From Bacteroidota bacterium (GTDB lineage Bacteria; Bacteroidota; Ignavibacteria; Ignavibacteriales; Ignavibacteriaceae): a DNA stretch of 64,000 bases. Positions within the stretch are counted from its first letter, which is position 1, and each line of letters starts with the position of its first letter. The position numbers and the translations under genes are program-made. This document shows, piece after piece, positions 1-64,000 of the stretch. Under the pieces are notes generated by a model that had not been told where the DNA came from, ran no database searches, and saw nothing but the letters and a program-made list of their open reading frames with translations. The stretch covers positions 62,001 to 126,000 of the forward strand of contig JAKAKL010000050.1 of NCBI GenBank assembly GCA_021824565.1, in the 5' to 3' direction.

Positions 1-409
1 CATTAATTGTATTATTCGTCGCTAATCCCGTGATATAAAGATTCTTAAATACTGCAACTGTACCTGCTCCATTAATAATGAATAGATAATACGGTAAAGA
101 CCCGTCTTGTAATACTCCAGATTGAATACATGGAGGTCTACCATTAGTGCCTAATACACCTATAACTTCGAAATTAGATCTAACAGTAGCTGGACCAAGC
201 CAAAGGTAAGTAGTGTCTAACGAAACAAGTTTATATACAGAATGTTGCTGTAATCCAGATGTAGTTGTGTCGCTGGTAATCACTTGGTCAATGCTGGGAC
301 CGTTTGCATAAACAACAAGCGTGTCATTCCCCGCAGCAATAATTTTACTAGGTATTATGAATAACACTAGCACTACTATTGCGGTTATGATTGTGGAGAT
401 TGTTCTCAT
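1..409 (-). CDS. Secreted protein, 3' part cut off by the window edge
   Basis: The complement reads from an ATG at 409 without a stop to base 1, giving about 136 residues of a longer protein. It starts with a charged residue, a hydrophobic stretch (residues about 5-20) and an Ala-Ala boundary, so a Sec signal peptide is likely. The mature part is rich in Thr, Val, Asn and Gly and looks like beta-strand repeat material, similar in style to the surface or beta-helix proteins of Ignavibacteria. I do not recognise a named domain. It lies 95 bp downstream of the TonB-dependent receptor on the same strand, so it may be the last visible gene of the sugar-utilisation operon. The function is unknown. 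Confidence 0.75.
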   Translation of the reverse strand, partial: MRTISTIITAIVVLVLFIIPSKIIAAGNDTLVVYANGPSIDQVITSDTTTSGLQQHSVYKLVSLDTTYLWLGPATVRSNFEVIGVLGTNGRPPCIQSGVLQDGSLPYYLFIINGAGTVAVFKNLYITGLATNNTIN

Positions 410-504
410 AAATTAGTTCCTTTCATATTATTTTAAAGTTATTGATTAATTGAACATTTTTTAATTGAATTCTCTTCGTTAAATAAGATTTTATCTAATT
501 GCTT

Positions 505-3435
505 TTAAAAATTCCAACTCAATCCAAGATGAGCCGTCATTCCATAACTTTGTTCAGATTCAGGCACTCCGCCTCCCTCGATAATGCTTACGTCATTTGC
601 GCTATTCATATTGTATATATCGCCAAATAATCCAACGCCTCGCCATGGTAATCCCTGCTTGAATGAAACATCCCAGCGAGAATATGCGGCAGTATAACTT
701 CTTATCTGAGGCCAAAAATTCGGTCCTGTAAATATGTTATCCTGATACAGCCATGACACTCTTATTGAGAATTCTTTGTAGTCTAAACCAACTGATATAT
801 TAACGATGTTATCTGGCTGGTATAACAATCTATCGGAGAATGTTGTATCAACATAATTTACTGTTCGACCATTGGAACTTATTTTTAGATATGGATATTC
901 TGCTTTGGAAAAAATATGAGAATAGTTAGCACCCAATACAAGCCCTGAAAGTATTCCAGGCAAATACCAAAAGTGTGTTTCCCAATCGACTTCTATTCCG
1001 TAATCGTTAATTACTGCTGAATCATTAACAGTGGTGTTAATCTGATAAGTTCCTGAAGGAGTTGTTGAACCTAAAAGACTATAAGGATAATACTGAATAG
1101 CATCTTTGCCTGAAACATAAAATGTCCATGGATAAATTAAATCACTAATATTTTTCCAAAATCCTCCAACCGTGAATAACCCTATGCTATTATCATAAAA
1201 CGATAAATATAAATCGTAATTAGTAGAATGAGTTGGTACTAGTTTAGAATTATTCCAAGAAATTGCCCCGGTTCCTACATCTATTCTCGGAATAATTGCA
1301 TTATAGTCAGGATATGCCAATGTGTTGCTGTAAGCTAATCTTACATCGAACCATAAGGAAGGTTTATACCTAATAGAAATATCCGGCAAATAATAGCCAT
1401 GATTCTGGACGACAGTTGTGTCATAAAAATTATAAGAACTTACCGCACTACGTGTTTCTATACCTCTTGCTCCGTTGTATGAGGTCTGAAGATTCTGGTA
1501 TCTTAAGCCGGGAATAAGAATTATTTCCGGGCCGATATTTATAACGGACATTAGATAAAATGCCGACTGGTTTTCATGACCAAAATAATTATACGTCGTA
1601 GATGCTAAAGCGTCGTGCCCGTAAGACTGCGTACCATGATTATTTGCAATATATTGTGCACTATCTTGCAGCAGTGTTGCCATTCGATCCAGCATACCAT
1701 AGTTTAGTGGTTCAACCATTTGATAATCACCGCCAAGAAATTTCCCGTAGCTAAAACTTTGATCAGTAAAGTATGTTATTGGAATTTTATATTTTACAGT
1801 GGCAGGTAGATTAAACCAATTAATTATTAGATCATTAACTACTCCTGAACCGCCATACTGAAGCCCTCCTCCGTCAAAGACATCCTGTTGATAATATCTT
1901 GACTGATATTGATACTTCCCACCAAATTTTATCTCCGCATTAACTAATTCTGAAAAGGTAATGTTTGTTTTAAAATCCAATGATCCCGTAATTACATCAG
2001 ATTTAGAGAAGTAACTATTAGAAGAGAGTAAATACAATATTGTATTTGAATAATCATAAGTGGCGGCTTTAGGTATAGCTATTGGGTTTATATTGTGTTT
2101 ATTACTGAATTGGTTGAGTCCTGTGCCAGCAGCCTGTAAAAATTGAATCGACCAATCATGCGGATCTTTTGTATCCGAATATGCGTTTGATAATTTAGCA
2201 TCAACTGAGAATAACGGAAATGAATTCTGAAATTCTAAACCATTTGTTACACTATTTCCAGTTCCGGCATATTTTCCGAGAGAATAAGTTATGTTATTAC
2301 TACTACCTCCAATTCCATAAATCATTTGTCTACTAATGTCTGTAGATAATCCTGAATTTAGAAAGTTTGTTAACTTTATTTTCCCTTCTGGTAATCTATA
2401 ATCCAATACAAGTGCACTATTCCTTCTTATTATATCACGTGGTATGTCCGAAAGCGTTAGGCTGTTGGTTATATAATCTACAAAATTGTTTGCCGCGGGA
2501 CCATAGTTTGCTCCCAATTCGTTGGATGTTAGATTTTCTCTTTCTATATCTAATTGAGCAAATACTCCAAATTTATCATCTAAAAATCTTTCACCATAAC
2601 TTGCAACATATTTATAGTTATTTAACTTATTATATGCATCTGACAAACTGTTATAGCCGCCCTGAAGTACTAAGCTTAATTGCGGAACATTAGGTTGACC
2701 TAATTTTGCTTCACGAATATCAAAATCTACTGTACCTCCAATAACGTTGGCATCCATATCAGGCGACACAGTTTTGTATACTTTTATACCATCTAACATG
2801 CTAGAAGATATCCCGCTTAAGTCTGTACTTCTATCATTAGGATTAGACGAAGCCATCTGTATTCCATCAAGAGTAATGTTATTAAACTTTGGGGCTAAAC
2901 CACGAATTACAACCTCAGTCCCTTCTCCGCCGTTTCTCAATACAGAAATTCCCGGTAATCTCCCAACCGATTCAGCCGCGTTTGCATCAGGTAATTCTTG
3001 AATTTTAGCAGCAGACACTACGTTGACTATTTGATCAGACGATAATTGTTGGTTTATAGCTTGAGTCTGACCGCTAGCTTGTGCTGTTACAACAATAGTT
3101 TTGCCTTTAACACCAACCGGGTCAAGAGAAAAATTTAATATCACATTGTTTCCTTCTCTTATAATGATATTCTTTTTCACTTGACCATACCCTATGTATG
3201 AAGCTCGAACAGTGTAAGATCCTTCAGGTACATTTTCAATTACGTATTTACCATTCATATCTGTCGCTGCACCCAGGCTTGTACCGACTAAAAGAATTGT
3301 CGCCCCAAAAAGTGGTTCACCTGTTGATGCATCTTTTGCAGTCCCACTAATACGAGTTCCTGTTGCAAACGAAGTCTCACAAAATAATGTTATAGCTAAA
3401 ATCAATGTACTTAGAATAGTCAAAATTCTAGGCAT
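505..3435 (-). CDS. TonB-dependent outer-membrane receptor with CarboxypepD_reg-like N-terminus
   Basis: The 976-residue protein has a signal peptide (about 1-24). A carboxypeptidase-regulatory-like beta-sandwich follows (about 28-110, with GTAKDASTGEPLFGA and the DMNGKYVIENVPEGSY turn). The plug domain is at about 135-245 (ELPDANAAESVGRLPGI and EVVIRGLAPKFNNITLDG), and a long barrel ends in the aromatic terminus WNF. This is the standard build for importers of oligosaccharides or chelates energised by TonB. The ATG is preceded by AAGGAAG at 6 bp. It follows the GH135-like glycosidase gene by 159 bp on the same strand, so it plausibly imports the products of that enzyme. No SusD-like lipoprotein is visible nearby. 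The substrate is inferred from context only. Confidence 0.93.
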   Translation of the reverse strand: MPRILTILSTLILAITLFCETSFATGTRISGTAKDASTGEPLFGATILLVGTSLGAATDMNGKYVIENVPEGSYTVRASYIGYGQVKKNIIIREGNNVILNFSLDPVGVKGKTIVVTAQASGQTQAINQQLSSDQIVNVVSAAKIQELPDANAAESVGRLPGISVLRNGGEGTEVVIRGLAPKFNNITLDGIQMASSNPNDRSTDLSGISSSMLDGIKVYKTVSPDMDANVIGGTVDFDIREAKLGQPNVPQLSLVLQGGYNSLSDAYNKLNNYKYVASYGERFLDDKFGVFAQLDIERENLTSNELGANYGPAANNFVDYITNSLTLSDIPRDIIRRNSALVLDYRLPEGKIKLTNFLNSGLSTDISRQMIYGIGGSSNNITYSLGKYAGTGNSVTNGLEFQNSFPLFSVDAKLSNAYSDTKDPHDWSIQFLQAAGTGLNQFSNKHNINPIAIPKAATYDYSNTILYLLSSNSYFSKSDVITGSLDFKTNITFSELVNAEIKFGGKYQYQSRYYQQDVFDGGGLQYGGSGVVNDLIINWFNLPATVKYKIPITYFTDQSFSYGKFLGGDYQMVEPLNYGMLDRMATLLQDSAQYIANNHGTQSYGHDALASTTYNYFGHENQSAFYLMSVINIGPEIILIPGLRYQNLQTSYNGARGIETRSAVSSYNFYDTTVVQNHGYYLPDISIRYKPSLWFDVRLAYSNTLAYPDYNAIIPRIDVGTGAISWNNSKLVPTHSTNYDLYLSFYDNSIGLFTVGGFWKNISDLIYPWTFYVSGKDAIQYYPYSLLGSTTPSGTYQINTTVNDSAVINDYGIEVDWETHFWYLPGILSGLVLGANYSHIFSKAEYPYLKISSNGRTVNYVDTTFSDRLLYQPDNIVNISVGLDYKEFSIRVSWLYQDNIFTGPNFWPQIRSYTAAYSRWDVSFKQGLPWRGVGLFGDIYNMNSANDVSIIEGGGVPESEQSYGMTAHLGLSWNF

Positions 3436-3594
3436 TTCATCTTCCTTATAATTTTATGTTATAAATTCATATTTGTTCATTTGTAATAATGACCTAAGTT
3501 ATGTTCATATTGATTGGTCACTATTATTATTCCAAAAGCTAAAACAAAACCGCTAAATGGATTAACAATATTTTTTCCTATAATCTATCTTAGC

Positions 3595-5298
3595 CTACTT
3601 TATTAGAACCATCTTCCTTGTTTCAACATAATTACCGACCCTTATTTGGTAAAAGTATATTCCGCTTGCTATCTCAGAACCGGTACCTGATGAATTAAAT
3701 ACAATACTGTATTTGCCGGCGGACTGCTCTTTATCAACAATTGTCTCAACCTCCTGACCGAGAACATTAAAAATTTTTAAAGTAACATATCCACTCTGTG
3801 GAATTTCATAGCTTATATTAGTACTTGGATTAAACGGGTTTGGATAATTCTGATTCAGTTGAAAATCTAATTTATTTATATTACTTCTTGTTACGCCAGT
3901 AGTAGAATTGTGTAACGTGTACTTATAGAACTCGTTCTTATAGTCCGAAGGATCTATTTCCATCAAAGTATATGGAGATACAGCACTGTTTACCTGAAAG
4001 ATTAGTCTCATAGTATTAGTATTTACAACAGTAAATAATTCTGATAAAGGCATGCTCATTTCAGTTCTATTACTATCTTCTGCGAAATTAAATCCGGAGA
4101 TTGGTTGCCATGACCAGTTAGCTCCGCCTGTCCCAGAATATTTATAAAGACTATTGTTTTCTATCATAAATTCGGCACCAATTGATGTGCTATCATTATA
4201 TCTATATCCTGTGCTGCTGTCATTGTCAGTATCTATGAATATATGATAGAAATAATTTGAAGAAAGAACACCGGCGACTTGGTAACTCAAATACAGATTT
4301 GATGTATCATTTGTCGCCCAAAAGTCGACATAGTCTGCATCCGGGTTAGGCGAGTCACCTACGCTGGCAGATGGGTTTGGATATATATTTAAGAATGGAA
4401 CATTGGACCAATCGTCAAAATTTCCATCTATGTTAATTAAGCTTTGTCCTCCACTGGATAACGAATCTATTCCTGTTATTAGATAATTACAAAAATCTTC
4501 AAAATAAAAAGGTAACGTGTCGTAGGGATTGGGAAGTATATCATTAGTGCAATAAATCCAGCCAACATTTGACAATGCAGCCTTATTCGCATAATTGACA
4601 TATTCATTGGCGTTAGCATTGTAAGTTATAATATAAAAATTATCCCTACTGTAGTTCTTATACCAGGCAGGAGGAACCCATGAATTAAATCCATTACTAT
4701 TTTCAAAAGTACATATTACATCTGCAATCCTTTTGCCGTTATAAAATAGATAGCTTGATATTTGATCAGCACCAGGATTTGTAACTACTAAAGCTGTCGA
4801 GTCTTTTTGTTTTATATAATTATAAAGTTGTGCATAATATGATTCATATCCAGTAACGTTCGCCTGTTCATCTATAAAAATTCCATTGATAGTCGGATAA
4901 AACGAATAGTATGAATTTATATCAGCTTCTACATTGGCAATTGGTCTAGTGCCGTATGAAGTATGCACATATCCAATTATGTAACCGCTATCTGCCTGTA
5001 GTTTGGTTATAGCTGTTTGATAGACAGGATCAAATTGAGAGCCTGGTCCGCTTTCAGGATTGGCAATTGCCCAAAGACGTCCAGGCATCTTAAGAGCCTC
5101 AGAATCTAAACGTGCCCAGTAGTCGTTTCCAGAGGGATAAAAATAAGCAGGTACCATAACCTTTAAATTGAGTGAATCGATGCCGGAGGTATTTTTTGCA
5201 TTTTGATTATCACTGTTTTGTGAACCATAAACAACAGACAAAGAAAGCGACGCGAATAAGAATATCATAGATAACTTTATTGGTAGTAATTTATTCAT
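3595..5298 (-). CDS. Secreted Spherulin-4/GH135-like glycoside hydrolase with DOMON/CBM9-like domain and T9SS tail
   Basis: The 567-residue protein has four parts: a signal peptide (about 1-25), a Spherulin-4-type TIM-barrel (about 44-275), a beta domain resembling DOMON/CBM9 (about 288-460, from INIDGNFDDWS), and a T9SS sorting tail (about 481-567, LNQNYPNPFNPSTNISY to the KMVLIK end). Characterised relatives of the first domain (fungal Sph3, GH135) cleave alpha-1,4-linked N-acetylgalactosamine polymers. The acidic pair D143-E144 in GIFIDEQAN and E199 in ICTFENSNGF sit 55 residues apart (E144 to E199), the spacing I recall for the catalytic residues of Sph3. The T9SS tail predicts export and surface anchoring. 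It lies 24 bp after kbaY in a galactosamine-type catabolic operon, which agrees with that substrate. An alternative is a related GH114/GH166 specificity. Confidence 0.85.
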   Translation of the reverse strand: MNKLLPIKLSMIFLFASLSLSVVYGSQNSDNQNAKNTSGIDSLNLKVMVPAYFYPSGNDYWARLDSEALKMPGRLWAIANPESGPGSQFDPVYQTAITKLQADSGYIIGYVHTSYGTRPIANVEADINSYYSFYPTINGIFIDEQANVTGYESYYAQLYNYIKQKDSTALVVTNPGADQISSYLFYNGKRIADVICTFENSNGFNSWVPPAWYKNYSRDNFYIITYNANANEYVNYANKAALSNVGWIYCTNDILPNPYDTLPFYFEDFCNYLITGIDSLSSGGQSLINIDGNFDDWSNVPFLNIYPNPSASVGDSPNPDADYVDFWATNDTSNLYLSYQVAGVLSSNYFYHIFIDTDNDSSTGYRYNDSTSIGAEFMIENNSLYKYSGTGGANWSWQPISGFNFAEDSNRTEMSMPLSELFTVVNTNTMRLIFQVNSAVSPYTLMEIDPSDYKNEFYKYTLHNSTTGVTRSNINKLDFQLNQNYPNPFNPSTNISYEIPQSGYVTLKIFNVLGQEVETIVDKEQSAGKYSIVFNSSGTGSEIASGIYFYQIRVGNYVETRKMVLIK

Positions 5299-5322
5299 GT
5301 CTTATCATCATTAAATTTTGAT

Positions 5323-6141
5323 TTAAATAGATATTATTTTTAACTTTTCGATAACTAGTTTCTTAACTAAAGCTATCGCTTCAGGAAAAGTTTTTCGCAA
5401 ATCAATTTCTTCGGTTTCCGTTAATATATTTTTCAAAGATTTTGTAAATGTATCTTTAATCTCCGTAGCAATATTTACTTTTACTATTCCCAGCTCTATT
5501 GCATGTTTCAAAGTTGATGCAGGAATGCCGGAGCCTCCATGCAGAACTAGATTAACATCCGTCAATTGCCTTATATCTTTCAAGCGGTCCAGATCGAGTT
5601 TCGGCTCGCCTTTATAAAAACCATGTTTCGAACCTATTGCAATGGCAAGAGCATCAACTCCTGTTTCATCAACAAACGCCTTAGCTTCCTCAGGCTTTGT
5701 GAACTTATCGCTTTCCAGTTCCTTGCCTAATTTTGGAACGCTTCCCAACTCAGCTTCGACATTAGCTCCGTATTTTTTTGCTAACTCAACTACTTCTTTA
5801 GTTATTTTAATATTTTCATCGAATGGTTTATCACTTGCATCAATCATGACTGAATCAAATCCAGCGTCAAGACATTTTTTTACCAATCCAATTTCATCGC
5901 AGTGATCTAAATGAAGCCATACATTAACTCCAAATTCTTCGGATATTGTTTTACCGATACAAACAGCGGTATTAAGCCCAATGTAATCAATTGAACTTTT
6001 AGTTAATTGAAGAATTACCGGCTGCTTCAATTCATTAGCAGCCAGAATAATACCTTTGCATGTCTCTAGGTTATAATAGTTAGCTGCAAGCAAAGCTTTT
6101 TTCTTCTGCCGAAAGATTTGGAATTGTTCTTGAAGTTTCAT
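5323..6141 (-). CDS. kbaY: Class II tagatose-1,6-bisphosphate aldolase (KbaY/GatY type)
   Basis: The 272-residue protein has the class II aldolase fold and length of KbaY/GatY. Motifs include HLDH at 77-80 (catalytic Asp 79, zinc ligand His 80), EAELGSV near 129-135, SKHG with zinc ligand His 173, and LHGGSG with zinc ligand His 201. It should cleave tagatose-1,6-bisphosphate into dihydroxyacetone phosphate and glyceraldehyde-3-phosphate in the cytoplasm. Its ATG overlaps the stop codon of the PfkB kinase gene as ATGA, so the two are translationally coupled. The presence of kbaZ in the same operon favours tagatose over fructose bisphosphate. A generic class II fructose-bisphosphate aldolase cannot be excluded from sequence alone. 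Confidence 0.88.
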   Translation of the reverse strand: MKLQEQFQIFRQKKKALLAANYYNLETCKGIILAANELKQPVILQLTKSSIDYIGLNTAVCIGKTISEEFGVNVWLHLDHCDEIGLVKKCLDAGFDSVMIDASDKPFDENIKITKEVVELAKKYGANVEAELGSVPKLGKELESDKFTKPEEAKAFVDETGVDALAIAIGSKHGFYKGEPKLDLDRLKDIRQLTDVNLVLHGGSGIPASTLKHAIELGIVKVNIATEIKDTFTKSLKNILTETEEIDLRKTFPEAIALVKKLVIEKLKIISI

Positions 6142-7091
6142 TTTGATTTATATCCAAATTTCTCTTTAGCTGTCTTCATGATACTCTGATAATTTGTGAA
6201 TGCAGTGGTTCCGCCAGCCGCCGTTGTATTTACAGCACCAATTAAATTTCCAAACTCCTGGCAACTTTCCGGTTCAGCGCCATTAATAAATTTAAAAATG
6301 AAACCCGCGTTGAAACTATCACCCGCACCTATAGCATCTACTACATTTTTATTCAAGAAAGGTTCTTTCATTGTTGACTTTCCTTTCTCATAAAGCAGCG
6401 AGCCTTTACCGCCCATCTTAACCGCAATCATATTTGAAACAGAAGAGAGTCTTTTTAGTGCATTTGAAATCGAATTTTCTTTTGTTAGATGGAGAATCTC
6501 CTGTTCGTTAGGAAGAAAAATATCCACATAAGGTAAAACTTTTTTATAGTCTAATTGCCATTTTTCCTCAGGGTCCCATTGCATATCAAACGAAGTAGTC
6601 ATGCTTAATTCCTTTGCCATTTTATACATTTTATCAACATCATTTCTAATTCCTGGCTGCAAATAGTATGAAGAAAAGTGCAAGTGCCTTGCCTTCTCAA
6701 GAGTTTTTCTTGTTATATCTTTGATAGTAAGTTTATTCATTGCGCCGGGATAAGTAACCATTGCTCTATCCTCAGCAAAATTCAAGACAATAGTCGCCCC
6801 GGTATTCGCAATTGAATCTTTGACTATTAGACTTACATCAACTCCTTTTTCAGTAAGCTTATCAATCACTAAGTCGCCGAAATAGTCATTGCCGATCCTT
6901 CCTAGAAATGCAACTTTGGCTCCGAGTGAACTTAGATTGCTTGCAAAGATTGCAGATGAACTTCCCAAAGTAAGTACCATGTTTTGAGCTAGCTTCTCCT
7001 TACCAATTTCCAGAAATGATTCTATATTATTCAAAATTAGATCAACATTAAGTTCGCCTACTACAACCACATCAAATTTTTTATTGTTCAT
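6138..7091 (-). CDS. PfkB-family sugar kinase, probable tagatose-6-phosphate kinase
   Basis: The 317-residue protein has the ribokinase/PfkB pattern. The N-terminal glycine-rich strand is VVVVGELNVD, a second signature is FLGRIGNDYFG (62-72), and the C-terminal signature VDAIGAGDSFNAGF carries the catalytic base Asp 258 and the anion hole. The most economical role in this operon is ATP-dependent phosphorylation of tagatose-6-phosphate to the 1,6-bisphosphate, between AgaS and KbaY/KbaZ. PfkB kinases are hard to assign by sequence, so a hexosamine kinase role is possible. That would fit the absence of any other kinase here. The gene overlaps the DMT permease gene upstream by 11 bp and kbaY downstream by 4 bp. 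Confidence 0.87.
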   Translation of the reverse strand: MNNKKFDVVVVGELNVDLILNNIESFLEIGKEKLAQNMVLTLGSSSAIFASNLSSLGAKVAFLGRIGNDYFGDLVIDKLTEKGVDVSLIVKDSIANTGATIVLNFAEDRAMVTYPGAMNKLTIKDITRKTLEKARHLHFSSYYLQPGIRNDVDKMYKMAKELSMTTSFDMQWDPEEKWQLDYKKVLPYVDIFLPNEQEILHLTKENSISNALKRLSSVSNMIAVKMGGKGSLLYEKGKSTMKEPFLNKNVVDAIGAGDSFNAGFIFKFINGAEPESCQEFGNLIGAVNTTAAGGTTAFTNYQSIMKTAKEKFGYKSK

Positions 7092-8007
7092 TTATTATTT
7101 CCTCTGAAATAGTCTGGGGTGAGTTAGTTAGTTCTTCCTGATCGCCGTACGTTAAAAATAAAATTGAAATAATAGCGATGATCATTCCAATTAGAACAAT
7201 TAACCCAGGGAATATTTTATAGATAGTTAAGGATAAAATAATCGTTATTACCGGTGCCACTGCATTTGTTAGCGGACTAACTATAAGCGCCTTACCATAA
7301 CGAAATGCATAAACAATTGTCAGTGCGCCAATAGCATTTAACATCTGAATTATTGCCGTTAAATAAGGTCCAGAAAATCCATAATTTATTTTTTCCGAGA
7401 AGTTTGTCATCATCAGCGCAACAGGTATAAGTAAAAGACCCGTTAAAGTCATATAGAAAAATATACTTTCGGCCTTCATAGTCTGATTTGCAGATTTCAT
7501 TATAAACGCTTGAAGCCCCCAAGCAACGAAAACTAATAAGGAGAGTATTATCCAAAGATATCCGTGAGTGATTGAATTAGTAGGAGACTGATAAGAAAGC
7601 AACGGTATAGCAATTAATGCAAATATAATTCCTGTCCACCCGTGCTTTGATGTCCTTTCTTTTAATAATATATATGATAATACTATTGTTATGACGGGAG
7701 ATAATGAAATAAATGGGAAGACTAAATAAGCCGGTCCTGATCTTAATGCTTCAAATAATATCAACTGTCCTCCCGCCCCGGTAAAACCAATTGCACATCC
7801 TAACAAGATTGATTTAATATCATGTTCTAATTTCCATCCGATAATTTTTAGAGCCACCAACGCAGGCGGTATCATAGTTAATGCCCAAACAACGTAGCCT
7901 AGAGTAGCTGGAAACCCAGCCTTTTCGGTTATTTCTATTAACGCTCCCCAAACTCCCCAAAAGACCGTTGTAATAATTGCATAAATCAACCAAGGTTTAC
8001 TTTTCAT
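7081..8007 (-). CDS. EamA/DMT-superfamily permease, candidate amino-sugar importer
   Basis: The 308-residue protein is almost entirely membrane-embedded, with about ten hydrophobic segments arranged as two EamA-like halves. The first starts near residue 5 with IYAIITTVFWGVWGALIE and the second near residue 148. The short motif LLKERTSKHGWTGI after helix 4 is typical of DMT transporters. It sits between kbaZ (ATGA overlap) and the PfkB gene (11-bp overlap), so it is co-expressed with galactosamine-6-phosphate catabolism. It is the only inner-membrane transporter in the locus, which makes it the candidate carrier for the released sugar. Export of a by-product would also fit the family, so the direction and substrate are inference. 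Confidence 0.85.
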   Translation of the reverse strand: MKSKPWLIYAIITTVFWGVWGALIEITEKAGFPATLGYVVWALTMIPPALVALKIIGWKLEHDIKSILLGCAIGFTGAGGQLILFEALRSGPAYLVFPFISLSPVITIVLSYILLKERTSKHGWTGIIFALIAIPLLSYQSPTNSITHGYLWIILSLLVFVAWGLQAFIMKSANQTMKAESIFFYMTLTGLLLIPVALMMTNFSEKINYGFSGPYLTAIIQMLNAIGALTIVYAFRYGKALIVSPLTNAVAPVITIILSLTIYKIFPGLIVLIGMIIAIISILFLTYGDQEELTNSPQTISEEIINEQ

Positions 8008-9326
8008 GAATTCACCCCGCTTGTAGCATAGTTATACTTGTCCAGAACTGTTGAAATTCTATTAGCTATTAATTCTTCTGGCAAGTTTTTAATTTCGCCA
8101 CTTTTTACAGCTTCAAATGATTCAGGTAAAAACTGACTTATTAATGTCAAGGGAATTTCTTCTAAAGAAAGATTTTGTAATAATTTTATTACTGAACTTT
8201 TTACGTTTCTATCATTCCAATAATATCTTATTCTATCACTTAAGCTGTATTTTCTCTTAAACTTTATTAAGCTGTCATCTTTTCCATGATAATATTTATT
8301 CCAATATTTCGGATTCTCTCTCATCTTTGAATCCAGCACACCTGACAAATTAGAAAGTTCAATTCTATCCGAAATTTCAAAAAGTTCTTTCTCTATCATT
8401 TCCAATGCAAATAGTGCCTCTCTAAATTCATACGTTAACCAAGGACCTACTTTTAATATTGTAAAATGGTCTTCAACCATTTCACGCAAGGACTCTTTAA
8501 GTTGAAAGTCTGTAGAATGTGCCTCATATACAAAATTTTCATGAGCTTCAATTTGATTTTTGAGTTCAACAGTATTTCGTCTATCATAGCTAAAAATATT
8601 ATCGTCTCCGAATTCAACCCCTGGCTGGACGACAATTGCTATTACTCTGCTCCAAGTTTCTGCGATACCATAATCAGCAAATGCTTTTTTCGTTTGAGAA
8701 AGAGTTTCATTAACTTCTTCAGGAGTAGTCACTCTCATTGAATTGTTCTGTTCCTTGGCACCTCCTGGAGTAGGAACATCACTTCCAATTATGTAAACCG
8801 GTAGTTGAAATTGATTGCTTCTGCTATTTACTACTTCTTCTGCTGCTTTACAAAGTAATGCAGTTCTTTCGGCAATAATACTCGAGTCAAGCGGACTATC
8901 GGTCTGATCATCGTCAGCGCATTTCATTGTAACATCAAGATGTATTTTCTTATATCCGGCATTTAAATAGGCTTTAACTTGCTCTTTTGCTTTTTCGAGC
9001 GCAGAATTCGCCGGTTCATCATGCCATACATTAGGACCTAAATGATCACCTCCTAAATAAAGATTCGTAATTGAGAAATTTGTTTGATCAGCCAACCGAA
9101 AAGCTAATTCCTTGAAAATTTGCGGTGTCATTCCTGTATATCCGCCAAACTGGTCAACTTGATTCGATGTTGATTCTATCAATAACAAATTGTCATGTTT
9201 TTTGGCATTTAACATCGCAGCTTTTATTACGAATTCATTTGCAGAACAAATGGAAGTAAGACCAATTGGATTTCCTGATTTATGCTCCTTGATTAATGAC
9301 AATATTTTGTTTTCGCCAGCTATCAT
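8004..9326 (-). CDS. kbaZ: Tagatose-bisphosphate aldolase accessory subunit, KbaZ/GatZ family
   Basis: The 440-residue protein matches the KbaZ/GatZ/AgaZ family in length and hallmark motifs: ESTSNQVDQFGGYTGMTP near 50-67, LGGDHLGPNVWH near 91-102, and IGSDVPTPGGA near 184-194. In enterobacteria this subunit stabilises and activates the KbaY or GatY aldolase. Some family members are reported to act as 4-epimerases that interconvert tagatose-6-phosphate and fructose-6-phosphate, so the protein may be an enzyme in its own right here. Its start overlaps the agaS stop and its stop overlaps the permease start, both as ATGA. These overlaps place it second in a tightly coupled operon. Confidence 0.9.
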   Translation of the reverse strand: MIAGENKILSLIKEHKSGNPIGLTSICSANEFVIKAAMLNAKKHDNLLLIESTSNQVDQFGGYTGMTPQIFKELAFRLADQTNFSITNLYLGGDHLGPNVWHDEPANSALEKAKEQVKAYLNAGYKKIHLDVTMKCADDDQTDSPLDSSIIAERTALLCKAAEEVVNSRSNQFQLPVYIIGSDVPTPGGAKEQNNSMRVTTPEEVNETLSQTKKAFADYGIAETWSRVIAIVVQPGVEFGDDNIFSYDRRNTVELKNQIEAHENFVYEAHSTDFQLKESLREMVEDHFTILKVGPWLTYEFREALFALEMIEKELFEISDRIELSNLSGVLDSKMRENPKYWNKYYHGKDDSLIKFKRKYSLSDRIRYYWNDRNVKSSVIKLLQNLSLEEIPLTLISQFLPESFEAVKSGEIKNLPEELIANRISTVLDKYNYATSGVNS

Positions 9327-10501
9327 TTATTTTCTTTATTGTAAGGATAAATGTTTACACCTTGAACGACTCTGTGGATCATACCACTTTCAGAGGGACT
9401 ATCTGGCTTTAAGCCAAAATACATTGATTTATAAAAGCCTAATATTTGAGCAGGCAGTACAGACACAACTGTAAGAAATTTCTCATTTAATTTATCTTTT
9501 CCATCCCCTAGTATAATTTTTAATTCAACGTTTGCATCAGGTATATAATGCTCCATTACCCCAATTGAATAAACCGGTTTTCTCCCTTCGGAAATTGCTT
9601 GCACTAAATCGATTTCATATTTGTTTACATACTTATCGTTTGAGAATAGAAAGGTTATTAGAGATTTTTCATTTATTACTGCTTTTGGACCATGCCTGAA
9701 TCCAAGGAAGGTATCGTATTTGCAAATAACTTTTCCGTCCGTTAATTCCTGCAATTTTAATTGTGACTCCCTTGCTATTCCTTTCATTAAGCCTGAGCCT
9801 AAGAAAACTGCTCTTTCAAATTCCAATCCAGATATTTTTTTTAAGTCTCCCAAATACTCATTAAATATTTTTCTTGCATATCCACTTAATAGGGAAACCT
9901 CCGATTTATTTTTATCAATTGAATCTATATCTGAAATTAAAAGACCTGATAATAACATCGATGTAAAGCTGCTGGTCATAGCAAGACTTTTATCGTCGGC
10001 TTCTGGCGGCAGGAAGAAAATTAAATGGTCTTTATCTTTTACTGTTTCAACGAGTTTACTTCTCTTGCTGCAAGTAATAACAATATGAGTTACCTTGTGC
10101 GAAAGTTTATCCGCTAGTTGTACTGCTTTTGAACTTTCTGGACTATTGCCAGAACGAGCAAATGAAACTAATAGAATATCTTTGTCGCTTTGAAAATATA
10201 ACTCCGGATGAGTGATTAAATCGGTAGTAGCTACAGCTTTTGTAACTAAGCCTGTAGCGATCTGAAAAGGACCTTCCAATACATCACCTATAAAAGCAGA
10301 GGTTCCGGCACCAGTAAGTATAACATGCAAGTTTTTATTTATCTTGGCTTTTCCTAGCGCACTTTCAAAATCCGATTTTCTTGACTTTATTAATTCCCAA
10401 ACCTTAATCCATATATCCGGTTGAGATAATATTTCTAGGGAAGTATATTCTCCTCCATCTAGCCCTGGTTTTATTTCCTTTAGTAACAAATTATTTTTCA
10501 T
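9323..10501 (-). CDS. agaS: AgaS-type galactosamine-6-phosphate deaminase/isomerase (SIS domains)
   Basis: The 392-residue protein carries two sugar-isomerase (SIS) domains. The first contains ILTGAGTSAFIGDVLEG (about 61-77) and FARSGNSPES, the Ser/Thr loop that binds the sugar phosphate. The second contains AVFLGSGLMKGIARES and FLGFRHGPKAVI. The length agrees with AgaS, which converts galactosamine-6-phosphate to tagatose-6-phosphate and ammonia, rather than with GlmS-type or NagB-type enzymes. It is the first gene of the leftward operon and overlaps kbaZ by 4 bp. The combination with kbaZ, kbaY and a DeoR regulator is the classical aga arrangement. The deacetylase (agaA/nagA) normally found with it is absent from this window. 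Confidence 0.9.
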   Translation of the reverse strand: MKNNLLLKEIKPGLDGGEYTSLEILSQPDIWIKVWELIKSRKSDFESALGKAKINKNLHVILTGAGTSAFIGDVLEGPFQIATGLVTKAVATTDLITHPELYFQSDKDILLVSFARSGNSPESSKAVQLADKLSHKVTHIVITCSKRSKLVETVKDKDHLIFFLPPEADDKSLAMTSSFTSMLLSGLLISDIDSIDKNKSEVSLLSGYARKIFNEYLGDLKKISGLEFERAVFLGSGLMKGIARESQLKLQELTDGKVICKYDTFLGFRHGPKAVINEKSLITFLFSNDKYVNKYEIDLVQAISEGRKPVYSIGVMEHYIPDANVELKIILGDGKDKLNEKFLTVVSVLPAQILGFYKSMYFGLKPDSPSESGMIHRVVQGVNIYPYNKENK

Positions 10502-10530
10502 TATTTATATTTAAATATAATTTATAAATA

Positions 10531-10615
10531 CTTTCGTTAGCAATATATTGATTTTATTTTACCTTGTCAATAGGGAAAAATAAAATATTTTGCTTTCATT
10601 TCCTTACATTCATTA
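10531..10615. promoter_or_regulatory. Divergent agaS/deoR promoter region with candidate DeoR operators
   Basis: The 214-bp gap between agaS and the divergent regulator gene contains TTTCGTTA at 10532-10539. A second block has TTTCATTTCCTTA from 10594 and TTCATTA at 10609-10615. Repeated TTTCRTTT steps resemble what is known of AgaR/GlpR-type DeoR operators. Nothing but position and motif likeness supports this, and no clear promoter boxes could be assigned. Confidence 0.35.
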
Positions 10616-10715
10616 AAAATTGTATGCCTAAGACGTACATTATCTTTTAAATCTTTGTGTTTTTATATATAATTACTTATTTTATCTTCTGAATTTATTA
10701 GAAAGTTACTATCGT

Positions 10716-11504
10716 ATGACTAATTTTAATATTGAAGATTCCGGCAACACCCTTCAGCGCAGAACCAAAATTATGGAATTATTGGAAACTTCAGGGATGG
10801 TAAAGGTAAGTGACTTATCAAAACTGTTCGAAGTAAGCGATGTTACTATAAGGAATGATTTAGCACAATTAGAAAATAAAGGTTTTTTAATTAGAACAAG
10901 AGGAGGGGGAATTAAAACGCAGCGAACTGGTATTGATTATAAGCTGACCGAAAAAGCTAAGAAGCACTCTGTTGAAAAACAAGCAATTGGTAAGAAAGCT
11001 GCTGAATTAATAAAAGACGGTGATACAATAATTATTGATTCTGGAACTACAACTTTGGAGTTAGCGAAAAATCTTTCTGACATAAAAGAATTAATCGTTA
11101 TAACAAATGCTTTAAATATAGCTAGTCAGTTAGTCGATTACGAATTGATAAAGGTAATTATGCTTGGAGGTATGTTAAGGCATAATTCATTATCATTAAT
11201 TGGCCCCATCGCTGAAAATAATGTGAAAGATTTTTTTTGTGATAAGTTGTTCATAGGTGTAGATGGCATTGACTCTCATTATGGAATTACAACGCCAAAC
11301 GCTGAAGAAGCACATTTAAACAAGTTAATGATCGAGATTTCAAAAGAAGTAATAATATTAGTAGATTCAAGTAAATTTCTACGCAGAAGTTTTGCGCTTA
11401 TTGCACCCGTGTCAAAAATAAATACGGTGATAACAGATAAAAATATTCCTCAGGAAGAATTGATAAACTTACAAAACCAAGGAGTCAAAGTTATATTGGC
11501 TTAA
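10716..11504 (+). CDS. DeoR-family transcriptional regulator of the amino-sugar operon (AgaR-like)
   Basis: The 262-residue protein has an N-terminal DeoR winged helix-turn-helix (about 15-70, with VSDLSKLFEVSDVTIRNDLA). It is followed by a DeoR C-terminal sensor domain (about 75-255, with GDTIIIDSGTTTLELAKNL and IGPIAENNVKDFFCDKLF). Such regulators are usually repressors released by a phosphorylated sugar intermediate. The gene diverges from agaS across 214 bp, the classic position for control of its neighbour operon, and tagatose-6-phosphate or galactosamine-6-phosphate would be the expected ligand. The ribosome-binding site is weak (AGAAAG). An internal Met at residue 20 is a possible alternative start but would cut into the winged-helix region. 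Confidence 0.9.
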   Translation: MTNFNIEDSGNTLQRRTKIMELLETSGMVKVSDLSKLFEVSDVTIRNDLAQLENKGFLIRTRGGGIKTQRTGIDYKLTEKAKKHSVEKQAIGKKAAELIKDGDTIIIDSGTTTLELAKNLSDIKELIVITNALNIASQLVDYELIKVIMLGGMLRHNSLSLIGPIAENNVKDFFCDKLFIGVDGIDSHYGITTPNAEEAHLNKLMIEISKEVIILVDSSKFLRRSFALIAPVSKINTVITDKNIPQEELINLQNQGVKVILA

Positions 11505-11629
11505 TATTGCAGGCTCTATAAGGGATAAAATGTTTTACTTTGCTCTGCAAGATTTATATCATGTAAAGCTTCAGTTGGAAATGGAATTTCATAATAATAA
11601 ATTAAGATACAATTACAAGGAAAAATTCC

Positions 11630-12084
11630 ATGAGTCAGAGAAAACATTTGACTGGAGAACAAAAAGCTATCATCCTTAGAGAACTGCTTGAGAATAATGT
11701 TTCTCTTAGTGAACTTGCAGAGAAATACCAAGTTCAAATAAATCTAATCCGTCGTTGGAATAAAGTAAAATCTAAATCTAAAGGTTATGGCTTTGAGCAA
11801 CCAGTAGAACCACATCAGCTGTCTGTTACCCTCAGAGCAATGGTAAGATTGAAAAGTTCCACAGCACTATTAACCAGGAATGCTTAAGAATTATCTCTCC
11901 GGTTACCTTAGATGAATACAAAATTTATGTTGAAGATTATATCAACTTTTATAATACCAAAAGGCTTCATGCTTCACTTAATTACTTAACGCCGGAAGAT
12001 TATCTGGTAGGCAGAAAAATTGATAAACTAAAACTTAGAGAAGCTAAGCTTGAAAAAGCAGAACAAGAAAGACTAATTTACTGA
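11630..12084 (+). pseudogene. IS3-family transposase remnant, OrfA joined to the end of OrfB by internal deletion
   Basis: An ATG at 11630, preceded by AAGGA, opens an OrfA-like helix-turn-helix (HLTGEQKAIILRELLENN and LSELAEKYQVQINLIRRW) for about 60 codons. At about 11820 the similarity jumps to another frame, which reads YPQSNGKIEKFHSTINQECL and then YINFYNTKRLHASLNYLTPE to a TGA at 12082-12084. The second part is the C-terminal end of the OrfB DDE integrase around its last catalytic Glu. The rest of OrfB, about 200 codons with both catalytic Asp residues, is missing, so the element cannot encode an active transposase. Matching terminal repeats were only faintly visible (GGATAAAAT-like words on both sides). 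It sits at the left edge of the accessory island. Confidence 0.8.
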
Positions 12085-12165
12085 AAAGAAAAAAATCAAG
12101 CAGCATAATTTATGTATTATTTTATCCACAATTTTTTTACTAAAAGTATCTTTTCCCTTGAAGCA

Positions 12166-12480
12166 TTACAATTGGTCATTTACGGATTTGTTTTCTGAAA
12201 AGTTTTGGGCGGCTTTTAAGCCGAAGGCAGATGTAAGGAGCGTGAGCTTTTCCCAAGTGAGTGTGTAGATGCCTTTGGAGTGGAATTCCATTAGCCAGTC
12301 GGCGAGGAACCAGAGGACTATGATTAGCATTGAGATTCTTGTCGAGCTAAGGTTTCCTTTGTTATCGGAAAGACACAGTTTGATGTAGTAGAAGATTTTG
12401 TGAATGATTTGAATTATTGAAAGAAGGCACAGACTAAAGTTCTGTGCTACAGGGGATAAAATATTTTTTGATGTTTGCAT
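12166..12480 (-). CDS. Small membrane protein, phage-holin-like, possibly a fragment
   Basis: About 104 residues from the ATG at 12480. The C-terminal two-thirds (LSDNKGNLSSTRISML, a hydrophobic helix ending LWFLADWLMEF, then WEKLTLLTSAFGLKAAQNFSEN) has the layout I associate with small holin-like proteins of Bacteroidota phages: a Ser-Ser-Thr-Arg entry, a transmembrane helix, and a Gly-Lys-x-x-Gln tail. The N-terminal 20 or so codons overlap a hairpin repeat at 12427-12447, so the original 5' end may have been lost. It is isolated, with no lysis or capsid genes nearby. It may be a prophage or mobile-element relic, and its activity is doubtful. Confidence 0.45.
   Translation of the reverse strand: MQTSKNILSPVAQNFSLCLLSIIQIIHKIFYYIKLCLSDNKGNLSSTRISMLIIVLWFLADWLMEFHSKGIYTLTWEKLTLLTSAFGLKAAQNFSENKSVNDQL
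12427..12447. repeat. Hairpin repeat GCACAGA-loop-TCTGTGC
   Basis: A perfect 7-bp inverted repeat with a 7-nt loop. It lies inside the first codons of the holin-like gene and is followed by GGGGATAAAATATTTT, a word also seen near 11523 beside the IS remnant. It looks like a copy of a dispersed palindromic element rather than native coding sequence. Confidence 0.5.
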
Positions 12481-12654
12481 GGTAAACTTTTTTGAATGCA
12501 AAAAAGTTAGAATGATGTTTTAGAAGCACTGTAGAAGAGAGGAAGGGAAAATAATTGAGAAGAAGTCGTTAATTAAGGCTTTATTTAAAAAAAAGAAAGG
12601 CCCTTCTATATTAAAAATAAGCATCTCTGAATTCGAGTATTAAAAAAACAATGG

Positions 12655-15324
12655 TTATAGCTTAGACATAAATGATAATGCATTAGTAAATTGAGGCGAA
12701 TAGTTTGCTAAGTGTTTTTTGATTTTCTTCAATCTACTTGGACAGAACTTAACCCAAATATTATAAGCTTCCTCAATATTCAATTTTGTCTTTTCAAAGT
12801 CACCTAATTTATAATATGTGTCGGCTAACCAAAGTAGACTATAACCATAATTTACCTTGTCATGTCTATTTTTACCTTTTTCTAAATACTTATTAGATTT
12901 TGAACAATATTTTAAGCTATTGTTATATTCATTTTTTAAATAATAGCATCTACTAATATTACCAACATCGGCAGATATATCATCTGAATCATTACTCAAG
13001 GGATCCCATATATCAATTTTATCCAATGAGGTTTTTTGTAAGAAGAACTCTAGTGCTTCATCAACATTTCCATAATCACGATTAGAAAGAGCTTGATTAT
13101 AATAAATTTCATTAGAAACCGATTCACCCTTTTCGGTAATTTTTTTTATTACATCATGAGAGAAGTTAATAGCATCTGAAAATCTATTTTGAAACCATAG
13201 ACTATAGGTCATGATTTCAGAGTAGAAAATGAAATCTTTTATGGTTGATAAGGTCTTAGAAAAAGATTCTAATAGCAGATTTACTTTTGCAAATTCATCT
13301 TGATTTAGAAGTATAGTAATATATGATGAATATATAGCTGGGAATTCTCTATTATTTTTTATTTCTAAATCATCGAAATTTAGACCTTTGAAAACATTCT
13401 CACATAATTCAATAAATTTGACATCCTCACCATATTTTAAGAGGGGATCTGACAATTTATAAAGATATTTTAGAGCTTCATTATACGATTTGTTTTCTAT
13501 TGCTATCTCAGTGCATTCTATAAAATCATCAATTTTAGGAGTTGATTCATCATATAAATTCATTATTACAATAAGTTGATTCCAATCCACTAAGGACTTT
13601 AATATTTTTGCGGCATAAGTATTCGTTTTCGTATGCGGTAACGTTTCTTTTATTTTTAATCTAACTATAGGATGCAAATCATAGTGTGTTTCACCCTCCT
13701 TATCTAATTCTATTATTAATCTTAATTTCAGGAGAGTATTAATTACTTTTGAACATTTTTGATATGTTAGGGAAGAAACTTTTTCAATCTTTCGTAAAGT
13801 TGGAGGACGTGTAAATGTACCAACTATGTTTAGGATTTCTTTCTCATTCTTATTTAGATTTTCCCAGATGGAATTTAATAGATGAACTTTTAATGCTGAA
13901 GTTTGTTTTGATATTAATGTATTTATTTGTTCCGTTGAAAGTCGATTATTTCTTAGCTGTCCAAATATTAGATTAAGCCATAGTGCATGTCCGTTTGTTT
14001 TATAATGAATATTTTTTATAATATCATCATACCCGTTATTTATGTTCAAATTAAATTTTTTTGCTAATTCCATAGACTCTTCAAATGATAAACCTTGTAT
14101 AGGTATTTCAATAAATGAAAAATGATGATCGATGATACTGGATCTACATGTAAAAAGGACATAACTATTAGTAAGCTTACTAGTTATAGAATCGAATAAA
14201 AATTTAAGATGCCCAGTAAATATAGGTTTGTCTTTATCTACAAATGCATCAACATTATCAAAAACAACAAAGCAATTGATGTTATTTAATATGTCTAGAA
14301 ACCGGTTAATTGTGTCCTTTATATTTTCTTCAGCATACATTGTTTTTTTATGCGCGCCGTCTGTAATATATTCTAATATTCCCAACAATTTTTCATGAAA
14401 TGGAGTTTCTTCATCTTTGCAATCAGCCCATGAAATCCTTTGAAAATTTCTGAAATTTGATTCATTACTTGAAAATAATTTATATATTTTTGCAGCTAAT
14501 GAAGACTTACCTTCACCACCAAAACCAGTAATGGCTGCCACCCGAATTGTTGGATTACGCAATTTTGAAATTAATTCTGAACGTCCAACAAAGAAATCAA
14601 TATTGGGTGGATGGTCAAGTCTATTTTTGTTTACTAAATTAAAAGGCATTATACTTTGTGAAATTTGAGTAGAAGAAACAATAATCTTCTTAATTAAATC
14701 AAATATCAAATTAAAATTTAAAAAATCAATATCCACAAATGGCGGAACATCGTTTTGAATATATTCTGCAAATTGATTTTTTGACATAGCTACGTTTTCG
14801 GATTTTTCATTGAAAACATCACTATCTAAAATTTTGGATGCAGTCGGTAAAGTAAAGCCTTTTAATTTATTATGATTCCCATAGCTAATGTTTTTTAGAG
14901 TCTTATGTCTACCACTTTTTTCATCAAATTCAGAAGAACAAAATAACCTTTTATGATTTATATCCTCTGAATATAATACCTTGTCGCTATAATAAAACTC
15001 AATGCTTAGGCTGCATTCTTTTAATTTGCGATTTTCTGGTATGGGTATACTAAATGAAAAAACATTATTACCCCATTCTTTAAAAGAGCCATCTTCTGAA
15101 TTAACTTTTGAAATGATACTTTTATTATCTCGGTCGAAAATAAATATATTAACTTTATCATTAGGAACAGTTGCACGGGCATGGCATAAGTCATATAGTT
15201 TATCATCGCCTCTATCCGAATCTTGCTCCCAATATTCTATGTCTAAAATAATACCAAGTTTTGCCTGTGCTTTTTTTATGTGTTTCCAATCAGTTTGACC
15301 TTCTGTAAAAATAATAGCTTGCAT
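12655..15324 (-). CDS. TOPRIM-like / STAND NTPase / TPR protein, candidate antiviral sensor-effector
   Basis: The 889-residue protein has three parts. Residues 1-215 resemble a TOPRIM/OLD-like nuclease: a strand ending TEGQTDW (Glu 8) and a second acidic strand FIFDRDN (Asp 64, Asp 66). Residues about 240-560 are an NB-ARC/STAND ATPase with VGRSEL, Walker A GFGGEGKSS (267-275), Walker B FVVFDNVD (352-359), a sensor Arg in FTCRSS (394) and a GxP-like NGHALWL. Residues about 570-889 are helical TPR-like repeats, including LEFFLQ and GYSLLWLADTYYKLGDF. This is the effector-switch-sensor build of Avs-type STAND defence proteins. It starts 14 bp after hsdR behind a GGAG site, so it is the last gene of the restriction operon. 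The TOPRIM assignment is weaker than the ATPase one. Confidence 0.82.
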   Translation of the reverse strand: MQAIIFTEGQTDWKHIKKAQAKLGIILDIEYWEQDSDRGDDKLYDLCHARATVPNDKVNIFIFDRDNKSIISKVNSEDGSFKEWGNNVFSFSIPIPENRKLKECSLSIEFYYSDKVLYSEDINHKRLFCSSEFDEKSGRHKTLKNISYGNHNKLKGFTLPTASKILDSDVFNEKSENVAMSKNQFAEYIQNDVPPFVDIDFLNFNLIFDLIKKIIVSSTQISQSIMPFNLVNKNRLDHPPNIDFFVGRSELISKLRNPTIRVAAITGFGGEGKSSLAAKIYKLFSSNESNFRNFQRISWADCKDEETPFHEKLLGILEYITDGAHKKTMYAEENIKDTINRFLDILNNINCFVVFDNVDAFVDKDKPIFTGHLKFLFDSITSKLTNSYVLFTCRSSIIDHHFSFIEIPIQGLSFEESMELAKKFNLNINNGYDDIIKNIHYKTNGHALWLNLIFGQLRNNRLSTEQINTLISKQTSALKVHLLNSIWENLNKNEKEILNIVGTFTRPPTLRKIEKVSSLTYQKCSKVINTLLKLRLIIELDKEGETHYDLHPIVRLKIKETLPHTKTNTYAAKILKSLVDWNQLIVIMNLYDESTPKIDDFIECTEIAIENKSYNEALKYLYKLSDPLLKYGEDVKFIELCENVFKGLNFDDLEIKNNREFPAIYSSYITILLNQDEFAKVNLLLESFSKTLSTIKDFIFYSEIMTYSLWFQNRFSDAINFSHDVIKKITEKGESVSNEIYYNQALSNRDYGNVDEALEFFLQKTSLDKIDIWDPLSNDSDDISADVGNISRCYYLKNEYNNSLKYCSKSNKYLEKGKNRHDKVNYGYSLLWLADTYYKLGDFEKTKLNIEEAYNIWVKFCPSRLKKIKKHLANYSPQFTNALSFMSKL

Positions 15325-15338
15325 ATAAGATACTCCAC

Positions 15339-18300
15339 TTATGCGATAGGTTTCCTAAAATTTATTTTATCCAGTATTCCTTCATACACTTCCTTAACCA
15401 AATGTTTGGAGGCGATGTCTTTGAATTCGTCGTCGTTCATTAGTTTGGTGAAGATTTCTTCGTTGCCGTCCATACGCTCTACGAAGAGGCTGACTAATAG
15501 TTTGTCAAATACGTATTTGAAGTTGTCTAATGAGTTTGCTTGTGCTGCTTCTTGAAGTTCTTCGTTTGAAATTGCTGTTTCTTTTACTTGATCAAAGAAT
15601 AATTGGTCTGCAATGGTAAAGCTTGTGCCAAATCTGTCGTTTAATATATCAATCAGTGAGGAAAGCAGAACGTTTTCATCCGGCGTACCGGTGCCGACCT
15701 CTTGAGGACCATATATTACTTGCGGCTCGCCGGATTTCAAATCTATTTTACCTTCAGCTATTTTTTGCAGACGGTAATATTTTAATGCGACGTCTTCTCC
15801 AAGCTCGTATCCTTCTTGCTCACGGCGCGGAAGCTTGCGCAATAGATTCCTTAAATAGATATTTAATTTTTCCAATTGTGAATCGTTATAGGGGATTATT
15901 TGGGAGAGGAAGGAATATAAATTACGGAATTCAACAAGCTGCTTCTTTATTGTCTGCTTTTCTTCCTCTGTCTTTTCTTTGAACCGCTCAACAGCGGGAT
16001 CGAGGATTGCATTAAGCTTTTTGTGCTCGACATGTTTCAAATCTTGTTTGCTGCTTAACCATATATTACAAAACTCATCAACTTCATTTTGAAAGAATAT
16101 TTTCCATTCCATAATAGTATACTCAAGCTGATATAGAAGCTGCGAATCTGTCAACTCGTCAAATTTTGTTTCTTCATAGTAGGGCTTAAAGGAGTTAAAA
16201 ATTTCTTCACGCTCGTTTACGAAGTCTAAAACAAAAGTATCTGTTTTGCCCGGGGCAAATCTGTTAAGGCGGGAGAGTGTTTGAACTGCTTGTACACCGG
16301 ATAAACGCTTATCAACATACATTGTATGCAGCAATGGCTGGTCGAAGCCGGTTTGATATTTTTCGGCAACGATTAAAACTTGATATTCATAAGATTCAAA
16401 TTTGTCCGGAAGCTCCTTTTCTTTTATACCATTGTTCATCCCTACTTCGGTATAGGAAACATTTGGAATCTTATCATCTTCTACTGTACCGGAAAAAGCA
16501 ACAAGCGCTTTTATGCCGGTATAACCTTTTTCCTTAATATAAGCATCAACAGCTTGCTTATAACGAACAGCATGAAGACGGGACGAAGTAACAATCATTG
16601 CTTTTGCCCTTCCGCCTATTTTGCTCATTGTAGACTTCCGGAAGTGCTCTACCATTACTTCAACTTTTTGTCTTAGGTTATAAGGATGGAAGCTGACAAA
16701 ACGAGCTAGAGCTTTTGCGGTTTTGCGTCTTGGAACATTAGGGTCTTTTTCAATTGATTTAATTAATCTGTAATAAGTTTTATACGTGGTGTAATTTTCC
16801 AGAACGTTTAAGATAAAACCTTCTTCAATTGCTTGACGCATACTGTAAAGATGAAACGGAGATTCTCCATTTTCACCGGGTTCATCGAAAACGGCTTTTG
16901 TCTTAAACTTTGGTGTTGCAGTAAAAGCATAAAAACTGATGTTGGGCTGTTTCCGTTTCGATGCCATTTCTTTTATAATTTTAGCCTTGGCATCTTCAGA
17001 TAAATTTCCTTCCTCCATCTCAAGAATTTGTTCAGCTACAACAGATTCAATACCTTCTTTGTTCAATATCCTTTTGAGTTCGGTTGCAGCTTCACCGGAT
17101 TGGGAGCTATGAGCTTCATCTACTATAACAGCAAATTTTTTCCCTTCCGTTGAGAAGCTTAAATCCTTACCGTCTTTTTTTGAAATCTTCTCTATGGTTT
17201 CAGTAATAAAAGGAAATTTCTGCAATGTGGATACAATAATTGGAACGCCGGAGGAAAGAGCTTTTACAAGCTGCTCGGTATCTTCATCAATTTTCTGAAC
17301 CACTCCTTGTTTATGCTCAAACTGATAGATAGTATCTTGAAGCTGAGTATCAAGAACTTTTCTATCTGTAATTACAATTACGGAATTAAATATCTTTTCA
17401 TCTTTATCATTATGAAGGCTGGCAAGGCGATAGGAAAGCCAGGCAATGGAATTAGACTTTCCGCTACCGGCAGAATGTTGAATCAAATAATTATGTCCGG
17501 AGCCGTTAACTTTGGAATTAGAGATTAACTTACGAACACAATCAAGCTGATGATACCGAGGGAAAATAAGTAACTCTTTCTTTTCCTTAAATACACCCTT
17601 TTCGGTATAAATTTTTTTCTCAGCTATTTCCAGATGAAGGTAACGGGCAATCAAATCGAGAAGGCTATCCTTGGTAAGAACATTTTCCCAAAGGTAGCCG
17701 GTTCTATAATCCATGTCTGCTGCGGGCGGATTGCCGGCGCCGAGATTAAATCCTTTATTAAAAGGAAGGAAGTGAGTTGAATCGCCGGAAAGCTTTGTTG
17801 TCATGTAGACTTCTTCCGTATCAACAGCAAAGTGAACGAGAGTGCGCTTCTTAAATTGAAAAATAAGTTCACGTGGGTCGCGGTCCTTTTTGTATTGATG
17901 CTGCGCGTTTTTTACCGTTTGACCGGACAGCGGATTTTTAAGCTCAAGCGTAACAAGGGGTATGCCGTTTATTGATAATACCACATCAAGCGAACGGTTA
18001 GGATGATTATTGCTGTAGTGAACTTGACGGATTATTTTAACAATGTTTTTATTGTAATCATTCCATGAATCGGGATTAAGGTTCGTATTTGGCTTTGAGT
18101 ACATAAGCTTAAAGTTTTTACCGAAGAACTTGAAGCCATGGCGAAGTACGAAGAGCGAACCCTTTACATCGAGTTCTTTTGATAGTGCTGAGAGAAGCGA
18201 GTCTTCCGCTTTTGCGCCGTAATATTCGTGTACCGATTTCCAATATGTTGGTTGAGAAGATTTAAGAAATTCTATTACGTCTTTTGAAAAGAGAGCCAGG

Positions 18301-18401
18301 TCTTTATCGAAGTCATTGGGATTACCTTTGAGGTAACCGCCTTCTTCGATAAGGGAATATTCTATCGCTTCTTCGAAGCGGATTTCGGTATGTTTTTTCA
18401 T
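15339..18401 (-). CDS. hsdR: Type I restriction enzyme R subunit (HsdR)
   Basis: The 1020-residue protein has an N-terminal PD-(D/E)XK nuclease domain (Asp 139, then Glu 153-x-Lys 155 in LVTLELKNPLSGQT). It is followed by a superfamily 2 translocase with Walker A SAGSGKS (310-316), a DEAH box at 428-431, the FTATP motif, and a final helicase motif with TGFDQP and QTLSRLNR. The C-terminal quarter is helical, as expected for HsdM contact. It should translocate DNA and cut remote from unmodified target sites. All key residues are present, so it appears intact. It lies between a PD-(D/E)XK accessory gene (9 bp upstream) and the STAND gene (14 bp downstream), an unusual arrangement. Confidence 0.95.
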   Translation of the reverse strand: MKKHTEIRFEEAIEYSLIEEGGYLKGNPNDFDKDLALFSKDVIEFLKSSQPTYWKSVHEYYGAKAEDSLLSALSKELDVKGSLFVLRHGFKFFGKNFKLMYSKPNTNLNPDSWNDYNKNIVKIIRQVHYSNNHPNRSLDVVLSINGIPLVTLELKNPLSGQTVKNAQHQYKKDRDPRELIFQFKKRTLVHFAVDTEEVYMTTKLSGDSTHFLPFNKGFNLGAGNPPAADMDYRTGYLWENVLTKDSLLDLIARYLHLEIAEKKIYTEKGVFKEKKELLIFPRYHQLDCVRKLISNSKVNGSGHNYLIQHSAGSGKSNSIAWLSYRLASLHNDKDEKIFNSVIVITDRKVLDTQLQDTIYQFEHKQGVVQKIDEDTEQLVKALSSGVPIIVSTLQKFPFITETIEKISKKDGKDLSFSTEGKKFAVIVDEAHSSQSGEAATELKRILNKEGIESVVAEQILEMEEGNLSEDAKAKIIKEMASKRKQPNISFYAFTATPKFKTKAVFDEPGENGESPFHLYSMRQAIEEGFILNVLENYTTYKTYYRLIKSIEKDPNVPRRKTAKALARFVSFHPYNLRQKVEVMVEHFRKSTMSKIGGRAKAMIVTSSRLHAVRYKQAVDAYIKEKGYTGIKALVAFSGTVEDDKIPNVSYTEVGMNNGIKEKELPDKFESYEYQVLIVAEKYQTGFDQPLLHTMYVDKRLSGVQAVQTLSRLNRFAPGKTDTFVLDFVNEREEIFNSFKPYYEETKFDELTDSQLLYQLEYTIMEWKIFFQNEVDEFCNIWLSSKQDLKHVEHKKLNAILDPAVERFKEKTEEEKQTIKKQLVEFRNLYSFLSQIIPYNDSQLEKLNIYLRNLLRKLPRREQEGYELGEDVALKYYRLQKIAEGKIDLKSGEPQVIYGPQEVGTGTPDENVLLSSLIDILNDRFGTSFTIADQLFFDQVKETAISNEELQEAAQANSLDNFKYVFDKLLVSLFVERMDGNEEIFTKLMNDDEFKDIASKHLVKEVYEGILDKINFRKPIA

Positions 18402-18410
18402 ATTACTTTT

Positions 18411-19424
18411 TTATCTTGAAAGTGAAAGGAAAAAATTATCTATTTTTTCAAAAAGATAGTCTGAGGGATCAAAACCATTATTTCGAAGTTTTACCATTTC
18501 ACATATATCATTATCATTTAACACAATCAATAATTTACCATTTTCTCTTATTGCACCCTTAGTAGCTACAATACCATGCTTAGTAATTCCTTTCCTTGTT
18601 ATTATAAAGCCTACAGTTCTTTTGGCCTTTTCTAATAGGTATCTCTCAGTGGTAAAAATTTGAGCTTGAGTTATTTCTTCTGTATAATTTTTAAATTCAA
18701 ATAATATATACCTTGAACCCAACTCTTGAGCTAAAAAATCCCACAAGTATTTACCAGGAGTAACCCGACAGATTAAATCTTGGATATTAATCCCATCATC
18801 AGTTCTATTTTGTCTATGCCATCCATTTAAACTTTCGCTGAATAAGTATTTTAATATTTTTTCGATTAATAATTCATATTTTTTAAAGGCAATCCCAGGT
18901 TTTATCAATTTTAATTCTTTACAATAGTTTTCATGTTTTAATTGTATGTCACCCGTGAGTGTATTTTGTTTATTCTTGATTTTATTAATAATTTCCTCTT
19001 CCCCTTTAAGAACTTCTGGATAGTCGGATTCAATAATTTCTTTTAACCTAGATAATATATTTGTATTGCTAGCAGCTAAGGAAAACAAATCTGACCTATC
19101 AAAGATTGATAAATTAAACTCTGATTCTATCCATCCTCTTAACTCATAAGGCAATTTAGATGAAATAATAAGGATGGCTTCATATATTTTATGTTTTTTA
19201 ACTGAGTTAATAAAACTTACTACTGCAGTTTCTAATATTTTGGGAGAAATAAAATCTGACCTATAAAATTTTACTTCTACTGCAATTTTTCTTCTTGGAT
19301 CCTCAGTGCTTAAAATAAAATCAAATCCAATGTCGGCTGGGCCATTAAATTCTTGAATTGTAAAATGATTTAATTCTAAAATTTTTTTGCAAATTTGTTC
19401 AAATTCACTACCTTTTTGTACCAT
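18411..19424 (-). CDS. Protein with two PD-(D/E)XK nuclease-like domains, embedded in the hsd operon
   Basis: The 337-residue protein contains two restriction-endonuclease-like cores. The N-terminal one (about 5-110) is Mrr-like: FEQICKKILE, DIGFDFI (Asp 35) and AVEVKFY (Glu 50, Lys 52). The C-terminal one (about 185-320) has LWDFLAQ (Asp 229), YILFEFKNY (Glu 243, Lys 245) and a following Gln/Thr helix (QAQIFTTERYL), as in Mrr/HJR-type nucleases. Both keep the acidic and lysine residues needed for metal-dependent cleavage. It lies between hsdS and hsdR on the same strand, 9 bp before hsdR, so it is probably co-expressed with the type I system. I do not know a named family with this pairing. 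Possible roles are a second effector, a modified-DNA nuclease, or a regulator of restriction. Confidence 0.8.
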   Translation of the reverse strand: MVQKGSEFEQICKKILELNHFTIQEFNGPADIGFDFILSTEDPRRKIAVEVKFYRSDFISPKILETAVVSFINSVKKHKIYEAILIISSKLPYELRGWIESEFNLSIFDRSDLFSLAASNTNILSRLKEIIESDYPEVLKGEEEIINKIKNKQNTLTGDIQLKHENYCKELKLIKPGIAFKKYELLIEKILKYLFSESLNGWHRQNRTDDGINIQDLICRVTPGKYLWDFLAQELGSRYILFEFKNYTEEITQAQIFTTERYLLEKAKRTVGFIITRKGITKHGIVATKGAIRENGKLLIVLNDNDICEMVKLRNNGFDPSDYLFEKIDNFFLSLSR

Positions 19425-19520
19425 AAATGCCTCACACTTATTGAATTAAACTTTAGATTCCAATGCATATTAAGAATGATAAAACTATGGTTTTAATTGT
19501 TCATCTCCAGATTGCAAAAA

Positions 19521-20906
19521 TTAACTAACATTTGCCGAACCATTGGATGGGGGCTGCCAATTTCTTAAATCTATCTTACCGGTTACCGCAGATGTAATTA
19601 AGGAGGTGCGGTATTCTTTTAGTTTGTCGATTGCTTTGTTCACTTGTTCTGAAAGTTGAATAATGTTTCCTAGTTCTTTATCAAGAAATTCTGAAATACA
19701 TTTTTGTTCTTCAATTGGCGGTAAAAGAAATGGTAATGAACCAATAAATTCCCAACTTGCCCGCGGCATTTTTGAACCGAAGGTAGAGGAATTTACCACA
19801 TCAATAAACATATTAGACAATAAGTAATAACTCAGATATTTCGGTAGCACATTCGTTTTGCTTCTTAATACAAGTGCTTCTGTTGTACAGCATCCTTTTT
19901 CTTGGGCAAGAAGTACCTTAGCTAAATATGGTCTTAATTTGCCAAAAAGTACATCATCTTTTTTGAATATACTTGCGATACCCTCTGGAGAATATTCTGT
20001 TTCAATTTTCTTTCCAGTCCAAGATTCAATGTTTTCTAAACCAATATATGGTAATTCATTTTCGTCAGTTTCAATTTTATCATTATTTAAAAGGACTGAA
20101 AATCTTAATCTTTTCACTTTCCAATGTTCTGGGATATTGCCGAGCCAGAAAATACCAGAGGGTTTAAAGGTTACATTGTCTTTGCTGCCATGTGTTAACC
20201 CACCCCTTAATCCCCTCCCAGGAGGGGAAAGTTGCAGGCGACCGGTTACGGCGCTGGTAATAAGTGCGATGCGCTTTTCTTCGAGAAGCTTTAAGAGTTT
20301 TTCTTTCTTTTCTATAAGCGCGGCTATTTGTGAAGTTTTGTAATCGAGAAATTTTGCGATGGATTGCTGCTCTTCAATTGGAGGGAAGGCAACCAATTCA
20401 TTTAAATATTGCTGTGAATCAAGGTTTTGAATTCCAGTTGTTTGTTTTATTGATCTGTAATTTACATGAGAGCAGTATAAATGATAATTAAGATATGTTA
20501 AGAATCGGCTATCAAATCCGTTAGATATTGGCATACGCGAAATAAAATTTGATGAGACTGCAACTATCGGAAGAGTAAATTGAATAACGGTACCTACTAA
20601 TTGTTTTTCACCACCACCAGATTTTTCTAATAACAAATCGCCTTCTGATAATATTCTATCTTTTTTATCATTATCTTCAATTGACCGATAAGTTAAGCTG
20701 TCAGAATTAATTCTTAGGTTAGTTCTGTTAAAATCAGCAACACGAATACAGGCTATATCATTAATGCCTTCAGGATCTGATCCCCAAATACCATTTTTAC
20801 AGAATTTCACTGACCATTTTAATCTATCAATTACCCAATGCTGTGGCACAATATTTAGCCAGTCTACTTCGCTATTTTTATATGAAATATAATTTGAGTA
20901 ACTCAT
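19521..20906 (-). CDS. hsdS: Type I restriction-modification specificity subunit (HsdS)
   Basis: The protein has two target-recognition domains, each starting with the characteristic P-x-H-W element (IVPQHWVIDRLKW and NIPEHWKVKRLRF) and each ending in PPIEEQ plus a coiled-coil spacer that closes with LITSAVTG. This half-repeat build recognises a bipartite DNA site and bridges two HsdM subunits. The ATG at 20906 shares its A with the hsdM stop (TGATG), and I prefer it to a TTG one codon upstream. A palindromic GC-rich repeat is inserted in frame just after the first LITSAVTG (see 20198-20230). It lengthens the hinge between the two half-sites and might alter the spacing of the recognised sequence. 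Confidence 0.93.
   Translation of the reverse strand: MSYSNYISYKNSEVDWLNIVPQHWVIDRLKWSVKFCKNGIWGSDPEGINDIACIRVADFNRTNLRINSDSLTYRSIEDNDKKDRILSEGDLLLEKSGGGEKQLVGTVIQFTLPIVAVSSNFISRMPISNGFDSRFLTYLNYHLYCSHVNYRSIKQTTGIQNLDSQQYLNELVAFPPIEEQQSIAKFLDYKTSQIAALIEKKEKLLKLLEEKRIALITSAVTGRLQLSPPGRGLRGGLTHGSKDNVTFKPSGIFWLGNIPEHWKVKRLRFSVLLNNDKIETDENELPYIGLENIESWTGKKIETEYSPEGIASIFKKDDVLFGKLRPYLAKVLLAQEKGCCTTEALVLRSKTNVLPKYLSYYLLSNMFIDVVNSSTFGSKMPRASWEFIGSLPFLLPPIEEQKCISEFLDKELGNIIQLSEQVNKAIDKLKEYRTSLITSAVTGKIDLRNWQPPSNGSANVS
20198..20230. repeat. GC-rich palindromic repeat inserted in frame in hsdS
   Basis: The core is a perfect 7-bp stem CCCCTCC-CA-GGAGGGG (20212-20227), followed on the coding strand by ATTAAGGGGTGGGTT. 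It encodes roughly SPPGRGLRGGL, a low-complexity stretch unlike the rest of HsdS. Similar CCCCTCC/GGAGGGG words are common dispersed repeats in Bacteroidota-type genomes, and a longer relative in style occurs at 58564-58688. Confidence 0.65.
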
Positions 20907-23065
20907 CAAACTATTTCCTTTAACATATCCAAAATATCAGCTTCAATCCCTTTAATATCTTTTTCAATTTCTTCTAATTCACGCGGTGGCTTGTAAATAT
21001 AAAAATGGCGGTTGATTGGGATTTCGTATCCTATTTTTGTTTTGGAATAATCAATCCAGGCGTCCGGCACATGCGGCAGAACCTCTTTTTTCATGTATTC
21101 TTCGCAGTAATCTTTAATAAGCGGGATAAGCTTATCCGGTTTGGATTTTTTGTCGTAGTCTAAAGGCAGAGGTAAAGGTAAAGAGATTGGAAGCGGTATA
21201 TTTTCGTAGTCCCGCAAATCCGGATCGGGTTCGGGATTGCCTTTGGAGTCGATGCAGATGTCTGCTGTTTCATCCTTTTCAGATAAGGCGGAGAGGATTG
21301 CTTTCTTGACCGGGCTTTCAATTTTTATAGAGTGTTGTTGAAGAGCATCATTTAATTCTTTTATGAATTCATCTCTGTTCTTAATCAGTCTGTTTGCATC
21401 GATTGTATGAATGGCTTCAATTATTTCTTTTTGAGAAGCTAAGCCTTTTTCTTCTTCCTCAATTCTTTGCATTTTATCCTTTTTCTTACTTGAAGCTAAA
21501 CTTTGAAATGCCGGCTCCTCCCAGAGCTTTTTAATACGGTCATCGGAAGCTTGAAAGTTTAATCGGAGAGGGCGTTCAACAGTTACTTTTATATAACCGA
21601 ATTCTTGATTGTTGAAAATCTTAGAGCAAACTGCGGATTCTTTTGTTCCGTTAAGACCGACTTGGGAAACATCATTAGGTTTATAATCTGCGTAAAGACG
21701 GGTTATCTCATCAATATGATCATTGCTTAGTTCATTTCTTTTATTGCCGAGACTTTTCTTCATCTTTTGAAAATGCTTTGTCGCATCAATTAGCTGCACT
21801 TTGCCTTTGCGTTCTTTGGGCTTACGATTGGACAGGAACCAGATGTATGTAAAGATGCCGGTATTATAAAAAAGCTGGTCGGGCAAAGCAACAATAGCAA
21901 CGAGCAAATCATTTTCAATAATCCATCTGCGGATATTGCTTTCACCGGAACCGGCGTCGCCAGTAAACAATGGCGAGCCGTTAAATACAATTGCAATCTT
22001 GGAACCTTCTTCGCCGCGCTTCATTTTAGAAATCATGTGAAGAAGAAAAAGAAGCGAGCCGTCATTTATGCGCGGCAGCCCGGGACCAAACCGACCATTG
22101 AAGCCAAGCTTTTCATGTTCCTTTTCAACTTCATCCTCTTCGGGTTTCCATTCAACACCGAAAGGAGGATTGGCAAGCATGTAGTGGAATGTTTTATCTT
22201 CGTGCCCGTCTTTAGTTTTGCCATCGCCAAGGGTATCACCGAAAGCAATGTTATCTACTTCTTCATCTTTAATTAAAAGATCAGAAGTGCATATTGCATA
22301 GGATTCATCATTGTATTCTTGTCCGAATAATACAAGTGTTGCATTAGGATTGTTCTCGCGGATATATTGTTCGGAAACAGATAACATGCCGCCGGTTCCA
22401 CACGCCGGATCGTAGATTGTTCTAATTATACCTTTCTTATAAATTACATCTTCATTAGTGTAAAGGATATGAGTCATCAATCTAATTACTTCGCGCGGAG
22501 TAAAGTGGTCTCCGGCTTCTTCATTGGCTTGCTCATTAAATTTACGGACAAGCTCTTCAAAGATTAAGCCCATCTGGATATTTGAAACTTTTGAAGGATG
22601 AAGATCAACTTCCGGATCGCAAAATTCTTTAATGATTAGATAAAGCCGGTTGGCATTATTTAACTTTTCAATTTCAGTTTCGAACTTGAAGTAATCAAAT
22701 ATTTCTTTAGCTTTCGGAGAAAATCCATTTATAAAATTTAATAGATTTTTTGCTATATGGTCGGGATCATCCAACAGCTTCGATAGATTATACTTGCTTA
22801 TGTTGTAAAGCGGCTGCTTTCTATTTTTAGTAGCGAATTTAGCAAGCGCTGAATGAAGAGCATTATCTTTTAATCCGCGTGCTTTTAGCTTTTCATATTG
22901 TTTGAGAACTTCGTCTTTATTTTCGGCAGTAACCAAATCAAGGCGGCGAAGCACCGTCATTGGCAGCATTACTTTTCTGTATTGAGGCGGCCTGTACGGA
23001 CCACGGAGCTTGTTTGCGATGTTGAAGATAAAAGAGACTAGGTTTTGGTGATTGTTATCTATCAT
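20906..23065 (-). CDS. hsdM: Type I restriction-modification DNA N6-adenine methyltransferase (HsdM)
   Basis: The 719-residue protein has the HsdM N-terminal helical domain (about 5-165), then an N6-adenine methyltransferase core with the SAM-binding motif DPACGTGGM (219-227) and the catalytic NPPF motif (299-302). A C-terminal extension of about 200 residues is longer than in short HsdM proteins. It contains an acidic, proline-rich linker (about 615-660) and a final helical segment. The GDHFTPREVIRLM motif is typical of the family. It methylates host DNA and forms the trimeric methylase with HsdS. It is the first gene of the five-gene operon that continues with hsdS, the PD-(D/E)XK protein, hsdR and the STAND gene. 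Confidence 0.95.
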   Translation of the reverse strand: MIDNNHQNLVSFIFNIANKLRGPYRPPQYRKVMLPMTVLRRLDLVTAENKDEVLKQYEKLKARGLKDNALHSALAKFATKNRKQPLYNISKYNLSKLLDDPDHIAKNLLNFINGFSPKAKEIFDYFKFETEIEKLNNANRLYLIIKEFCDPEVDLHPSKVSNIQMGLIFEELVRKFNEQANEEAGDHFTPREVIRLMTHILYTNEDVIYKKGIIRTIYDPACGTGGMLSVSEQYIRENNPNATLVLFGQEYNDESYAICTSDLLIKDEEVDNIAFGDTLGDGKTKDGHEDKTFHYMLANPPFGVEWKPEEDEVEKEHEKLGFNGRFGPGLPRINDGSLLFLLHMISKMKRGEEGSKIAIVFNGSPLFTGDAGSGESNIRRWIIENDLLVAIVALPDQLFYNTGIFTYIWFLSNRKPKERKGKVQLIDATKHFQKMKKSLGNKRNELSNDHIDEITRLYADYKPNDVSQVGLNGTKESAVCSKIFNNQEFGYIKVTVERPLRLNFQASDDRIKKLWEEPAFQSLASSKKKDKMQRIEEEEKGLASQKEIIEAIHTIDANRLIKNRDEFIKELNDALQQHSIKIESPVKKAILSALSEKDETADICIDSKGNPEPDPDLRDYENIPLPISLPLPLPLDYDKKSKPDKLIPLIKDYCEEYMKKEVLPHVPDAWIDYSKTKIGYEIPINRHFYIYKPPRELEEIEKDIKGIEADILDMLKEIV

Positions 23066-23689
23066 AATTAAAGATTATTGATGAATCCGGTGGATAAATT
23101 TTTTTTGAATGATGTATTCAAAGAAGTATGAAATGCTATTTGAGCAATAAGAATAAAACGAAAGGCTATTTCATTCATGGAAGATTGAATCCCCTTATAA
23201 AATCAAATATTTGTAAAGTAATCGTTTTTCATGGACTTATATTAAGAAAATTTTAGGAAAGGTGGAAATAATTTGCACTAAAACATCATAATATTTAAAA
23301 AGCGTTATTAATTTTATCCTAATTAATTTTGCATCAAAATAATTTCAAAGGGATAGAGTCAAACCTTCACAAGTAAGTTGATATATCGACTTTGGAATTC
23401 ATAATCTTTATTACTTTTACTTTTTGTTCTAAAAAAAATATTTTATGATTATATAATATTTGATAAACATAGAAAATTAGATATTAAATAATCTCTGGTT
23501 ATTTACAACATAAGCAAAATAATTTGTTTTCATAAACACACTAACAATACTTGTTGTACATGTTAAAATATAATTATTTAAAAAATAATCTATAAAATAT
23601 TTTAACTAAATTGACTTTTAATTTTTTCGTTTGGTGTACAAACTTCGTTTATTAAATTTGATTTATTATATATATAAATTGTTAGAGAT
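23066..23689. other. AT-rich divergent intergenic region between hsdM and the three-gene cassette
   Basis: This 624-bp stretch contains no plausible gene. It is very AT-rich and must hold the promoters for both divergent transcription units. An 18-bp imperfect palindrome, AAGTTGATATATCGACTT, at 23375-23392 is a possible operator for one of them. No other structured element was recognised. Confidence 0.5.
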
Positions 23690-24838
23690 ATGAAACCTTC
23701 AAAAATAATAGTTGACCAAGACTATCCTGGTGGCTCGAATGAAATGACATTTCTCCCAATTGGTGAAGTTGAGTTAGAATACAGGGTGGGACATTTTGGA
23801 CAACTTTTCCACCCGGATAAATTTAAGCTTATAAGCGATAATGATAATCTCCCATTATTTAATCCGGCAGGTTTTGGCAGAATTGTGAAAGATGTTGGAT
23901 CTAACGGTATATACTTTTTAAGATTAAGAAAATTCTATACAATAAAGGGATTTATACAGCCGGACAATATAAATATAGAATTTTATTACTCAGGGGATGA
24001 TTCTTTGATATTTGAATTTGACAATACCACTGATTCCGATATTATTACGTTAAAACTTGAATTGATAAACGATACTAAATTATTTAACAAAATGTATGAA
24101 CAGTGTAATAACATAAAATCACGAGTATTTATGCTTAATGAGCTTTTTAATCGCCAAGAATTAAAAAATGTTGAAACCAAATATAAAATTAATAACAGAG
24201 AACAAATTTTACCCGAAGAACCTAAAAATATTTTTAGGTTTATTAAAGAAAAATGGGAAATTGTTTTTGAGGGAGAGAAAGTCAGAATTCATAATAATAA
24301 TTTGAAAGGATTACTATATATTAATGCCTTATTAGAAAATGTTGGTTCTTCTGTTTCGACAATAAAAATGATTCCTAAAAAGTCAGATGCTTGCAAAGAT
24401 GATTATGAGCACGATGACGATCATGTTGAAATAACTAGAACATTAAATGCCCCAATTAAACTTTCTGATAAAAAAACTTTAAAAGATATTGATAAAGAAA
24501 TTGCTGATTTAAGAGATAGATTAGAAGAGATTAAATTAGATGATAGCTATTTTTTAAATGATGGGTTGCAATCTGAAGCGGAAACATTGAAGAAAACATT
24601 AAAGGCTCTAGAAGATTATAGAAGGTCAGTAACTGGTAAATCTGGTAAATTAAGAACAACAAAAACAGACGATGATTTAGCATATGATGCAGTGACTAAA
24701 GCAATAAAGACAGCCATTAAAAATATTAAAATAGAAAGCGAAACACTCGCGATACATTTACAAAATTCAATAAAACCATCCGGCGGTACCAGCCTAATTT
24801 ATAAACCAGAAAAAGAAAAGAACTGGATCTCTAAATAA
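23690..24838 (+). CDS. Uncharacterised protein with a C-terminal domain like that of large ATPase/regulator proteins
   Basis: The 382-residue soluble protein has no signal peptide. The N-terminal half (about 1-165) is beta-rich and unrecognised. From about 183 it follows a pattern I associate with the C-terminal end of AAA/LuxR-type ATPases of actinobacteria: W-E-I-x-F-E-G with a basic loop, then LKGLLYINALLENVG (205-219). Next comes a coiled segment (about 260-310, LKDIDKEIADLRDRLEEI), then a basic patch and AVTKAIKTAIKNI with a terminal SGGTSLIYKP. No ATPase motifs are present, so only the accessory domain is here. It is the first gene of a rightward three-gene cassette divergent from hsdM. 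Its function is unknown. Confidence 0.8.
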   Translation: MKPSKIIVDQDYPGGSNEMTFLPIGEVELEYRVGHFGQLFHPDKFKLISDNDNLPLFNPAGFGRIVKDVGSNGIYFLRLRKFYTIKGFIQPDNINIEFYYSGDDSLIFEFDNTTDSDIITLKLELINDTKLFNKMYEQCNNIKSRVFMLNELFNRQELKNVETKYKINNREQILPEEPKNIFRFIKEKWEIVFEGEKVRIHNNNLKGLLYINALLENVGSSVSTIKMIPKKSDACKDDYEHDDDHVEITRTLNAPIKLSDKKTLKDIDKEIADLRDRLEEIKLDDSYFLNDGLQSEAETLKKTLKALEDYRRSVTGKSGKLRTTKTDDDLAYDAVTKAIKTAIKNIKIESETLAIHLQNSIKPSGGTSLIYKPEKEKNWISK

Positions 24839-24954
24839 TTCTTTTATCCTTATTAAAAAACGCATCGAAATTCGACGCCAATTCATCGTGCATTAATGTT
24901 GAAGTGAAACATTAAGTTTCTTCAAATTATTCATTAATATAAGGAACCATTCAA

Positions 24955-25581
24955 ATGGTTGAAAATACAAGTAATGAAGAGCTGATTAGCTCTTCAAAAG
25001 TAGTACCTGAAACTTCAGAAAGTAATGGTACTAAAAAAGCAATTCTACATAATGTAGATGCTCGTAGAATATCTTCTTCTGTTCATGCATTATCCATGAA
25101 ACAGAAAAAACTTTCGCGTCTTTTAGACGAGAAGGAAGATCTTAAAAGAACTCTCGACAGAGGGTATTTTATCCTCTTTTTATCTGAAGGAAGTAAAACT
25201 CAGAAAAAACTTACTTCAGTAGATAGAATCTCAATAAAAGAAAAAATAAAGAATCTTGATATTGAGATTTTTGAGACACAGAACGATGCTCGGGATTTGA
25301 GAGAAGATGCAAGTCATCTCTTGAGAAAAAACATTCGAGTCCGTACAGATCAATTGAACAAGATGAAATTTGAGCGTAAGTTCGCTCAAATTTTTAAGTG
25401 CATGAAGAAAATTATTTCAAATGCAACAGGAAAAGATGGAAGTAGAATACCTAGTCCAGTTGATTCTCTGCAAAACTTTTTCTCTGAGCTTCCTAAGTCT
25501 CATCAACGAGACTTGGAAAGAAACGATAGACTTAAAGGAAAAGTCACAAATGAGGTAAAGGAATATATTTCCCTAAAGTAG
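24955..25581 (+). CDS. Uncharacterised coiled-coil protein
   Basis: The 208-residue protein is highly charged. A Ser/Thr/Glu-rich N-terminal tail (about 1-30) precedes a long helical coiled-coil region (about 40-140, with LSMKQKKLSRLLDEKEDLKR and LDIEIFETQNDARDLRED). A basic C-terminal part follows (KFERKFAQIFKCMKKI). No signal peptide, membrane helix or known motif was seen. The ATG follows an ATAAGGAACC ribosome-binding site. It is the middle gene of the cassette, 116 bp after the first gene. The coiled coil suggests a structural or partner-binding role, but no function can be assigned. Confidence 0.72.
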   Translation: MVENTSNEELISSSKVVPETSESNGTKKAILHNVDARRISSSVHALSMKQKKLSRLLDEKEDLKRTLDRGYFILFLSEGSKTQKKLTSVDRISIKEKIKNLDIEIFETQNDARDLREDASHLLRKNIRVRTDQLNKMKFERKFAQIFKCMKKIISNATGKDGSRIPSPVDSLQNFFSELPKSHQRDLERNDRLKGKVTNEVKEYISLK

Positions 25582-25593
25582 AAGTAGAATCTA

Positions 25594-25617
25594 GGGGCGG
25601 CAATTTTATGCCGCTCC
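25594..25617 (+). terminator. Hairpin between cassette genes 2 and 3, weak terminator or attenuator
   Basis: A 9-bp stem (GGGGCGGCA paired with TGCCGCTCC, one G-T pair) with a 6-nt loop lies 15 bp before the ATG of the next gene. It lacks a strong T-run, so it may tune read-through or translation rather than terminate fully. Confidence 0.5.
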
Positions 25618-25632
25618 TTCGTATAAATAAAA

Positions 25633-26139
25633 ATGACTAGTAAACTTAATCGAAAACGATTAGGAGAAAGTAATGTTGAAATATATGATCTAGGTATACG
25701 AAAATTCAAGCTTGAATCAGACAATCTGTATGTTTTTACAATTCGAACGTACGAGCTGGAATCTCTAAACATAAAAGATCTTCCTTTAGATCACAAATTT
25801 ATTTTTTGTGATACTTCAACTCTTTTGATCAATATAAGATCATCTGTTGAAAGACTGGATGAAGAATCATTTATGTTGACAATAGTTGAAACCAGCAAGT
25901 GTGCCGAATGGAATAACATGGAATCCGTGAATGATTATTTTATTTCACGGAAAGAAATGTTGTCAAAAAGACAAAAAGATGTGTTTGACCTTATACTTAA
26001 CAAAGCTTATTTTAATAATGATTTATTTCTTTTAGAATATCAATGTATATTAAAAGATAATCGTTTTATGAAAGCAATTAAGTATTCAAGTACTATACTT
26101 GATACAGTAAACTTAGCTTCAAATTATTTCAACAATTAA
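25633..26139 (+). CDS. Uncharacterised protein, third gene of the cassette
   Basis: The 168-residue soluble protein has an N-terminal beta-rich half (IYDLGIRKFKLESDNLYVFTIRTY, shown in two parts as IYDLGIRKFK and LYVFTIRTY) and a helical C-terminal half (about 100-165, SKRQKDVFDLILNKAYF and MKAIKYSSTIL). No known motif was seen. It follows a GC-rich hairpin by 15 bp and has no clear ribosome-binding site, so it may be translated at a low level or controlled by that hairpin. It is followed by a terminator-like hairpin. Function unknown. Confidence 0.68.
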   Translation: MTSKLNRKRLGESNVEIYDLGIRKFKLESDNLYVFTIRTYELESLNIKDLPLDHKFIFCDTSTLLINIRSSVERLDEESFMLTIVETSKCAEWNNMESVNDYFISRKEMLSKRQKDVFDLILNKAYFNNDLFLLEYQCILKDNRFMKAIKYSSTILDTVNLASNYFNN

Positions 26140-26175
26140 CTTCTCTTTTACAAAACATTGTGTTTGTACGAAAGC

Positions 26176-26202
26176 AAGGCCGGGGTATATTACTCCGGCT
26201 TT
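26176..26202 (+). terminator. Terminator-like hairpin after the three-gene cassette
   Basis: An 11-bp stem (AAGGCCGGGGT against ACTCCGGCTTT, two G-T pairs) with a 5-nt loop, 37 bp after the third gene. Only a short T-run follows. Confidence 0.6.
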
Positions 26203-26341
26203 GTGAATAAACTTCTAAAGAAGGAACTGAAACTACTTCAGTTTCTACTTCACTAAATTTATTTAAAAAAGTGAAGCCATAAGATTTTTAATTATAAGTA
26301 GTTATAGATATGAAAAATTTTACTATTTGAGGGGGTGTTCC

Positions 26342-26383
26342 TTTGTAATCAGCCGGTCGGCGGTTCAAATCCGTCCGCCAGCT
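26342..26383 (+). pseudogene. 3' half of tRNA-Thr(UGU), probable attachment-site scar
   Basis: From TTTGTAA (anticodon loop, anticodon TGT) the sequence gives the 3' anticodon strand TCAGC, a variable region, a T-arm (GGCGG, TTCAAAT, CCGTC) and the acceptor 3' strand CGCCAGC plus T. Everything 5' of the anticodon loop is unrelated. The expected partner GCTGGCG and D-arm are absent, so it cannot form a tRNA. Truncation exactly at the anticodon loop is the usual result of tyrosine-recombinase integration into a tRNA gene. It differs from the intact tRNA-Thr(CGU) about 1 kb downstream, so it is not a copy of that gene. Confidence 0.75.
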
Positions 26384-26387
26384 CAAG

Positions 26388-26423
26388 AAAAGCTCGTTCC
26401 GATTTAACGGTGCGGGCTTTTTT
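26388..26423 (+). terminator. Rho-independent terminator downstream of the tRNA fragment
   Basis: A 9-bp stem, AAAAGCTCG against CGGGCTTTT with one G-T pair, is followed by further T residues. It begins 5 bp after the tRNA fragment, as expected for the native terminator of a tRNA gene. Confidence 0.75.
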
Positions 26424-26652
26424 GTTTGCCGAAAATCCAATGTTCTGCCGACTTTTTGCGTCAAATTTCCGGTTCGTATCTTTACACGCTGAACAATAAA
26501 TTATTGAGATCCGCATTAAAAAAATTCAGTTGTACGCTTCATCTAAAATTAATAATGCCCCGATTTGCCGCAAGTAATATTTTTCCATGTACTTTAATAA
26601 ATATGTTTTGAAAGCCGCAATATGAACAATCTCTGCTTATAAGAATGATTCC

Positions 26653-27072
26653 GATTCGTTTATAAAAACTTTAAATGTTAAGATAAGTAATAAGAATACC
26701 GGAATAGATAATATAAATTCAAGAAAAGATATTATTGATTTCCGAATAGATAATATCTTTTTGCAAAATTATAATATTAATTCGGATATAAATAATAATA
26801 GTTTGCGTATAGTTAATTAAAATAGACAAAAATCTAATATAAATTTGCATAATGATAATAGTAATTTGCTTAAAGATATTATATATATGTAAATAGATAA
26901 TAGTAATTTGCGAATATCTAATAACTATTTAGAAATAGATATTATTTATTTGAGAAAAGATAATAATAATATTTACAAAGATATTATTTATGTACAAAGA
27001 AATATTATCTATTTATAAATAAAAATTATAAATATGGATATTTTAAATAATAATATGCGAATTTAATCGATA
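26653..27072. repeat. Degenerate tandem array of 20 units of exactly 21 bp
   Basis: Reading in steps of 21 from 26653, every unit keeps the pattern AATTTGC-n-AATAGATAATAnT, with individual units diverged but no length change. Examples are the units at 26716, 26737, 26842, 26863, 26905 and 26947. The + strand can be read as heptads of the type I-D-N/I-S-N (IDNSNLR, ISNNYLE) but is interrupted by stops at about 26818 and 26898. It fills most of the gap between the island scar and tRNA-Thr. There are no unique spacers, so it is not a CRISPR array. The flanks (26424-26652 and 27073-27368) show nothing recognisable. Confidence 0.85.
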
Positions 27073-27368
27073 ATCGAGCAAATAATTGATTGTACGGACT
27101 ATAATCAATTGATATAAACGCAGATTAGTGGTAAAAATTGAAATAATAATTGCTTCAATATAAGTGCGTTAAGCATAAGCACGTCAAATCCAGGTAAATA
27201 TATAAAGTTTCTAAGAATTATTTTATTAAACAAAAGCGGCAACGCTGTTTTAATCGCCGGATATGTTAGCGGTAAGCTGTAAAGATTTTGAGGAACAACT
27301 TAAAATTGCGCGGGGAAAATTAGTTGGGAGCGATAAAATATGTGTGAAAAAATATTGTAGTGCTTAAG

Positions 27369-27441
27369 AGCCATCTGTCGGACTTGAACCGACGACCTGC
27401 TCATTACGAATGAGCTGCTCTACCAGCTGAGCTAAGATGGC
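27369..27441 (-). tRNA. tRNA-Thr, anticodon CGU
   Basis: The complement folds into a full cloverleaf. The acceptor is GCCATCT with AGATGGC, the D stem GCTC with GAGC, the anticodon stem GCTCA with TGAGC around loop TTCGTAA (anticodon CGT, codon ACG), and the T stem GTCGG with CCGAC around TTCAAGT. The discriminator is T and CCA is not encoded. It is intact. Confidence 0.97.
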
Positions 27442-27476
27442 TTTTGAGAAAAAGGTTAGAAGGATTTATTTTTTAT

Positions 27477-27572
27477 TTATCTTAACTTTTTCTTATGACG
27501 ATTCTTTCGTAATCGTTTTTTCCTTTTATGAGTGGACATTTTATGCCGCTTACGTTTTCTGCCGCAAGGCAT
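27477..27572 (-). CDS. 31-residue AURKAIP1/COX24-like basic protein
   Basis: The complement of 27477-27572 encodes MPCGRKRKRHKMSTHKRKKR followed by LRKNRHKKKLR. This very basic small protein matches the AURKAIP1/COX24 type found across Bacteroidota-like genomes. Related mitochondrial proteins bind the small ribosomal subunit, so a ribosome-associated role is the best guess. Its ATG shares a base with the stop of the upstream zinc-ribbon/TPR gene (TAATG), which suggests coupled translation. It is easily missed because of its size. Confidence 0.88.
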   Translation of the reverse strand: MPCGRKRKRHKMSTHKRKKRLRKNRHKKKLR

Positions 27573-28534
27573 TAGTTACCTCCGTTATTTGTGTTATGTG
27601 ATTTTAATAATTCTTCAGCTTTCTTTCCGTAGTCAGAGCCGGGATCCAATTGCACCGCTTTCTGCAGAAACTCTCTCGACTGCTGCATGTCGCCTTTTGC
27701 AAGACTTACAATTCCAAGATCAAGAAAGCCGATCTGATGCTGCGGGTCTATCTTTACCGCTTCCTGCATTTCGCTTATGGCGGTATCAAAGTCTTTAAGA
27801 TTATAATAACAAATTCCCATGTCAATTCTCGCATCGGGATCTTTGGGAACAAGTTTTAAATATTGTTTATAGTTCTCGATAGCCTGTTCAAACATGCCGG
27901 CGTCATTCTTAGCGTGAGCTAAATCCAAAATGGCGCTTGTGTCTTTGGGATTATTCTTTACCGTTTCTTCAAGCTCATTAATTTTCTGAATGCTTGCAAG
28001 GTTAACGCTTGAGTCTTGGTTCTGGACCTGGTTTTGAACTTGTTTCGGCGAAGGAGAAATAATTGAATCGAGCGCACCGGAGAAAATTAATATCAGCAGA
28101 GCAATTCCAAATCCGATTGCTACAACTGAAATAATTTTAGCTTTGTTAAGAGATTTTTTGTCAAAAGCAGAAACCGGCGTTTTTTTATTTTGCTGCTGCA
28201 TTTTTTGCTGCTGCAAATTGCCGCCCTTATTTTTAGGCGCGTTCTTATTAATCGACGGCTTATTCTTTTTTACAGGCTGGCTAACTTTCGCATTTGGATT
28301 GTTAAGCTTAGCGCCGCAGCCCGCACAGACGGAATTTTCGGAACTGTTTTCTTCCCCGCATATTTCGCATACGAATATGCTGCCTTTTACTTCGGGACTT
28401 TTTTTCTCCTCAACATCTTCACGCGGTTTTTCTTCAGAAGTTTCTGCGGACCTGGTCAAAGCATAACCGCATTCAGGACAAAACTTAAATTCGCCATCCA
28501 GCTTTACGCCGCAGTTTGGACAAAACTTGTGCAT
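27572..28534 (-). CDS. Zinc-ribbon, single-TM, TPR-repeat protein
   Basis: The 320-residue protein starts with two zinc ribbons (Cys 5/8/19/22 and Cys 56/59/70/73). A Gln/Asn/Lys-rich linker and one transmembrane helix (about 132-153, IISVVAIGFGIALLILIF) follow, then TPR repeats (about 185-316, including AIENYKQYLKLVPKDPDARI and AISEMQEAVKIDP). The ribbons would face the cytoplasm and the TPRs the periplasm, suggesting a scaffold role. It lies 2 bp after the HU gene and overlaps the small basic protein gene, so the three form an operon. No specific function is known for this build. Confidence 0.85.
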   Translation of the reverse strand: MHKFCPNCGVKLDGEFKFCPECGYALTRSAETSEEKPREDVEEKKSPEVKGSIFVCEICGEENSSENSVCAGCGAKLNNPNAKVSQPVKKNKPSINKNAPKNKGGNLQQQKMQQQNKKTPVSAFDKKSLNKAKIISVVAIGFGIALLILIFSGALDSIISPSPKQVQNQVQNQDSSVNLASIQKINELEETVKNNPKDTSAILDLAHAKNDAGMFEQAIENYKQYLKLVPKDPDARIDMGICYYNLKDFDTAISEMQEAVKIDPQHQIGFLDLGIVSLAKGDMQQSREFLQKAVQLDPGSDYGKKAEELLKSHNTNNGGN

Positions 28535-28536
28535 TC

Positions 28537-28830
28537 TTACTTTTTCTCTTTCATTCCTTGATCGACGAGATCTTTAAAATCCTTGGAGAATTTAAAAGTG
28601 GGAACATAATGTTCAGGCACAAACACAGATTCGCCGCTCTTGGGATTGCGTGCCTGGCGTGCATTTTTCTTTTTTACTTTGTAACTGCCGAACCCTCTTA
28701 TTTCAATTCCTTTTCCTTCTTTCAAATAATCAATCACAGTACTAAGGAATCCTTCAATGATTGCTTCAGTTTCTAATTTAGTTAAGCCTGTTCCGGCAGC
28801 AACTTTATCAACAATATCAGCCTTTGTCAT
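28537..28830 (-). CDS. HU/IHF-family DNA-binding protein
   Basis: The 97-residue protein has the full HU/IHF fold: N-terminal dimerisation helices (MTKADIVDKVAAGTGLTK) and the beta-arm signature GIEIRGFGSYKVKKKNARQ followed by RNPKSGE, the minor-groove-inserting Pro region. It compacts and bends DNA. An AGGA site lies 9 bp before the ATG. The C-terminal lysine-rich tail is slightly longer than in E. coli HU. It is the first gene of a leftward operon with the zinc-ribbon/TPR and small basic protein genes. Confidence 0.95.
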   Translation of the reverse strand: MTKADIVDKVAAGTGLTKLETEAIIEGFLSTVIDYLKEGKGIEIRGFGSYKVKKKNARQARNPKSGESVFVPEHYVPTFKFSKDFKDLVDQGMKEKK

Positions 28831-29089
28831 GGCGCTTTTCCTATCAAATATTTATAAAATTCAAGGTTTCAAATTTATCAAACAATCGAAGGAAAATCAA
28901 ATGAAACTATTCTGCCCAAAGAAGTTATATCTTTGCCTTAAATTTATAATTTTACACAGCATTCTGGATGTAGCAAAATGAAATGAAATCTCATTTAAAT
29001 AAATTATCTTCGCTCGAAAAGCGTCTTTTTAGACTAATACGCGTGGTATAATTATTGAAATTCTCCGCTTTAAAACTGAAAGGTCTAAA

Positions 29090-29467
29090 ATGAATTTGCT
29101 CGACATAATTATTTTTTCATTAAAAATATTTTCTGCTATTTCAATTATAGTTGTCGGCTTTTCTTATTTTATTTATAAGATTAAATCCGGTGCAAAAGTG
29201 AAGCCTTATATGGTTCCAACTGTAGTAAAAGAGCCGGAAATAAAAATAGAACCGGCGGAGAACTTTGTAGAAGATAGAAAACCTTCATACAACAGATATG
29301 TAGTAATGAATGAAGTAAGCGAGAATTCGTTTAGGGCAAATCCAAATTATAATGTTCCGCTTTCCAGGTTCGCGGGCAGAAATGAAAACAACGGCGGCGA
29401 ACAGTTTAACATTTTCAACCGGTATTCCAACAGCAGTTTTGAACCGATGCATAAAATAAAACTTTAG
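29090..29467 (+). CDS. Small single-TM protein of unknown function
   Basis: The 125-residue protein has one N-terminal transmembrane helix (about 4-30, IIIFSLKIFSAISIIVVGFS), followed by a charged, Pro- and Asn-rich cytoplasmic or periplasmic tail without recognisable domains. The AAAGG before the ATG supports translation. It is convergent with the S9 peptidase gene and shares a bidirectional terminator with it. I do not recognise it. Confidence 0.7.
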   Translation: MNLLDIIIFSLKIFSAISIIVVGFSYFIYKIKSGAKVKPYMVPTVVKEPEIKIEPAENFVEDRKPSYNRYVVMNEVSENSFRANPNYNVPLSRFAGRNENNGGEQFNIFNRYSNSSFEPMHKIKL

Positions 29468-29496
29468 AGCTATCATTTAAGATAACTCTAAAGTTT
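29459..29496. terminator. Bidirectional terminator between convergent genes
   Basis: A perfect 11-bp inverted repeat, AAACTTTAGAG and CTCTAAAGTTT, with a 16-nt loop overlaps the end of the small TM gene and serves both convergent units. A- and T-rich ends suit termination in either direction. Confidence 0.65.
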
Positions 29497-29511
29497 CGGA
29501 ATTTTCTATTG

Positions 29512-31587
29512 CTAATCCTTAAAGCCTAAATTCTCAACCATCTTCTTAACATCATAAGGCGCAGGCGCGCCGCCAAGATATTTGTGAAACCAATCCAGGT
29601 GCGCATCATAATAAAGCGGCATTGATTTTACATTATCGGGCCAGTGACCGTCATTCTTAAAAATAATCAGCCTCGAAGGAATACCAAGCGTTTGCAGCGT
29701 AGTAAAATATTCAATGCTCTGTGTGTATGGAACCCGGAAATCTTTTTGACCGGTTAGAATTAATGTCGGCGTAGAAAAATTCTTTGCATAAGCGGACGGA
29801 GAAAATTTCTCATAATCTTTTGAATTCCACGGCTGACCGCTTAGATCATGATTAACGAACCAGAGTTCTTCCGTACTTCCCCACATTGAAGTAAGATCAT
29901 AAACGCCCATCATCGAAGCGATACATTTAAATCGTTTAGTCTTTGCCTGGAACCAATCCATCATATAACCGCCGTAAGACCATCCCATCGCTCCCATCCT
30001 ATTCTTATCTACGTATGGAAGTTTTTCCAAAGCATCGGTTACTTTCATTAAATCTTCAAAAGGCTTCCCGCCCCAGTCGCCGGATATTTCAGCGGTGTAA
30101 GCCTGACCATAGCCGGTTGAACCATGCGGATTCGGAAATGCAACAACATATCCTGCGCCGGGATAAACTTGCCAGTCTCCTCTGAATGAATCCATCCACT
30201 GGCTTTGCGGACCGCCGTGCGCATTTAATATTAACGGATATTTTTTGTGCGGATCAAAATCATGCGGCTTTACAATGAACACTTCAACTTTATGCCCGTC
30301 AACTCCTTTAACCCACATTTTTTCTGCCGGACGAACATCCACTTCTTCCAATAATTTTTTATTGAAGTCGGTAACCTGTTCTTCTTTATTATCGTTTAAA
30401 TTAATTTTATAGATTTCTCTCGGCTTAGCCACGCTGCTTGCAACGTAGAATATTGATTTTGCATCCGGTGAAATTTCAAATCCGAATATCGATTCGCTTC
30501 CGCTTACTTTAGAAATTTTATCATCGGCTAAATCTACTTTGTAAATAGGCGAATAGCCTTCCACTTCGCCGGTAAAATAAATCGTTTTAGAATCGGGGCT
30601 CCATCTGAAATCATCAATCCAATTATCAAAGCTGTCAGTAATGATCTTCGATTTTTTTGTCTGTCGGTTATAGATTGCAATTCTAAATCTGTCAGATTCA
30701 TAATTAGGAATAAGCTGAGTGCGGTAAGCAATATATTTTCCGTCGGGAGAATAGATCGGCCATCCGTCCCACGCTTTATTTTCTTTTGTAATATCGACCG
30801 CTTCGCCGCCGGTAACGGGCACAATCCAGAGATCGGCATTTGTTGAAGCCTCGGGATGCTTATCATGATTCGAGACGAAGCAAAGCTCTTTACTATCGGG
30901 TGAAAAATTATATCCGATTCCTCCGCCAAGCATAAAAGTCGGCGAGACATATTTTCCGGGAGTAACATCGGTATAAGTTTTTGTTTCAATGTTATAAATA
31001 AATATGTGAGTATATTTTCCCGCCGAATATTGAGTCCAATGCCTGAAGAGCAGATGGTCGGCAAGGTAAGCTTGAATTGGTCCGTGTTCTGAAGCCGAAT
31101 CAATTTCTTTATTGCAAGCATCGTTAGTGCCGCATTCCGGATAGACGTCTGTTGAAAAAGCAACGAGCTTGCCGTCTGGAGAAACGACCGGGGCATCAAC
31201 ACCGGTAGATAAATCGGTAAGCTGAGTAATTTTATTTTCAGAAAAAGAGTAATTGAACAACTGCGGCGTGCCTTCTTTAATAGCGACAAAATCGATGCTG
31301 CCGTCTTTAGTCCAGACCGGTTCATAGTTTGTTCTGCCGGTGTCCGGAATGCTTTTTAAATCTGTTCCGTCTTCATTCATAACAAATATTTTTGTAGTAG
31401 ATTTCCCTTCTTTCATTTTATAATCCGTTACTGTAAATGCAACTTCTTTTCCGTCATTTGAAACTGCCGGCGCGCCGACAAAGCGAACTTTATAAAAATC
31501 GGCAATCGTAAACGCTTTCTTCTGCGGAAAGATTATTGCTGTCAGCAAAAGAGACAAAGAGAATAATTCAAAACAAAATTTTTTCAT
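29512..31587 (-). CDS. Secreted S9-family serine peptidase (acylaminoacyl-peptidase/DPP type)
   Basis: From the ATG at 31587 the 691-residue protein has a signal peptide, a seven-bladed beta-propeller with repeated SPDGK/SPDSK turns, and a C-terminal alpha/beta-hydrolase. The catalytic triad is Ser 537 in GWSYGG, Asp 616 in GQKDFRVP and His 648 in NDGHWPDN. It should remove dipeptides or small blocked peptides from oligopeptides in the periplasm. An in-frame GTG four codons upstream is possible, but the ATG gives a cleaner signal peptide. A second S9 protein is encoded at 50686. Confidence 0.92.
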   Translation of the reverse strand: MKKFCFELFSLSLLLTAIIFPQKKAFTIADFYKVRFVGAPAVSNDGKEVAFTVTDYKMKEGKSTTKIFVMNEDGTDLKSIPDTGRTNYEPVWTKDGSIDFVAIKEGTPQLFNYSFSENKITQLTDLSTGVDAPVVSPDGKLVAFSTDVYPECGTNDACNKEIDSASEHGPIQAYLADHLLFRHWTQYSAGKYTHIFIYNIETKTYTDVTPGKYVSPTFMLGGGIGYNFSPDSKELCFVSNHDKHPEASTNADLWIVPVTGGEAVDITKENKAWDGWPIYSPDGKYIAYRTQLIPNYESDRFRIAIYNRQTKKSKIITDSFDNWIDDFRWSPDSKTIYFTGEVEGYSPIYKVDLADDKISKVSGSESIFGFEISPDAKSIFYVASSVAKPREIYKINLNDNKEEQVTDFNKKLLEEVDVRPAEKMWVKGVDGHKVEVFIVKPHDFDPHKKYPLILNAHGGPQSQWMDSFRGDWQVYPGAGYVVAFPNPHGSTGYGQAYTAEISGDWGGKPFEDLMKVTDALEKLPYVDKNRMGAMGWSYGGYMMDWFQAKTKRFKCIASMMGVYDLTSMWGSTEELWFVNHDLSGQPWNSKDYEKFSPSAYAKNFSTPTLILTGQKDFRVPYTQSIEYFTTLQTLGIPSRLIIFKNDGHWPDNVKSMPLYYDAHLDWFHKYLGGAPAPYDVKKMVENLGFKD

Positions 31588-31631
31588 AATTGTACTCACT
31601 TATTATTTTTAATCAAATATATTTTAGTTCA

Positions 31632-32648
31632 TTAAATTTTCGGAAGCCTTTCAAGGTAGGAGCTGTTTGAAAGAACTGCAAAAGTTTCGGTCTGTCTTAA
31701 TTCATCAAGGTTCAAACAGTTCATATAGCTCATGGAACTTCTAAGACCATCGGAGATGCTGTCGATAACATTTTTGACAACTCCTTTGTAGGCGACCATA
31801 GTTTCTTCGCCTTCGATAAATTCGTTTCGCATCTTCACACCGAACGAAGCAGAGCCGCGGTATTTTTTCCAGAGCTGCCCATTATATTTTATCACTTCGC
31901 CGGGAGTTTCGCGCGTTCCGGAAAGCATTCTGCCAAGCATAACGCAATCAGCGCCAAGTGCGATTGCTTTTGCTGCGTCGCCGGGGCTTTTTATTCCGCC
32001 GTCGGCTATAACTTTTATTTTTAATTTTTTTTCTTCGCGTGAAAATAAGACGCTTAAAAGAGAGGAAACCTGTCCGATACCAATTCCCGTTTGAATTGAA
32101 GTAGTGCAAACGCTGCCGCTTCCAATGCCGACTCGAATCGCATCCGCACCGGCATTTTCAAGCTGATGCAAAGTTGCTCCGTGCGCAATATTTCCAACTA
32201 TAATGTAAGCGTCAGACGTCTTCTTGATTTCTTCAGTCTTGCGCAGGACTTCATTATTATTTGCATTCGCCGTATCAATGCAAATAATCTTTTGATGCAC
32301 CGCGAGGTCTTTGATTATTTCCAGCGGCGTGTTTAACGCTACGGAAACAGCTTTAACCTGGCTTCCGTTGTTTTCATCTTTTAATATTTCCTCGACAGAG
32401 CTATCAAAGCGATTCAATATTCCCAGACAGCCGAGACGGGTTAATTCCTTTGCCATCTCAAGACCGGTTACGGTATCCATTGGGCTTGATATAATCGGAA
32501 GCGCAAGGTTCATTCCTAGAAATTCACAGCTTGTAACTGATTCCGTTCGAGACTTAACGCGCGATATCCGGGTTGGAATCAAACTTATGTCGTCATAAGT
32601 TAAAGACTGGTGAAAATCGTTCAATTCTTTTTTTGAATAAATCTTCAT
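31632..32648 (-). CDS. IMP dehydrogenase/GMP reductase family enzyme without CBS domains
   Basis: The 338-residue TIM-barrel protein has the nucleotide-loop and catalytic Cys motif GIGSGSVCTTSIQTG (Cys 181), the phosphate motif ADGGIKSPGD, LGRMLSGT, and YRGSASFG. It lacks the CBS pair of ordinary GuaB. In the flap, where IMP dehydrogenases have EGxEGRVPYKG, it reads EGEETMVAYKG (279-289), so the catalytic Arg is replaced by Met 284. This favours GMP reductase activity or a divergent function over IMP dehydrogenase. It acts in purine interconversion in the cytoplasm. Its neighbours (a peptidase on each side) say nothing about its role. Confidence 0.85.
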   Translation of the reverse strand: MKIYSKKELNDFHQSLTYDDISLIPTRISRVKSRTESVTSCEFLGMNLALPIISSPMDTVTGLEMAKELTRLGCLGILNRFDSSVEEILKDENNGSQVKAVSVALNTPLEIIKDLAVHQKIICIDTANANNNEVLRKTEEIKKTSDAYIIVGNIAHGATLHQLENAGADAIRVGIGSGSVCTTSIQTGIGIGQVSSLLSVLFSREEKKLKIKVIADGGIKSPGDAAKAIALGADCVMLGRMLSGTRETPGEVIKYNGQLWKKYRGSASFGVKMRNEFIEGEETMVAYKGVVKNVIDSISDGLRSSMSYMNCLNLDELRQTETFAVLSNSSYLERLPKI

Positions 32649-32738
32649 AAAGATATTCCCTTCTTTATATTATTTGTGTTGATTGTTTTTGAAATTATTT
32701 TTATCCCCTTAAAAAAATTCGCTGTAAGATCAATCTTA

Positions 32739-34598
32739 TCAGACAAGAGATTCGATTTCATTTAAAATTTTATCCATTTTTTCTGAAGTAGCTTTGATTG
32801 GTTCCGGGCTGTTCATATCAACGCCGGCGGCTTGCAAAATATTTATCGGATAATCGCTGCTTCCGGATTTAAGAAAATTTAGATACTTAGCAACAGCTTC
32901 ATTTCCTTCTCTCTTAACTTTCTTCGCAAGTATTTCCGAAGCCGCAAAGCCGGTAGCATATTGATAGACATAAAAATTATAATAGAAGTGCGGAATGCGC
33001 GTCCAGGTATATCTTTCTTCTTCGTCAACAATCATTTCTGGTCCCCAATATTTTTGATAAACGTCCCTGTATATTTTGCACATTGATTCTGAAGTCAGCG
33101 CTTCGCCGTTTTCAGTTTTTTCATAGCAGATCATTTCTAATTCGGCAAACATAGTCTGCCTGTAAAAAGTTCCAGTTATATTATTTAAATATTTTTCAAG
33201 CAGGCTCAGCTTTTCTTCTTTTGAAGAAGCATTTTCGATAAGATAATCCAGCAGCAGCGACTCATTAAAAGTCGATGCTACTTCGGCAAGAAAGATTGAG
33301 TAGTTGGCGTACGGAAACGGCTGTGTCTTACCGGTGTAAAACGAATGCATGTTATGTCCCATTTCATGCGCGAGGGTAAAAACATCGTTGAGCAAGCCGG
33401 ACCAATTCAACAGCACGTAAGGATGAACGCCGAAAGTTGTTCCTGACGAGTAAGCTCCGCTTCTCTTTGCTTGAGTCTCATAAACATCGATCCAGCGGTT
33501 ATCAAACGCCGTTTGCAAATTATCTAAATAATCTTTGCCCATTATATTTAGAGCTTTAAGGACAATCGTCTTCGCTTCTTCGTAAGAATATTTTTTTTGA
33601 TTTTTCTGCGCAAAGATTGTTACATAAACATCGTAAGGATGAAGCTCATCAAGCTTAAGCAATTTCTTTTTAAGCGAAGCCCATCTTTGCAGAGGGTTCA
33701 AATTATTATTTGCAGATTCGATAAGATTATCATAAACCGAAATAGGAATATTATTTTTATCGAGAGCGGCATGGCGCGACGAAATATACTTTCTTGCCTT
33801 AGCATTAAAAATATTCGCCTTTAAATTTCCGTTAAACAAAACTGTGAGAGTGTTTGAAAAATTTTTATAAGAACCCAAATATGTTTTAAACGCGTTCTTT
33901 CTAAATTCCCTGTCGACTGAGAACATAGCGGCAGTATAGCGCGCATGAGAAAGCTCAATCTCGTTCCCGGTGTCATCAACAACATTTGGAAACTTTATAT
34001 CAGCATTCGTCAGCATTGAATAAGTATTATACGGCGTTAGCGAAAGCTCGCCCGTTAATGCAAGCAATTCTTCCTTTTCTTTTTCAAGCGTGTGTGTTTT
34101 AGACCTGATAAGGTCATCAATAAGATGCCGGTATATTTTTAGTTCGGCATGTCCATTTATCATCTCAAAAAGAATATCTTCAGGAATAGATAATATTTCC
34201 GGTCTTATAAAAGAATTAGCGGACGAAACTTTAACAAACAAGCTCATTATTCTATCATTCATTGCCTGATATTTTGTTGCTCTTAGATCGGAGTCTTTAG
34301 CAAGGAAGGCGTAGAGATGTAAACGTTCAAGCTTGACGCCGATGCTGTCGTCAAACTTTAAGCATTCGTATAAGTCTCGCGCGCTGCGTGAAAGCGTGCC
34401 TTCAAAGTTTTTATATTCTACAATATTATTTTCGACAAAGCTGAAATCTTCTTCCCAAAGATCTTCTTTCTCGTAGATATGCGATAAGTCCCATTTATAT
34501 TTATCTTCAATCTCTTCTCTGCCGGGAAGAGAGGAAGTTTGGGTGTTTGAATAATATTTATTTCCGGTTAATAATTCCATCATCAAATAATTCCTCAT
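32739..34598 (-). CDS. pepF: Oligoendopeptidase F (M3 family metallopeptidase)
   Basis: The 619-residue protein has the M3B fold and length. The zinc site is LAHEMGHNMHSFYTG, with a downstream Glu in FLAEVASTFNE, and RIPHFYYNFYVYQYATG is the usual substrate-binding segment. It cleaves medium-length peptides in the cytoplasm, and no signal peptide is present. The start is uncertain: the ATG at 34598 is followed five and six codons later by two Met codons, and an AGGA lies 9 bp before the first of them, so the protein may begin at 34583. Confidence 0.94.
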   Translation of the reverse strand: MRNYLMMELLTGNKYYSNTQTSSLPGREEIEDKYKWDLSHIYEKEDLWEEDFSFVENNIVEYKNFEGTLSRSARDLYECLKFDDSIGVKLERLHLYAFLAKDSDLRATKYQAMNDRIMSLFVKVSSANSFIRPEILSIPEDILFEMINGHAELKIYRHLIDDLIRSKTHTLEKEKEELLALTGELSLTPYNTYSMLTNADIKFPNVVDDTGNEIELSHARYTAAMFSVDREFRKNAFKTYLGSYKNFSNTLTVLFNGNLKANIFNAKARKYISSRHAALDKNNIPISVYDNLIESANNNLNPLQRWASLKKKLLKLDELHPYDVYVTIFAQKNQKKYSYEEAKTIVLKALNIMGKDYLDNLQTAFDNRWIDVYETQAKRSGAYSSGTTFGVHPYVLLNWSGLLNDVFTLAHEMGHNMHSFYTGKTQPFPYANYSIFLAEVASTFNESLLLDYLIENASSKEEKLSLLEKYLNNITGTFYRQTMFAELEMICYEKTENGEALTSESMCKIYRDVYQKYWGPEMIVDEEERYTWTRIPHFYYNFYVYQYATGFAASEILAKKVKREGNEAVAKYLNFLKSGSSDYPINILQAAGVDMNSPEPIKATSEKMDKILNEIESLV

Positions 34599-34721
34599 AA
34601 ACTCAGGATGAATTTCACAAATTGGCGTTTCAATTTATAAAAATAATGTGAAAAGCGGAATGACCGGGGAAGGGATAAAAAATATTATTCCTTAAATTGA
34701 ATTTTAAGCGAAAGGCTGCCG

Positions 34722-34994
34722 TTAACTTTTAGCTTTAATGTTCTGGATTTCTTTAGAGATTTTTACAGCGAGCTCTTCGAGTGAAATTCCCACAACCTTT
34801 ACTTTAGAAGTTTTAACCAAAATCTCAGGACTGTCGCCTTCACCTTGCATATATTTATAAAGTGAAAAGCCCAGCCTGTTTCTATCGTTCATTATAGGCA
34901 GAAACTCGCTTAAGTCCTCGACAATTTTATAAACTCTTTTTTCTAAAGAATCGTCTGGAAAATTCTTTGTTTGCGGCGGAGGTAAAGATGTCAT
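34722..34994 (-). CDS. Small uncharacterised protein
   Basis: About 90 residues from the ATG at 34994, which has AGGA at 7 bp; a TTG one codon upstream is less likely. It is soluble and mixed helical (DSLEKRVYKIVEDLSEFLPI and SLEELAVKISKEIQNI). No motif was recognised. It lies alone between pepF and the divergent GT9 gene. Confidence 0.65.
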   Translation of the reverse strand: MTSLPPPQTKNFPDDSLEKRVYKIVEDLSEFLPIMNDRNRLGFSLYKYMQGEGDSPEILVKTSKVKVVGISLEELAVKISKEIQNIKAKS

Positions 34995-35107
34995 CAATAA
35001 TCCTAAAAATTTTTTTTAGTAAAAATATAACAGAAGAGCTAAAACTTCAACAACAAAGTGGAAGTAATATTACTATTTAATTAAATTTGCGCAATTAAAA
35101 AAGAATT

Positions 35108-36109
35108 TTGGAAGATTTTTTGAATCTCAGCGAAATTAAAAACGTTCTAATAATAAGATTAAGTTCTCTCGGAGATATTCTACTAACCACTCCGTTGATA
35201 AGATCGCTTAAAGAACAGAACGATTCGATCAATATAGACTTTGTTTTGCGCGAACAATATTCCGATCTATTAAAGTTCAATCCTAACATTGACAGGCTTT
35301 TTATTTATTCAAATGACGCAGACAAAAAAATAATTTTATTTAGCGACCTGCAGAAGAGAAATTATGATCTCGTGATCGACCTTCAGAATAATTTTAGATC
35401 TGCAGAAATACGGCGAAAGCTAAAAGTAAAATCGGTAAGATTTTATAAAAGAACGTTTGATAAATTTTTGCTTGTAAAATTTAAGATTAATAGATTGTCC
35501 GATGCGCCGCAAATACCGGTAAGATACGCTGGATCGCTGCCGGGCTTAAAGCTTGATGAAAAAGGATTGGATTTATATCTCCCGGCGAATATTAATTCCG
35601 TTCTAAACATGAATGAGAAATATATAGGCATTGCGCCCGGAAGCAGACACTACACAAAAATGTGGCTTAAAGAATATTATATTGATCTTTGCAAAATACT
35701 TTCTTACGACGGTTATAAAATTGTTTTGTTCGGCGGCACAAGCGACCGCGATCTCTGCAAAGAGCTGGCAGAGCAAATAACCGGCTCGATCAATTTGTGC
35801 AGCGAAGATGATATAATTGCCACGACTGTTAATATGAAAAAATGTTCGGCGATAATTTGCAATGACTCTGGATTAATGCATGCTGCATCGGCTGCAGGCG
35901 TGCCGGTGCTTGCAGTATTTGGCTCTACAGTTAAAGAATTTGGATTTACGCCGTACGGCGGCAGAAATTTAATCTTAGAAAATAAATTATTATCATGCAG
36001 ACCATGCACCCATATAGGTCGCGACAGCTGCCCGAAAAAGCATTTTAACTGCATGACTGAATTAACGCCTGATGTTGCTTACATAAAACTGAAAGAATTA
36101 TTAAGCTGA
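35108..36109 (+). CDS. Glycosyltransferase family 9 (lipopolysaccharide heptosyltransferase-like)
   Basis: The 333-residue protein has the GT9 layout of ADP-heptose:LPS heptosyltransferases. An N-terminal SSLGDILLTTPLIRSLK motif is the acceptor loop. In the C-terminal Rossmann half are GIAPGSRHYTKMW, NDSGLMHAASAAGVPVLAVFG and a Cys cluster near RPCTHIGRDSCPKKHFNC. It should add a core sugar in lipopolysaccharide assembly at the inner membrane. The reading frame has no early ATG, so a TTG at 35108 is the probable start. The stop overlaps the waaA start (TGATG), which supports a two-gene LPS operon. Confidence 0.9.
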   Translation: MEDFLNLSEIKNVLIIRLSSLGDILLTTPLIRSLKEQNDSINIDFVLREQYSDLLKFNPNIDRLFIYSNDADKKIILFSDLQKRNYDLVIDLQNNFRSAEIRRKLKVKSVRFYKRTFDKFLLVKFKINRLSDAPQIPVRYAGSLPGLKLDEKGLDLYLPANINSVLNMNEKYIGIAPGSRHYTKMWLKEYYIDLCKILSYDGYKIVLFGGTSDRDLCKELAEQITGSINLCSEDDIIATTVNMKKCSAIICNDSGLMHAASAAGVPVLAVFGSTVKEFGFTPYGGRNLILENKLLSCRPCTHIGRDSCPKKHFNCMTELTPDVAYIKLKELLS

Positions 36110-37386
36110 TGAAAACCGTTTGGTATTTATTTTATAATTGCCTCGTAATACCCTGCCTTTATATAATTATAAGGGCGGCGGGATTATTCAACAAAAAAGT
36201 TAAAAGCGGAATTGAAGGCAGGGCAAGAATATTTGAAGAACTAATTTTAAACGCTGCCTCGCTGGATAAATCAAAAAAATTAATCTGGTTCCACTCGTCT
36301 TCTCTCGGTGAATTTGAACAGGCGAAACCGATAATTAAAGAATTAAAAAAAGGAAAAAATTTAAACATCCTTATAACATTCTTTTCACCATCGGGTTACG
36401 AGAATTCAAAAAAATACCCGTACGCCGATCTTGTTTCTTATATCCCGCTGGATACAAAATCGAATGCAGAAAGGTTCATATCGATTGCAAGACCGGATTT
36501 AGCCGTTATGATGCGTTACGACATTTGGCCGAATCACGTTTGGGCAATGAAAAAATTTTTTATTCCGTCTTTTATTGTCGATGCAACAATGAAAGATAAC
36601 TCGCCGAGGAAACTTCCGCTTGCTAAAAGTTTTCACAAATATCTTTTTGAAGACATCGCAAAAATTTTAACCGTTTCGGAAAATGACGTCAAGGGATTTA
36701 AGCAATTTGGAATTTCCGATGAGCACTTGAAAGCGGTCGGCGATACACGCTTCGACCGTGTTTACCAAAGAAGCATTACTGCAAAAGAAAAAAATCTTAT
36801 TAAAGATGACATCTTAAAAAATAAAAAAGTTTTTGTAGCCGGAAGTACATGGGAATTAGATGAAGATGTAATACTTCCTGCCTTTGCAAAATTAGCAGAG
36901 TATGACAAAGATGTTATAATGATCATTGCGCCGCATGAACCAACTTTAGTCCATCTGGACCGGATCGAAAATGAATTTGCAGGAACTCTCGATACAATTC
37001 GCTTTTCATTTTTGAATAATTATAAAAATGAACGAGTAATAATTGTCGATTCTATCGGTATATTACTGACGCTATATACTTATGCCGATCTTGCCTTTGT
37101 GGGCGGAAGCTTTAAGCAAAATATTCATAATGTGCTTGAAGCTGCTGTTTACGGAATTCCGGTAATGTTTGGACCGAGGATAGATAATTCACAGGAAAGC
37201 CAGCAGCTTCTAAGACGCGGAGGCGGGATTTTAATCAGGAATAAAATCGAGGCATACAGACAGCTTCGCACTATGTTCTCGGAAGAGATTCTGCGAAAAG
37301 CCAAGGGAAAAATCAGCTTTGAATATGTTAAAGAAAACCTTGGAGCAACCGAAAAAATTCTTGAGGAAATTAATAGAGTAATTTAG
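36109..37386 (+). CDS. waaA: 3-deoxy-D-manno-octulosonic acid (Kdo) transferase
   Basis: The 425-residue GT30 enzyme has an N-terminal membrane anchor (about 5-24). Kdo-transferase motifs follow: WFHSSSLGEFEQAKPI, YDIWPNHVWAMKKF, GDTRFDRVYQR, AGSTWELDED and FVGGSFKQNIHNVLEAAVYG. It transfers Kdo from CMP-Kdo to lipid A precursor at the cytoplasmic face of the inner membrane. It is translationally coupled to the upstream GT9 gene. Whether it adds one or two Kdo residues cannot be read from the sequence. Confidence 0.95.
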   Translation: MKTVWYLFYNCLVIPCLYIIIRAAGLFNKKVKSGIEGRARIFEELILNAASLDKSKKLIWFHSSSLGEFEQAKPIIKELKKGKNLNILITFFSPSGYENSKKYPYADLVSYIPLDTKSNAERFISIARPDLAVMMRYDIWPNHVWAMKKFFIPSFIVDATMKDNSPRKLPLAKSFHKYLFEDIAKILTVSENDVKGFKQFGISDEHLKAVGDTRFDRVYQRSITAKEKNLIKDDILKNKKVFVAGSTWELDEDVILPAFAKLAEYDKDVIMIIAPHEPTLVHLDRIENEFAGTLDTIRFSFLNNYKNERVIIVDSIGILLTLYTYADLAFVGGSFKQNIHNVLEAAVYGIPVMFGPRIDNSQESQQLLRRGGGILIRNKIEAYRQLRTMFSEEILRKAKGKISFEYVKENLGATEKILEEINRVI

Positions 37387-37401
37387 CAAGAGCTTAATAC
37401 T

Positions 37402-37920
37402 CTATGATTTGCTAAGATATCTTTCTTTTAAAATATCAAAATGATGACTAGCGTGACCGCAAATAATAAATAATATTGCCAGCACGCTCAGCTCTTTTCC
37501 ATTTGCAAGTCCCCTTCTGTTGAAAGCTGCTTCGTCAAAACTTTTGAACAATGTAATGCTAGCTGTTCTCACCACCTCAAACTCTTTAATAAGATCGCTT
37601 AAATTTCTGCTGTTAAAATTTCCGGCTTTAACATAATCATCCTGCTCAAACCCTGGCAAAGGCTTTGTTTCTCCTCTTGCAAAACATAAAGCTCTGTAAG
37701 CAAAAACTCTTTCGCCGTCTATAATATGACCGAGTAATTCTTTTATGCTCCACTTTCCGGGCGCGTAAGCGTAATTTCCTTTACCAACCGGAATGTCATG
37801 CATTAACTTTAAAGCCGAATTCATTTGAGACTCCAGCGTAAAGATTCCGTTTTGTCCTTCAACTTTACTGATGTACGTTTCGTAATAAGGTGTATAATCA
37901 TTTTTATTAGGTCTTGCCAT
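37402..37920 (-). CDS. DinB-family putative metal-dependent protein
   Basis: About 172 residues from the ATG at 37920, which has AGGAG at 5 bp; an upstream GTG is unlikely. It is a DinB/YfiT-like four-helix bundle with candidate metal ligands His in ELLGHIIDGERVFAYR and in CGHASHHFDILKERY. Relatives include thiol transferases and damage-inducible proteins, but a specific reaction cannot be assigned. It is convergent with waaA with only about 15 bp between stops. Confidence 0.88.
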   Translation of the reverse strand: MARPNKNDYTPYYETYISKVEGQNGIFTLESQMNSALKLMHDIPVGKGNYAYAPGKWSIKELLGHIIDGERVFAYRALCFARGETKPLPGFEQDDYVKAGNFNSRNLSDLIKEFEVVRTASITLFKSFDEAAFNRRGLANGKELSVLAILFIICGHASHHFDILKERYLSKS

Positions 37921-37967
37921 AAACACTCCTGATAGATATTATAAAATTTATAAAAACACTTTTAAAA

Positions 37968-38288
37968 TTAATCTTTTGAAAATAATTTTAATCCGACGAT
38001 GCCCACAATTATTAAAAAAATAAAAAATAATCTGATAAAATCTTTTGACTCACCGAACAGTATTATGCCAAGAATTGCTGTGCCTACAGCACCTATTCCG
38101 GTCCACACAGCGTAAGCAGTTCCAACGGGTAAGGTTTTTATTGAGACCGACAAAAGGAAAACACTCAGCGCCATAGCAGCAAAGGTTAAAATAGTCGGAT
38201 ACACTTTTGTGAATCCGTCTGCATACTTCATGCTGATCGCCCAAGCAGTCTCAAACAATCCAGCAATAAATAAAATGAACCAGTCCAT
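37968..38288 (-). CDS. sugE: Small multidrug resistance (SMR) transporter, SugE/Gdx type
   Basis: The 106-residue protein has four transmembrane helices and the SMR Glu in helix 1 ([17 protein letters not shown]). The motif [17 protein letters not shown] and [13 protein letters not shown] place it in the SugE/Gdx branch, known to export guanidinium or quaternary ammonium compounds in exchange for protons. Functional SMR proteins are dual-topology dimers, so a single gene suffices. No guanidine riboswitch was seen upstream. Confidence 0.93.
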
Positions 38289-38429
38289 TTATCTCTCAAA
38301 ATATTTTACATAAGTTTTTTTAATAGTAGCGAAGCTATAAAATTCAGGTTTGGATCGCAATAAGAAAATGCAGCTATCAAAATAGGGATAGTGGTACAAT
38401 AAATTCAAAACATTTTGATAAAACCATAA

Positions 38430-39044
38430 TCAAAACGATCCAAATTTAAAACTAATACTTATGGAAGATGAGTTTAAATCCTGTATGCTTTTATAACTAT
38501 CAGGAGTAATGTCTGAAACAAACCGATACCCTACGCCGCAATTAATTCTAAAAAAAACAGTAATATTTAATTCAATATTTATTGCAGGTTCAATAATAAA
38601 GAAATTTCCTTCCGAATTAGTAAAAGGATCAAATTGATAATAATTATAATATCTATAACCGATATTGCCCGATCCTATTAAAGTTGACAAAGAATAATGG
38701 ACAAGTCTTGAAGAATTGCCAATGTACTCTAAAAATAAACCGCCGTATGAGAATTTTATTTTTTGAATGGGTAAACTGTAACTAGGATAAATATCTAGTT
38801 GAGCCTGCGGCACTTCAATACTGTTAGCCAAACCGTATCCGCCGCCGCCGATAAGAAAACAATGATTAATCAGCCAGCCGCCATAGCCGCCTACTAAAAC
38901 AGCCATTTGCCCGTCTAATACAGTTAATTTAACTATTGGCGCTCCATAGCCGCCGCTTTCTAATTTATTACCTAAAAGAGTATGATCCTGCGCTAGTGCA
39001 GTAAAAGCCGGTAGTAATAGAAGAAGAATATATAATTTTTTCAT
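38430..39044 (-). CDS. Secreted protein, probable small outer-membrane beta-barrel
   Basis: From the ATG at 39044 the 204-residue protein has a clear signal peptide (MKKLYILLLLLPAFTALAQ). Alternating hydrophobic strands with Gly and aromatics follow, ending ISISFKFGSF with the C-terminal Phe typical of outer-membrane barrels. An upstream in-frame ATG at 39077 would add 11 residues before the signal and is unlikely. I do not recognise a named family. Confidence 0.75.
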   Translation of the reverse strand: MKKLYILLLLLPAFTALAQDHTLLGNKLESGGYGAPIVKLTVLDGQMAVLVGGYGGWLINHCFLIGGGGYGLANSIEVPQAQLDIYPSYSLPIQKIKFSYGGLFLEYIGNSSRLVHYSLSTLIGSGNIGYRYYNYYQFDPFTNSEGNFFIIEPAINIELNITVFFRINCGVGYRFVSDITPDSYKSIQDLNSSSISISFKFGSF

Positions 39045-39265
39045 ATTAAACCCATAATTTAAAATATTCTCGCTCAATTAAATCTCTCTTTAATTATAAA
39101 CGAAGAATTATTTTTGCAATAAAATTATATTTTTATCAATTTATAGTCAATCTAAGATTGTAGGACACATTAATAAAATTTACTATTTTTCATCTATTAA
39201 GCTGAATTTGTTTACTAATCTTGTACTTGTTGCAACAGCATTTTTTAATTCATTTAAACAGTTGA

Positions 39266-40117
39266 ATGGCAAAATCCTTAAAGCGAGCAGCTAATCTTAC
39301 ATTAGCGGCAAATATTTTTTTATTTTTGATTAAAGCATTCGCCGGAATTATTTCCAACTCGATAGCCGTAATTTCAGATGCAATTAATTCACTCACTGAT
39401 ATTATTTCGTCCGGCGCTATTCTTTACAGCGTAAAAGTTTCTTTAAAGAAGCCGGATGAAGATCACCAGTTTGGTCATAATGCCGCGCAGCCGATAGCTG
39501 TATTCTTGGTCGCTCTTTTTACAGCAGTCGTCGGAATAAATTTAATTGAAGAATCTGTATTAAGAATTTTAACTCCGTATAAAACCCATATCAATGCAAC
39601 AGTATATCTAATACTGGCGGCGACAATTTTAATCAAACTTGTACTTACAAAATATCAAAGAAGAATCAGCAAAACATACCGGAGCCCTGCACTAAAAGCA
39701 GGCGCAATCGACAGCTTAAATGATGTCTTAGCTTCTTCGCTGTCAATCATAGGAATCTTCGGCGTACAACTTGGGCTGCGTTACGTGGACGGCATCGCGG
39801 GAATTTTAATAGCTACTTTTATTTTAAGATCGGGCTACCAAATATCTAAAGAAAATATTGACTACTTGATGGGCAAAGCTGCCGACAAAAATTTAATTCT
39901 GGAAATTGCAAATACGGCTTTAAAGATTGAAGGAGTAAAAGGATTAAATGAATTGAAATCTCATTACGTCGGAAATAAATTTCATATCGAAATTCATATT
40001 GACGTAGACAAGAACATTTCCACAGAAATGTCGCACAGAATCGGATTGAACGTGCAGAAGGCTATTTCAAACCTGGCGGAAATAAATAAAGTATTCGTTC
40101 ACATCGACCCGGTTTAA
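39266..40117 (+). CDS. Cation diffusion facilitator (CDF) metal transporter
   Basis: The 283-residue protein has six transmembrane helices and the CDF metal site: SDAINSLTD in helix 2 and AIDSLNDVLAS in helix 5. A cytoplasmic ferredoxin-like domain (about 210-283) contains HYVGNKFHIEIHIDVD and a final VHIDP. It should export divalent cations such as zinc, iron or manganese in exchange for protons; the metal cannot be fixed from sequence. Its stop overlaps the end of the convergent DUF4175 gene by 4 bp. Confidence 0.93.
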   Translation: MAKSLKRAANLTLAANIFLFLIKAFAGIISNSIAVISDAINSLTDIISSGAILYSVKVSLKKPDEDHQFGHNAAQPIAVFLVALFTAVVGINLIEESVLRILTPYKTHINATVYLILAATILIKLVLTKYQRRISKTYRSPALKAGAIDSLNDVLASSLSIIGIFGVQLGLRYVDGIAGILIATFILRSGYQISKENIDYLMGKAADKNLILEIANTALKIEGVKGLNELKSHYVGNKFHIEIHIDVDKNISTEMSHRIGLNVQKAISNLAEINKVFVHIDPV

Positions 40118-43100
40118 TTATTGACATTTAACTTTTCAAGAGCTTCATAGTATTTTTTTATCAAGTCTTCGTAATCTTTATTATAGCCTTCGTTAGCAGC
40201 TTTTTCAAGCTCATCCTTTATTTTATTTTTGCCTTGCTGCGAAGACAAATTTAATTCCGCGGGCGACTGACGCACAATGTCTTTTCCTGCAGTCGACTCT
40301 CTCTTATTCTCAAAATCTCTTTGGTTAATAGAATGCTGAGCATCCAGCAGCCGCGATAAAATATGTTCCTGCTGCTGAACTGTTTTATCATTGAGATCAT
40401 TAGTATCAAAATCCTTAACTATTTCCTGCATTCTCTTTGCGATATCTTCAAGATTCGCCGGGATTTTACTTGCCTCGCCCGATTGCATTGCTTCTTTATT
40501 CAACTGCTCTACCGATTTCCTGATTACATCCTGCTGTTCTGCAAGACGTTTTAATTCGGCTTGCTGCCGCATTGATAAGTTACCGTTCATTTCTTTCTGA
40601 AGCATCTGTGTCAGATTATTCAAACTCATCTGCTGTCCTGTCATCTGCTGAAGCTGCTGCATCAAGGACATCATGCCGCTTCCCTGACCGTTGCCTTTCA
40701 TCATTGACTCCATACTGTTTTTCATCATCTGGGCAGTTTCATTCAGCGAAGCCATCGCTTTTCCCTGGCTGTTTGACGCCTGCATCCCGTTTCTATTCTG
40801 TAAACCCTGCATTGAGTTTCGCATCTCATTTTGCGCGTCTCCCAGTGACTTCCCCATTTGCGGAGTAATTGCAAAAGTCTTTTGGGAAAGAGAGGACATC
40901 TGCTGCATAATCTTATCAAGGTTTCTTTGGATTTCATTCTGCTGCCGAGAGTTCTCATCAAATGAGGAAGAATTCTGATTAAGATCTTTACTTTGGTTTT
41001 TCAACTGCTCCTGCTGTTTCGAGAGCGTCAATAAATTATCCGTTATCTTCATCATTTCTTTAAAAGCCTGCATTTGACTCTGCTGGCTTACGGATTGCTG
41101 CATCTGAGCTAGCTGCTGTTTCATCTGCTGCATATTCTGGGAAATCTGCGATTGATTCTGCTCAGCCTGCTGCATATTCCCCTTCTGAATATCCTGTGAA
41201 GCCTGCTGTGAAGCGTTCTGATTCTGCTGGTTGTTAAAAGTATCTTTTAATTTTTCAGCTTGTTCCTGCGGCATGTCCTTTAAAGAATTCATTAACTTTG
41301 AGAGATCATCAAGCTGTTTTGAGTACTGATTTAAATCTTTTGAAATATCATCCTGCTTTTTGCTTAATTCATTTTTTTGATTTTGATTCTGTCCGCTGCT
41401 GTTCCTTGTGTCGTTCTTTAATTCGTCCTGGTTCTTTGTAATCTGTTCCGTCCTCTTTTGCAGATCATCCATCTTCTGTTCAATTTGAATGCGCTTAAGT
41501 AGATTCATCGTTCTCTCGATGCTGTTCTTGAATTGTTCTTCGTTGAACTTCATATTTTCCATCGCATCTTGAGTTTCTTTCCTATTCATATTTTGCAAAA
41601 TATCCTGAAGCTTCTCCATCGCTTTTTTCAATTCATCATTTGAAATTTGATCAAACAATTTCTGAAGCTGCATATATTTTTCAAGAGTCTCTTTTGATAT
41701 TAGATTATTCTGCTGGAGGTTCTGCTGCATTTGATTGAGCTTTTTGCCAATATTTTCAGCCTTCTCCTGAAGCTTTTTAAAATCATTTACAGCCTGCTCG
41801 ATCTTTTGCTTTTCCTGCCAGCTAAGATCTTTTTTATCCTGCTTCAGCTCCTGGCTTATATCCTCCAATTTTTGTTTTAAGTCTTTTGATTCCTGCAATG
41901 TTTTTTGAAGATCCTGTTCGCTTTGATTTTGCGTATTGTCGGCTTTCGTTAAAAGCTCGTTCAATGAAGGGACACGTATTGTAAATGAAGTAGACTTTGT
42001 AGATTTTGGTCCGCTTATATTATCGTTGTCGAAAACTTCGAGGTAACATGAAACAATATCATCAGCGGATAAATTTAAGTCAGTAAGATTCCAGATATAA
42101 TTAATTTCTTGATCGGTTTGATTTTTATTAATTGGGATCTCAACTGGTTTCATTGCTTTTCCTTGTTGACCGTTTTTACTGCTTGAGATTGAATATTGCA
42201 GCAGCAGCTTTGAAAAACCAAAGTCATCGGAAATTTTTGCGTCGATACCCACGCGATTATCATTCGATAAAGTCACATCCCTATCCGGGGCAATGATTTC
42301 AATGCTCGGATAAGCGTCGTACAAAACTTTAACGCTGTAATCAATCGGCGAAAGATTAGTATTATTATCGCGGTCGGTAAGAATTATTTTATAATCGTTA
42401 TCCTTGGAAACTCTAAATTTTCCTTCCGCTTCATTTCCGTTTGAGCTAAGATTAATTTTAGTAGTATCTCCGAATTCAAGATAAGCCTGCTTAAGTTCTT
42501 TTGTAGAATTTATTTTTAATCCGACATAACTTCCAAGAAGCGCAGTAACATTTCCATTATCTTTTTGATTGACTTCTGCGATACGTGAATATGATGGAGA
42601 AGTAATTGCAATATCAAGTGTTTTTACAATCGGGCGATCTTCAACCTCAATTAAATACTCATCGCTCTTTATGTTTTCTGCCTTAGCAAAATATTTAAAC
42701 GAATTTCTTACTGCCGGCATAATAAAATGATAAACGCCTGATGAGTCGGCGTATAGCTGCTGGGATTGATAATTTGTTTGATCGTTTTCCTTTATATCTA
42801 GGTATACTTGTTTAGGCACGGCGCCAGTAGCTCTAACAGTTATTGAAACATTTTCTCCTTTTGTAATCTTGGCATTACCTGGAAAAACTTGAAGAACAAA
42901 TTTCGGAGGAGGAATAAACTCGCGGTTAAAATTTATAAGCCTGAATGAAGCAGTATTTAACGAGGGAATAAAGAAAAACAAAATTGGAATAAAAATAATT
43001 ACGCCTAAAAAATAAAAAAATATTTTTTTGACTCTTTCAAAACTTACGATGCTTGCAAAGCTTACGTCCTTAGTTTTGTTAAAGATATTCTGAAATGCAG

Positions 43101-43512
43101 CGCTGATTAATGACTCAGAATAATTCTTACCGTTATCCGGATTGGAAATAATCTGCATCGCATTTACGAGGTCATCTTTTATTGATTGAAAATGATCTCC
43201 GACTTTCTGGGCAGCTTTATAGTAATCCGTCTTTCGCAGAAAATTAAAATATTTAAGAAGAGGCAGAACAAATAAATAAATAAAAGACCCGGTAAAAATA
43301 ACAAGAAGAATAAAAAATAAAATTGTTCTTACTAAAGAAGTGAAGTGACCTGCTAATTCTGAAAAAGAAAAGAAAGTAAAGAGCGCGATCCCGATTAGCA
43401 AAGCAACTTGAATGCCTTCAAGAAGATGAGATAGATATTCTCTTTTTACAAGCTGCTCCAGCTTATAAATAATCTCTTTATAAAATTTCGACTGGGTATT
43501 CATTTCAATCAT
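40114..43512 (-). CDS. DUF4175-type membrane-anchored coiled-coil protein
   Basis: The 1132-residue protein has two N-terminal transmembrane helices (about 30-75) and another near 165-190, then beta-sandwich segments (about 200-510). A very long Gln/Asn/Met-rich coiled coil follows (about 530-1060, with runs such as QQASQDIQKGNMQQAEQNQS). This is the DUF4175 layout. In Bacteroidota-type genomes such genes often sit with DUF4159 and MoxR/BatA genes. Here only the DUF4159 gene (5 bp upstream) is present. A role in the envelope is likely but undefined. Confidence 0.85.
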   Translation of the reverse strand: MIEMNTQSKFYKEIIYKLEQLVKREYLSHLLEGIQVALLIGIALFTFFSFSELAGHFTSLVRTILFFILLVIFTGSFIYLFVLPLLKYFNFLRKTDYYKAAQKVGDHFQSIKDDLVNAMQIISNPDNGKNYSESLISAAFQNIFNKTKDVSFASIVSFERVKKIFFYFLGVIIFIPILFFFIPSLNTASFRLINFNREFIPPPKFVLQVFPGNAKITKGENVSITVRATGAVPKQVYLDIKENDQTNYQSQQLYADSSGVYHFIMPAVRNSFKYFAKAENIKSDEYLIEVEDRPIVKTLDIAITSPSYSRIAEVNQKDNGNVTALLGSYVGLKINSTKELKQAYLEFGDTTKINLSSNGNEAEGKFRVSKDNDYKIILTDRDNNTNLSPIDYSVKVLYDAYPSIEIIAPDRDVTLSNDNRVGIDAKISDDFGFSKLLLQYSISSSKNGQQGKAMKPVEIPINKNQTDQEINYIWNLTDLNLSADDIVSCYLEVFDNDNISGPKSTKSTSFTIRVPSLNELLTKADNTQNQSEQDLQKTLQESKDLKQKLEDISQELKQDKKDLSWQEKQKIEQAVNDFKKLQEKAENIGKKLNQMQQNLQQNNLISKETLEKYMQLQKLFDQISNDELKKAMEKLQDILQNMNRKETQDAMENMKFNEEQFKNSIERTMNLLKRIQIEQKMDDLQKRTEQITKNQDELKNDTRNSSGQNQNQKNELSKKQDDISKDLNQYSKQLDDLSKLMNSLKDMPQEQAEKLKDTFNNQQNQNASQQASQDIQKGNMQQAEQNQSQISQNMQQMKQQLAQMQQSVSQQSQMQAFKEMMKITDNLLTLSKQQEQLKNQSKDLNQNSSSFDENSRQQNEIQRNLDKIMQQMSSLSQKTFAITPQMGKSLGDAQNEMRNSMQGLQNRNGMQASNSQGKAMASLNETAQMMKNSMESMMKGNGQGSGMMSLMQQLQQMTGQQMSLNNLTQMLQKEMNGNLSMRQQAELKRLAEQQDVIRKSVEQLNKEAMQSGEASKIPANLEDIAKRMQEIVKDFDTNDLNDKTVQQQEHILSRLLDAQHSINQRDFENKRESTAGKDIVRQSPAELNLSSQQGKNKIKDELEKAANEGYNKDYEDLIKKYYEALEKLNVNN

Positions 43513-43517
43513 AATTT

Positions 43518-44180
43518 CTAATTACTAAGCGCCCAGATTACAAGATTGGTTCCAAATTTAAGAGCTTCAATTCTTTTATCTTCTTTAAAGCCGTGTACGT
43601 CAGCGTCGTCCCAGCCGTCGCTCGGGTTTGATTCGTAAGTATAGTAAACAGCTAATCTGCCATTAACAAAAATCCCGAAGCCTTGTGCCGGCTTGCCATT
43701 ATGCTCTTCAATTTTAGGAACACCGTTCGGGAAGTCGTAAAAGTCATGATACAATCCATAGCTGAAAGGAAGCTCGATCAGATCTTTATCTGGAAAAACT
43801 TTTTTCATTTCTCTTCTGAAAGAAGCATCCATTCCATAATCATCATCCGCATAAAGAAAGCCTCCGTTTTCCAAATATTTTCTAAGACGATCTGCTTCGT
43901 CCGTGGTGAAAGAAATATTTCCATGTCCGGTCATGAAAAGGAACGGGAAAGAAAAGATTGCATCACTGTTAATGTTAACCGAAATGAAATCGTCTTTCAC
44001 CTTAATGTCGGTATGCGCTTTAACATAATCTAATAGATTCGGTTCTTCGGTTTGACCGTTGTACCAATCGCCGCCGCCGTCATATTGTAAGCGGGCAATT
44101 TGAAAAGCGCCTTCATTCTGAGAAAACAAATATGACGAAGGTAAAATGATTAAAAAGAATATTAGAAACTTTATTTTCAT
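43518..44180 (-). CDS. DUF4159-domain secreted protein
   Basis: The 220-residue protein has a signal peptide (about 1-22) and a DUF4159 domain with a flavodoxin- or GATase-like pattern: FQIARLQYDGGGDWYNG, FLFMTGHGNISFT, LRKYLENGGFLYADDDYG and a C-terminal KFGTNLVIWALSN. It is immediately upstream of the DUF4175 gene in the same direction. The biochemical function is unknown. Confidence 0.88.
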   Translation of the reverse strand: MKIKFLIFFLIILPSSYLFSQNEGAFQIARLQYDGGGDWYNGQTEEPNLLDYVKAHTDIKVKDDFISVNINSDAIFSFPFLFMTGHGNISFTTDEADRLRKYLENGGFLYADDDYGMDASFRREMKKVFPDKDLIELPFSYGLYHDFYDFPNGVPKIEEHNGKPAQGFGIFVNGRLAVYYTYESNPSDGWDDADVHGFKEDKRIEALKFGTNLVIWALSN

Positions 44181-44381
44181 AATTTTCGAATTTTTGCGGC
44201 TTCAATATATCCTCAACAGACTATAATTTCAATTTACAAAGCAAGCATGTTTAAGAATTGCAAGAGTATTATTTTTTAATACCGGCACCTATTAATCAAT
44301 TCATTGTGAATCTGCTAACAAATATTTTTCAAACTGCATGTTATACTTGTATTATATAAAGAAATTAGCTTAAGGAGTGTC

Positions 44382-44858
44382 ATGGCAAAAAAATATTGGC
44401 TGGTCAAATCCGAGCCTGCAAGTTTTTCAATTGATGACTTGAAGAGAAGTAAGAACCAAACTACATGCTGGGACGGCGTTCGCAATTATCAAGCAAGAAA
44501 TTTTATACGTGATGAAATGAAAAAAGGCGACGGCGTTTTATTTTATTACAGCAATACAGATCCAAATGCGGTTGTTGGTGTTTGCGAAGTTGTGAAAGAA
44601 GCTTATCCAGATCATACCCAGTTCGATCCCGACCACAAGCATTATTTCCCCGGCAGTGATACAAAGAATCCTTCATGGTTCATGGTCGATATTAAATTCG
44701 TTAAAGAATTTAAAACACCAATTACTCTGGAAGACATTAAGAAAAATCCCAAGCTTAAAAATATGAGGCTTGTTCAGAAAGGAAACCGCTTATCCGTAAT
44801 GCCGGTAGCTAAAGAAGAATGGGATGAAATCATAAAAAGAGCTGATGTACACTGCTAA
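44382..44858 (+). CDS. EVE-domain protein (thymocyte nuclear protein-like)
   Basis: The 158-residue protein is a single EVE domain of the PUA-like fold: KYWLVKSEPASFSIDDL, WDGVRNYQARNFIRDEMKKG, VLFYYSNTDPNAVVGVCEV, and RLSVMPVAKEEWDEI. EVE proteins bind modified bases in DNA or RNA, and some are linked to restriction of modified DNA. Here it stands alone after a strong AAGGAG site in a housekeeping region, so a role in RNA or DNA base recognition is likely but not specific. Confidence 0.92.
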   Translation: MAKKYWLVKSEPASFSIDDLKRSKNQTTCWDGVRNYQARNFIRDEMKKGDGVLFYYSNTDPNAVVGVCEVVKEAYPDHTQFDPDHKHYFPGSDTKNPSWFMVDIKFVKEFKTPITLEDIKKNPKLKNMRLVQKGNRLSVMPVAKEEWDEIIKRADVHC

Positions 44859-44895
44859 GAATATCCTAAATTATACATTATAAATTTTAGATTTA

Positions 44896-45543
44896 TTACG
44901 CTTTATTTTTTCTTGCTAAAATATAGGAGCGTTTTGTTTCTACTTCAACTTCTTTTACCGGTTCACGCTCAATAACATAGTCAATCATAAAACCCGCTTC
45001 CACTATATATTTTTTCATTTCATCAGTTTGATAGAATATGAAATCAAGATTTACTTTCTTTCCCCACCATTCATCAAAGTGTCGTATTTCATTGCCGGTA
45101 TGAAAAGCAATCAGTAATGCCCCGTTATCTTTTATCGTTCTGTAAATTTCTTTTAAGGCGGCAGCAATTAAATTTTTTGGGATATGAATTAAAGAATAAA
45201 ATGCAGCAGCTCCGCCGAAATAACTGTCCGCAATTATATTCATATCCAGCATGTTGGCTTTATAAAATTTTATTTCAGGATTTAATTTTTTTGCCAGCTC
45301 GACCAGGTCATTTGATAAATCTAATCCGCAGACTTGTCTTCCAAGCTTATGCAAATAGCGCGCAACGTTCCCGGGTCCGCAGCCTAAATCGCAAAGCATT
45401 CCTAATCCTTCAGTCTTATCGCAAAGCAGTTCTAGCATTTTTCTGTCAAAAGGCTTTTCATCAAGTTCATCTATAAATTTTTTCGCATAATCTTCCGCGA
45501 CCGAATTATAACTATCTTGAACGTTCTTAAAAAATTTTTCCAT
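44896..45543 (-). CDS. Class I SAM-dependent methyltransferase
   Basis: The 215-residue protein has the Rossmann methyltransferase motif I MLCDLGCGPGNVARYL, an acidic motif II in VCGLDLSN, and the later motif LLIAFHTGNE. The substrate is unknown; the family often acts on small molecules. It precedes nothing in its own direction but lies 6 bp downstream of the large alpha-2-macroglobulin gene, so it may be co-transcribed with it. Confidence 0.88.
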   Translation of the reverse strand: MEKFFKNVQDSYNSVAEDYAKKFIDELDEKPFDRKMLELLCDKTEGLGMLCDLGCGPGNVARYLHKLGRQVCGLDLSNDLVELAKKLNPEIKFYKANMLDMNIIADSYFGGAAAFYSLIHIPKNLIAAALKEIYRTIKDNGALLIAFHTGNEIRHFDEWWGKKVNLDFIFYQTDEMKKYIVEAGFMIDYVIEREPVKEVEVETKRSYILARKNKA

Positions 45544-45549
45544 AATTTA

Positions 45550-48500
45550 TTATTCTTTCACATCTATTTTCTCGGTAGAACTTCGTCCGATTACGTAAGG
45601 ATAATACATTAAATAACATCTTGCAGGAGCCGCATAAAAATCACCGGGAATTTCTGCGCGTATTATATAAGAAAAATCCATTGAGTCCGACGGATAGGTT
45701 ACAAAGAAGGAAACTTTATTGTCGTAGTATTCTTTATCTGCGTAAGTCCATAGCACGGGTAAAAATTCAAACCCTCGCCGGTAGCCGTATTGATGATTTT
45801 CTCCTTCGATCTGATAATTGTTTTCGTCTTTAACTGCTTCAAAGCCGGAAGGAAGCATATCTTCAAGAATTAAATACTGAAGATTTTTTTCGTTTAGTTT
45901 TACATGAGTTTTAACAAGGATTAATTCGCCAGTTGAAATTGCCCCGCTTAATTTTTCTTTAGTATAAATTATTCTATTATCTGTTTGCTCAGGTTTTAAA
46001 ACATAGTATTCTCTTTTGACTTCAATTTGATTTTTCTTTTCATCAAATTTTTTTTCAGTAGAATAGTATTCATTCGTTCCGCTGAAATATAATTTGCCGC
46101 TGCCGAATTTTTTAATCTCAATTTTATTAATCCCCTTTCTTAACAACTTATTTTTTAGTCCATCAATTTTAATGGTCGGTTCGTCGTCGAAAACATTTTC
46201 TTTATTAAATTTTCTTTCTAAAATATTTTTGCCATTTAAAAGAATTTCGGCATTAAAATAAGGATTAAGCTCATTAGTAGATTTAAGATAATCGGCAAGC
46301 GCAAAAATAACGCTCGCTGTCTGCTGCGTCGATTGCCATGAGAATCCCTGCTTCTGATTCAACAGCCAGCGAATAGCTTTGGTAATCAGAGTTTGATCGG
46401 AATTATTTTCGATCAACGCTTTAACCGCAAACGCTGTGGTCTGCACCTTATCTTCCTGCCACGAATAATGCCACTGCTTGCCGCTCCAGTGCGCAAAGAA
46501 TTTATCCTGGCTGACGGAATTTTTTAATTTATTTAAAACAGAGTCCAAAAGGGTTTTTGAGTCCATGTCTTTTAAAGTAACCGCAAGCAGCGAGAGCGAA
46601 TAAGGATTTAATTCGTTCTGGATGAGATCGTTGATAATATTAATATAAACGAAGCTGTCGAAATTTTTTCCTTTCATCGCTTTTATATAGGCATAAAGCA
46701 TAAATGCAGTAGTTGTCGGATCAAGTTTGCTGTAATTCTTTAACTGGCTGGTAAGGCTTTCAACGCCATAGTTGAAAGAGGTGGAATCAATTGAGTAGCC
46801 TGCTTTTTTTGCGAGACTCATCCCATACACAACGTAGGCGGTCATGTATGGATTTGTATGATCATTTGTCCACCAGCCCCAGCCGCCGTCTGGATGCTGA
46901 AATCCATATAATCTTTTTAGTCCCGCTTCAACAACAAGCGGAAGTTCTTTTAAAGTTTTAGCTTCCAGCGGTGCATTAATTTCTTTGAAAGTATTTGCCA
47001 CTATTATCGAAGGCAAGAATCTGCTCATGGTTTGTTCAACGCAGCCGTAAGGATAGCCAACAAGATCGTCAAGCGCTTTTAACATTGTCCCGGCAAGCGA
47101 AGGTGAAATTGAAAAAGACAACTTGACTGTTCTTATATCCGTATTTTGAGGAATTTTAAAATCAATATTATGATCCGATTCTTTGCCTGAAACTTCCGCA
47201 ACAATCGGATCAATTTCTTTAATGCCTGCCGGATAAATAGGAACTTTGATTTCTAAAGCATCGGATTCTTCATTTGTCAACGCTTCTGCGAAAAGCTTCG
47301 CGCTGTCCTCTGGTTCCGTGACTTTTACTTTCCAATCAATTTTAACTTCAGAATTATTTTTCACATTAACTAAGTAAGATTTTTTACTTTCCCATTTTTC
47401 AAGTTCATTATTTACACCGTCAATTTTAGATTCAGCAAGTTTTACGTTTTTCGGCGCAAAAGTTATTTTAATATTTTTATTTTCACTAAGATAATTGTGA
47501 ACAATTGTTGAGACTGTTACTTCGTCGCCTTGTCTAAAGAACCTGGGAGCTTCTATCCTTATTAATAAATTTTTTCTCGAAATAATTTTATCTTCCTGCT
47601 GCCCGACTTCGGAATTTGCCGTAACAGCTTTAACGGTCGCGCGCCATGTCGTCAGATTATCCGGCATTTTGAAATCAATCTCAGCTATACCATTTTCATC
47701 AGTAACGGCATCTGCTTTCCAAATTAAAGCGTCAACAAAATTTGATCTTACCTGCGGCTGTACAAATTGAGTTTCATTCGCATTCTTTAGCATAATTGAT
47801 TGCTGGGTGGCGATGGTCTGATTCATTCTGATGAAATCGCGCCCGCCAAAAAATCCGGGCGAAGGTGGAACGGGAGGATTGTTTTCAAAATTTCCAAGAT
47901 CAAAATCTTTTGATAGTTTCCCGGCAATATCAATTTTATTTTCATAAAGCAGTTCAGCGTTGTCAAGAACAACAAATGCTTCGTAATTTCCAGACGCTAT
48001 GTTTTCAAATGTAAAATTACCGAGAGTGTCGGTTTTAACTATATAAAAATTTTTATCGTTGTTGAGAAGGACGTAAATATTTTTAAAATTGACAAAGCCC
48101 GGTTTTGAAATCAGCCTGCCGGAAAGATCAGAGTTCCCTTTTGCACTTAGTTTGCCGCCGCTATATAAATGTATATCCGTCAGCAGCAGCCTCCTGCTTG
48201 AGCCGCTGTAATTATTATTCTGAAGCGAGCTGTAAAGCGGCATGTATGAATATTTTGGTGCATAAAAAAAGTTTTGAATGTCCGGTGTGTCATCTTTTTT
48301 GATCGCATAAATACTCTCATCTATTATACCAAAAGATAAATCGGCATTTTTCACAGGCTTGCCTTTTTGATCTGTAACTAAAATTTTATAACGAGCTTGT
48401 TCTCCCGGCTTAAATATTTTCTTAGACGGTAAAAGAGAAATTCTTAATATCTTGTTCTTATCAAGTATGCCAACAAGCTTTGAGCCTGAATAGAGCTGCT

Positions 48501-50526
48501 TATCCTTCATAAAAGCAGCAGATATATTAAAACTTGGTGAATATTCAGAGTTTAATTTTATTTTTAAAGTAAGAAGAGTTCCCTTAACATCATAGATTTT
48601 ATATCCTAAAAAATTTGCAGCTTCATAGCTGACGAGGATCTGACTGTTAGGCTGCGACAGTTTTATAAATGCCGTTAGAGTATCTCCAATTACGTATGCA
48701 TCTTTATCGGTCGCGATGCTTACGCCGTATTTATTTCCTTCAAATGTATTAAGCGAAAAAGAACCAACTGTAAAATAGCCAGAAGAAGAAATTTTTCTTC
48801 CTCTTTCGTCATTTGCCGTAACTATATAATTGTAATTCCCGGTATATAATTGCCGCGGCAAAAAGCTGACGACAGCTTTACCGGCTGAATCCGTTGAACT
48901 TTCCAGCGTATCGCTTGGCGGTATGAAATTACTTTTGCCATTTAAATTTTGTTCCGGGTAATTTACAATTATCCGGAAGGAAGTTTTAACTGGATCGTTT
49001 GAAAAATTTGCGGCGGTAATATCGAGATCTATCGGCTTGCCAATTTCTACAAAATATTTTTCCGGCGAAGTTGAAATATTAAAACTTCCGCGGGTAACAT
49101 AAATATCTTTAGAGCCTGTAACTGCGTGCTCGGAATTGTCTGTAACTTCTGCTTCAATTAAATATGAATAATCATCGCTTAAAGTTGAATCAATTTTATA
49201 TTGAAAATTATAGTTACCATTTTTATCCAGTGTCCCTTCATGCTGCATGATTAATTCATTAGCACTATGATCGAGAATGTTGCCGGAATTAAATGCTTGA
49301 TAAAACCATGTATAATATGAGCCCAGCCACCAGGGTCTCCAGTAACGCGTTCTAAGAATTTTTATATTCACTTTACCTTCTGCAACCGGCGATCCAAAAT
49401 AATATTTTGTTGAAACATTTATGTTGACCGTATCGTTGACAGCGTAATGATTTTTTTCTGTTGAGACAGAAACCTCGTATTCTGGCTTCTTATATTCTTC
49501 AACGCTAAAAGAGCCAAAGTAAGGTCGATCGTTTTTTACTACTATGACAGAATAGTTGCCAAGTTCAGCGTCGTCGCCAAGCTTATAACTTCCTGATACA
49601 GCGCCGAATTCATTCGCAGTAAGCTCCTGCGAAAAAATTTTTTTCCTCTTTTGAGTTCTTATAATTATTTTGAATTTTTCTCCTGAAGTATTCAGCAAAT
49701 TATCTCCTTCACGCCGGCGAATGATCGCTTTATAAAATACTGTCTGCCCGGGACGATATACCGGCTGATTCGTGTAGATGTATGCCACAAGAGGCTTGGC
49801 ATCCAGCCGGAAATAAAAATATGGATCGCTTAATATTGTTTCTTCTTTTGTTTGTGCGACAAGCAAAGCATTTTCATCGCTGAAGTCTATGCTGTCCCCA
49901 ATTGAAAATAAAACAAGTCCTGAGGCATCTGCTCTTTTTTTATCAAGAAGCTTATTGTCGTTGTACAAGCTAAAGTCTACATCTTTAATTACGTTCCCTG
50001 TTTTTGAATCTGCGACATAAGCAAGAACCTGGCGACCGCTGTTTTTATATACGATTGCATTGTCGGTAACTGAGATTCCGCAGTATGCCACGTAATCGCC
50101 TTTGATAGCCTGGAGAATGTAGTTACCCGCCTCATTGATCTTTCCAATATTAAGGTTGTTATTTGATCCGGCAATAGTGAAGGTATTTATTTCTTCATCC
50201 CATTGTTTAACAAGTCTGGTATATTTTAAAAGAATTTGCCTGTCAATTCCCCAAACGTCAAAATTAATACGAAGAGAATTTTTATCTATCTCCGAAAAAA
50301 ACTTTATGGGATTATCAATCTTTAAAAGCTTAAATTGAAATTTGTTGTCTGTTTTAGAGTTGGACGAAATGTTTACGCTTACATCAGCACCCGGTGAATA
50401 AACCGTATAATTAGTAAGGTTGAATCTATCATTAAAGTTTGGATCCGCTGTTTGAGCAAGAATTTTTAATGAAGAAAAAATTAATAGTGAAATAAATAGA
50501 ACGAAAAAAAATAACTTTGAGCGCAT
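45550..50526 (-). CDS. Bacterial alpha-2-macroglobulin with thioester motif
   Basis: The 1658-residue secreted protein has a signal peptide (about 1-24), multiple macroglobulin-like beta domains, and a bait-region-like Gly/Pro segment near 870-900. The thioester motif GYPYGCVEQ has Cys 1162 and Gln 1165, followed by the helical thioester domain (PDGGWGWWTND, TTAFMLYAYIKAM) and a receptor-binding-like end. Bacterial members trap proteases in the periplasm. An intact thioester predicts covalent trapping. The usual partner PbpC is not adjacent. The Ala-Gln at the signal cleavage site lacks a lipobox Cys, so it is probably not a lipoprotein. Confidence 0.92.
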   Translation of the reverse strand: MRSKLFFFVLFISLLIFSSLKILAQTADPNFNDRFNLTNYTVYSPGADVSVNISSNSKTDNKFQFKLLKIDNPIKFFSEIDKNSLRINFDVWGIDRQILLKYTRLVKQWDEEINTFTIAGSNNNLNIGKINEAGNYILQAIKGDYVAYCGISVTDNAIVYKNSGRQVLAYVADSKTGNVIKDVDFSLYNDNKLLDKKRADASGLVLFSIGDSIDFSDENALLVAQTKEETILSDPYFYFRLDAKPLVAYIYTNQPVYRPGQTVFYKAIIRRREGDNLLNTSGEKFKIIIRTQKRKKIFSQELTANEFGAVSGSYKLGDDAELGNYSVIVVKNDRPYFGSFSVEEYKKPEYEVSVSTEKNHYAVNDTVNINVSTKYYFGSPVAEGKVNIKILRTRYWRPWWLGSYYTWFYQAFNSGNILDHSANELIMQHEGTLDKNGNYNFQYKIDSTLSDDYSYLIEAEVTDNSEHAVTGSKDIYVTRGSFNISTSPEKYFVEIGKPIDLDITAANFSNDPVKTSFRIIVNYPEQNLNGKSNFIPPSDTLESSTDSAGKAVVSFLPRQLYTGNYNYIVTANDERGRKISSSGYFTVGSFSLNTFEGNKYGVSIATDKDAYVIGDTLTAFIKLSQPNSQILVSYEAANFLGYKIYDVKGTLLTLKIKLNSEYSPSFNISAAFMKDKQLYSGSKLVGILDKNKILRISLLPSKKIFKPGEQARYKILVTDQKGKPVKNADLSFGIIDESIYAIKKDDTPDIQNFFYAPKYSYMPLYSSLQNNNYSGSSRRLLLTDIHLYSGGKLSAKGNSDLSGRLISKPGFVNFKNIYVLLNNDKNFYIVKTDTLGNFTFENIASGNYEAFVVLDNAELLYENKIDIAGKLSKDFDLGNFENNPPVPPSPGFFGGRDFIRMNQTIATQQSIMLKNANETQFVQPQVRSNFVDALIWKADAVTDENGIAEIDFKMPDNLTTWRATVKAVTANSEVGQQEDKIISRKNLLIRIEAPRFFRQGDEVTVSTIVHNYLSENKNIKITFAPKNVKLAESKIDGVNNELEKWESKKSYLVNVKNNSEVKIDWKVKVTEPEDSAKLFAEALTNEESDALEIKVPIYPAGIKEIDPIVAEVSGKESDHNIDFKIPQNTDIRTVKLSFSISPSLAGTMLKALDDLVGYPYGCVEQTMSRFLPSIIVANTFKEINAPLEAKTLKELPLVVEAGLKRLYGFQHPDGGWGWWTNDHTNPYMTAYVVYGMSLAKKAGYSIDSTSFNYGVESLTSQLKNYSKLDPTTTAFMLYAYIKAMKGKNFDSFVYINIINDLIQNELNPYSLSLLAVTLKDMDSKTLLDSVLNKLKNSVSQDKFFAHWSGKQWHYSWQEDKVQTTAFAVKALIENNSDQTLITKAIRWLLNQKQGFSWQSTQQTASVIFALADYLKSTNELNPYFNAEILLNGKNILERKFNKENVFDDEPTIKIDGLKNKLLRKGINKIEIKKFGSGKLYFSGTNEYYSTEKKFDEKKNQIEVKREYYVLKPEQTDNRIIYTKEKLSGAISTGELILVKTHVKLNEKNLQYLILEDMLPSGFEAVKDENNYQIEGENHQYGYRRGFEFLPVLWTYADKEYYDNKVSFFVTYPSDSMDFSYIIRAEIPGDFYAAPARCYLMYYPYVIGRSSTEKIDVKE

Positions 50527-50685
50527 AAAAATCTTTGTGAATAATTTTAGAAAAAATAGATTTACAACTAAAGATTCAGTAACTTTTTTGTTGGAAATAT
50601 AACAGAATTTGTAACCAAAATTTATCTAATTAGAAATGACGTCCGGCTCAACAAGCCGCGTTGTCGAAAAAATAAGAGGTGCAAA

Positions 50686-52677
50686 ATGAAAATTAATATT
50701 ACTTTCAAAATCATTGCTATAATTTATTTTGCTTTTTGCTTATCGGCTTATGCTCAGGATAAAAAATCCTTAACTATGCGCGACCAGCTGGAATTTGACA
50801 TTCCTTCTTCTCCCGTAATTTCACCTGATGCAAGTAGAATTCTTTTTACAGAAAGAAAAGCCGATTTGCATTCAAGCAAATGGATAACCCAAATTTATCT
50901 GCTTGATGTAAAAACAAAATCATACAGCCAATTTACTAAGAGCGGAGTTAGCTGCACTGATCCGCAATTTTCTCCCGATGGTAAATGGGTAACATATATT
51001 TCAAAGCAGCCATATTTAGATATGCAAACTGGTATAATTGAAAATGATCATGCGCAGCTTTGGGCTGCTCCACTGAGCGGCGGTGAAGGATTGAACTGGA
51101 CATTGCTGCCGGCAGGCATTGAAGAATATGCATGGTCAAAAGACTCAAAAATGATTGCGATCCTTTCCGATGAGTTTAACGCAAAAGCTGATTCAATTAA
51201 AGATGAGCTGGATAAAGAGAAAATTGACGGCGAAGTCTTTCCTCGTAAAAATCCCAATAAAGTATTAGAAATCTTAAATGTCGAAACCGGAAAGATTGCA
51301 CAGTCTTTTATTCTTGATGCCGGTGCTGAAGACATCAGCTTTAATAATGCTGGAGATAAAATAATTTATCAAACAAATTATACCGGTGACTATGACGATG
51401 CCCAAAAGTATGATATCTATTCTATAGACTTGAAAGGAAATAAAACCCGGCTTACTTCTGAAGCCGGACCGGAAACTTCTCCTGTTTATTCTGATGATGG
51501 GACTAAAATTGCCTATATAACTCAAACAGTTCCGGATGTTGAATTTGCCGAGACTGATTTGAGCCTAATGAATGCGGACGGATCAAACAAAGAAAATTTA
51601 ACGCTTCACTTTGGATTAAGCGTAGATAGTTTTGCCTGGGAAAATAATTCTACTATCCTTTTTACGGTAAATGAAAGAACAAAAACTCAACTTTACGAAA
51701 TAAATATTCAAACAAAGAAAATTAAAGAATTAACCAACGGAAATACTATAATCTCGGACTTATCGTTCGCTCATAACGGAAAGGATTACGCTTATCTTTT
51801 TCAAAACGCAGTAACACTTCCGGAAATTTACTTTGATGGAAAGGACTTAACTGATTTTTCAAAACAGCTTGAAGATTACAGCTACGGTACTCAGGAAGTC
51901 GTAACTTATAAAAGCCGCGACGGTAAATTTGATATTGACGGCATACTATTCAAGCCCGCTAATTTTGATCCCGCTAAAAAGTATCCTTTAATTCTTACTG
52001 TTCACGGCGGACCATACGGAAGATTTACAAATACTTTCGATCAGATTTATGGAATACGGGATTTTAACTCTAACGGTTACTTGGTCTTCGCGCCAAATCC
52101 AAGAGGAAGCAGCGGATATTCGGATGAGTTCGGGCAGGCAGCTCGCTATGATCTTGGCGGCGGAGATTATCGAGACGTAATCGACGGCGTAAATTATATT
52201 ATTGCCAAAGGCTATGTTGATACAACAAGAATGGGAGTAACCGGCGGCAGTTACGGCGGATATCTTACCAACTGGATTATTTCGCAAACGCACCGATTTA
52301 AAGCTGCTGTTTCTATGTATGGTTTATACAGCTTAATAACCGACTTCAGCAACTCGTGGCAGCCAAGCTTTGAGAAAATGTGGCTTGGATATTATTACTG
52401 GGACAAGCCAATCAATATGAATAATCTTTATATTAGCCGCTCGCCCGCTTTTTATTCACAAAATATTGTAACGCCAACACTTATACTTCACGGAGCGATT
52501 GATGTATATACTGACGTATCCAACTCCCGCGAAATGTATCAGGCTCTGCACACACGAGGCGTTCCGGTTAAGTTTGTAATCTATCCGCGTGAAGGTCATG
52601 GACTTCGTAATGAGCCTAACCATTATCTTGACGTTATTCATAAATCGGTGAAGTGGTTCAATCATTATTTAAAGTAA
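50686..52677 (+). CDS. Secreted S9-family serine peptidase (second copy)
   Basis: The 663-residue protein has a signal peptide (MKINITFKIIAIIYFAFCLS then AYAQD), a beta-propeller (about 35-390) and an alpha/beta-hydrolase. The triad is Ser 522 in GGSYGG, Asp 606 in GAIDVYTD and His 638 in REGHGLRN. The ribosome-binding site is GAGGTG. It is about one-third identical by eye to the S9 protein at 29512 in the catalytic part, so they are paralogues of the family rather than recent duplicates. It is probably periplasmic and peptide-degrading. Confidence 0.92.
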   Translation: MKINITFKIIAIIYFAFCLSAYAQDKKSLTMRDQLEFDIPSSPVISPDASRILFTERKADLHSSKWITQIYLLDVKTKSYSQFTKSGVSCTDPQFSPDGKWVTYISKQPYLDMQTGIIENDHAQLWAAPLSGGEGLNWTLLPAGIEEYAWSKDSKMIAILSDEFNAKADSIKDELDKEKIDGEVFPRKNPNKVLEILNVETGKIAQSFILDAGAEDISFNNAGDKIIYQTNYTGDYDDAQKYDIYSIDLKGNKTRLTSEAGPETSPVYSDDGTKIAYITQTVPDVEFAETDLSLMNADGSNKENLTLHFGLSVDSFAWENNSTILFTVNERTKTQLYEINIQTKKIKELTNGNTIISDLSFAHNGKDYAYLFQNAVTLPEIYFDGKDLTDFSKQLEDYSYGTQEVVTYKSRDGKFDIDGILFKPANFDPAKKYPLILTVHGGPYGRFTNTFDQIYGIRDFNSNGYLVFAPNPRGSSGYSDEFGQAARYDLGGGDYRDVIDGVNYIIAKGYVDTTRMGVTGGSYGGYLTNWIISQTHRFKAAVSMYGLYSLITDFSNSWQPSFEKMWLGYYYWDKPINMNNLYISRSPAFYSQNIVTPTLILHGAIDVYTDVSNSREMYQALHTRGVPVKFVIYPREGHGLRNEPNHYLDVIHKSVKWFNHYLK

Positions 52678-52838
52678 GATGAAGGAAATAAACTAAAACC
52701 AACTGAAACACCAAATTAGTCGAATATTTGGCAAACTCTTATTAATGTCTTTCAAGTCTGTTTGTATATTGATATTGCTAAGGTTGAAGTCTAACTTTGG
52801 CTTGTTAATAAATTGTTAAACAAAATAAGAGGTAGCTT

Positions 52839-53333
52839 TTGAAGTCATTATCAAAAGTGTTAATCATTTCGGGAATGATTACTCTGGTAGGGTTTACGAT
52901 CATAACGAATGAATCGACTAAACCGCCACTGCCGGTTAATAAAACCGAGAACATTACGGTTAACAGCGACAAAAGTACTGCAAATTCCTCGATAGTAAAT
53001 TATATTGATAAAGGTACAATGCTGGCATCATGGTATGGACCGCATTTCCATGGCAAACAAACAGCTAATGGAGAAATATTTAATCAAATGGCATTTACGG
53101 CGGCAAGCAAAAGTCTCCGGTTTGGTACCCTTTTGAAGGTTACCAACCCAAAGAATGACAGATCTGTCATCGTAAGAGTCAATGATAGAGGTCCTTATAT
53201 TCCAGGCAGGCAGCTTGATTTATCTAAAGCAGCGGCATTATCCCTGGGCATGGCTAAAAGAGGAGTTGTCCGTGTAAAAGTTGCTCAGCTTAGCCTTAAG
53301 GGAGTTAATTTCCCTGTCATCAATCTTAATTAA
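52839..53333 (+). CDS. rlpA: RlpA-family septal ring lytic transglycosylase (DPBB domain)
   Basis: About 164 residues with an N-terminal membrane/signal segment and a double-psi beta-barrel (about 60-160). Motifs are LASWYGPHFHGKQTANGE, MAFTAASKSLRFGTLL and VRVNDRGPYIPGRQLDLS. The catalytic-site Asp and His of RlpA are in these motifs. The start is a TTG at 52839 preceded by AAGAGG at a suitable spacing; there is no ATG in a better place. It lacks the SPOR domain of longer RlpA proteins. A strong terminator follows. Confidence 0.9.
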   Translation: MKSLSKVLIISGMITLVGFTIITNESTKPPLPVNKTENITVNSDKSTANSSIVNYIDKGTMLASWYGPHFHGKQTANGEIFNQMAFTAASKSLRFGTLLKVTNPKNDRSVIVRVNDRGPYIPGRQLDLSKAAALSLGMAKRGVVRVKVAQLSLKGVNFPVINLN

Positions 53334-53350
53334 TTTTTACTATCAAACTG

Positions 53351-53380
53351 AAAAAAGCCCGGCGTTAGTCGGGCTTTTTT
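53351..53380 (+). terminator. Rho-independent terminator after rlpA
   Basis: The stem AAAAAAGCCCG against CGGGCTTTTTT (loop GCGTTAGT) ends in a T-run 18 bp after the rlpA stop. It is a textbook terminator. Confidence 0.92.
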
Positions 53381-53470
53381 GTTATCCGGCATGTTACAAT
53401 CTCACCGGAATTACTTAAATTAGGAACGAAAATTCTAAAGTAATTAAACCAAACATTAACCCATAATAAT

Positions 53471-54037
53471 ATGAAACTAAACCTCGGCTGCGGAAAAGAT
53501 ATTAAAGAAGGCTATGTTAATCTTGATATTGTTGATTATGGAGGCAATAAAATTCATGATATTAATAAATTCCCCTATCCTTTTGATGATAATACTTTCG
53601 ATGAAGTTTACGCATCGCATGTCCTTGAACATCTGGACAGCTTTCATAAAACTGTTACCGAGTTATACAGAATCATAAAGCCTAACGGATTGCTCATTGT
53701 TTATGTACCATTCTTCTTAAATACAAAATATTTCGGCGAACCCGACCATAAAATTCCCTTTTCCATTCGTTCTTTTGATAACTATGAGTTTATAGAAAAT
53801 AGAAAACTTAAGTTCTATGAAAAATGGAAGCTTAACCATCGTACCAATTATGAAGGCAAAGCGCAATTTGAAGTATTGGAAAAGAAATTTATTACCTCCC
53901 ATTTCGTCCCGTTTAAATGGATGGATCATATTTTAAATATTGAGCCTGTAATCTATGAAAGATTTTTTGCCGGAATATTCTCGCCTGAAGAAGTTTATTT
54001 CAAGCTTAGGGTAGTAAAAGAAAATAAGAAACAATAA
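53471..54037 (+). CDS. Class I SAM-dependent methyltransferase
   Basis: The 188-residue protein has motif I LNLGCGKDIKEGYVNLD, then DEVYASHVLEHLDSF and RIIKPNGLLIVYVPFF, typical of small Methyltransf_11-like enzymes that act on cell-surface glycans or small molecules. The substrate is unknown. It is convergent with the DUF423 gene, with 4 bp between stops. Confidence 0.88.
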   Translation: MKLNLGCGKDIKEGYVNLDIVDYGGNKIHDINKFPYPFDDNTFDEVYASHVLEHLDSFHKTVTELYRIIKPNGLLIVYVPFFLNTKYFGEPDHKIPFSIRSFDNYEFIENRKLKFYEKWKLNHRTNYEGKAQFEVLEKKFITSHFVPFKWMDHILNIEPVIYERFFAGIFSPEEVYFKLRVVKENKKQ

Positions 54038-54041
54038 CCCG

Positions 54042-54416
54042 TTAATCTTTCTCGCTGCTCTTTAATCCGTCAATTATTAGAAAAAGCCAGCCCGCTAAAA
54101 AGCTTAATCCACCGAACGGAGTAATAATTGCAAAGCCGGTTATTTGTGTAACGGCATAGAAATAAAGCGAAAAAGGAAATAGTATAATCCCGATCAAAAA
54201 GAATAATGCGCTCTTAAAAAATTTCATGCTTCCGCTGAGCGCAATAGCCAGAATAGCCGCCGCATGGATTAAATGATAAATTACTCCCGTCTCATAAATC
54301 TTTGCTGACTCCGGCGACAAAATATTTCTTAATCCATGCGCGCCGAACGCTCCAATTGCTACTCCCGTAAAACCTGCAATACCCGCAATTATAATCCATA
54401 CTTTTGTGCTTTTCAT
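54042..54416 (-). CDS. DUF423 membrane protein
   Basis: The 124-residue protein has four transmembrane helices and the DUF423 signature AIGAFGAHGLRNILSPESAK, with FGGLSFLAGWLFLI near the end. It is a widespread small inner-membrane family without a known function. The coding strand faces away from uvrB across about 95 bp. Confidence 0.93.
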   Translation of the reverse strand: MKSTKVWIIIAGIAGFTGVAIGAFGAHGLRNILSPESAKIYETGVIYHLIHAAAILAIALSGSMKFFKSALFFLIGIILFPFSLYFYAVTQITGFAIITPFGGLSFLAGWLFLIIDGLKSSEKD

Positions 54417-54511
54417 CTTTACCTCTTAGGAATTTTGAAAGTAAATAAATACATTTAATCACCAACTTGAAATTAGTAAATTTAACTCGAAGATTTTTTG
54501 ACAAAGATTAA

Positions 54512-56524
54512 ATGAAGCAATTTGAATTATTTTCAAACTACAAACCATCCGGCGACCAGCCGAACGCAATTAAAGAACTTACAGACGGCATAAACCGCGG
54601 CGAAAAATTCCAGACGCTGCTTGGAGTTACCGGAAGCGGAAAAACATTTACTATTTCTAATGTTATACAGCAGGTCAATAAGCCTACATTAATTATTTCG
54701 CACAACAAAACCTTAGCCGCACAGCTTTACTCTGAATTCAAAAGCTTCTTCCCGAATAACGCCGTCGAGTTCTTCATAAGCTATTACGACTATTATCAGC
54801 CGGAAGCTTACGTAGTTTCAAGCGATCTGTTTATCGAAAAAGATTTCTCCGTCAACGAAGAAATTGACAGGCTCAGATTAAAAGCAACCACTGCTTTAGT
54901 CGAAGGCAGGCGCGATGTAATTGTAGTCGCAAGCGTCAGCTGCATATACGGAATTGGCGCGCCGCAGGAATACGCCAACCAGATTATATTCTTACGAAAA
55001 GGAGAAAAAGTTCCGCGCAAAAAACTTCTGCGCGACTTGATCGACATTCACTTCGTACGCAACGATATGGAATTTACACGCGGCACTTTTAGAGCGCGCG
55101 GCGACGTCGTGGAAATCATCCCCGCTTATCAATATGAAGAAGCTATCCGCGTCGAGTTCTGGGACGACGACATCGAAAAAATTTCCATTATCGATTCCAT
55201 CACCGGCGACGTTTTAAGAGAAACCGATTCCGTTCCGGTTTATCCCGCGAAATATTTTGTATCTAACCGCGATCAAGTTCAAAAAGCAATATACGGTATC
55301 GAGCTTGAGCTTGAAGACCGCCTGAAGTTCTACAGGAAAGAAGAAAAATATTTAGAAGCACAGCGAATTGAGCAGAGAACCAAATTCGACATAGAAATGA
55401 TAAAAGAAATCGGCTACTGCGCCGGCATTGAAAACTATTCACGCCACATGGATGGACGCGAACCGGGCTCAAGACCTTACAACCTTTTCGATTATTTCCC
55501 GAAAGACTTTCTTCTTGTCATTGATGAATCCCACGTTACCGTTCCACAGCTTCGCGCAATGTACAACGGCGATAGAGCGCGCAAAGTAAATTTAGTCGAA
55601 TACGGATTCCGACTTCCTTCCGCCCTCGATAACCGACCGATGAAGTTTGAAGAATATGAAAACATGCTGAACCAGGTAATTTTTGTAAGCGCAACTCCTT
55701 CGGATTACGAGCTTGAAAAAAGCGGCGGCGTTATTGTCGAACAGATTATACGCCCCACAGGCTTGCTCGATCCTGAAATTGAAGTAAGACCTATCAAAGG
55801 ACAGATAGACGACCTCATCGGCGAGATAAGAAAAAGAGCAGCGCTTAAAGAAAGAGTGCTCGTAACTACTCTTACTAAAAAAATGGCTGAAGACCTTTCC
55901 GACTATCTTGATAAAATCGGAATAAGAGTTAGGTATATTCACAGCGACATTGATTCTCTTGAGCGAGTAGAAATTCTTAGGGACTTGCGCCTCGGCGACT
56001 TTGACGTTCTCGTCGGTGTTAATCTATTAAGAGAAGGACTTGATCTTCCCGAAGTTTCACTCGTCGCAATTATTGACGCGGATAAGGAAGGATTTTTAAG
56101 AAGCGCAAGATCGCTGATGCAAACCGCCGGCAGAACCGCCCGAAACGCTAACGGCAGAGTTATTATGTACGCCGATGTAATGACGGACTCGATGAGAAAA
56201 ACTATTGATGAAACAGAACGAAGAAGAAAACTGCAGACACAGTACAACATTGAGCATAACATAAATCCGCAGACAATATATAAAAGCATGGAAGAAATAA
56301 TGTCATCCACTTCTATCGCAGACGTGCGCAGAAAAGATGAAAAGGAAAACTTCTCGTTTACAAAAGTATCCGAGCCGGTATTAAAATATATGGACAACGA
56401 CCAGAAGAAAGATTTAATAGAGCAGCTCACTTTTGAAATGCACCAGGCTGCAAAAGATCTTGAGTTTGAAAAGGCTGCTTCCCTACGAGATGAAATTACA
56501 CGCCTCAAGAAGATGGTAAATTAG
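54512..56524 (+). CDS. uvrB: UvrB, excinuclease ABC subunit B
   Basis: The 670-residue protein is a complete UvrB. It has Walker [10 protein letters not shown], the beta-hairpin [19 protein letters not shown]-like [10 protein letters not shown], helicase motif [26 protein letters not shown], and a C-terminal UVR domain (about 628-668, [20 protein letters not shown]). It verifies damage in nucleotide excision repair with UvrA and UvrC, which are not in the window. It is unlinked to the island. Confidence 0.97.
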
Positions 56525-56596
56525 ATCCCACTATCTCTCAGAAAAACGCCGGGGGAAAATTAATTATCAACGAATAAATATTCACTTATCCATTTC

Positions 56597-56849
56597 ACTC
56601 CTGGCGGAGTTCCTATCATCATGAGAGATATTTTTTCTACAATCATTTCACTTCTATCGAAGTTATTATTTAACCCTTTCAGAGTTTATACATCTTTTTA
56701 TACTTAATAGAGGGCGCTGCCCCAGGTTGAAATACCAGCTTCTTACCGGGACTCTTGCTATATCAAACGCTGAAAGCGTCATATAAATTAGGGCGGGACA
56801 AAGTCCCGGCTTATAAGTCATCACAATTAATATATAACTCTGAAAGAGT
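56597..56849. repeat. Cluster of short AC-stem-GT hairpins with covarying stems
   Basis: Within the 415-bp gap after uvrB there are five 13-14 bp hairpins and one 15-bp one. They are ACTCC/GGAGT (56597-56610), ACTTC/GAAGT (56650-56663), ACCCT/AGAGT (56673-56685, one mismatch), ACGCT/AGCGT (56767-56779), CGGGAC/GTCCCG (56794-56808) and ACTCT/AGAGT (56837-56849). Most are bordered by TTTCA or GAAAT. The stems change while pairing is kept. No gene was seen in the gap. Confidence 0.65.
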
Positions 56850-56939
56850 GAAATAATTAAATGCAGCTTCAGTTAATTATTAAAGAACCGGTAAAAAAAT
56901 ATCTACGCTCTGTTTAAATAAATTTGTTTTTGTCGGCGT

Positions 56940-57671
56940 TTACTTCACAGCGTTATTAAACGCTGTGTATGCCGCGCTCTTCTTGCCGCCTTCAAAGCTT
57001 GCAAGATAATTCTTGATCGATTTTATAGTCTGACTAATTCCGTTTTCTCCGTTATATAATTCAAAGCGCTCTTCTACCGCGGTTGAATAATTGCCTTCCG
57101 CTGTTATAATGCTTGCGTTCAATTGAGCAAGCCTTTCTATTACTGCCGTAAAGTTTGCGCCGGTAATATTTGTATTAGTAGGCTGATATGATGCGCCCAG
57201 ATTTGCTATCATCGTGCAAACATCATTGCCAAAACCTAAAAGTGACTGAAAGGTTTTTTCGCTCCTGGAAATCGAACTCTTTGGCGTTTCCCCTTCAACC
57301 TGAGATCTTTTTTTATAATGCGGCGGGCTTAATTTTGAAATAATAGAAACCATCTTTAAATATGCCGGATGTTCGGCGGTGTTTTCAGACTTGATGTAAT
57401 TTGCTATCGCACGCATCCTTTTTTCAATACAATTTTTATCGCTTCCTCTTACCGCAAATGAAATTGATTTCCGCTCATTTCTTAATGACTTTAGATCATT
57501 TTCCAGCGTCACAATCTGAGCATTTTTATCAGTTACGCTGGTCTGTAAAATTTCAAGCGAAGAAATTTGAAGCGCCGGCTTTCCCGGATTATAGTCCGTT
57601 TGAGCTTTAAGGGATGTGATACCATCGGAAAACTTTCCGATACGGGACTGAAATGTACGCTGAGATGCCAT
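56940..57671 (-). CDS. Uncharacterised helical protein
   Basis: The 243-residue soluble protein starts behind a strong AGGAGG site. It has helical coiled segments (about 55-95, DKNAQIVTLENDLKSLRNER) and a second helical half (about 170-243, AVIERLAQLNASIITAEGNY and TIKSIKNYLASFEGGK). The two halves look similar in pattern, so it may be an internal duplication. No signal peptide or known domain was seen. It lies next to the 21-bp array at 57778. Function unknown. Confidence 0.78.
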   Translation of the reverse strand: MASQRTFQSRIGKFSDGITSLKAQTDYNPGKPALQISSLEILQTSVTDKNAQIVTLENDLKSLRNERKSISFAVRGSDKNCIEKRMRAIANYIKSENTAEHPAYLKMVSIISKLSPPHYKKRSQVEGETPKSSISRSEKTFQSLLGFGNDVCTMIANLGASYQPTNTNITGANFTAVIERLAQLNASIITAEGNYSTAVEERFELYNGENGISQTIKSIKNYLASFEGGKKSAAYTAFNNAVK

Positions 57672-57777
57672 AAAAACCTCCTGCCTTTAAGTCTTTATAG
57701 ATAGTTTTATTTATTTATTCCGTATCTTTTGCCATTTTTGGCAAATACCAGTTAAATTTAGTCTTACAATACTTTTG

Positions 57778-58155
57778 CAATTGCCCAATAGTAGTTTACA
57801 ATAGCTCAATTGTAGTTTGCAATGCCTCAATTGTATTTTACAATTGCTTAATAGTAATTTACACATATTAAGTAGTTAATTGCAATAGGCTAATTGTAAA
57901 TTGCACTTACTAAGTTGTAATTTACAATGGCTTAATTGTTAATTACACTGACCACATTGTTAATTGCACTAACTTCATTGTTAATTACACTGATCACATT
58001 GTTAATTACACTGATTTCATTGTTAATTGCAATAACTTCATTGTTAATTGCACTGACTTCATTGTTAATTATACTCATGACATTGTTAATTGCACTGATC
58101 ATATTGTTAATTACATTGACCAAGTTGTTAATTACACTGACCAAATAGTAGTTTA
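57778..58155. repeat. Tandem array of 18 units of exactly 21 bp
   Basis: Reading in steps of 21 from 57778 gives units such as CAATAGCTCAATTGTAGTTTG early and CACTGATCACATTGTTAATTA-like units (about 57946-58134) late. Divergence is greatest at the left and at the final unit. The complement reads as heptads V-S-V-I-N-N-x for about 85 codons, but there is no ribosome-binding site or convincing protein. It lies between the helical protein gene and an empty stretch (58156-58563) where I see nothing clear. Confidence 0.9.
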
Positions 58156-58563
58156 AACTAACCAGATAAGCGCAAGAAACCGTCCGGTTGATCATAGCTT
58201 TGTCTTATTTCATTTCAAATTTGATTAAAAACAATATAGAACTGCCGCAAATAAACGGATAATAGAAGTTTGCAAAATTAAAAATTGGTTTTCCGCAGAC
58301 AGTATAGCTTCTCTAAGCGGAGCAAGGCGGGCAGACCGCGGAATAATTAACAAATAGACAAAGGTTATAACAGTATTTGGAATAACTATGGACTGAAAAA
58401 GGGGTGTTAAGAGAATATTTTTAAAACCCGTTGTGATAATTAAAAAAAATTTATATGGAAACTGTTCCGCCAAAGCCGGAAAGGTAAAATGGTTGAATTA
58501 TGAAATTGGCATTTAATTAACACTTCGATTAAAATACGTTTTTAAAAACCAAACAATACTTTT

Positions 58564-58688
58564 GAACTCATCCTCCTGCCCCTTCTCTTATTAAGAGAAG
58601 GGGAGTTTTTAAGCTCAGTTCTAAAAGTCCCTCTCTTTTTAAGAGAGGGATTTAGCCCGTCCGACTAGTCCGAGGCGGGGGTGAGTTC
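58564..58688. repeat. 125-bp palindromic dispersed-repeat element
   Basis: The ends are inverted (GAACTCA at 58564-58570, TGAGTTC at 58682-58688). Inside are two strong hairpins: CCCCTTCTCTT-ATT-AAGAGAAGGGG and CCCTCTCTT-TTT-AAGAGAGGG. GC-rich words of this kind recur in Ignavibacteria-like genomes as dispersed non-coding repeats. It encodes nothing and is not tied to a transposase here. Confidence 0.8.
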
Positions 58689-58851
58689 CTTCTGCAGCTT
58701 TGCTATTTTCATACAACCTCTTAATCCGTAGGCTAATAAGAAAAGCATCCGTATTATAACCATTTCACATGCCCGGCTTTTAGACGGAACGACTTAAAAT
58801 TAAATTCACACAACTGGTTCTTATACTATTTCCCGGGCATTTGAGAGCAAG

Positions 58852-58927
58852 GTGACCTTCAAGGTTGCAAAAATAGAATGACGATCTTTATAGGCAAATA
58901 TTCTTCATTAGTAACCTTGAAGGTCGC
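58852..58927. repeat. Inverted pair of ACCTT-AAGGT palindromes
   Basis: GTGACCTTCAAGGTTGC (58852-58868) and GTAACCTTGAAGGTCGC (58911-58927) are inverted copies matching at 15 of 17 bases. Each is also a short AC-stem-GT hairpin, like those at 56597-56849. They lie 51 bp downstream of the first lipoprotein gene and could help end its transcript. Confidence 0.65.
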
Positions 58928-58978
58928 CGTATCAGCCAAGCGCCGCAAAAAAATTTACAACGCTTGTAATTATTTTTT

Positions 58979-59641
58979 TTATTGATTGAATTTATAAACG
59001 TACGTATAGCCGTCGATCCAGCCCCAGACAATTCCGATTACAGCGCCTAAAAATGGAAAGCTGATAATATATTCATCCGCCTTGTTTTGTCCGCTTTGAG
59101 TATTATCATTATAAGCGCTCGCAATTGATAGACCAACTACAAATCCGGTTGCAGTGCCCATAAAAAATCTTGGCGGGATGCCGAGCCAGTGATTTTTATA
59201 ACTCGCTTCTTTTAGCGCGCTGATAACTCCGACTTTAGTTTGCGCAGGTATTTTACGCGTTACAGAATATTCCATCGTATCATTTGCTACGGTAATTTCA
59301 TCGGCTTTTATTACTTTCCCGTTATTCAAAGTTAGAACCGCTGATTTATAATCGCTGCTTGTATAATTAATCTTTTCTATTCCCGATAAAGCCGCCCGCC
59401 CATATTTTTTATCAAGCGAATAGCCTAATGCGAAAAGAGTATCGTTCATTATAACGGCTCCGTCGTTCACTGTTATGGTACTATCTCCTTTAAATTTAAT
59501 ATCAAGCTTTTTATCCTTAGCAAAATTATTAAAGCTATTATATAATTCTTCCTTTGAAGGAAAGTCCTTTACCGAATAGATCGAAGAGCAGCCGGTGAAG
59601 ACTAAAAGTATTAATGTTATAAACAAGTAAAAGCATTTCAT
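58979..59641 (-). CDS. Lipoprotein, tandem paralogue family member 1
   Basis: The 220-residue protein starts with a lipoprotein signal (MKCFYLFITLILLVFTGCSS, lipobox Cys 18). A family core follows: VKDFPSKEELYNSFNNFAKD, then TLNNGKVIKADEITV and YKNHWLGIP. The C-terminal hydrophobic Gly-rich helices end GYTYVYKFNQ. Three more copies lie upstream on the same strand at 59693, 60369 and 61040. The function is unknown; the conserved end suggests a membrane or complex contact. Confidence 0.82.
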   Translation of the reverse strand: MKCFYLFITLILLVFTGCSSIYSVKDFPSKEELYNSFNNFAKDKKLDIKFKGDSTITVNDGAVIMNDTLFALGYSLDKKYGRAALSGIEKINYTSSDYKSAVLTLNNGKVIKADEITVANDTMEYSVTRKIPAQTKVGVISALKEASYKNHWLGIPPRFFMGTATGFVVGLSIASAYNDNTQSGQNKADEYIISFPFLGAVIGIVWGWIDGYTYVYKFNQ

Positions 59642-59692
59642 TTTATACTCCTGCTTTGAGCATGAAAAATTTATTACAATCGCATTATATTC

Positions 59693-60355
59693 TTACGGAT
59701 TAAATTTATATATATAATTTCTTCCTATCAGCCATCCGGCAGCCGATCCAACTACTGCGCCCATGTAAGGTCCAAAGACTATGAAATTAGAGCCATAACT
59801 GTTTGCACCGCCTTTTCCCGGTTTATCACTATTCCCTATCATTATGCCTAATACAAACCCGGAAGGAATTCCGATTAAAAAGCCCTCGGGCAATCCCCAC
59901 CAATGATTTTTATAGCTTACACTTTTTACTTTATCTATCGGCGCTAAAGGTTTGCCAGCATATAATGTGCTTACTTTTGTAAAGGCAAGCGAGTCGTTTG
60001 CCGCTTTGATATTTTCCGCTTACAATACTTCTCCGTCTTTCAGCGTAAGCGCAGCGGATGAGTTGTCAAAGCCGGTATATTTTATTTCTTTTAATTCCGA
60101 TAAAGATATTCTCGCGCCGGTTCTGCTTACAAATGGATTTAAGGAATAAAGAGAATCTCCTTCTACTGCAACTCTGCTGTTCAAAGTAAACGAAGAATCG
60201 TTTATAAAAGTTATTTCCACACTTTTATTTTTAACAGAATTATTAAAATCATTATAGAATTTTTCTTTGGAAGAAAAGTCTTTAATTGTATAAGTCGATG
60301 AGCAGCCGGTGAATAAAAAAACAAATAGATAAACCATTAAATAAATGTATTTCAT
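59693..60355 (-). pseudogene. Lipoprotein paralogue 2, interrupted by one in-frame stop
   Basis: The copy begins at 60355 (MKYIYLMVYLFVFLFTGCSS) and matches its neighbours to GEVL. It then meets a TAA at 60020-60022 where the paralogues have Lys (GKVIKADEI). After the stop the same frame continues intact (AENIKAANDSLAFTK, YKNHWWGLP) to the family end GRNYIYKFNP at 59693. A single nonsense change has therefore split an otherwise undamaged gene. This could be a recent mutation, a sequencing error, or a suppressed stop. Confidence 0.85.
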
Positions 60356-60368
60356 AAATATATTCCCT

Positions 60369-61025
60369 TTATGGATTGAATTGATAGATGTAAGTATATC
60401 CATTAATAACTCCCGCACCTAAGCCTATGATAGGACCTAATAAAAGATAAGCGGGAAATGAATTTCCTACGTCAGTTCTTCTATTTTGAATATTATCATT
60501 ATTAACACTTTTTATTATTAAGCCGGCAACCACTGTAGCTGCTGTACTAATTAAAAACGCCGGAGGTATTCCAAGCCAGGGATTTCTGTAGCTAACGGTT
60601 TTAATCCGTTCTAATGCGCCGACAGGATTTTGCATATAATCCTTTTTGATTACTGTGTAGTACATTGTGTCATTTATAACATAAATATCCTTTGCATCTA
60701 TTTCTTTGCCGTTATTCAATAATATAGTCCCGAATTTATGATCCCATCCATTATAATTTGTTTTTTTAATATCATGCATTGGAGTCTGGCTGAAAATATT
60801 ATCTATAATGCAGGTTGAATAAAGAGTATCTCCAATTATATATCCGTCGTTAATAGGCATGGAACTGCCGTCAATGAATTTAACTGTTAAATCTTCATTG
60901 CGCGCCATTTCGTTAAAGCTTGAAATGAATTTTTCTTTAGAAGGGAAATCTTTAGTTGTATATGTCGATGAGCAGCCTGTGATTAAAAAAATAAATAAAG
61001 GAATCGTTAAGCAAATGTATTTCAT
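60369..61025 (-). CDS. Lipoprotein, tandem paralogue family member 3
   Basis: The 218-residue protein has the lipoprotein signal MKYICLTIPLFIFLITGCSS (Cys 18), then TTKDFPSKEKFISSFNEMAR, LLNNGKEIDAKDIYV, SYRNPWLGIPP and the family end GYTYIYQFNP. It is the closest full-length relative of copies 1 and 2. The 13-bp gap to the next copy suggests co-transcription of the cluster. Function unknown. Confidence 0.82.
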   Translation of the reverse strand: MKYICLTIPLFIFLITGCSSTYTTKDFPSKEKFISSFNEMARNEDLTVKFIDGSSMPINDGYIIGDTLYSTCIIDNIFSQTPMHDIKKTNYNGWDHKFGTILLNNGKEIDAKDIYVINDTMYYTVIKKDYMQNPVGALERIKTVSYRNPWLGIPPAFLISTAATVVAGLIIKSVNNDNIQNRRTDVGNSFPAYLLLGPIIGLGAGVINGYTYIYQFNP

Positions 61026-61039
61026 AAAATATTTTCCCG

Positions 61040-61537
61040 TTATATATTGAATTGATAAGTATAATTAGCGCCAATAAACCAGCCTATAACGCCGCCTATT
61101 ATGGTTCCGACTGGTATTCCGTAGAACCATGCGTACCCGCCGCCAAAGAACCCCGAGTTGCTTGACCTTGACGCATTCATTCCAATTCCGGTAATAGCAA
61201 CACTTGCAAGTGCGCCGAAAATTACGCCCGGTATAATTCCAGGCCAATTTTTCTTGTAATAAATTTCTTTAATATTCTTAACGGGAATATATCCGCTTAG
61301 GAGTTTATTGTTTTTATAATTAAAAGTAAGAGTATCGTTTGATATGCTTGAGCCGTTCAACGTAGTAAAAGAGCTGTCGTTCGTCAAAGTAACTTCGACG
61401 TTTTTATTCTTCGCAAAGTCGTTAAAGTCCTTGTAGTATTTTTCTTTTGTAGAAAAACTTTTTTCAGAATAGTAGTATGAGCAGCTTGATAAAAAAAGAA
61501 GAAAGATTACAGCACCAATGCGGAAAAAAATTTTCAT
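61040..61537 (-). CDS. Lipoprotein, tandem paralogue family member 4, shorter form
   Basis: From the ATG at 61537, preceded by GGGAG, the 165-residue protein has a lipoprotein-type signal (MKIFFRIGAVIFLLFLSSCS) and the family start EKSFSTKEKYYKDFNDFAKN. It lacks about 45 residues in the middle compared with the other copies. It ends YTYQFNI after a Gly-rich hydrophobic segment. An in-frame ATG at 61549 would overlap the ribosome-binding site. It is the first gene of the cluster. Confidence 0.8.
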   Translation of the reverse strand: MKIFFRIGAVIFLLFLSSCSYYYSEKSFSTKEKYYKDFNDFAKNKNVEVTLTNDSSFTTLNGSSISNDTLTFNYKNNKLLSGYIPVKNIKEIYYKKNWPGIIPGVIFGALASVAITGIGMNASRSSNSGFFGGGYAWFYGIPVGTIIGGVIGWFIGANYTYQFNI

Positions 61538-61721
61538 AGTAACTCCCAATAAATTATTTAGATAAATTAAACAAGTATGAAAACACCGTTAATAAGAAAT
61601 GGCTTTCACTATAACGGCTGCAATCCGCATGTGCAAAGATGGGCAGCAAAAAAAGTCGTTGAAACTTAATGAATAGAAATTAAAATTCAAATATGATTGT
61701 TGCTGCTGGCGTAAAAAAAAT

Positions 61722-61746
61722 AAAGACGACCCGCCGGGTCGTCTTT
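61722..61746 (-). terminator. Terminator after the M1 aminopeptidase gene
   Basis: A perfect 11-bp stem, AAAGACGACCC and GGGTCGTCTTT, with a 3-nt loop is followed on the minus strand by eight T residues. It lies 29 bp beyond the aminopeptidase stop. Confidence 0.92.
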
Positions 61747-61774
61747 ATAAGGGATTAATTTCTGAGCAGCAGAT

Positions 61775-64000
61775 TTACATTTTATTATTTTGGTCTTCTC
61801 TCGCTTCGATCATCTTAACGGACTTCTGCGCGGCTCTAAGAATAAAATTATTGTTTGCATTTTTAATTACATTGTTGAGCGCGGCAATATCGGACTTGTC
61901 GCCAAACCTGCCAAGCTCGTTTGCTGCAATCAGTCTTATGATCCAGTAAGAATCGGTAAGACTTGTTCTAATTATTTGCAGCACTTTTTCCTTATTATCC
62001 TTTGACATTGCCATGGAGACTAATGCTCTTATTCTAAGCTGCTCCGGCTGTCCAAGCTTGAAATACTTTTCCGCTTCAATAAATCCTTTTTCAGGATCAA
62101 CTTTCATTAAAGCCTGAAGCGCGGCGGAACGAATTGCTTCTTCGTGAGAGTCCATTTTAAAAGCTTTATCGATAAAAGGAAGCGCGTCTGCGGAATCAAC
62201 TGATGCGAGCGATGTAATTGCGGCGGCGCGTACGAAATAATTTTTCTCGTCGTCAAATTTCTTTTTCAAGAGACTGGAAACTGTGTTGTCGCCTTTAAAT
62301 TCCGCAAGCTGATTGATTGCGTCAACTACAACTCTTTTATCTTTATCATTAGCTGCGGCGATAAGCTCAGTCTTAACTTCGTCTGTATGGAATTTGCCGA
62401 GAGCATTTACACAAGCCTGTCTAACGCCCCAGAACTTATCGTTCTTTGCTGATTCGATCAAAGCCGGAACTGCATCTTTTTCATTTTCTTTTGCTAATTG
62501 TTCCGCCGCCCAGACTCTTCCGGATACATCGTTATCGTTCTTTAATTGGTAAGATAATTCTTCAGCGGTCTTTTTGAAATTTATCTCTGCAAGAATTGTA
62601 TGTCCCTCGTCGAAATTCACCATTAAGGGCTTTTCGCTTACGTCAAACGAATAAGAATTCTTTAAAGAGTCGACCCAGATTCTTTTAGTAATTTTCTGTC
62701 CGGCAGTTTCGATATAAATATTAACAGGCATTTTGTATACCGGAGTTAAGCTGTCAACTTTTTGTGTTTGCTCTACATTCAAATTCAATTTATGGTTTGC
62801 TTCATCGTAAGAATAGCTTACGTCGTAAACCGGATGACCGCCCTGGTAAAGCCATTCGTCATAGAACCAATCAAGATTTTCGCCGGTTGCTTCGCGCACG
62901 GCATCGGTGAAATCGTGCGTGTCAACGTTATGGAATTCAAATTTCTTCACATAATATTTTATTGCTTTGAAGAACAGGTTATCGCCGAGCATCTCTCTGA
63001 GCATATTTAATATTGATGCGCCGCGTGGATAAATGTAAACGCCAAAAACATCTTCGGCAGATTTATATCCGTGCCAGACAGTCGGGCGGCGTTCCATTTT
63101 ATCTGCGTTTATTACCTGGTTATGATCTTTGGTCATTTCAAAATTAAAATGGTCTTCGCCGAAAGCGTGCCTGCCGTACAATGCTTCGAAGAAAGTGGCG
63201 AAGCCTTCGTTGAGCCACGCATTAGCCCAAGAGCGGCATGTAAGCAAATCGCCGAACCATTCGTGCGCCGTTTCATGCGAGACTAAATCCGTGCTTCTAA
63301 CCTGCGGTTCAGCGTCAAGAGTGTGAAGAGTATTATCAGTCAAAGTAATCGCTGAAACATTTTCCATTCCGCCTTCGGTAAAATTAGTTACTGTTGATAA
63401 AGAAAGCTTTCCCCATTCGTAATGATGACCGGTAACTTCAGAAAAATATTTTAGAATGTCCGGAGTGTGAGAAAAATTTTCTTTCGCATCTTTTGCATAT
63501 TTAGGAAGCACGTAATAATAAATAGGAACGTTATCCCATTTATCATCAACAATTTTAAAAGCGCCGGCAACAATTGAATTTAAGTAAACAACATGCGGTT
63601 TGTCTTCAACCCATGTAAAAGTTTTTGTCTTATCTTTTTTATCGGTAGTTTCTTTTTTCAAGAGACCGTTTGAAACTACAACCCAATTTTCAGGAACAGT
63701 AGCAGTTAAAGAACTCGTGCCGAAGTCATCTGGATAATCATGACACGGGTACCAGAAATGCGCGTCTTCAGATTCGCTTTGACTCCATAATTGCGGTGTG
63801 CGGTTCGGATAGGCGCTGTCCGGCAGAACAAAAAATATTCCTTTGCTCGGAACAGTTGAATATGTTACAGAATAAACTAGAGTGTCGTTTAATCCGTAGC
63901 TTTTGCCAAGTTCAATTGATAGAATTTTCCCGTCATACTTAAACGGAACGCTGGCTTTATTAAATTCTACTTTTTCTATCTTCATGTCTCCTGCTTCGAG
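61775..64000 (-). CDS. M1-family zinc aminopeptidase with HEAT-like C-terminus, 5' end outside the window
   Basis: The frame stays open to base 64000 (LEAGD precedes the internal Met at 63985), so the start lies outside. The visible 741 residues have the exopeptidase motif EGGMEN (204-209 from that Met), the zinc site HETAHEWFGD (His 237, His 241) and the third ligand Glu 260 in LNEGFATFFE. The C-terminal third (about 480-730) is a HEAT-like repeat array (VRQACVNALGKF, VRAAAITSLASV, IRSAALQALMKV). It removes N-terminal residues from peptides, probably in the periplasm. A strong terminator follows. Confidence 0.93.
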   Translation of the reverse strand, partial: LEAGDMKIEKVEFNKASVPFKYDGKILSIELGKSYGLNDTLVYSVTYSTVPSKGIFFVLPDSAYPNRTPQLWSQSESEDAHFWYPCHDYPDDFGTSSLTATVPENWVVVSNGLLKKETTDKKDKTKTFTWVEDKPHVVYLNSIVAGAFKIVDDKWDNVPIYYYVLPKYAKDAKENFSHTPDILKYFSEVTGHHYEWGKLSLSTVTNFTEGGMENVSAITLTDNTLHTLDAEPQVRSTDLVSHETAHEWFGDLLTCRSWANAWLNEGFATFFEALYGRHAFGEDHFNFEMTKDHNQVINADKMERRPTVWHGYKSAEDVFGVYIYPRGASILNMLREMLGDNLFFKAIKYYVKKFEFHNVDTHDFTDAVREATGENLDWFYDEWLYQGGHPVYDVSYSYDEANHKLNLNVEQTQKVDSLTPVYKMPVNIYIETAGQKITKRIWVDSLKNSYSFDVSEKPLMVNFDEGHTILAEINFKKTAEELSYQLKNDNDVSGRVWAAEQLAKENEKDAVPALIESAKNDKFWGVRQACVNALGKFHTDEVKTELIAAANDKDKRVVVDAINQLAEFKGDNTVSSLLKKKFDDEKNYFVRAAAITSLASVDSADALPFIDKAFKMDSHEEAIRSAALQALMKVDPEKGFIEAEKYFKLGQPEQLRIRALVSMAMSKDNKEKVLQIIRTSLTDSYWIIRLIAANELGRFGDKSDIAALNNVIKNANNNFILRAAQKSVKMIEAREDQNNKM

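Follow-up and report, generated by a model that had tools for sequence, protein, structure and literature searches.

The window, the analysed stretch of 64,000 nucleotides from an Ignavibacteria bacterium, holds the start of a 15-gene leftward array of about 24 kb that extends past the left window edge and that probably constitutes, with a divergent AgaR, an AgaR-controlled polysaccharide utilisation locus (PUL) for an alpha-linked galactosamine (GalN) or N-acetylgalactosamine (GalNAc) polymer, for example a Pel-like bacterial matrix or fungal galactosaminogalactan from the biofilms of other microbes. The array opens with an aga cassette of five genes (AgaS, KbaZ, a DMT permease, PfkB and KbaY), followed by a T9SS-tailed GH135 protein (SPH1), a TonB-dependent receptor, a T9SS-tailed beta-helix protein and a second GH135 protein (SPH2), and further left by two amidohydrolases, a GH36 protein, a GH36-like protein, a Na+ symporter and an unclassified secreted protein. 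An earlier note, made from the window alone, had described an eight-gene leftward series with a divergent DeoR regulator. The aga, GH135, receptor and regulator genes of the window are all intact open reading frames with matches to the named families and the regulator passes the AgaR cut-off, but the series is really a 15-gene array whose left half had gone unseen. The eighth gene, described as a secreted protein, is real and lies mostly outside the window, running from position 409 down to 1 and then leftward. This gene and the rest of the array to its left occupy G000:C3:48174-62409, with seven more genes past the edge (L003) including SPH2 and the galactosaminidase-like GH36. Neighbouring genes of the cassette overlap by 4-11 bases and are thus tightly coupled, and the gap between kbaY and SPH1 is 24 bases. 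As in a PUL, genes for a transporter of the outer membrane, for secreted glycosidases, for catabolic enzymes and for a regulator are clustered. No SusD was recognised among the ORFs, and the SusC/SusD pair of a Bacteroidetes PUL was not found.

Table. Features of the array and its regulator; plain positions are those of the window.
Feature	Position	Strand	Evidence or remark
AgaR-type DeoR-family repressor, divergent from array	10716..11504	+	NCBIfam AgaR 296 bits, cut-off 260
agaR/agaS intergenic region, candidate AgaR operator	10502..10715	.	GAAAG/CTTTC motifs and TTGACA promoter-like box
AgaS-type SIS protein	9323..10501	-	Pfam SIS; TIGR02815 agaS_fam 329 bits, below 529 cut-off
KbaZ/GatZ-type tagatose-1,6-bisphosphate aldolase subunit	8004..9326	-	Pfam GatZ_KbaZ-like E 2.5e-171; TIGR02810 541.8 bits, cut-off 568.8
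EamA/DMT permease	7081..8007	-	Pfam EamA E 3.3e-25
PfkB-family sugar kinase	6138..7091	-	Pfam PfkB E 2.9e-50
KbaY-type class II tagatose-1,6-bisphosphate aldolase	5323..6141	-	Pfam F_bP_aldolase E 5.6e-87
SPH1, secreted GH135 (Spherulin-4) with T9SS C-terminal tail	3595..5298	-	Pfam Spherulin4 E 9.5e-42; Por_Secre_tail
TonB-dependent receptor, CarboxypepD_reg-like N-terminus	505..3435	-	TIGR01782 328.5 bits, cut-off 310 (TonB-Xanth-Caul type)
T9SS-tailed secreted beta-helix-like protein, 5' part	1..409	-	runs on to G000:C3:60661; L003:16661-18409
SPH2 (GH135)	L003:15417-16583		array member left of window
Amidohydrolase a	L003:14123-15220		array member left of window
GH36, galactosaminidase-like	L003:11836-14073		array member left of window
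GH36-like protein, 877 aa	L003:9200-11833		array member left of window
Na+ symporter	L003:7399-9045		array member left of window
Amidohydrolase b	L003:6280-7329		array member left of window
Secreted 691-aa protein	L003:4174-6249		array member left of window

The cassette enzymes AgaS, KbaZ and KbaY were clear family matches, yet each fell under its strict specific NCBIfam cut-off. The closest PDB relatives of AgaS (3odp, 3i0z and 3c3j; E 1e-80 to 1e-62) are putative tagatose-6-P ketose/aldose isomerases, and AgaS is predicted to be a galactosamine-6-P deaminase/isomerase. KbaY carries the LDHC, GSKHG and LHGGSG motifs and passes the NCBIfam ketose-bisphosphate aldolase cut-off but not that of the tagatose-specific equivalog (242.6 vs 443.6). 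The PfkB kinase, predicted to act on tagatose-6-P or galactosamine, reached no NCBIfam equivalog cut-off. Homologues of the DMT permease (56-76% identical) were present in nearly all related cassettes examined, and the permease is predicted to be the inner-membrane galactosamine importer. No GalNAc-6-P deacetylase and no GalN/GalNAc kinase was recognised in the locus; NagA was found over cut-off elsewhere in the genome, at C5, the genome being searched family by family. Homologues of AgaR (47-67% identical) adjoin aga cassettes in other genomes. In eight homologous intergenic regions, trimmed by 20 bases per end, GAAAG/CTTTC occurred 12 times against 3.5 expected and none of 2000 dinucleotide shuffles reached 12. 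The motif follows the AgaR consensus of proteobacteria, and the count is a lead only that marks the agaR/agaS region as a candidate operator.

Both GH135 proteins scored far above the curated PF12138 cut-off of 30.2 (SPH1 143.6 bits, SPH2 139.3 bits). The PDB relatives of SPH1 are Sph3 structures (5d6t/5c5g), and its D143, E144 and E199 correspond in motif and spacing to Sph3 Asp-166, Glu-167 and Glu-222; SPH1 is a putative endo-alpha-1,4-N-acetylgalactosaminidase. SPH2 has D, G and E at these positions, a Gly replacing Sph3 Glu-167. A CBM9-like middle region was judged by eye in SPH1. The Por_Secre_tail is present in both GH135 proteins as well as in the beta-helix protein, and the genome encodes the T9SS component SprA. 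Receptor homologues 50-66% identical adjoin GH135 in other loci. A GH135 search of phage records gave distant matches only. The best solved relative of the array GH36 was the alpha-D-galactosaminidase FpGalNase (E about 1e-53), and eight of the nine listed FpGalNase active-site residues are kept (W317, D346, D347, W387, K461, D463, C513 and D532, not Y464), with core active-site residues invariant across 11 homologues. FpGalNase acts on the de-N-acetylated, terminal alpha-galactosamine of a branched glycan, whereas characterised Sph3 is poly-GalNAc-specific and gave no release from native Pel of P. aeruginosa, so that the two enzyme types could share one chain only if the polymer were mixed or a deacetylase took part. 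In Melioribacteraceae-type loci GH36 adjoins a conserved secreted protein of 503 aa, absent from the window's genome, that could be a deacetylase. The DD and HGVGHEH motifs of this family brought a NodB-type deacetylase into consideration, but the match to a genuine NodB domain fell short of significance and the 503-aa profile found nothing relevant in the PDB, which leaves the assignment a guess. Neither the 691-aa nor the 503-aa family had a Pfam match worth naming, and structure predictions were too poor for use (pLDDT 31.8 from four sequences for the 691-aa protein, 34.6 from a single sequence for the 503-aa protein).

The linkage was then assessed across 164 Ignavibacteriales genomes. KbaZ was present in 14 and DUF4832 in 16, with both in 11 (hypergeometric P 4e-11 by genome and 1e-4 by genus, shared ancestry entering these statistics through the genus count only). 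GH135 occurred in two of the 14 KbaZ genomes, the window's genome and Stygiobacter, which are two of the three without DUF4832, so that GH135 or DUF4832 accompanies KbaZ in 13 of 14. A DUF4832 gene directly follows the aga cassette, in array, in at least six genomes, and many Ignavibacteriales DUF4832 proteins are T9SS-tailed and beside catabolic genes. In other genomes of the order, too, genes for T9SS proteins and TonB receptors come after the aga cassettes, making the association with secreted T9SS proteins more than chance, and at one bridging locus the 877-aa protein, the 691-aa protein and aga genes stand together. The neighbourhood comparison proposed in the earlier note supported its idea in part. 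Spherulin-4 genes were linked to aga in the window's genome and again in Stygiobacter, of another family, with AgaR and permease, but in three same-genus relatives GH135 lies beside a GHMP kinase/nucleotidyltransferase/ROK set or nagA/nagB without aga genes, so that its linkage is not exclusive to aga. The central part of the proposal, secreted alpha-galactosaminidase-type enzymes feeding the aga route, has strong comparative support from GH36, from the DUF4832/GH135 co-occurrence and from similar sets elsewhere in the phylum, and either Pel or galactosaminogalactan may be the polymer.

The sequence shows which genes are present, the families they belong to, their active-site residues and secretion tails, and the conserved linkage; the substrate, the direction of flow, the role of the permease, the assignment of the kinase steps and the regulation are inferred, as follows. 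T9SS would place the two GH135 enzymes and the beta-helix protein on the cell surface, where the polymer would be cut to oligosaccharides that the TonB receptor would bring into the periplasm. There the GH36 alpha-galactosaminidase, the 877-aa GH36-like protein, the 691-aa protein and an amidohydrolase would free single sugars, and the DMT permease, or else the Na+ symporter, would carry galactosamine into the cytoplasm. After a first phosphorylation AgaS would turn it into tagatose-6-P, a second phosphorylation would give tagatose-1,6-bisphosphate, and KbaY/KbaZ would cleave this to triose phosphates, with AgaR presumably controlling expression. Use of N-acetylated units would depend on the genomic NagA or on a deacetylase that escaped recognition.

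The aga cassette and the glycosidase and receptor genes could be unrelated neighbouring operons. The GH135 module without aga genes in congeners would fit this, as would one relative in which another secreted protein, TIM-barrel-like, comes after the aga cassette, but recurrence of the pairing in Stygiobacter, the order-wide run of aga cassettes into T9SS proteins and TonB receptors and the short kbaY-SPH1 gap make it very unlikely. A separate concern is that the locus degrades a different GalN/GalNAc glycan (O-antigen, cell-wall glycopolymer or mucin-type) and not a matrix polymer of linear alpha-1,4-linked galactosamine. The branched substrate of FpGalNase is consistent with this, as are GH36-type loci without nearby GH135 or DUF4832 such as L109, and the 691-aa and 877-aa proteins and the amidohydrolases could have other specificities. 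However, alpha-1,4-GalNAc polymers are the substrates connected with GH135 and, by way of SIR_1591, with DUF4832, and one or the other accompanies KbaZ in 13 of the 14 order genomes that have it; we consider this alternative unlikely.

GH135 might also act on exopolysaccharide that the bacterium itself makes, trimming or releasing it in the manner of Sph3 and PelA in their producers, with the aga genes recycling the products; Sph3 does come from the fungal galactosaminogalactan biosynthesis cluster and PelA from the pel operon. Own pel biosynthesis was rejected, however, as no PelF in the genome passed its cut-off of 100 bits (the best match, away from the locus, scored 52.7) and the array has no synthase genes, and a TonB receptor, repressor and catabolic genes share one array with T9SS-exported enzymes, leaving this explanation very improbable. 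A utilisation locus for a galactosamine polymer is the preferred reading.

Among known systems, the E. coli aga/gam cluster shares AgaR, AgaS and the tagatose-6-P route but uses PTS import and an AgaA deacetylase, and to our knowledge has no extracellular depolymerising enzymes. The Shewanella N-acetylgalactosamine pathway (agaP, omp-Aga, agaK, agaA-II, agaS, agaO; PMC2996990) resembles the locus in having an AgaS route that is supplied by a TonB-dependent receptor of the outer membrane and by a permease that is not of the PTS type. The present locus differs by its T9SS-exported GH135, FpGalNase-like GH36, DMT permease and KbaY, KbaZ and PfkB; AgaA-II and AgaK were not recognised, and the likely source is a polymer. 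SPH1 shares the GH135 family and Asp/Glu/Glu active-site motif with Aspergillus Sph3 (galactosaminogalactan), but Sph3 is a fungal biosynthetic membrane enzyme whereas SPH1 is bacterial, T9SS-tailed and part of a catabolic array. SIR_1591 of Streptococcus intermedius, a DUF4832 protein, is an experimentally active Pel hydrolase (PMC12345266), and in most relatives a DUF4832 protein occupies the place next to the aga cassette that GH135 has here. SIR_1591 itself is encoded in an operon for Pel production, whereas many of the Ignavibacteriales proteins lie beside catabolic genes. The Flavonifractor plautii FpGalNAcDeAc/FpGalNase pair resembles the locus in GH36 core residues including C513 and D532, but the 503-aa family has no detectable homology to known deacetylases. 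The earlier note knew of no PUL joining GH135, T9SS export and aga, and in the open literature (most subscription journals were outside scope) we found no published Pel or galactosaminogalactan utilisation locus.

If the reading is correct, bacteria consume and do not merely disperse galactosamine biofilm matrices, which hints at the fate of such polymers in sediments and aquifers and offers a starting point in genomes for finding new enzymes that degrade such matrices (GH135, DUF4832, GH36 and two unclassified families). The homologous locus of Stygiobacter electus 09-Me, a named strain, makes the idea testable by growth and expression. Tentatively, with a little less than even confidence, we suggest an undescribed class of Bacteroidota loci that eat galactosamine matrix polymers (Pel/galactosaminogalactan), in which two unrelated endo-hydrolases, GH135 and DUF4832, would replace one another around a conserved GH36 alpha-galactosaminidase, as would two or more routes for the monosaccharide (aga, or a GHMP kinase with a nucleotidyltransferase). 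The secreted 691-aa and 503-aa proteins would then be new enzyme families, and one of the two might deacetylate the polymer. Similar sets (GH36, DUF4832, AgaS, PfkB, KbaY, DMT, AgaR) occur elsewhere in the phylum, in two genomes with SusC/SusD-like genes, which were read by eye in the related loci L111-L113.

ORF and family matching bore out every gene named in the earlier note. The series itself, described there as eight leftward genes, was longer than claimed: the window is G000:C3:62001-126000 within a 4.6 Mb assembly, and the same-strand array continues beyond its left edge to a total of 15 genes over about 24 kb. The agaS, kbaZ, DMT permease, pfkB and kbaY genes each overlap the next by a few bases, and 24 bases separate kbaY from the GH135 gene. 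Left of the window no gap exceeds about 200 bases, and the genes encode, in order, a beta-helix T9SS protein, SPH2 (the second GH135 protein), a secreted amidohydrolase (PF04909), a 745-aa GH36 protein, an 877-aa GH36-like protein, an Na+:solute symporter, a second amidohydrolase and a secreted 691-aa protein that had no match in a Pfam search. AgaR scored above the strict NCBIfam cut-offs and AgaS, KbaZ and KbaY below them. The genome also has a second locus (L078) in which nagB and nagA are accompanied by genes for a chitinase-like and a phosphorylase-like protein and for a T9SS beta-helix protein that shares 48% identity with its paralogue in the array.

Both GH135 proteins exceeded the Pfam Spherulin4 cut-off more than fourfold, and a PDB search returned the fungal enzyme Sph3 (5d6t, 5c5g) as their sole solved relatives. 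D143, E144 and E199 of SPH1 have the same spacing as the Sph3 active-site residues. SPH2 carries D, G and E at these sites and the GH135 of a relative, G023, carries D, C and E, suggesting from the differing middle residue that both may be altered. GH135 was present in just 6 of the 164 Ignavibacteriales genomes. Two phage records, KX853513.1 and MK061416.1 (Virus Rctr41k, Rothia phage Spartoi), also hold GH135-like proteins, with about 30% identity to SPH1.

The top PDB matches of the 745-aa GH36 were 8x1b and 9awt/9ayu (E about 1e-53); the latter two are titled A-type blood alpha-D-galactosamine galactosaminidase, and the alignment letters of 8x1b are nearly identical to theirs. Nine active-site residues are listed for the Flavonifractor plautii enzyme FpGalNase (PMC11762096), and eight (W317, D346, D347, W387, K461, D463, C513, D532) were matched, with W387 and the K-x-D motif, inside which HMMER placed a gap, assigned by eye; Y464 had no counterpart in the alignment. 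C513 and D532 are two of the three FpGalNase residues singled out as non-conserved with alpha-galactosidases (PMC11762096), and their counterparts were invariant across 11 homologues from related loci. The eight kept residues, these two included, therefore predict that the GH36 removes terminal alpha-galactosamine, which is predicted to be usable by AgaS catabolism without a deacetylase. The relation of the GH36-like 877-aa protein to GH36 is distant (hhalign probability 97, E 1e-10), and its PDB relatives are alpha-galactosidases.

Neighbourhood comparison upheld the linkage of GH135 to agaS/kbaZ in the window's genome and in Stygiobacter electus of the same order, but not in three other relatives. 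The Stygiobacter array (G144, L013/L025) consists of a divergent AgaR, AgaS-KbaZ-DMT-PfkB without KbaY, a 503-aa secreted protein, TonB receptor, beta-helix protein, GH135, 691-aa protein and GH36. The same-genus genomes G013 and G020, in neither of which KbaZ was found, both carry GH135, receptor, beta-helix, GH36, 691-aa, 877-aa and symporter genes; the G013 stretch ends within the symporter gene, and in G020 a galactokinase-like GHMP kinase, nucleotidyltransferase and ROK regulator follow. In G023 nagB and nagA adjoin GH135 instead, and four other GH135 contigs (L018, L019, L020, L024) keep the receptor and/or beta-helix gene plus GH36. From these neighbourhoods, GH135, receptor and beta-helix form a co-travelling set by gene context, with a sugar-catabolic partner that varies among amino-sugar-type routes. 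The kinase/nucleotidyltransferase/ROK genes, an alternative monosaccharide set, follow the GH36-like 877-aa and symporter genes (L011, L071, L037), and adjoin aga genes in G163. The secreted 691-aa family, for which neither a Pfam nor a PDB match was found, is a conserved member of GH135 loci and of the G163 aga locus.

KbaZ was found in 14 of the 164 genomes and, where flanks were available, the layout was AgaR divergent from AgaS-KbaZ-DMT-PfkB-(KbaY), then T9SS proteins (among them, in most cases, a DUF4874-DUF4832 and a CBM9-like protein) and a TonB receptor. DUF4832 occurred in 16 genomes, 11 of them shared with KbaZ (P 4e-11), and by genus in 6/8 KbaZ genera versus 11/68 genera (P 1e-4); apart from the genus count these co-occurrence values treat genomes as independent of phylogeny, and several genomes are fragmented. 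DUF4832 directly followed the cassette, with at most one beta-helix gene between, in G081, G082, G087, G088, G154 and G156, lay within about 10 kb in G163, and is compatible with this position in G114 and G155, which are broken by contig ends. KbaZ occurred without DUF4832 in three genomes: the window's and Stygiobacter, both with GH135, and G022, which has a secreted GHL10-like protein at a contig end. Gram-positive pel operons contain DUF4832 (PMC7112168), and in Streptococcus intermedius the DUF4832 protein SIR_1591 is enzymatically active as a hydrolase, dispersing Pel-dependent aggregates (PMC12345266).

The 503-aa secreted family, absent from the window's genome, occurred in 8 of the 164 genomes, every one a KbaZ genome (P 3e-10, likewise not corrected for phylogeny), and adjoins GH36 in six of the eight. 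This pairing resembles the F. plautii deacetylase-galactosaminidase pair, but the family has no detectable homology to deacetylases and no Pfam or PDB match, so a putative deacetylase role by analogy is only a guess.

Outside the order but within the phylum, a stretch of about 40 kb in G260 unites AgaS, AgaR, PfkB, KbaY, DMT and a KbaZ-like protein with GH36, DUF4832, both amidohydrolase types and SusC/SusD-like genes, and G303 carries GH36, KbaY, PfkB, AgaS, AgaR, DUF4832 proteins, SusC/SusD-like genes and DMT. In G491 and G419, the two sampled out-of-order genomes that gave a strong KbaZ match, GH36 and amidohydrolase a lie within about 10 kb of KbaZ, as does the 503-aa protein in G419. L114 is an exception: its DUF4874-DUF4832 gene lies amid genes of glycosyltransferase, flippase and chain-length type, a context suggesting that part of the family may serve polymer synthesis.

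Most likely, the polymer would be cut by the T9SS-borne GH135, its fragments would enter via the TonB receptor, GH36 and partners would free galactosamine, the DMT permease or symporter would take it up, and AgaS, a kinase and KbaY/KbaZ would convert it to trioses. The pathway requires two kinase steps and the locus holds one PfkB. NagA is encoded in the genome and could handle GalNAc-6-P. Sph3 is specific for poly-GalNAc whereas GalN-GalNAc repeats make up most of native Pel (PMC9135694), so either the target may be more acetylated or mixed, or the bacterial GH135 may differ from Sph3.

The agaR/agaS intergenic regions contained 12 GAAAG/CTTTC motifs against 3.5 expected, a count reached in 0 of 2000 shuffles. 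The motif is one from the proteobacterial AgaR literature and the regions compared are homologous, so it is a candidate AgaR motif and a lead only.

Outside the array, window 12655-23065 is a possible composite defence island that includes a type I restriction-modification set.

Coordinates of features in the window and at related loci
Feature	Location	Remarks
HsdM	window 20906-23065	type I set
HsdS	window 19521-20909	type I set
Mrr-like/PDC-M36A gene	window 18411-19424	with type I set
HsdR	window 15339-18401	type I set
NB-ARC NTPase	window 12655-15324	N-terminal 216 residues match C-terminal part of PADLOC RT-Toprim models
Secreted 691-aa protein	L003:4174-6249	DNA left of window; homologues elsewhere
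503-aa secreted protein	L025:3063-4574	homologues L087-L093, L110
Second locus with nagB, nagA (L078)	G000:C5:17500-37000	window's genome
DUF4874-DUF4832 locus (L114)	G212:C40:72000-91900

Follow-up and report, generated by a model that had tools for sequence, protein, structure and literature searches.

The 567-aa protein SphA is a secreted member of the GH135 family encoded within the window, a 64,000-nucleotide stretch of an Ignavibacteriaceae genome, and we consider it probable, at roughly two chances in three, that this protein with its CBM9-like binding domain acts as the outer enzyme in a locus for feeding on an α-galactosamine polymer of the Pel or galactosaminogalactan type. Both polymers are components of biofilm matrices. 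SphA represents a known family in a new setting rather than a new kind of protein, and the linked locus is a larger and more interesting result than SphA alone. An earlier note on this DNA had the enzyme right in substance and was silent on its neighborhood, which comprises AgaS/Kba genes, a TonB-dependent receptor, an FpGalNase-like GH36 protein and a second GH135 protein, and which suggests a particular nutritional role. What the analysis shows directly is the domain makeup, the predicted fold, the alignment of the catalytic residues, and the gene order with its conservation.

The GH135 protein SphA

SphA is encoded by one long ORF of 567 codons at the coordinates noted previously, but on the minus strand, read from 5298 down to 3595. 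The N-terminus is a hydrophobic leader, as judged by eye, and the GH135 barrel occupies aa 46–272 (4483..5163, minus strand). The GH135 assignment, reached earlier by inspection and supported here by Pfam and NCBIfam searches, is far above chance: the Spherulin4 profile PF12138 is matched at E 9.5e-42 over positions 1–238 of 239 (143.6 bits against a cut-off of 30.2), and Sph3 in PDB at E of about 3e-9 with a single-sequence query and 3.4e-18 with a three-row profile. By sequence, the only convincing solved relatives are the two Sph3 entries of Aspergillus clavatus, to which the identity is only about 26%.

Residues 143, 144 and 199 of SphA are indeed D, E and E, with codons at 4870–4872 and 4867–4869 (together 4867..4872) and at 4702..4704 of the minus strand, and their proposed correspondence to the catalytic residues of Sph3 is borne out by alignment. 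In a profile of three bacterial sequences, D143/E144 align with Asp116/Glu117 and E199 with Glu172 of the 5c5g chain, as counted along the alignment; an offset of 50 turns these into Sph3 D166, E167 and E222, which agrees with the published D166 (PMC8546845) and Glu222 (PMC12054363), as far as the accessible parts of both sources go. In the available text of PMC8546845, a D166 variant of Sph3 is reported to lack catalytic activity. The corresponding part of PMC12054363 names Glu222 as a catalytic residue and prints its partner as Asp196, in conflict with D166; since it is position 166 that aligns with D143, we take Asp196 as a likely misprint. D143 and E199 are conserved in all 16 aligned homologs. 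Position 144 is Glu in 14 of the 16, with Cys in L018 and Gln in L021, so E144 may not be essential; the neighboring paralog SphB carries Gly there. The Glu-to-Glu spacing of 55, to which the earlier note had drawn attention, is exactly common to SphA and Sph3, yet it is not diagnostic and was set aside as evidence, because the D-to-E spacing (56 in SphA) takes values of 51, 53, 56, 58 or 61 in the 16 homologs. As judged from the alignment, the pair that matters is D143/E199 and not the two glutamates.

The comparison of a predicted structure with Sph3, suggested in the earlier note, was carried out on an AlphaFold2 model built with the 16-sequence alignment. The barrel is mostly predicted at pLDDT 80–98, apart from two blocks of ten residues near its end that stay in the sixties. 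The whole-chain mean is 71.3, and the leader and linkers are poor. Foldseek ranks 5c5g (E 5.7e-13) and 5d6t (9.5e-13) first, and both score Z 26.1 in VIA-align, where the next fold reaches 15.7; the rmsd to 5c5g is 2.5 over 230 residues. D143 ends barrel strand 4 (139–143) and E199 is one of the two final residues of strand 6 (194–200), so that the model places the acids at the C-terminal strand ends of a Sph3-like barrel and does not contradict the earlier reading.

The barrel is followed by a β-sandwich of about aa 286–461 (3916..4443, minus strand), which was modeled separately with a mean pLDDT of 76.4. This model matches CBM9 modules with Z 9.8 (7nwn) and 9.2, the ethylbenzene dehydrogenase chain 2ivf_C and the CBM74 protein Sas6 with Z 9.9 each, and dopamine beta-hydroxylase 4zel with Z 8.1, against a background of immunoglobulin folds at Z 6–7. 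The DOMON/CBM9-like label given previously is thus fair at the level of fold (Z 8–10), but finds no CBM9 match in Pfam up to E 10. A related domain stands before the barrel in five relatives (L013, L014, L015, L020, L021). The C-terminal T9SS type A sorting domain (aa 485–564; 3607..3846, minus strand) was recognized by TIGR04183 at E 3.6e-11 and by PF18962, and the genome encodes SprA (1023.5 bits), from which the presence of the T9SS was judged. Hence, secretion of SphA by the T9SS and the appended binding-type domain, both claimed earlier, are supported.

Gene context of sphA

The sphA gene belongs to a same-strand run of 15 genes covering 24.3 kb, with gaps of −11 to 196 bp, beside agaR. 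The order is agaS-kbaZ-EamA-pfkB-kbaY-GH135-TBDR-T9SS protein-GH135 paralog-amidohydrolase-GH36-GH-like-Na+ symporter-amidohydrolase-unnamed. The aga genes upstream of sphA have ends that overlap or nearly touch (24 bp at most). They encode, on the minus strand, a kbaY/gatY-like class II aldolase (5323..6141; PF01116, E 5.6e-87), a PfkB-family sugar kinase (6138..7091; PF00294, no equivalog model over its cut-off), an EamA-family transporter (7081..8007; PF00892), a kbaZ/gatZ-like tagatose-bisphosphate aldolase subunit (8004..9326; PF08013, E 2.5e-171; TIGR02810, 541.8 bits, cut-off 568.8) and an agaS-family sugar-phosphate deaminase/isomerase (9323..10501; TIGR02815, 329 bits, cut-off 529), while the agaR repressor gene (10716..11504; NF040755, 296 bits, cut-off 260) is divergent on the plus strand. 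KbaYZ splits tagatose bisphosphate. Genes of the AgaR, AgaS, KbaZ and KbaY types are all adjacent here; AgaR exceeds its cut-off, AgaS and KbaZ are full length yet stay under theirs, and the aldolase passes only the general cut-off of TIGR00167. The EamA protein is a candidate amino-sugar permease, its gene being located beside agaS/kbaZ/pfkB in genomes G402 and G401 too.

Two phosphorylations would be expected of such a pathway, and the 15 genes include only one clear sugar kinase, PfkB. No deacetylase was recognized in the run and neither NagA nor AgaA was found among its genes; NagA is encoded elsewhere in the genome, on another contig. The two Amidohydro_2 proteins of the run (L003:6280-7329 and 14123-15220) are candidates for filling these gaps, and one of them, which has a relative next to agaS-pfkB-kbaY in G403, may represent an unrecognized step of galactosamine use.

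A search of the intergenic gaps for shared AgaR operators (18-mers, ≤3 mismatches) returned three weak matches and nothing convincing. The agaR/agaS gap (window 10502–10715) has stretches with TTTCATTTC-like sequence, which we take to resemble the AgaR site of E. coli.

Downstream of sphA lies a gene for a TonB-dependent receptor with a CarboxypepD_reg domain (505..3435, minus strand). The receptor scores 54.9 bits with TIGR04056 against the SusC cut-off of 368.25 and the Pfam search revealed no SusD among the 15 genes, which sets the run apart from a canonical SusC/SusD locus. Next comes a 582-aa protein with a T9SS tail, of which the window holds only the start (1..409, minus strand); its gene continues to the left (L003:16661-18409), where on the same contig the genes from this one through that of the 691-aa protein p691 are found. 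SphB, the second GH135 (Spherulin4) protein (L003:15417-16583), also has a T9SS tail and is 52% identical to SphA over the barrel. The TTG listed as its start lies within a palindrome, and translation hence probably begins at an ATG further on. Palindromic sequences stand both before and after sphB, as judged by eye, which suggests more than one transcript. The secreted p691 (L003:4174-6249) gave no Pfam, NCBIfam or PDB match and by eye looks like an unnamed glycosidase family; neither p691 nor the 582-aa protein has a solved relative beyond the sorting domain.

Among the independent clues to the substrate, the GH36 protein gh745 is the strongest. Its best three PDB matches, 8x1b and two galactosaminidase sequences, have E values of 5.6e-55 to 3.3e-53, the next one being at 1e-11. 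In PDB, 8x1b is named alpha-galactosidase and the other two A type blood alpha-D-galactosamine galactosaminidase; as the alignments of 8x1b and 9awt show nearly the same sequence, all three were taken as FpGalNase. The alignment with FpGalNase extends over aa 164–571 (E 1.5e-53). Nine active-site residues of this enzyme are named in the available text of PMC11762096, and with an offset of 26, which gives the right letters at K461, D463, Y464, C513 and D532, eight of the nine are kept in all six gh745 orthologs examined (W317, D346, D347, W387, K461, D463, C513 and D532), whereas Y464 is Gly in each of the six. C513 and D532 are those that the same text describes as non-conserved with respect to alpha-galactosidase and needed for activity.

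Elsewhere in the window (12655–23065, minus strand), long ORFs resemble by eye a type I restriction-modification set, with R at about 15339–18401, S at 19521–20909 and M at 20906–23065, accompanied by an NTPase/TPR-like 889-aa protein, also recognized by eye.

Conservation and rarity of the locus

Scanning of a species-genome collection for GH135 yielded 15 loci, four of which (L013, L015, L018, L019) lie on contigs that end inside the cluster. In L014, L015, L016, L017 and L019 the receptor gene is the immediate neighbor of the GH135 gene, and in L020 it is two genes away. Genes of the 582-aa family adjoin GH135 in L013, L014, L019 and L020 and are found one gene further in L016 and L017, p691 is kept beside GH135 genes in L014, L016, L017 and L020, and a GH36 ortholog is present in L013, L014, L016, L017 and L020. 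Seven of the 15 loci (L021–L027) are without this shared front end, and among them only L021 has a nearby gh877-like gene.

In Stygiobacter electus (L020, genome G402), agaR, agaS, kbaZ, EamA and pfkB are also located beside the front end. A 508-aa secreted protein of Stygiobacter, encoded in the gap between pfkB and the receptor (L029:10538-12061), was considered as deacetylase-like by eye and rejected, as nothing in Pfam or PDB matches it. In G401, gh877 and the symporter gene are joined to agaS-kbaZ-EamA-pfkB-kbaY on another contig. Overall, aga genes are linked in only two of 16 loci, those of the window and L020. Two close relatives, G398 and G399 (contigs G398C35 and G399C36; L031–L036), retain the receptor/GH135/GH36/symporter front end, and there the symporter is followed by genes for a GHMP kinase, a nucleotidyltransferase, a ROK regulator, an epimerase and an aldose epimerase (families determined from G398), with no AgaS match in either genome. 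Such replacement of the aga genes implies a constant front end combined with a changing intracellular module; the GHMP-kinase set may provide another route for this sugar.

Spherulin4 proteins are rare, being detected in four of 395 genomes sampled from the phylum and in six of 164 genomes of the order, one of the six representing a different protein. G420 was discarded as a GH135 carrier, as its 31-bit match lies in a 630-aa protein of other build, and so were L005 and L006, weak matches from the phylum with 31.6 and 24.5 bits. Full-length AgaS (>300 bits) occurs in 13 of the 164 genomes of the order, once with an in-frame stop, and together with GH135 in only two of them. The association of AgaS and GH135 at the genome level is therefore weak and the case rests on physical linkage and the GH36 enzyme. 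In G403, a protein 51% identical to one of the run amidohydrolases is encoded directly after agaS-pfkB-kbaY.

Proposed role and known systems

In the scheme that follows, all activities, the substrate, transport and regulation alike are inferred from this gene content. SphA, most likely a retaining endo-α-1,4-N-acetylgalactosaminidase, and possibly SphB too, would cleave the polymer extracellularly, with D143 and E199 as the catalytic pair, and the TonB-dependent receptor would import the oligomers. The FpGalNase-like GH36 protein and the neighboring glycosidase-like proteins would then trim these from the end, releasing GalN or GalNAc, which the Na+ symporter, the EamA protein or both would bring in. 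Once phosphorylated, and deacetylated if needed, the sugar would be converted by AgaS to tagatose-6-P, to be phosphorylated again and split by KbaYZ, with AgaR controlling the genes of the locus. In the accessible portion of PMC3668189, AgaS is proposed to deaminate and isomerize galactosamine-6-P, and NagA is reported as able to replace AgaA in E. coli. SphA and the GH36 protein need not share one form of the substrate, since Sph3 prefers acetylated polymer (PMC9135694) and FpGalNase works after a deacetylase (PMC11762096), according to the parts of these papers that were available. Also speaking against a feeding locus are the linkage of aga genes in only two of 16 loci, the lack of AgaS matches in G398 and G399, the joint presence of AgaS and GH135 in no more than two genomes of the order, the single kinase, the failure to recognize a deacetylase in the run and the palindromes flanking sphB with their hint of several transcripts. 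On a wider scale, Ignavibacteria and their relatives may share a self-contained locus for foraging on the α-1,4-GalN/GalNAc matrix of other microbes, bacterial Pel or fungal galactosaminogalactan, with secreted GH135 endo-enzymes, an FpGalNase-type exo-enzyme and interchangeable intracellular modules, a generalization to which we give even odds. The modules would be Aga/Kba in the window and Stygiobacter and the GHMP-kinase/nucleotidyltransferase/epimerase set in the close relatives.

The locus could instead degrade a different glycan in which α-GalNAc or α-GalN occurs together with galactose, for example one from a glycoprotein or from a bacterial surface polysaccharide, SphA having specialized away from the Pel/galactosaminogalactan backbone. 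The low identity to Sph3 would allow this, FpGalNase itself has the blood group A antigen as a substrate (available text of PMC11762096), and gh877, p691 and the 582-aa T9SS protein are without a characterized relative. However, all characterized GH135 activity covered in the accessible part of PMC12054363 is on α-1,4-GalNAc polymer and the catalytic pair is unchanged in SphA, which leaves such specialization an unlikely explanation. Trimming of the cell's own α-GalNAc exopolysaccharide during or after its synthesis, as by Sph3 in Aspergillus, with the neighboring genes recycling the products, seems distinctly improbable. Sph3 is needed for galactosaminogalactan synthesis (PMC12054363, in part), and in Paenacidovorax caeni (L025) the GH135 gene comes directly after PelB, PelF and PelG homologs, a biosynthetic setting which suggests a possible part for GH135 in making Pel in certain bacteria. 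Yet, neither PelF (PF11997) nor PelG (PF16933) was matched at E 0.001 in the window's genome, which is 99.8% complete, and the neighbors of sphA encode a receptor, putative exo-glycosidases and catabolic enzymes. By its gene content this genome fits the setting of a Chitinophagaceae MAG (L021), where genes for SusD, a gh877-like protein and PfkB lie upstream of the GH135 gene, and not that of the Pel operon.

It is also conceivable that SphA or SphB is a non-catalytic, lectin-like protein for polymer capture, given that SphB has DG in place of the DE of SphA and that catalytically inactive glycoside hydrolases can still bind polymers (PMC8546845, available text). Still, both proteins keep the invariant D and E pair, and the residue lost in SphB also varies in L018 and L021 and is perhaps dispensable, so that a purely binding role appears very improbable.

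Should the locus work as proposed, in feeding on an α-galactosamine polymer, it would offer a nutritional answer for bacterial GH135, a set of genes by which matrix-eating bacteria could be predicted, and a route to new anti-matrix enzymes. PMC12054363, in its accessible part, states that few members of GH114, GH135, GH166 and GH191 are characterized and asks why bacteria hold four such families. GH135 was counted as a galactanase in one metagenome paper (PMC10576277), and such loci would therefore be hidden. No description of this locus was found in the literature searched, most subscription papers lying outside that search.

Compared with known systems, SphA shares the fold, the D and E pair and the Pfam Spherulin4 domain with Sph3 of Aspergillus (GH135; PDB 5c5g, 5d6t). 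In contrast to Sph3, which belongs to a fungal synthesis cluster (PMC12054363, available text), it has a T9SS tail, a CBM9-like domain and a catabolic gene run. FpGalNase of Flavonifractor plautii (GH36; PDB 9awt, 9ay8, 9ayu) has eight active-site residues in common with gh745, which differs in the Gly at Y464 and in having no CBM, and the partner deacetylase was not found in the run. As in the Aga/Kba pathway of Escherichia coli, AgaR-, AgaS-, KbaZ- and KbaY-type genes occur together in the window; the 15-gene run is without PTS genes and has EamA, PfkB and the Na+ symporter instead, and AgaA is absent from the run, with NagA elsewhere in the genome. Finally, although its receptor lies below the SusC cut-off and SusD is missing from the 15 genes, the locus resembles Bacteroidota polysaccharide utilization loci in grouping a receptor, surface and trimming enzymes, a symporter and a regulator.
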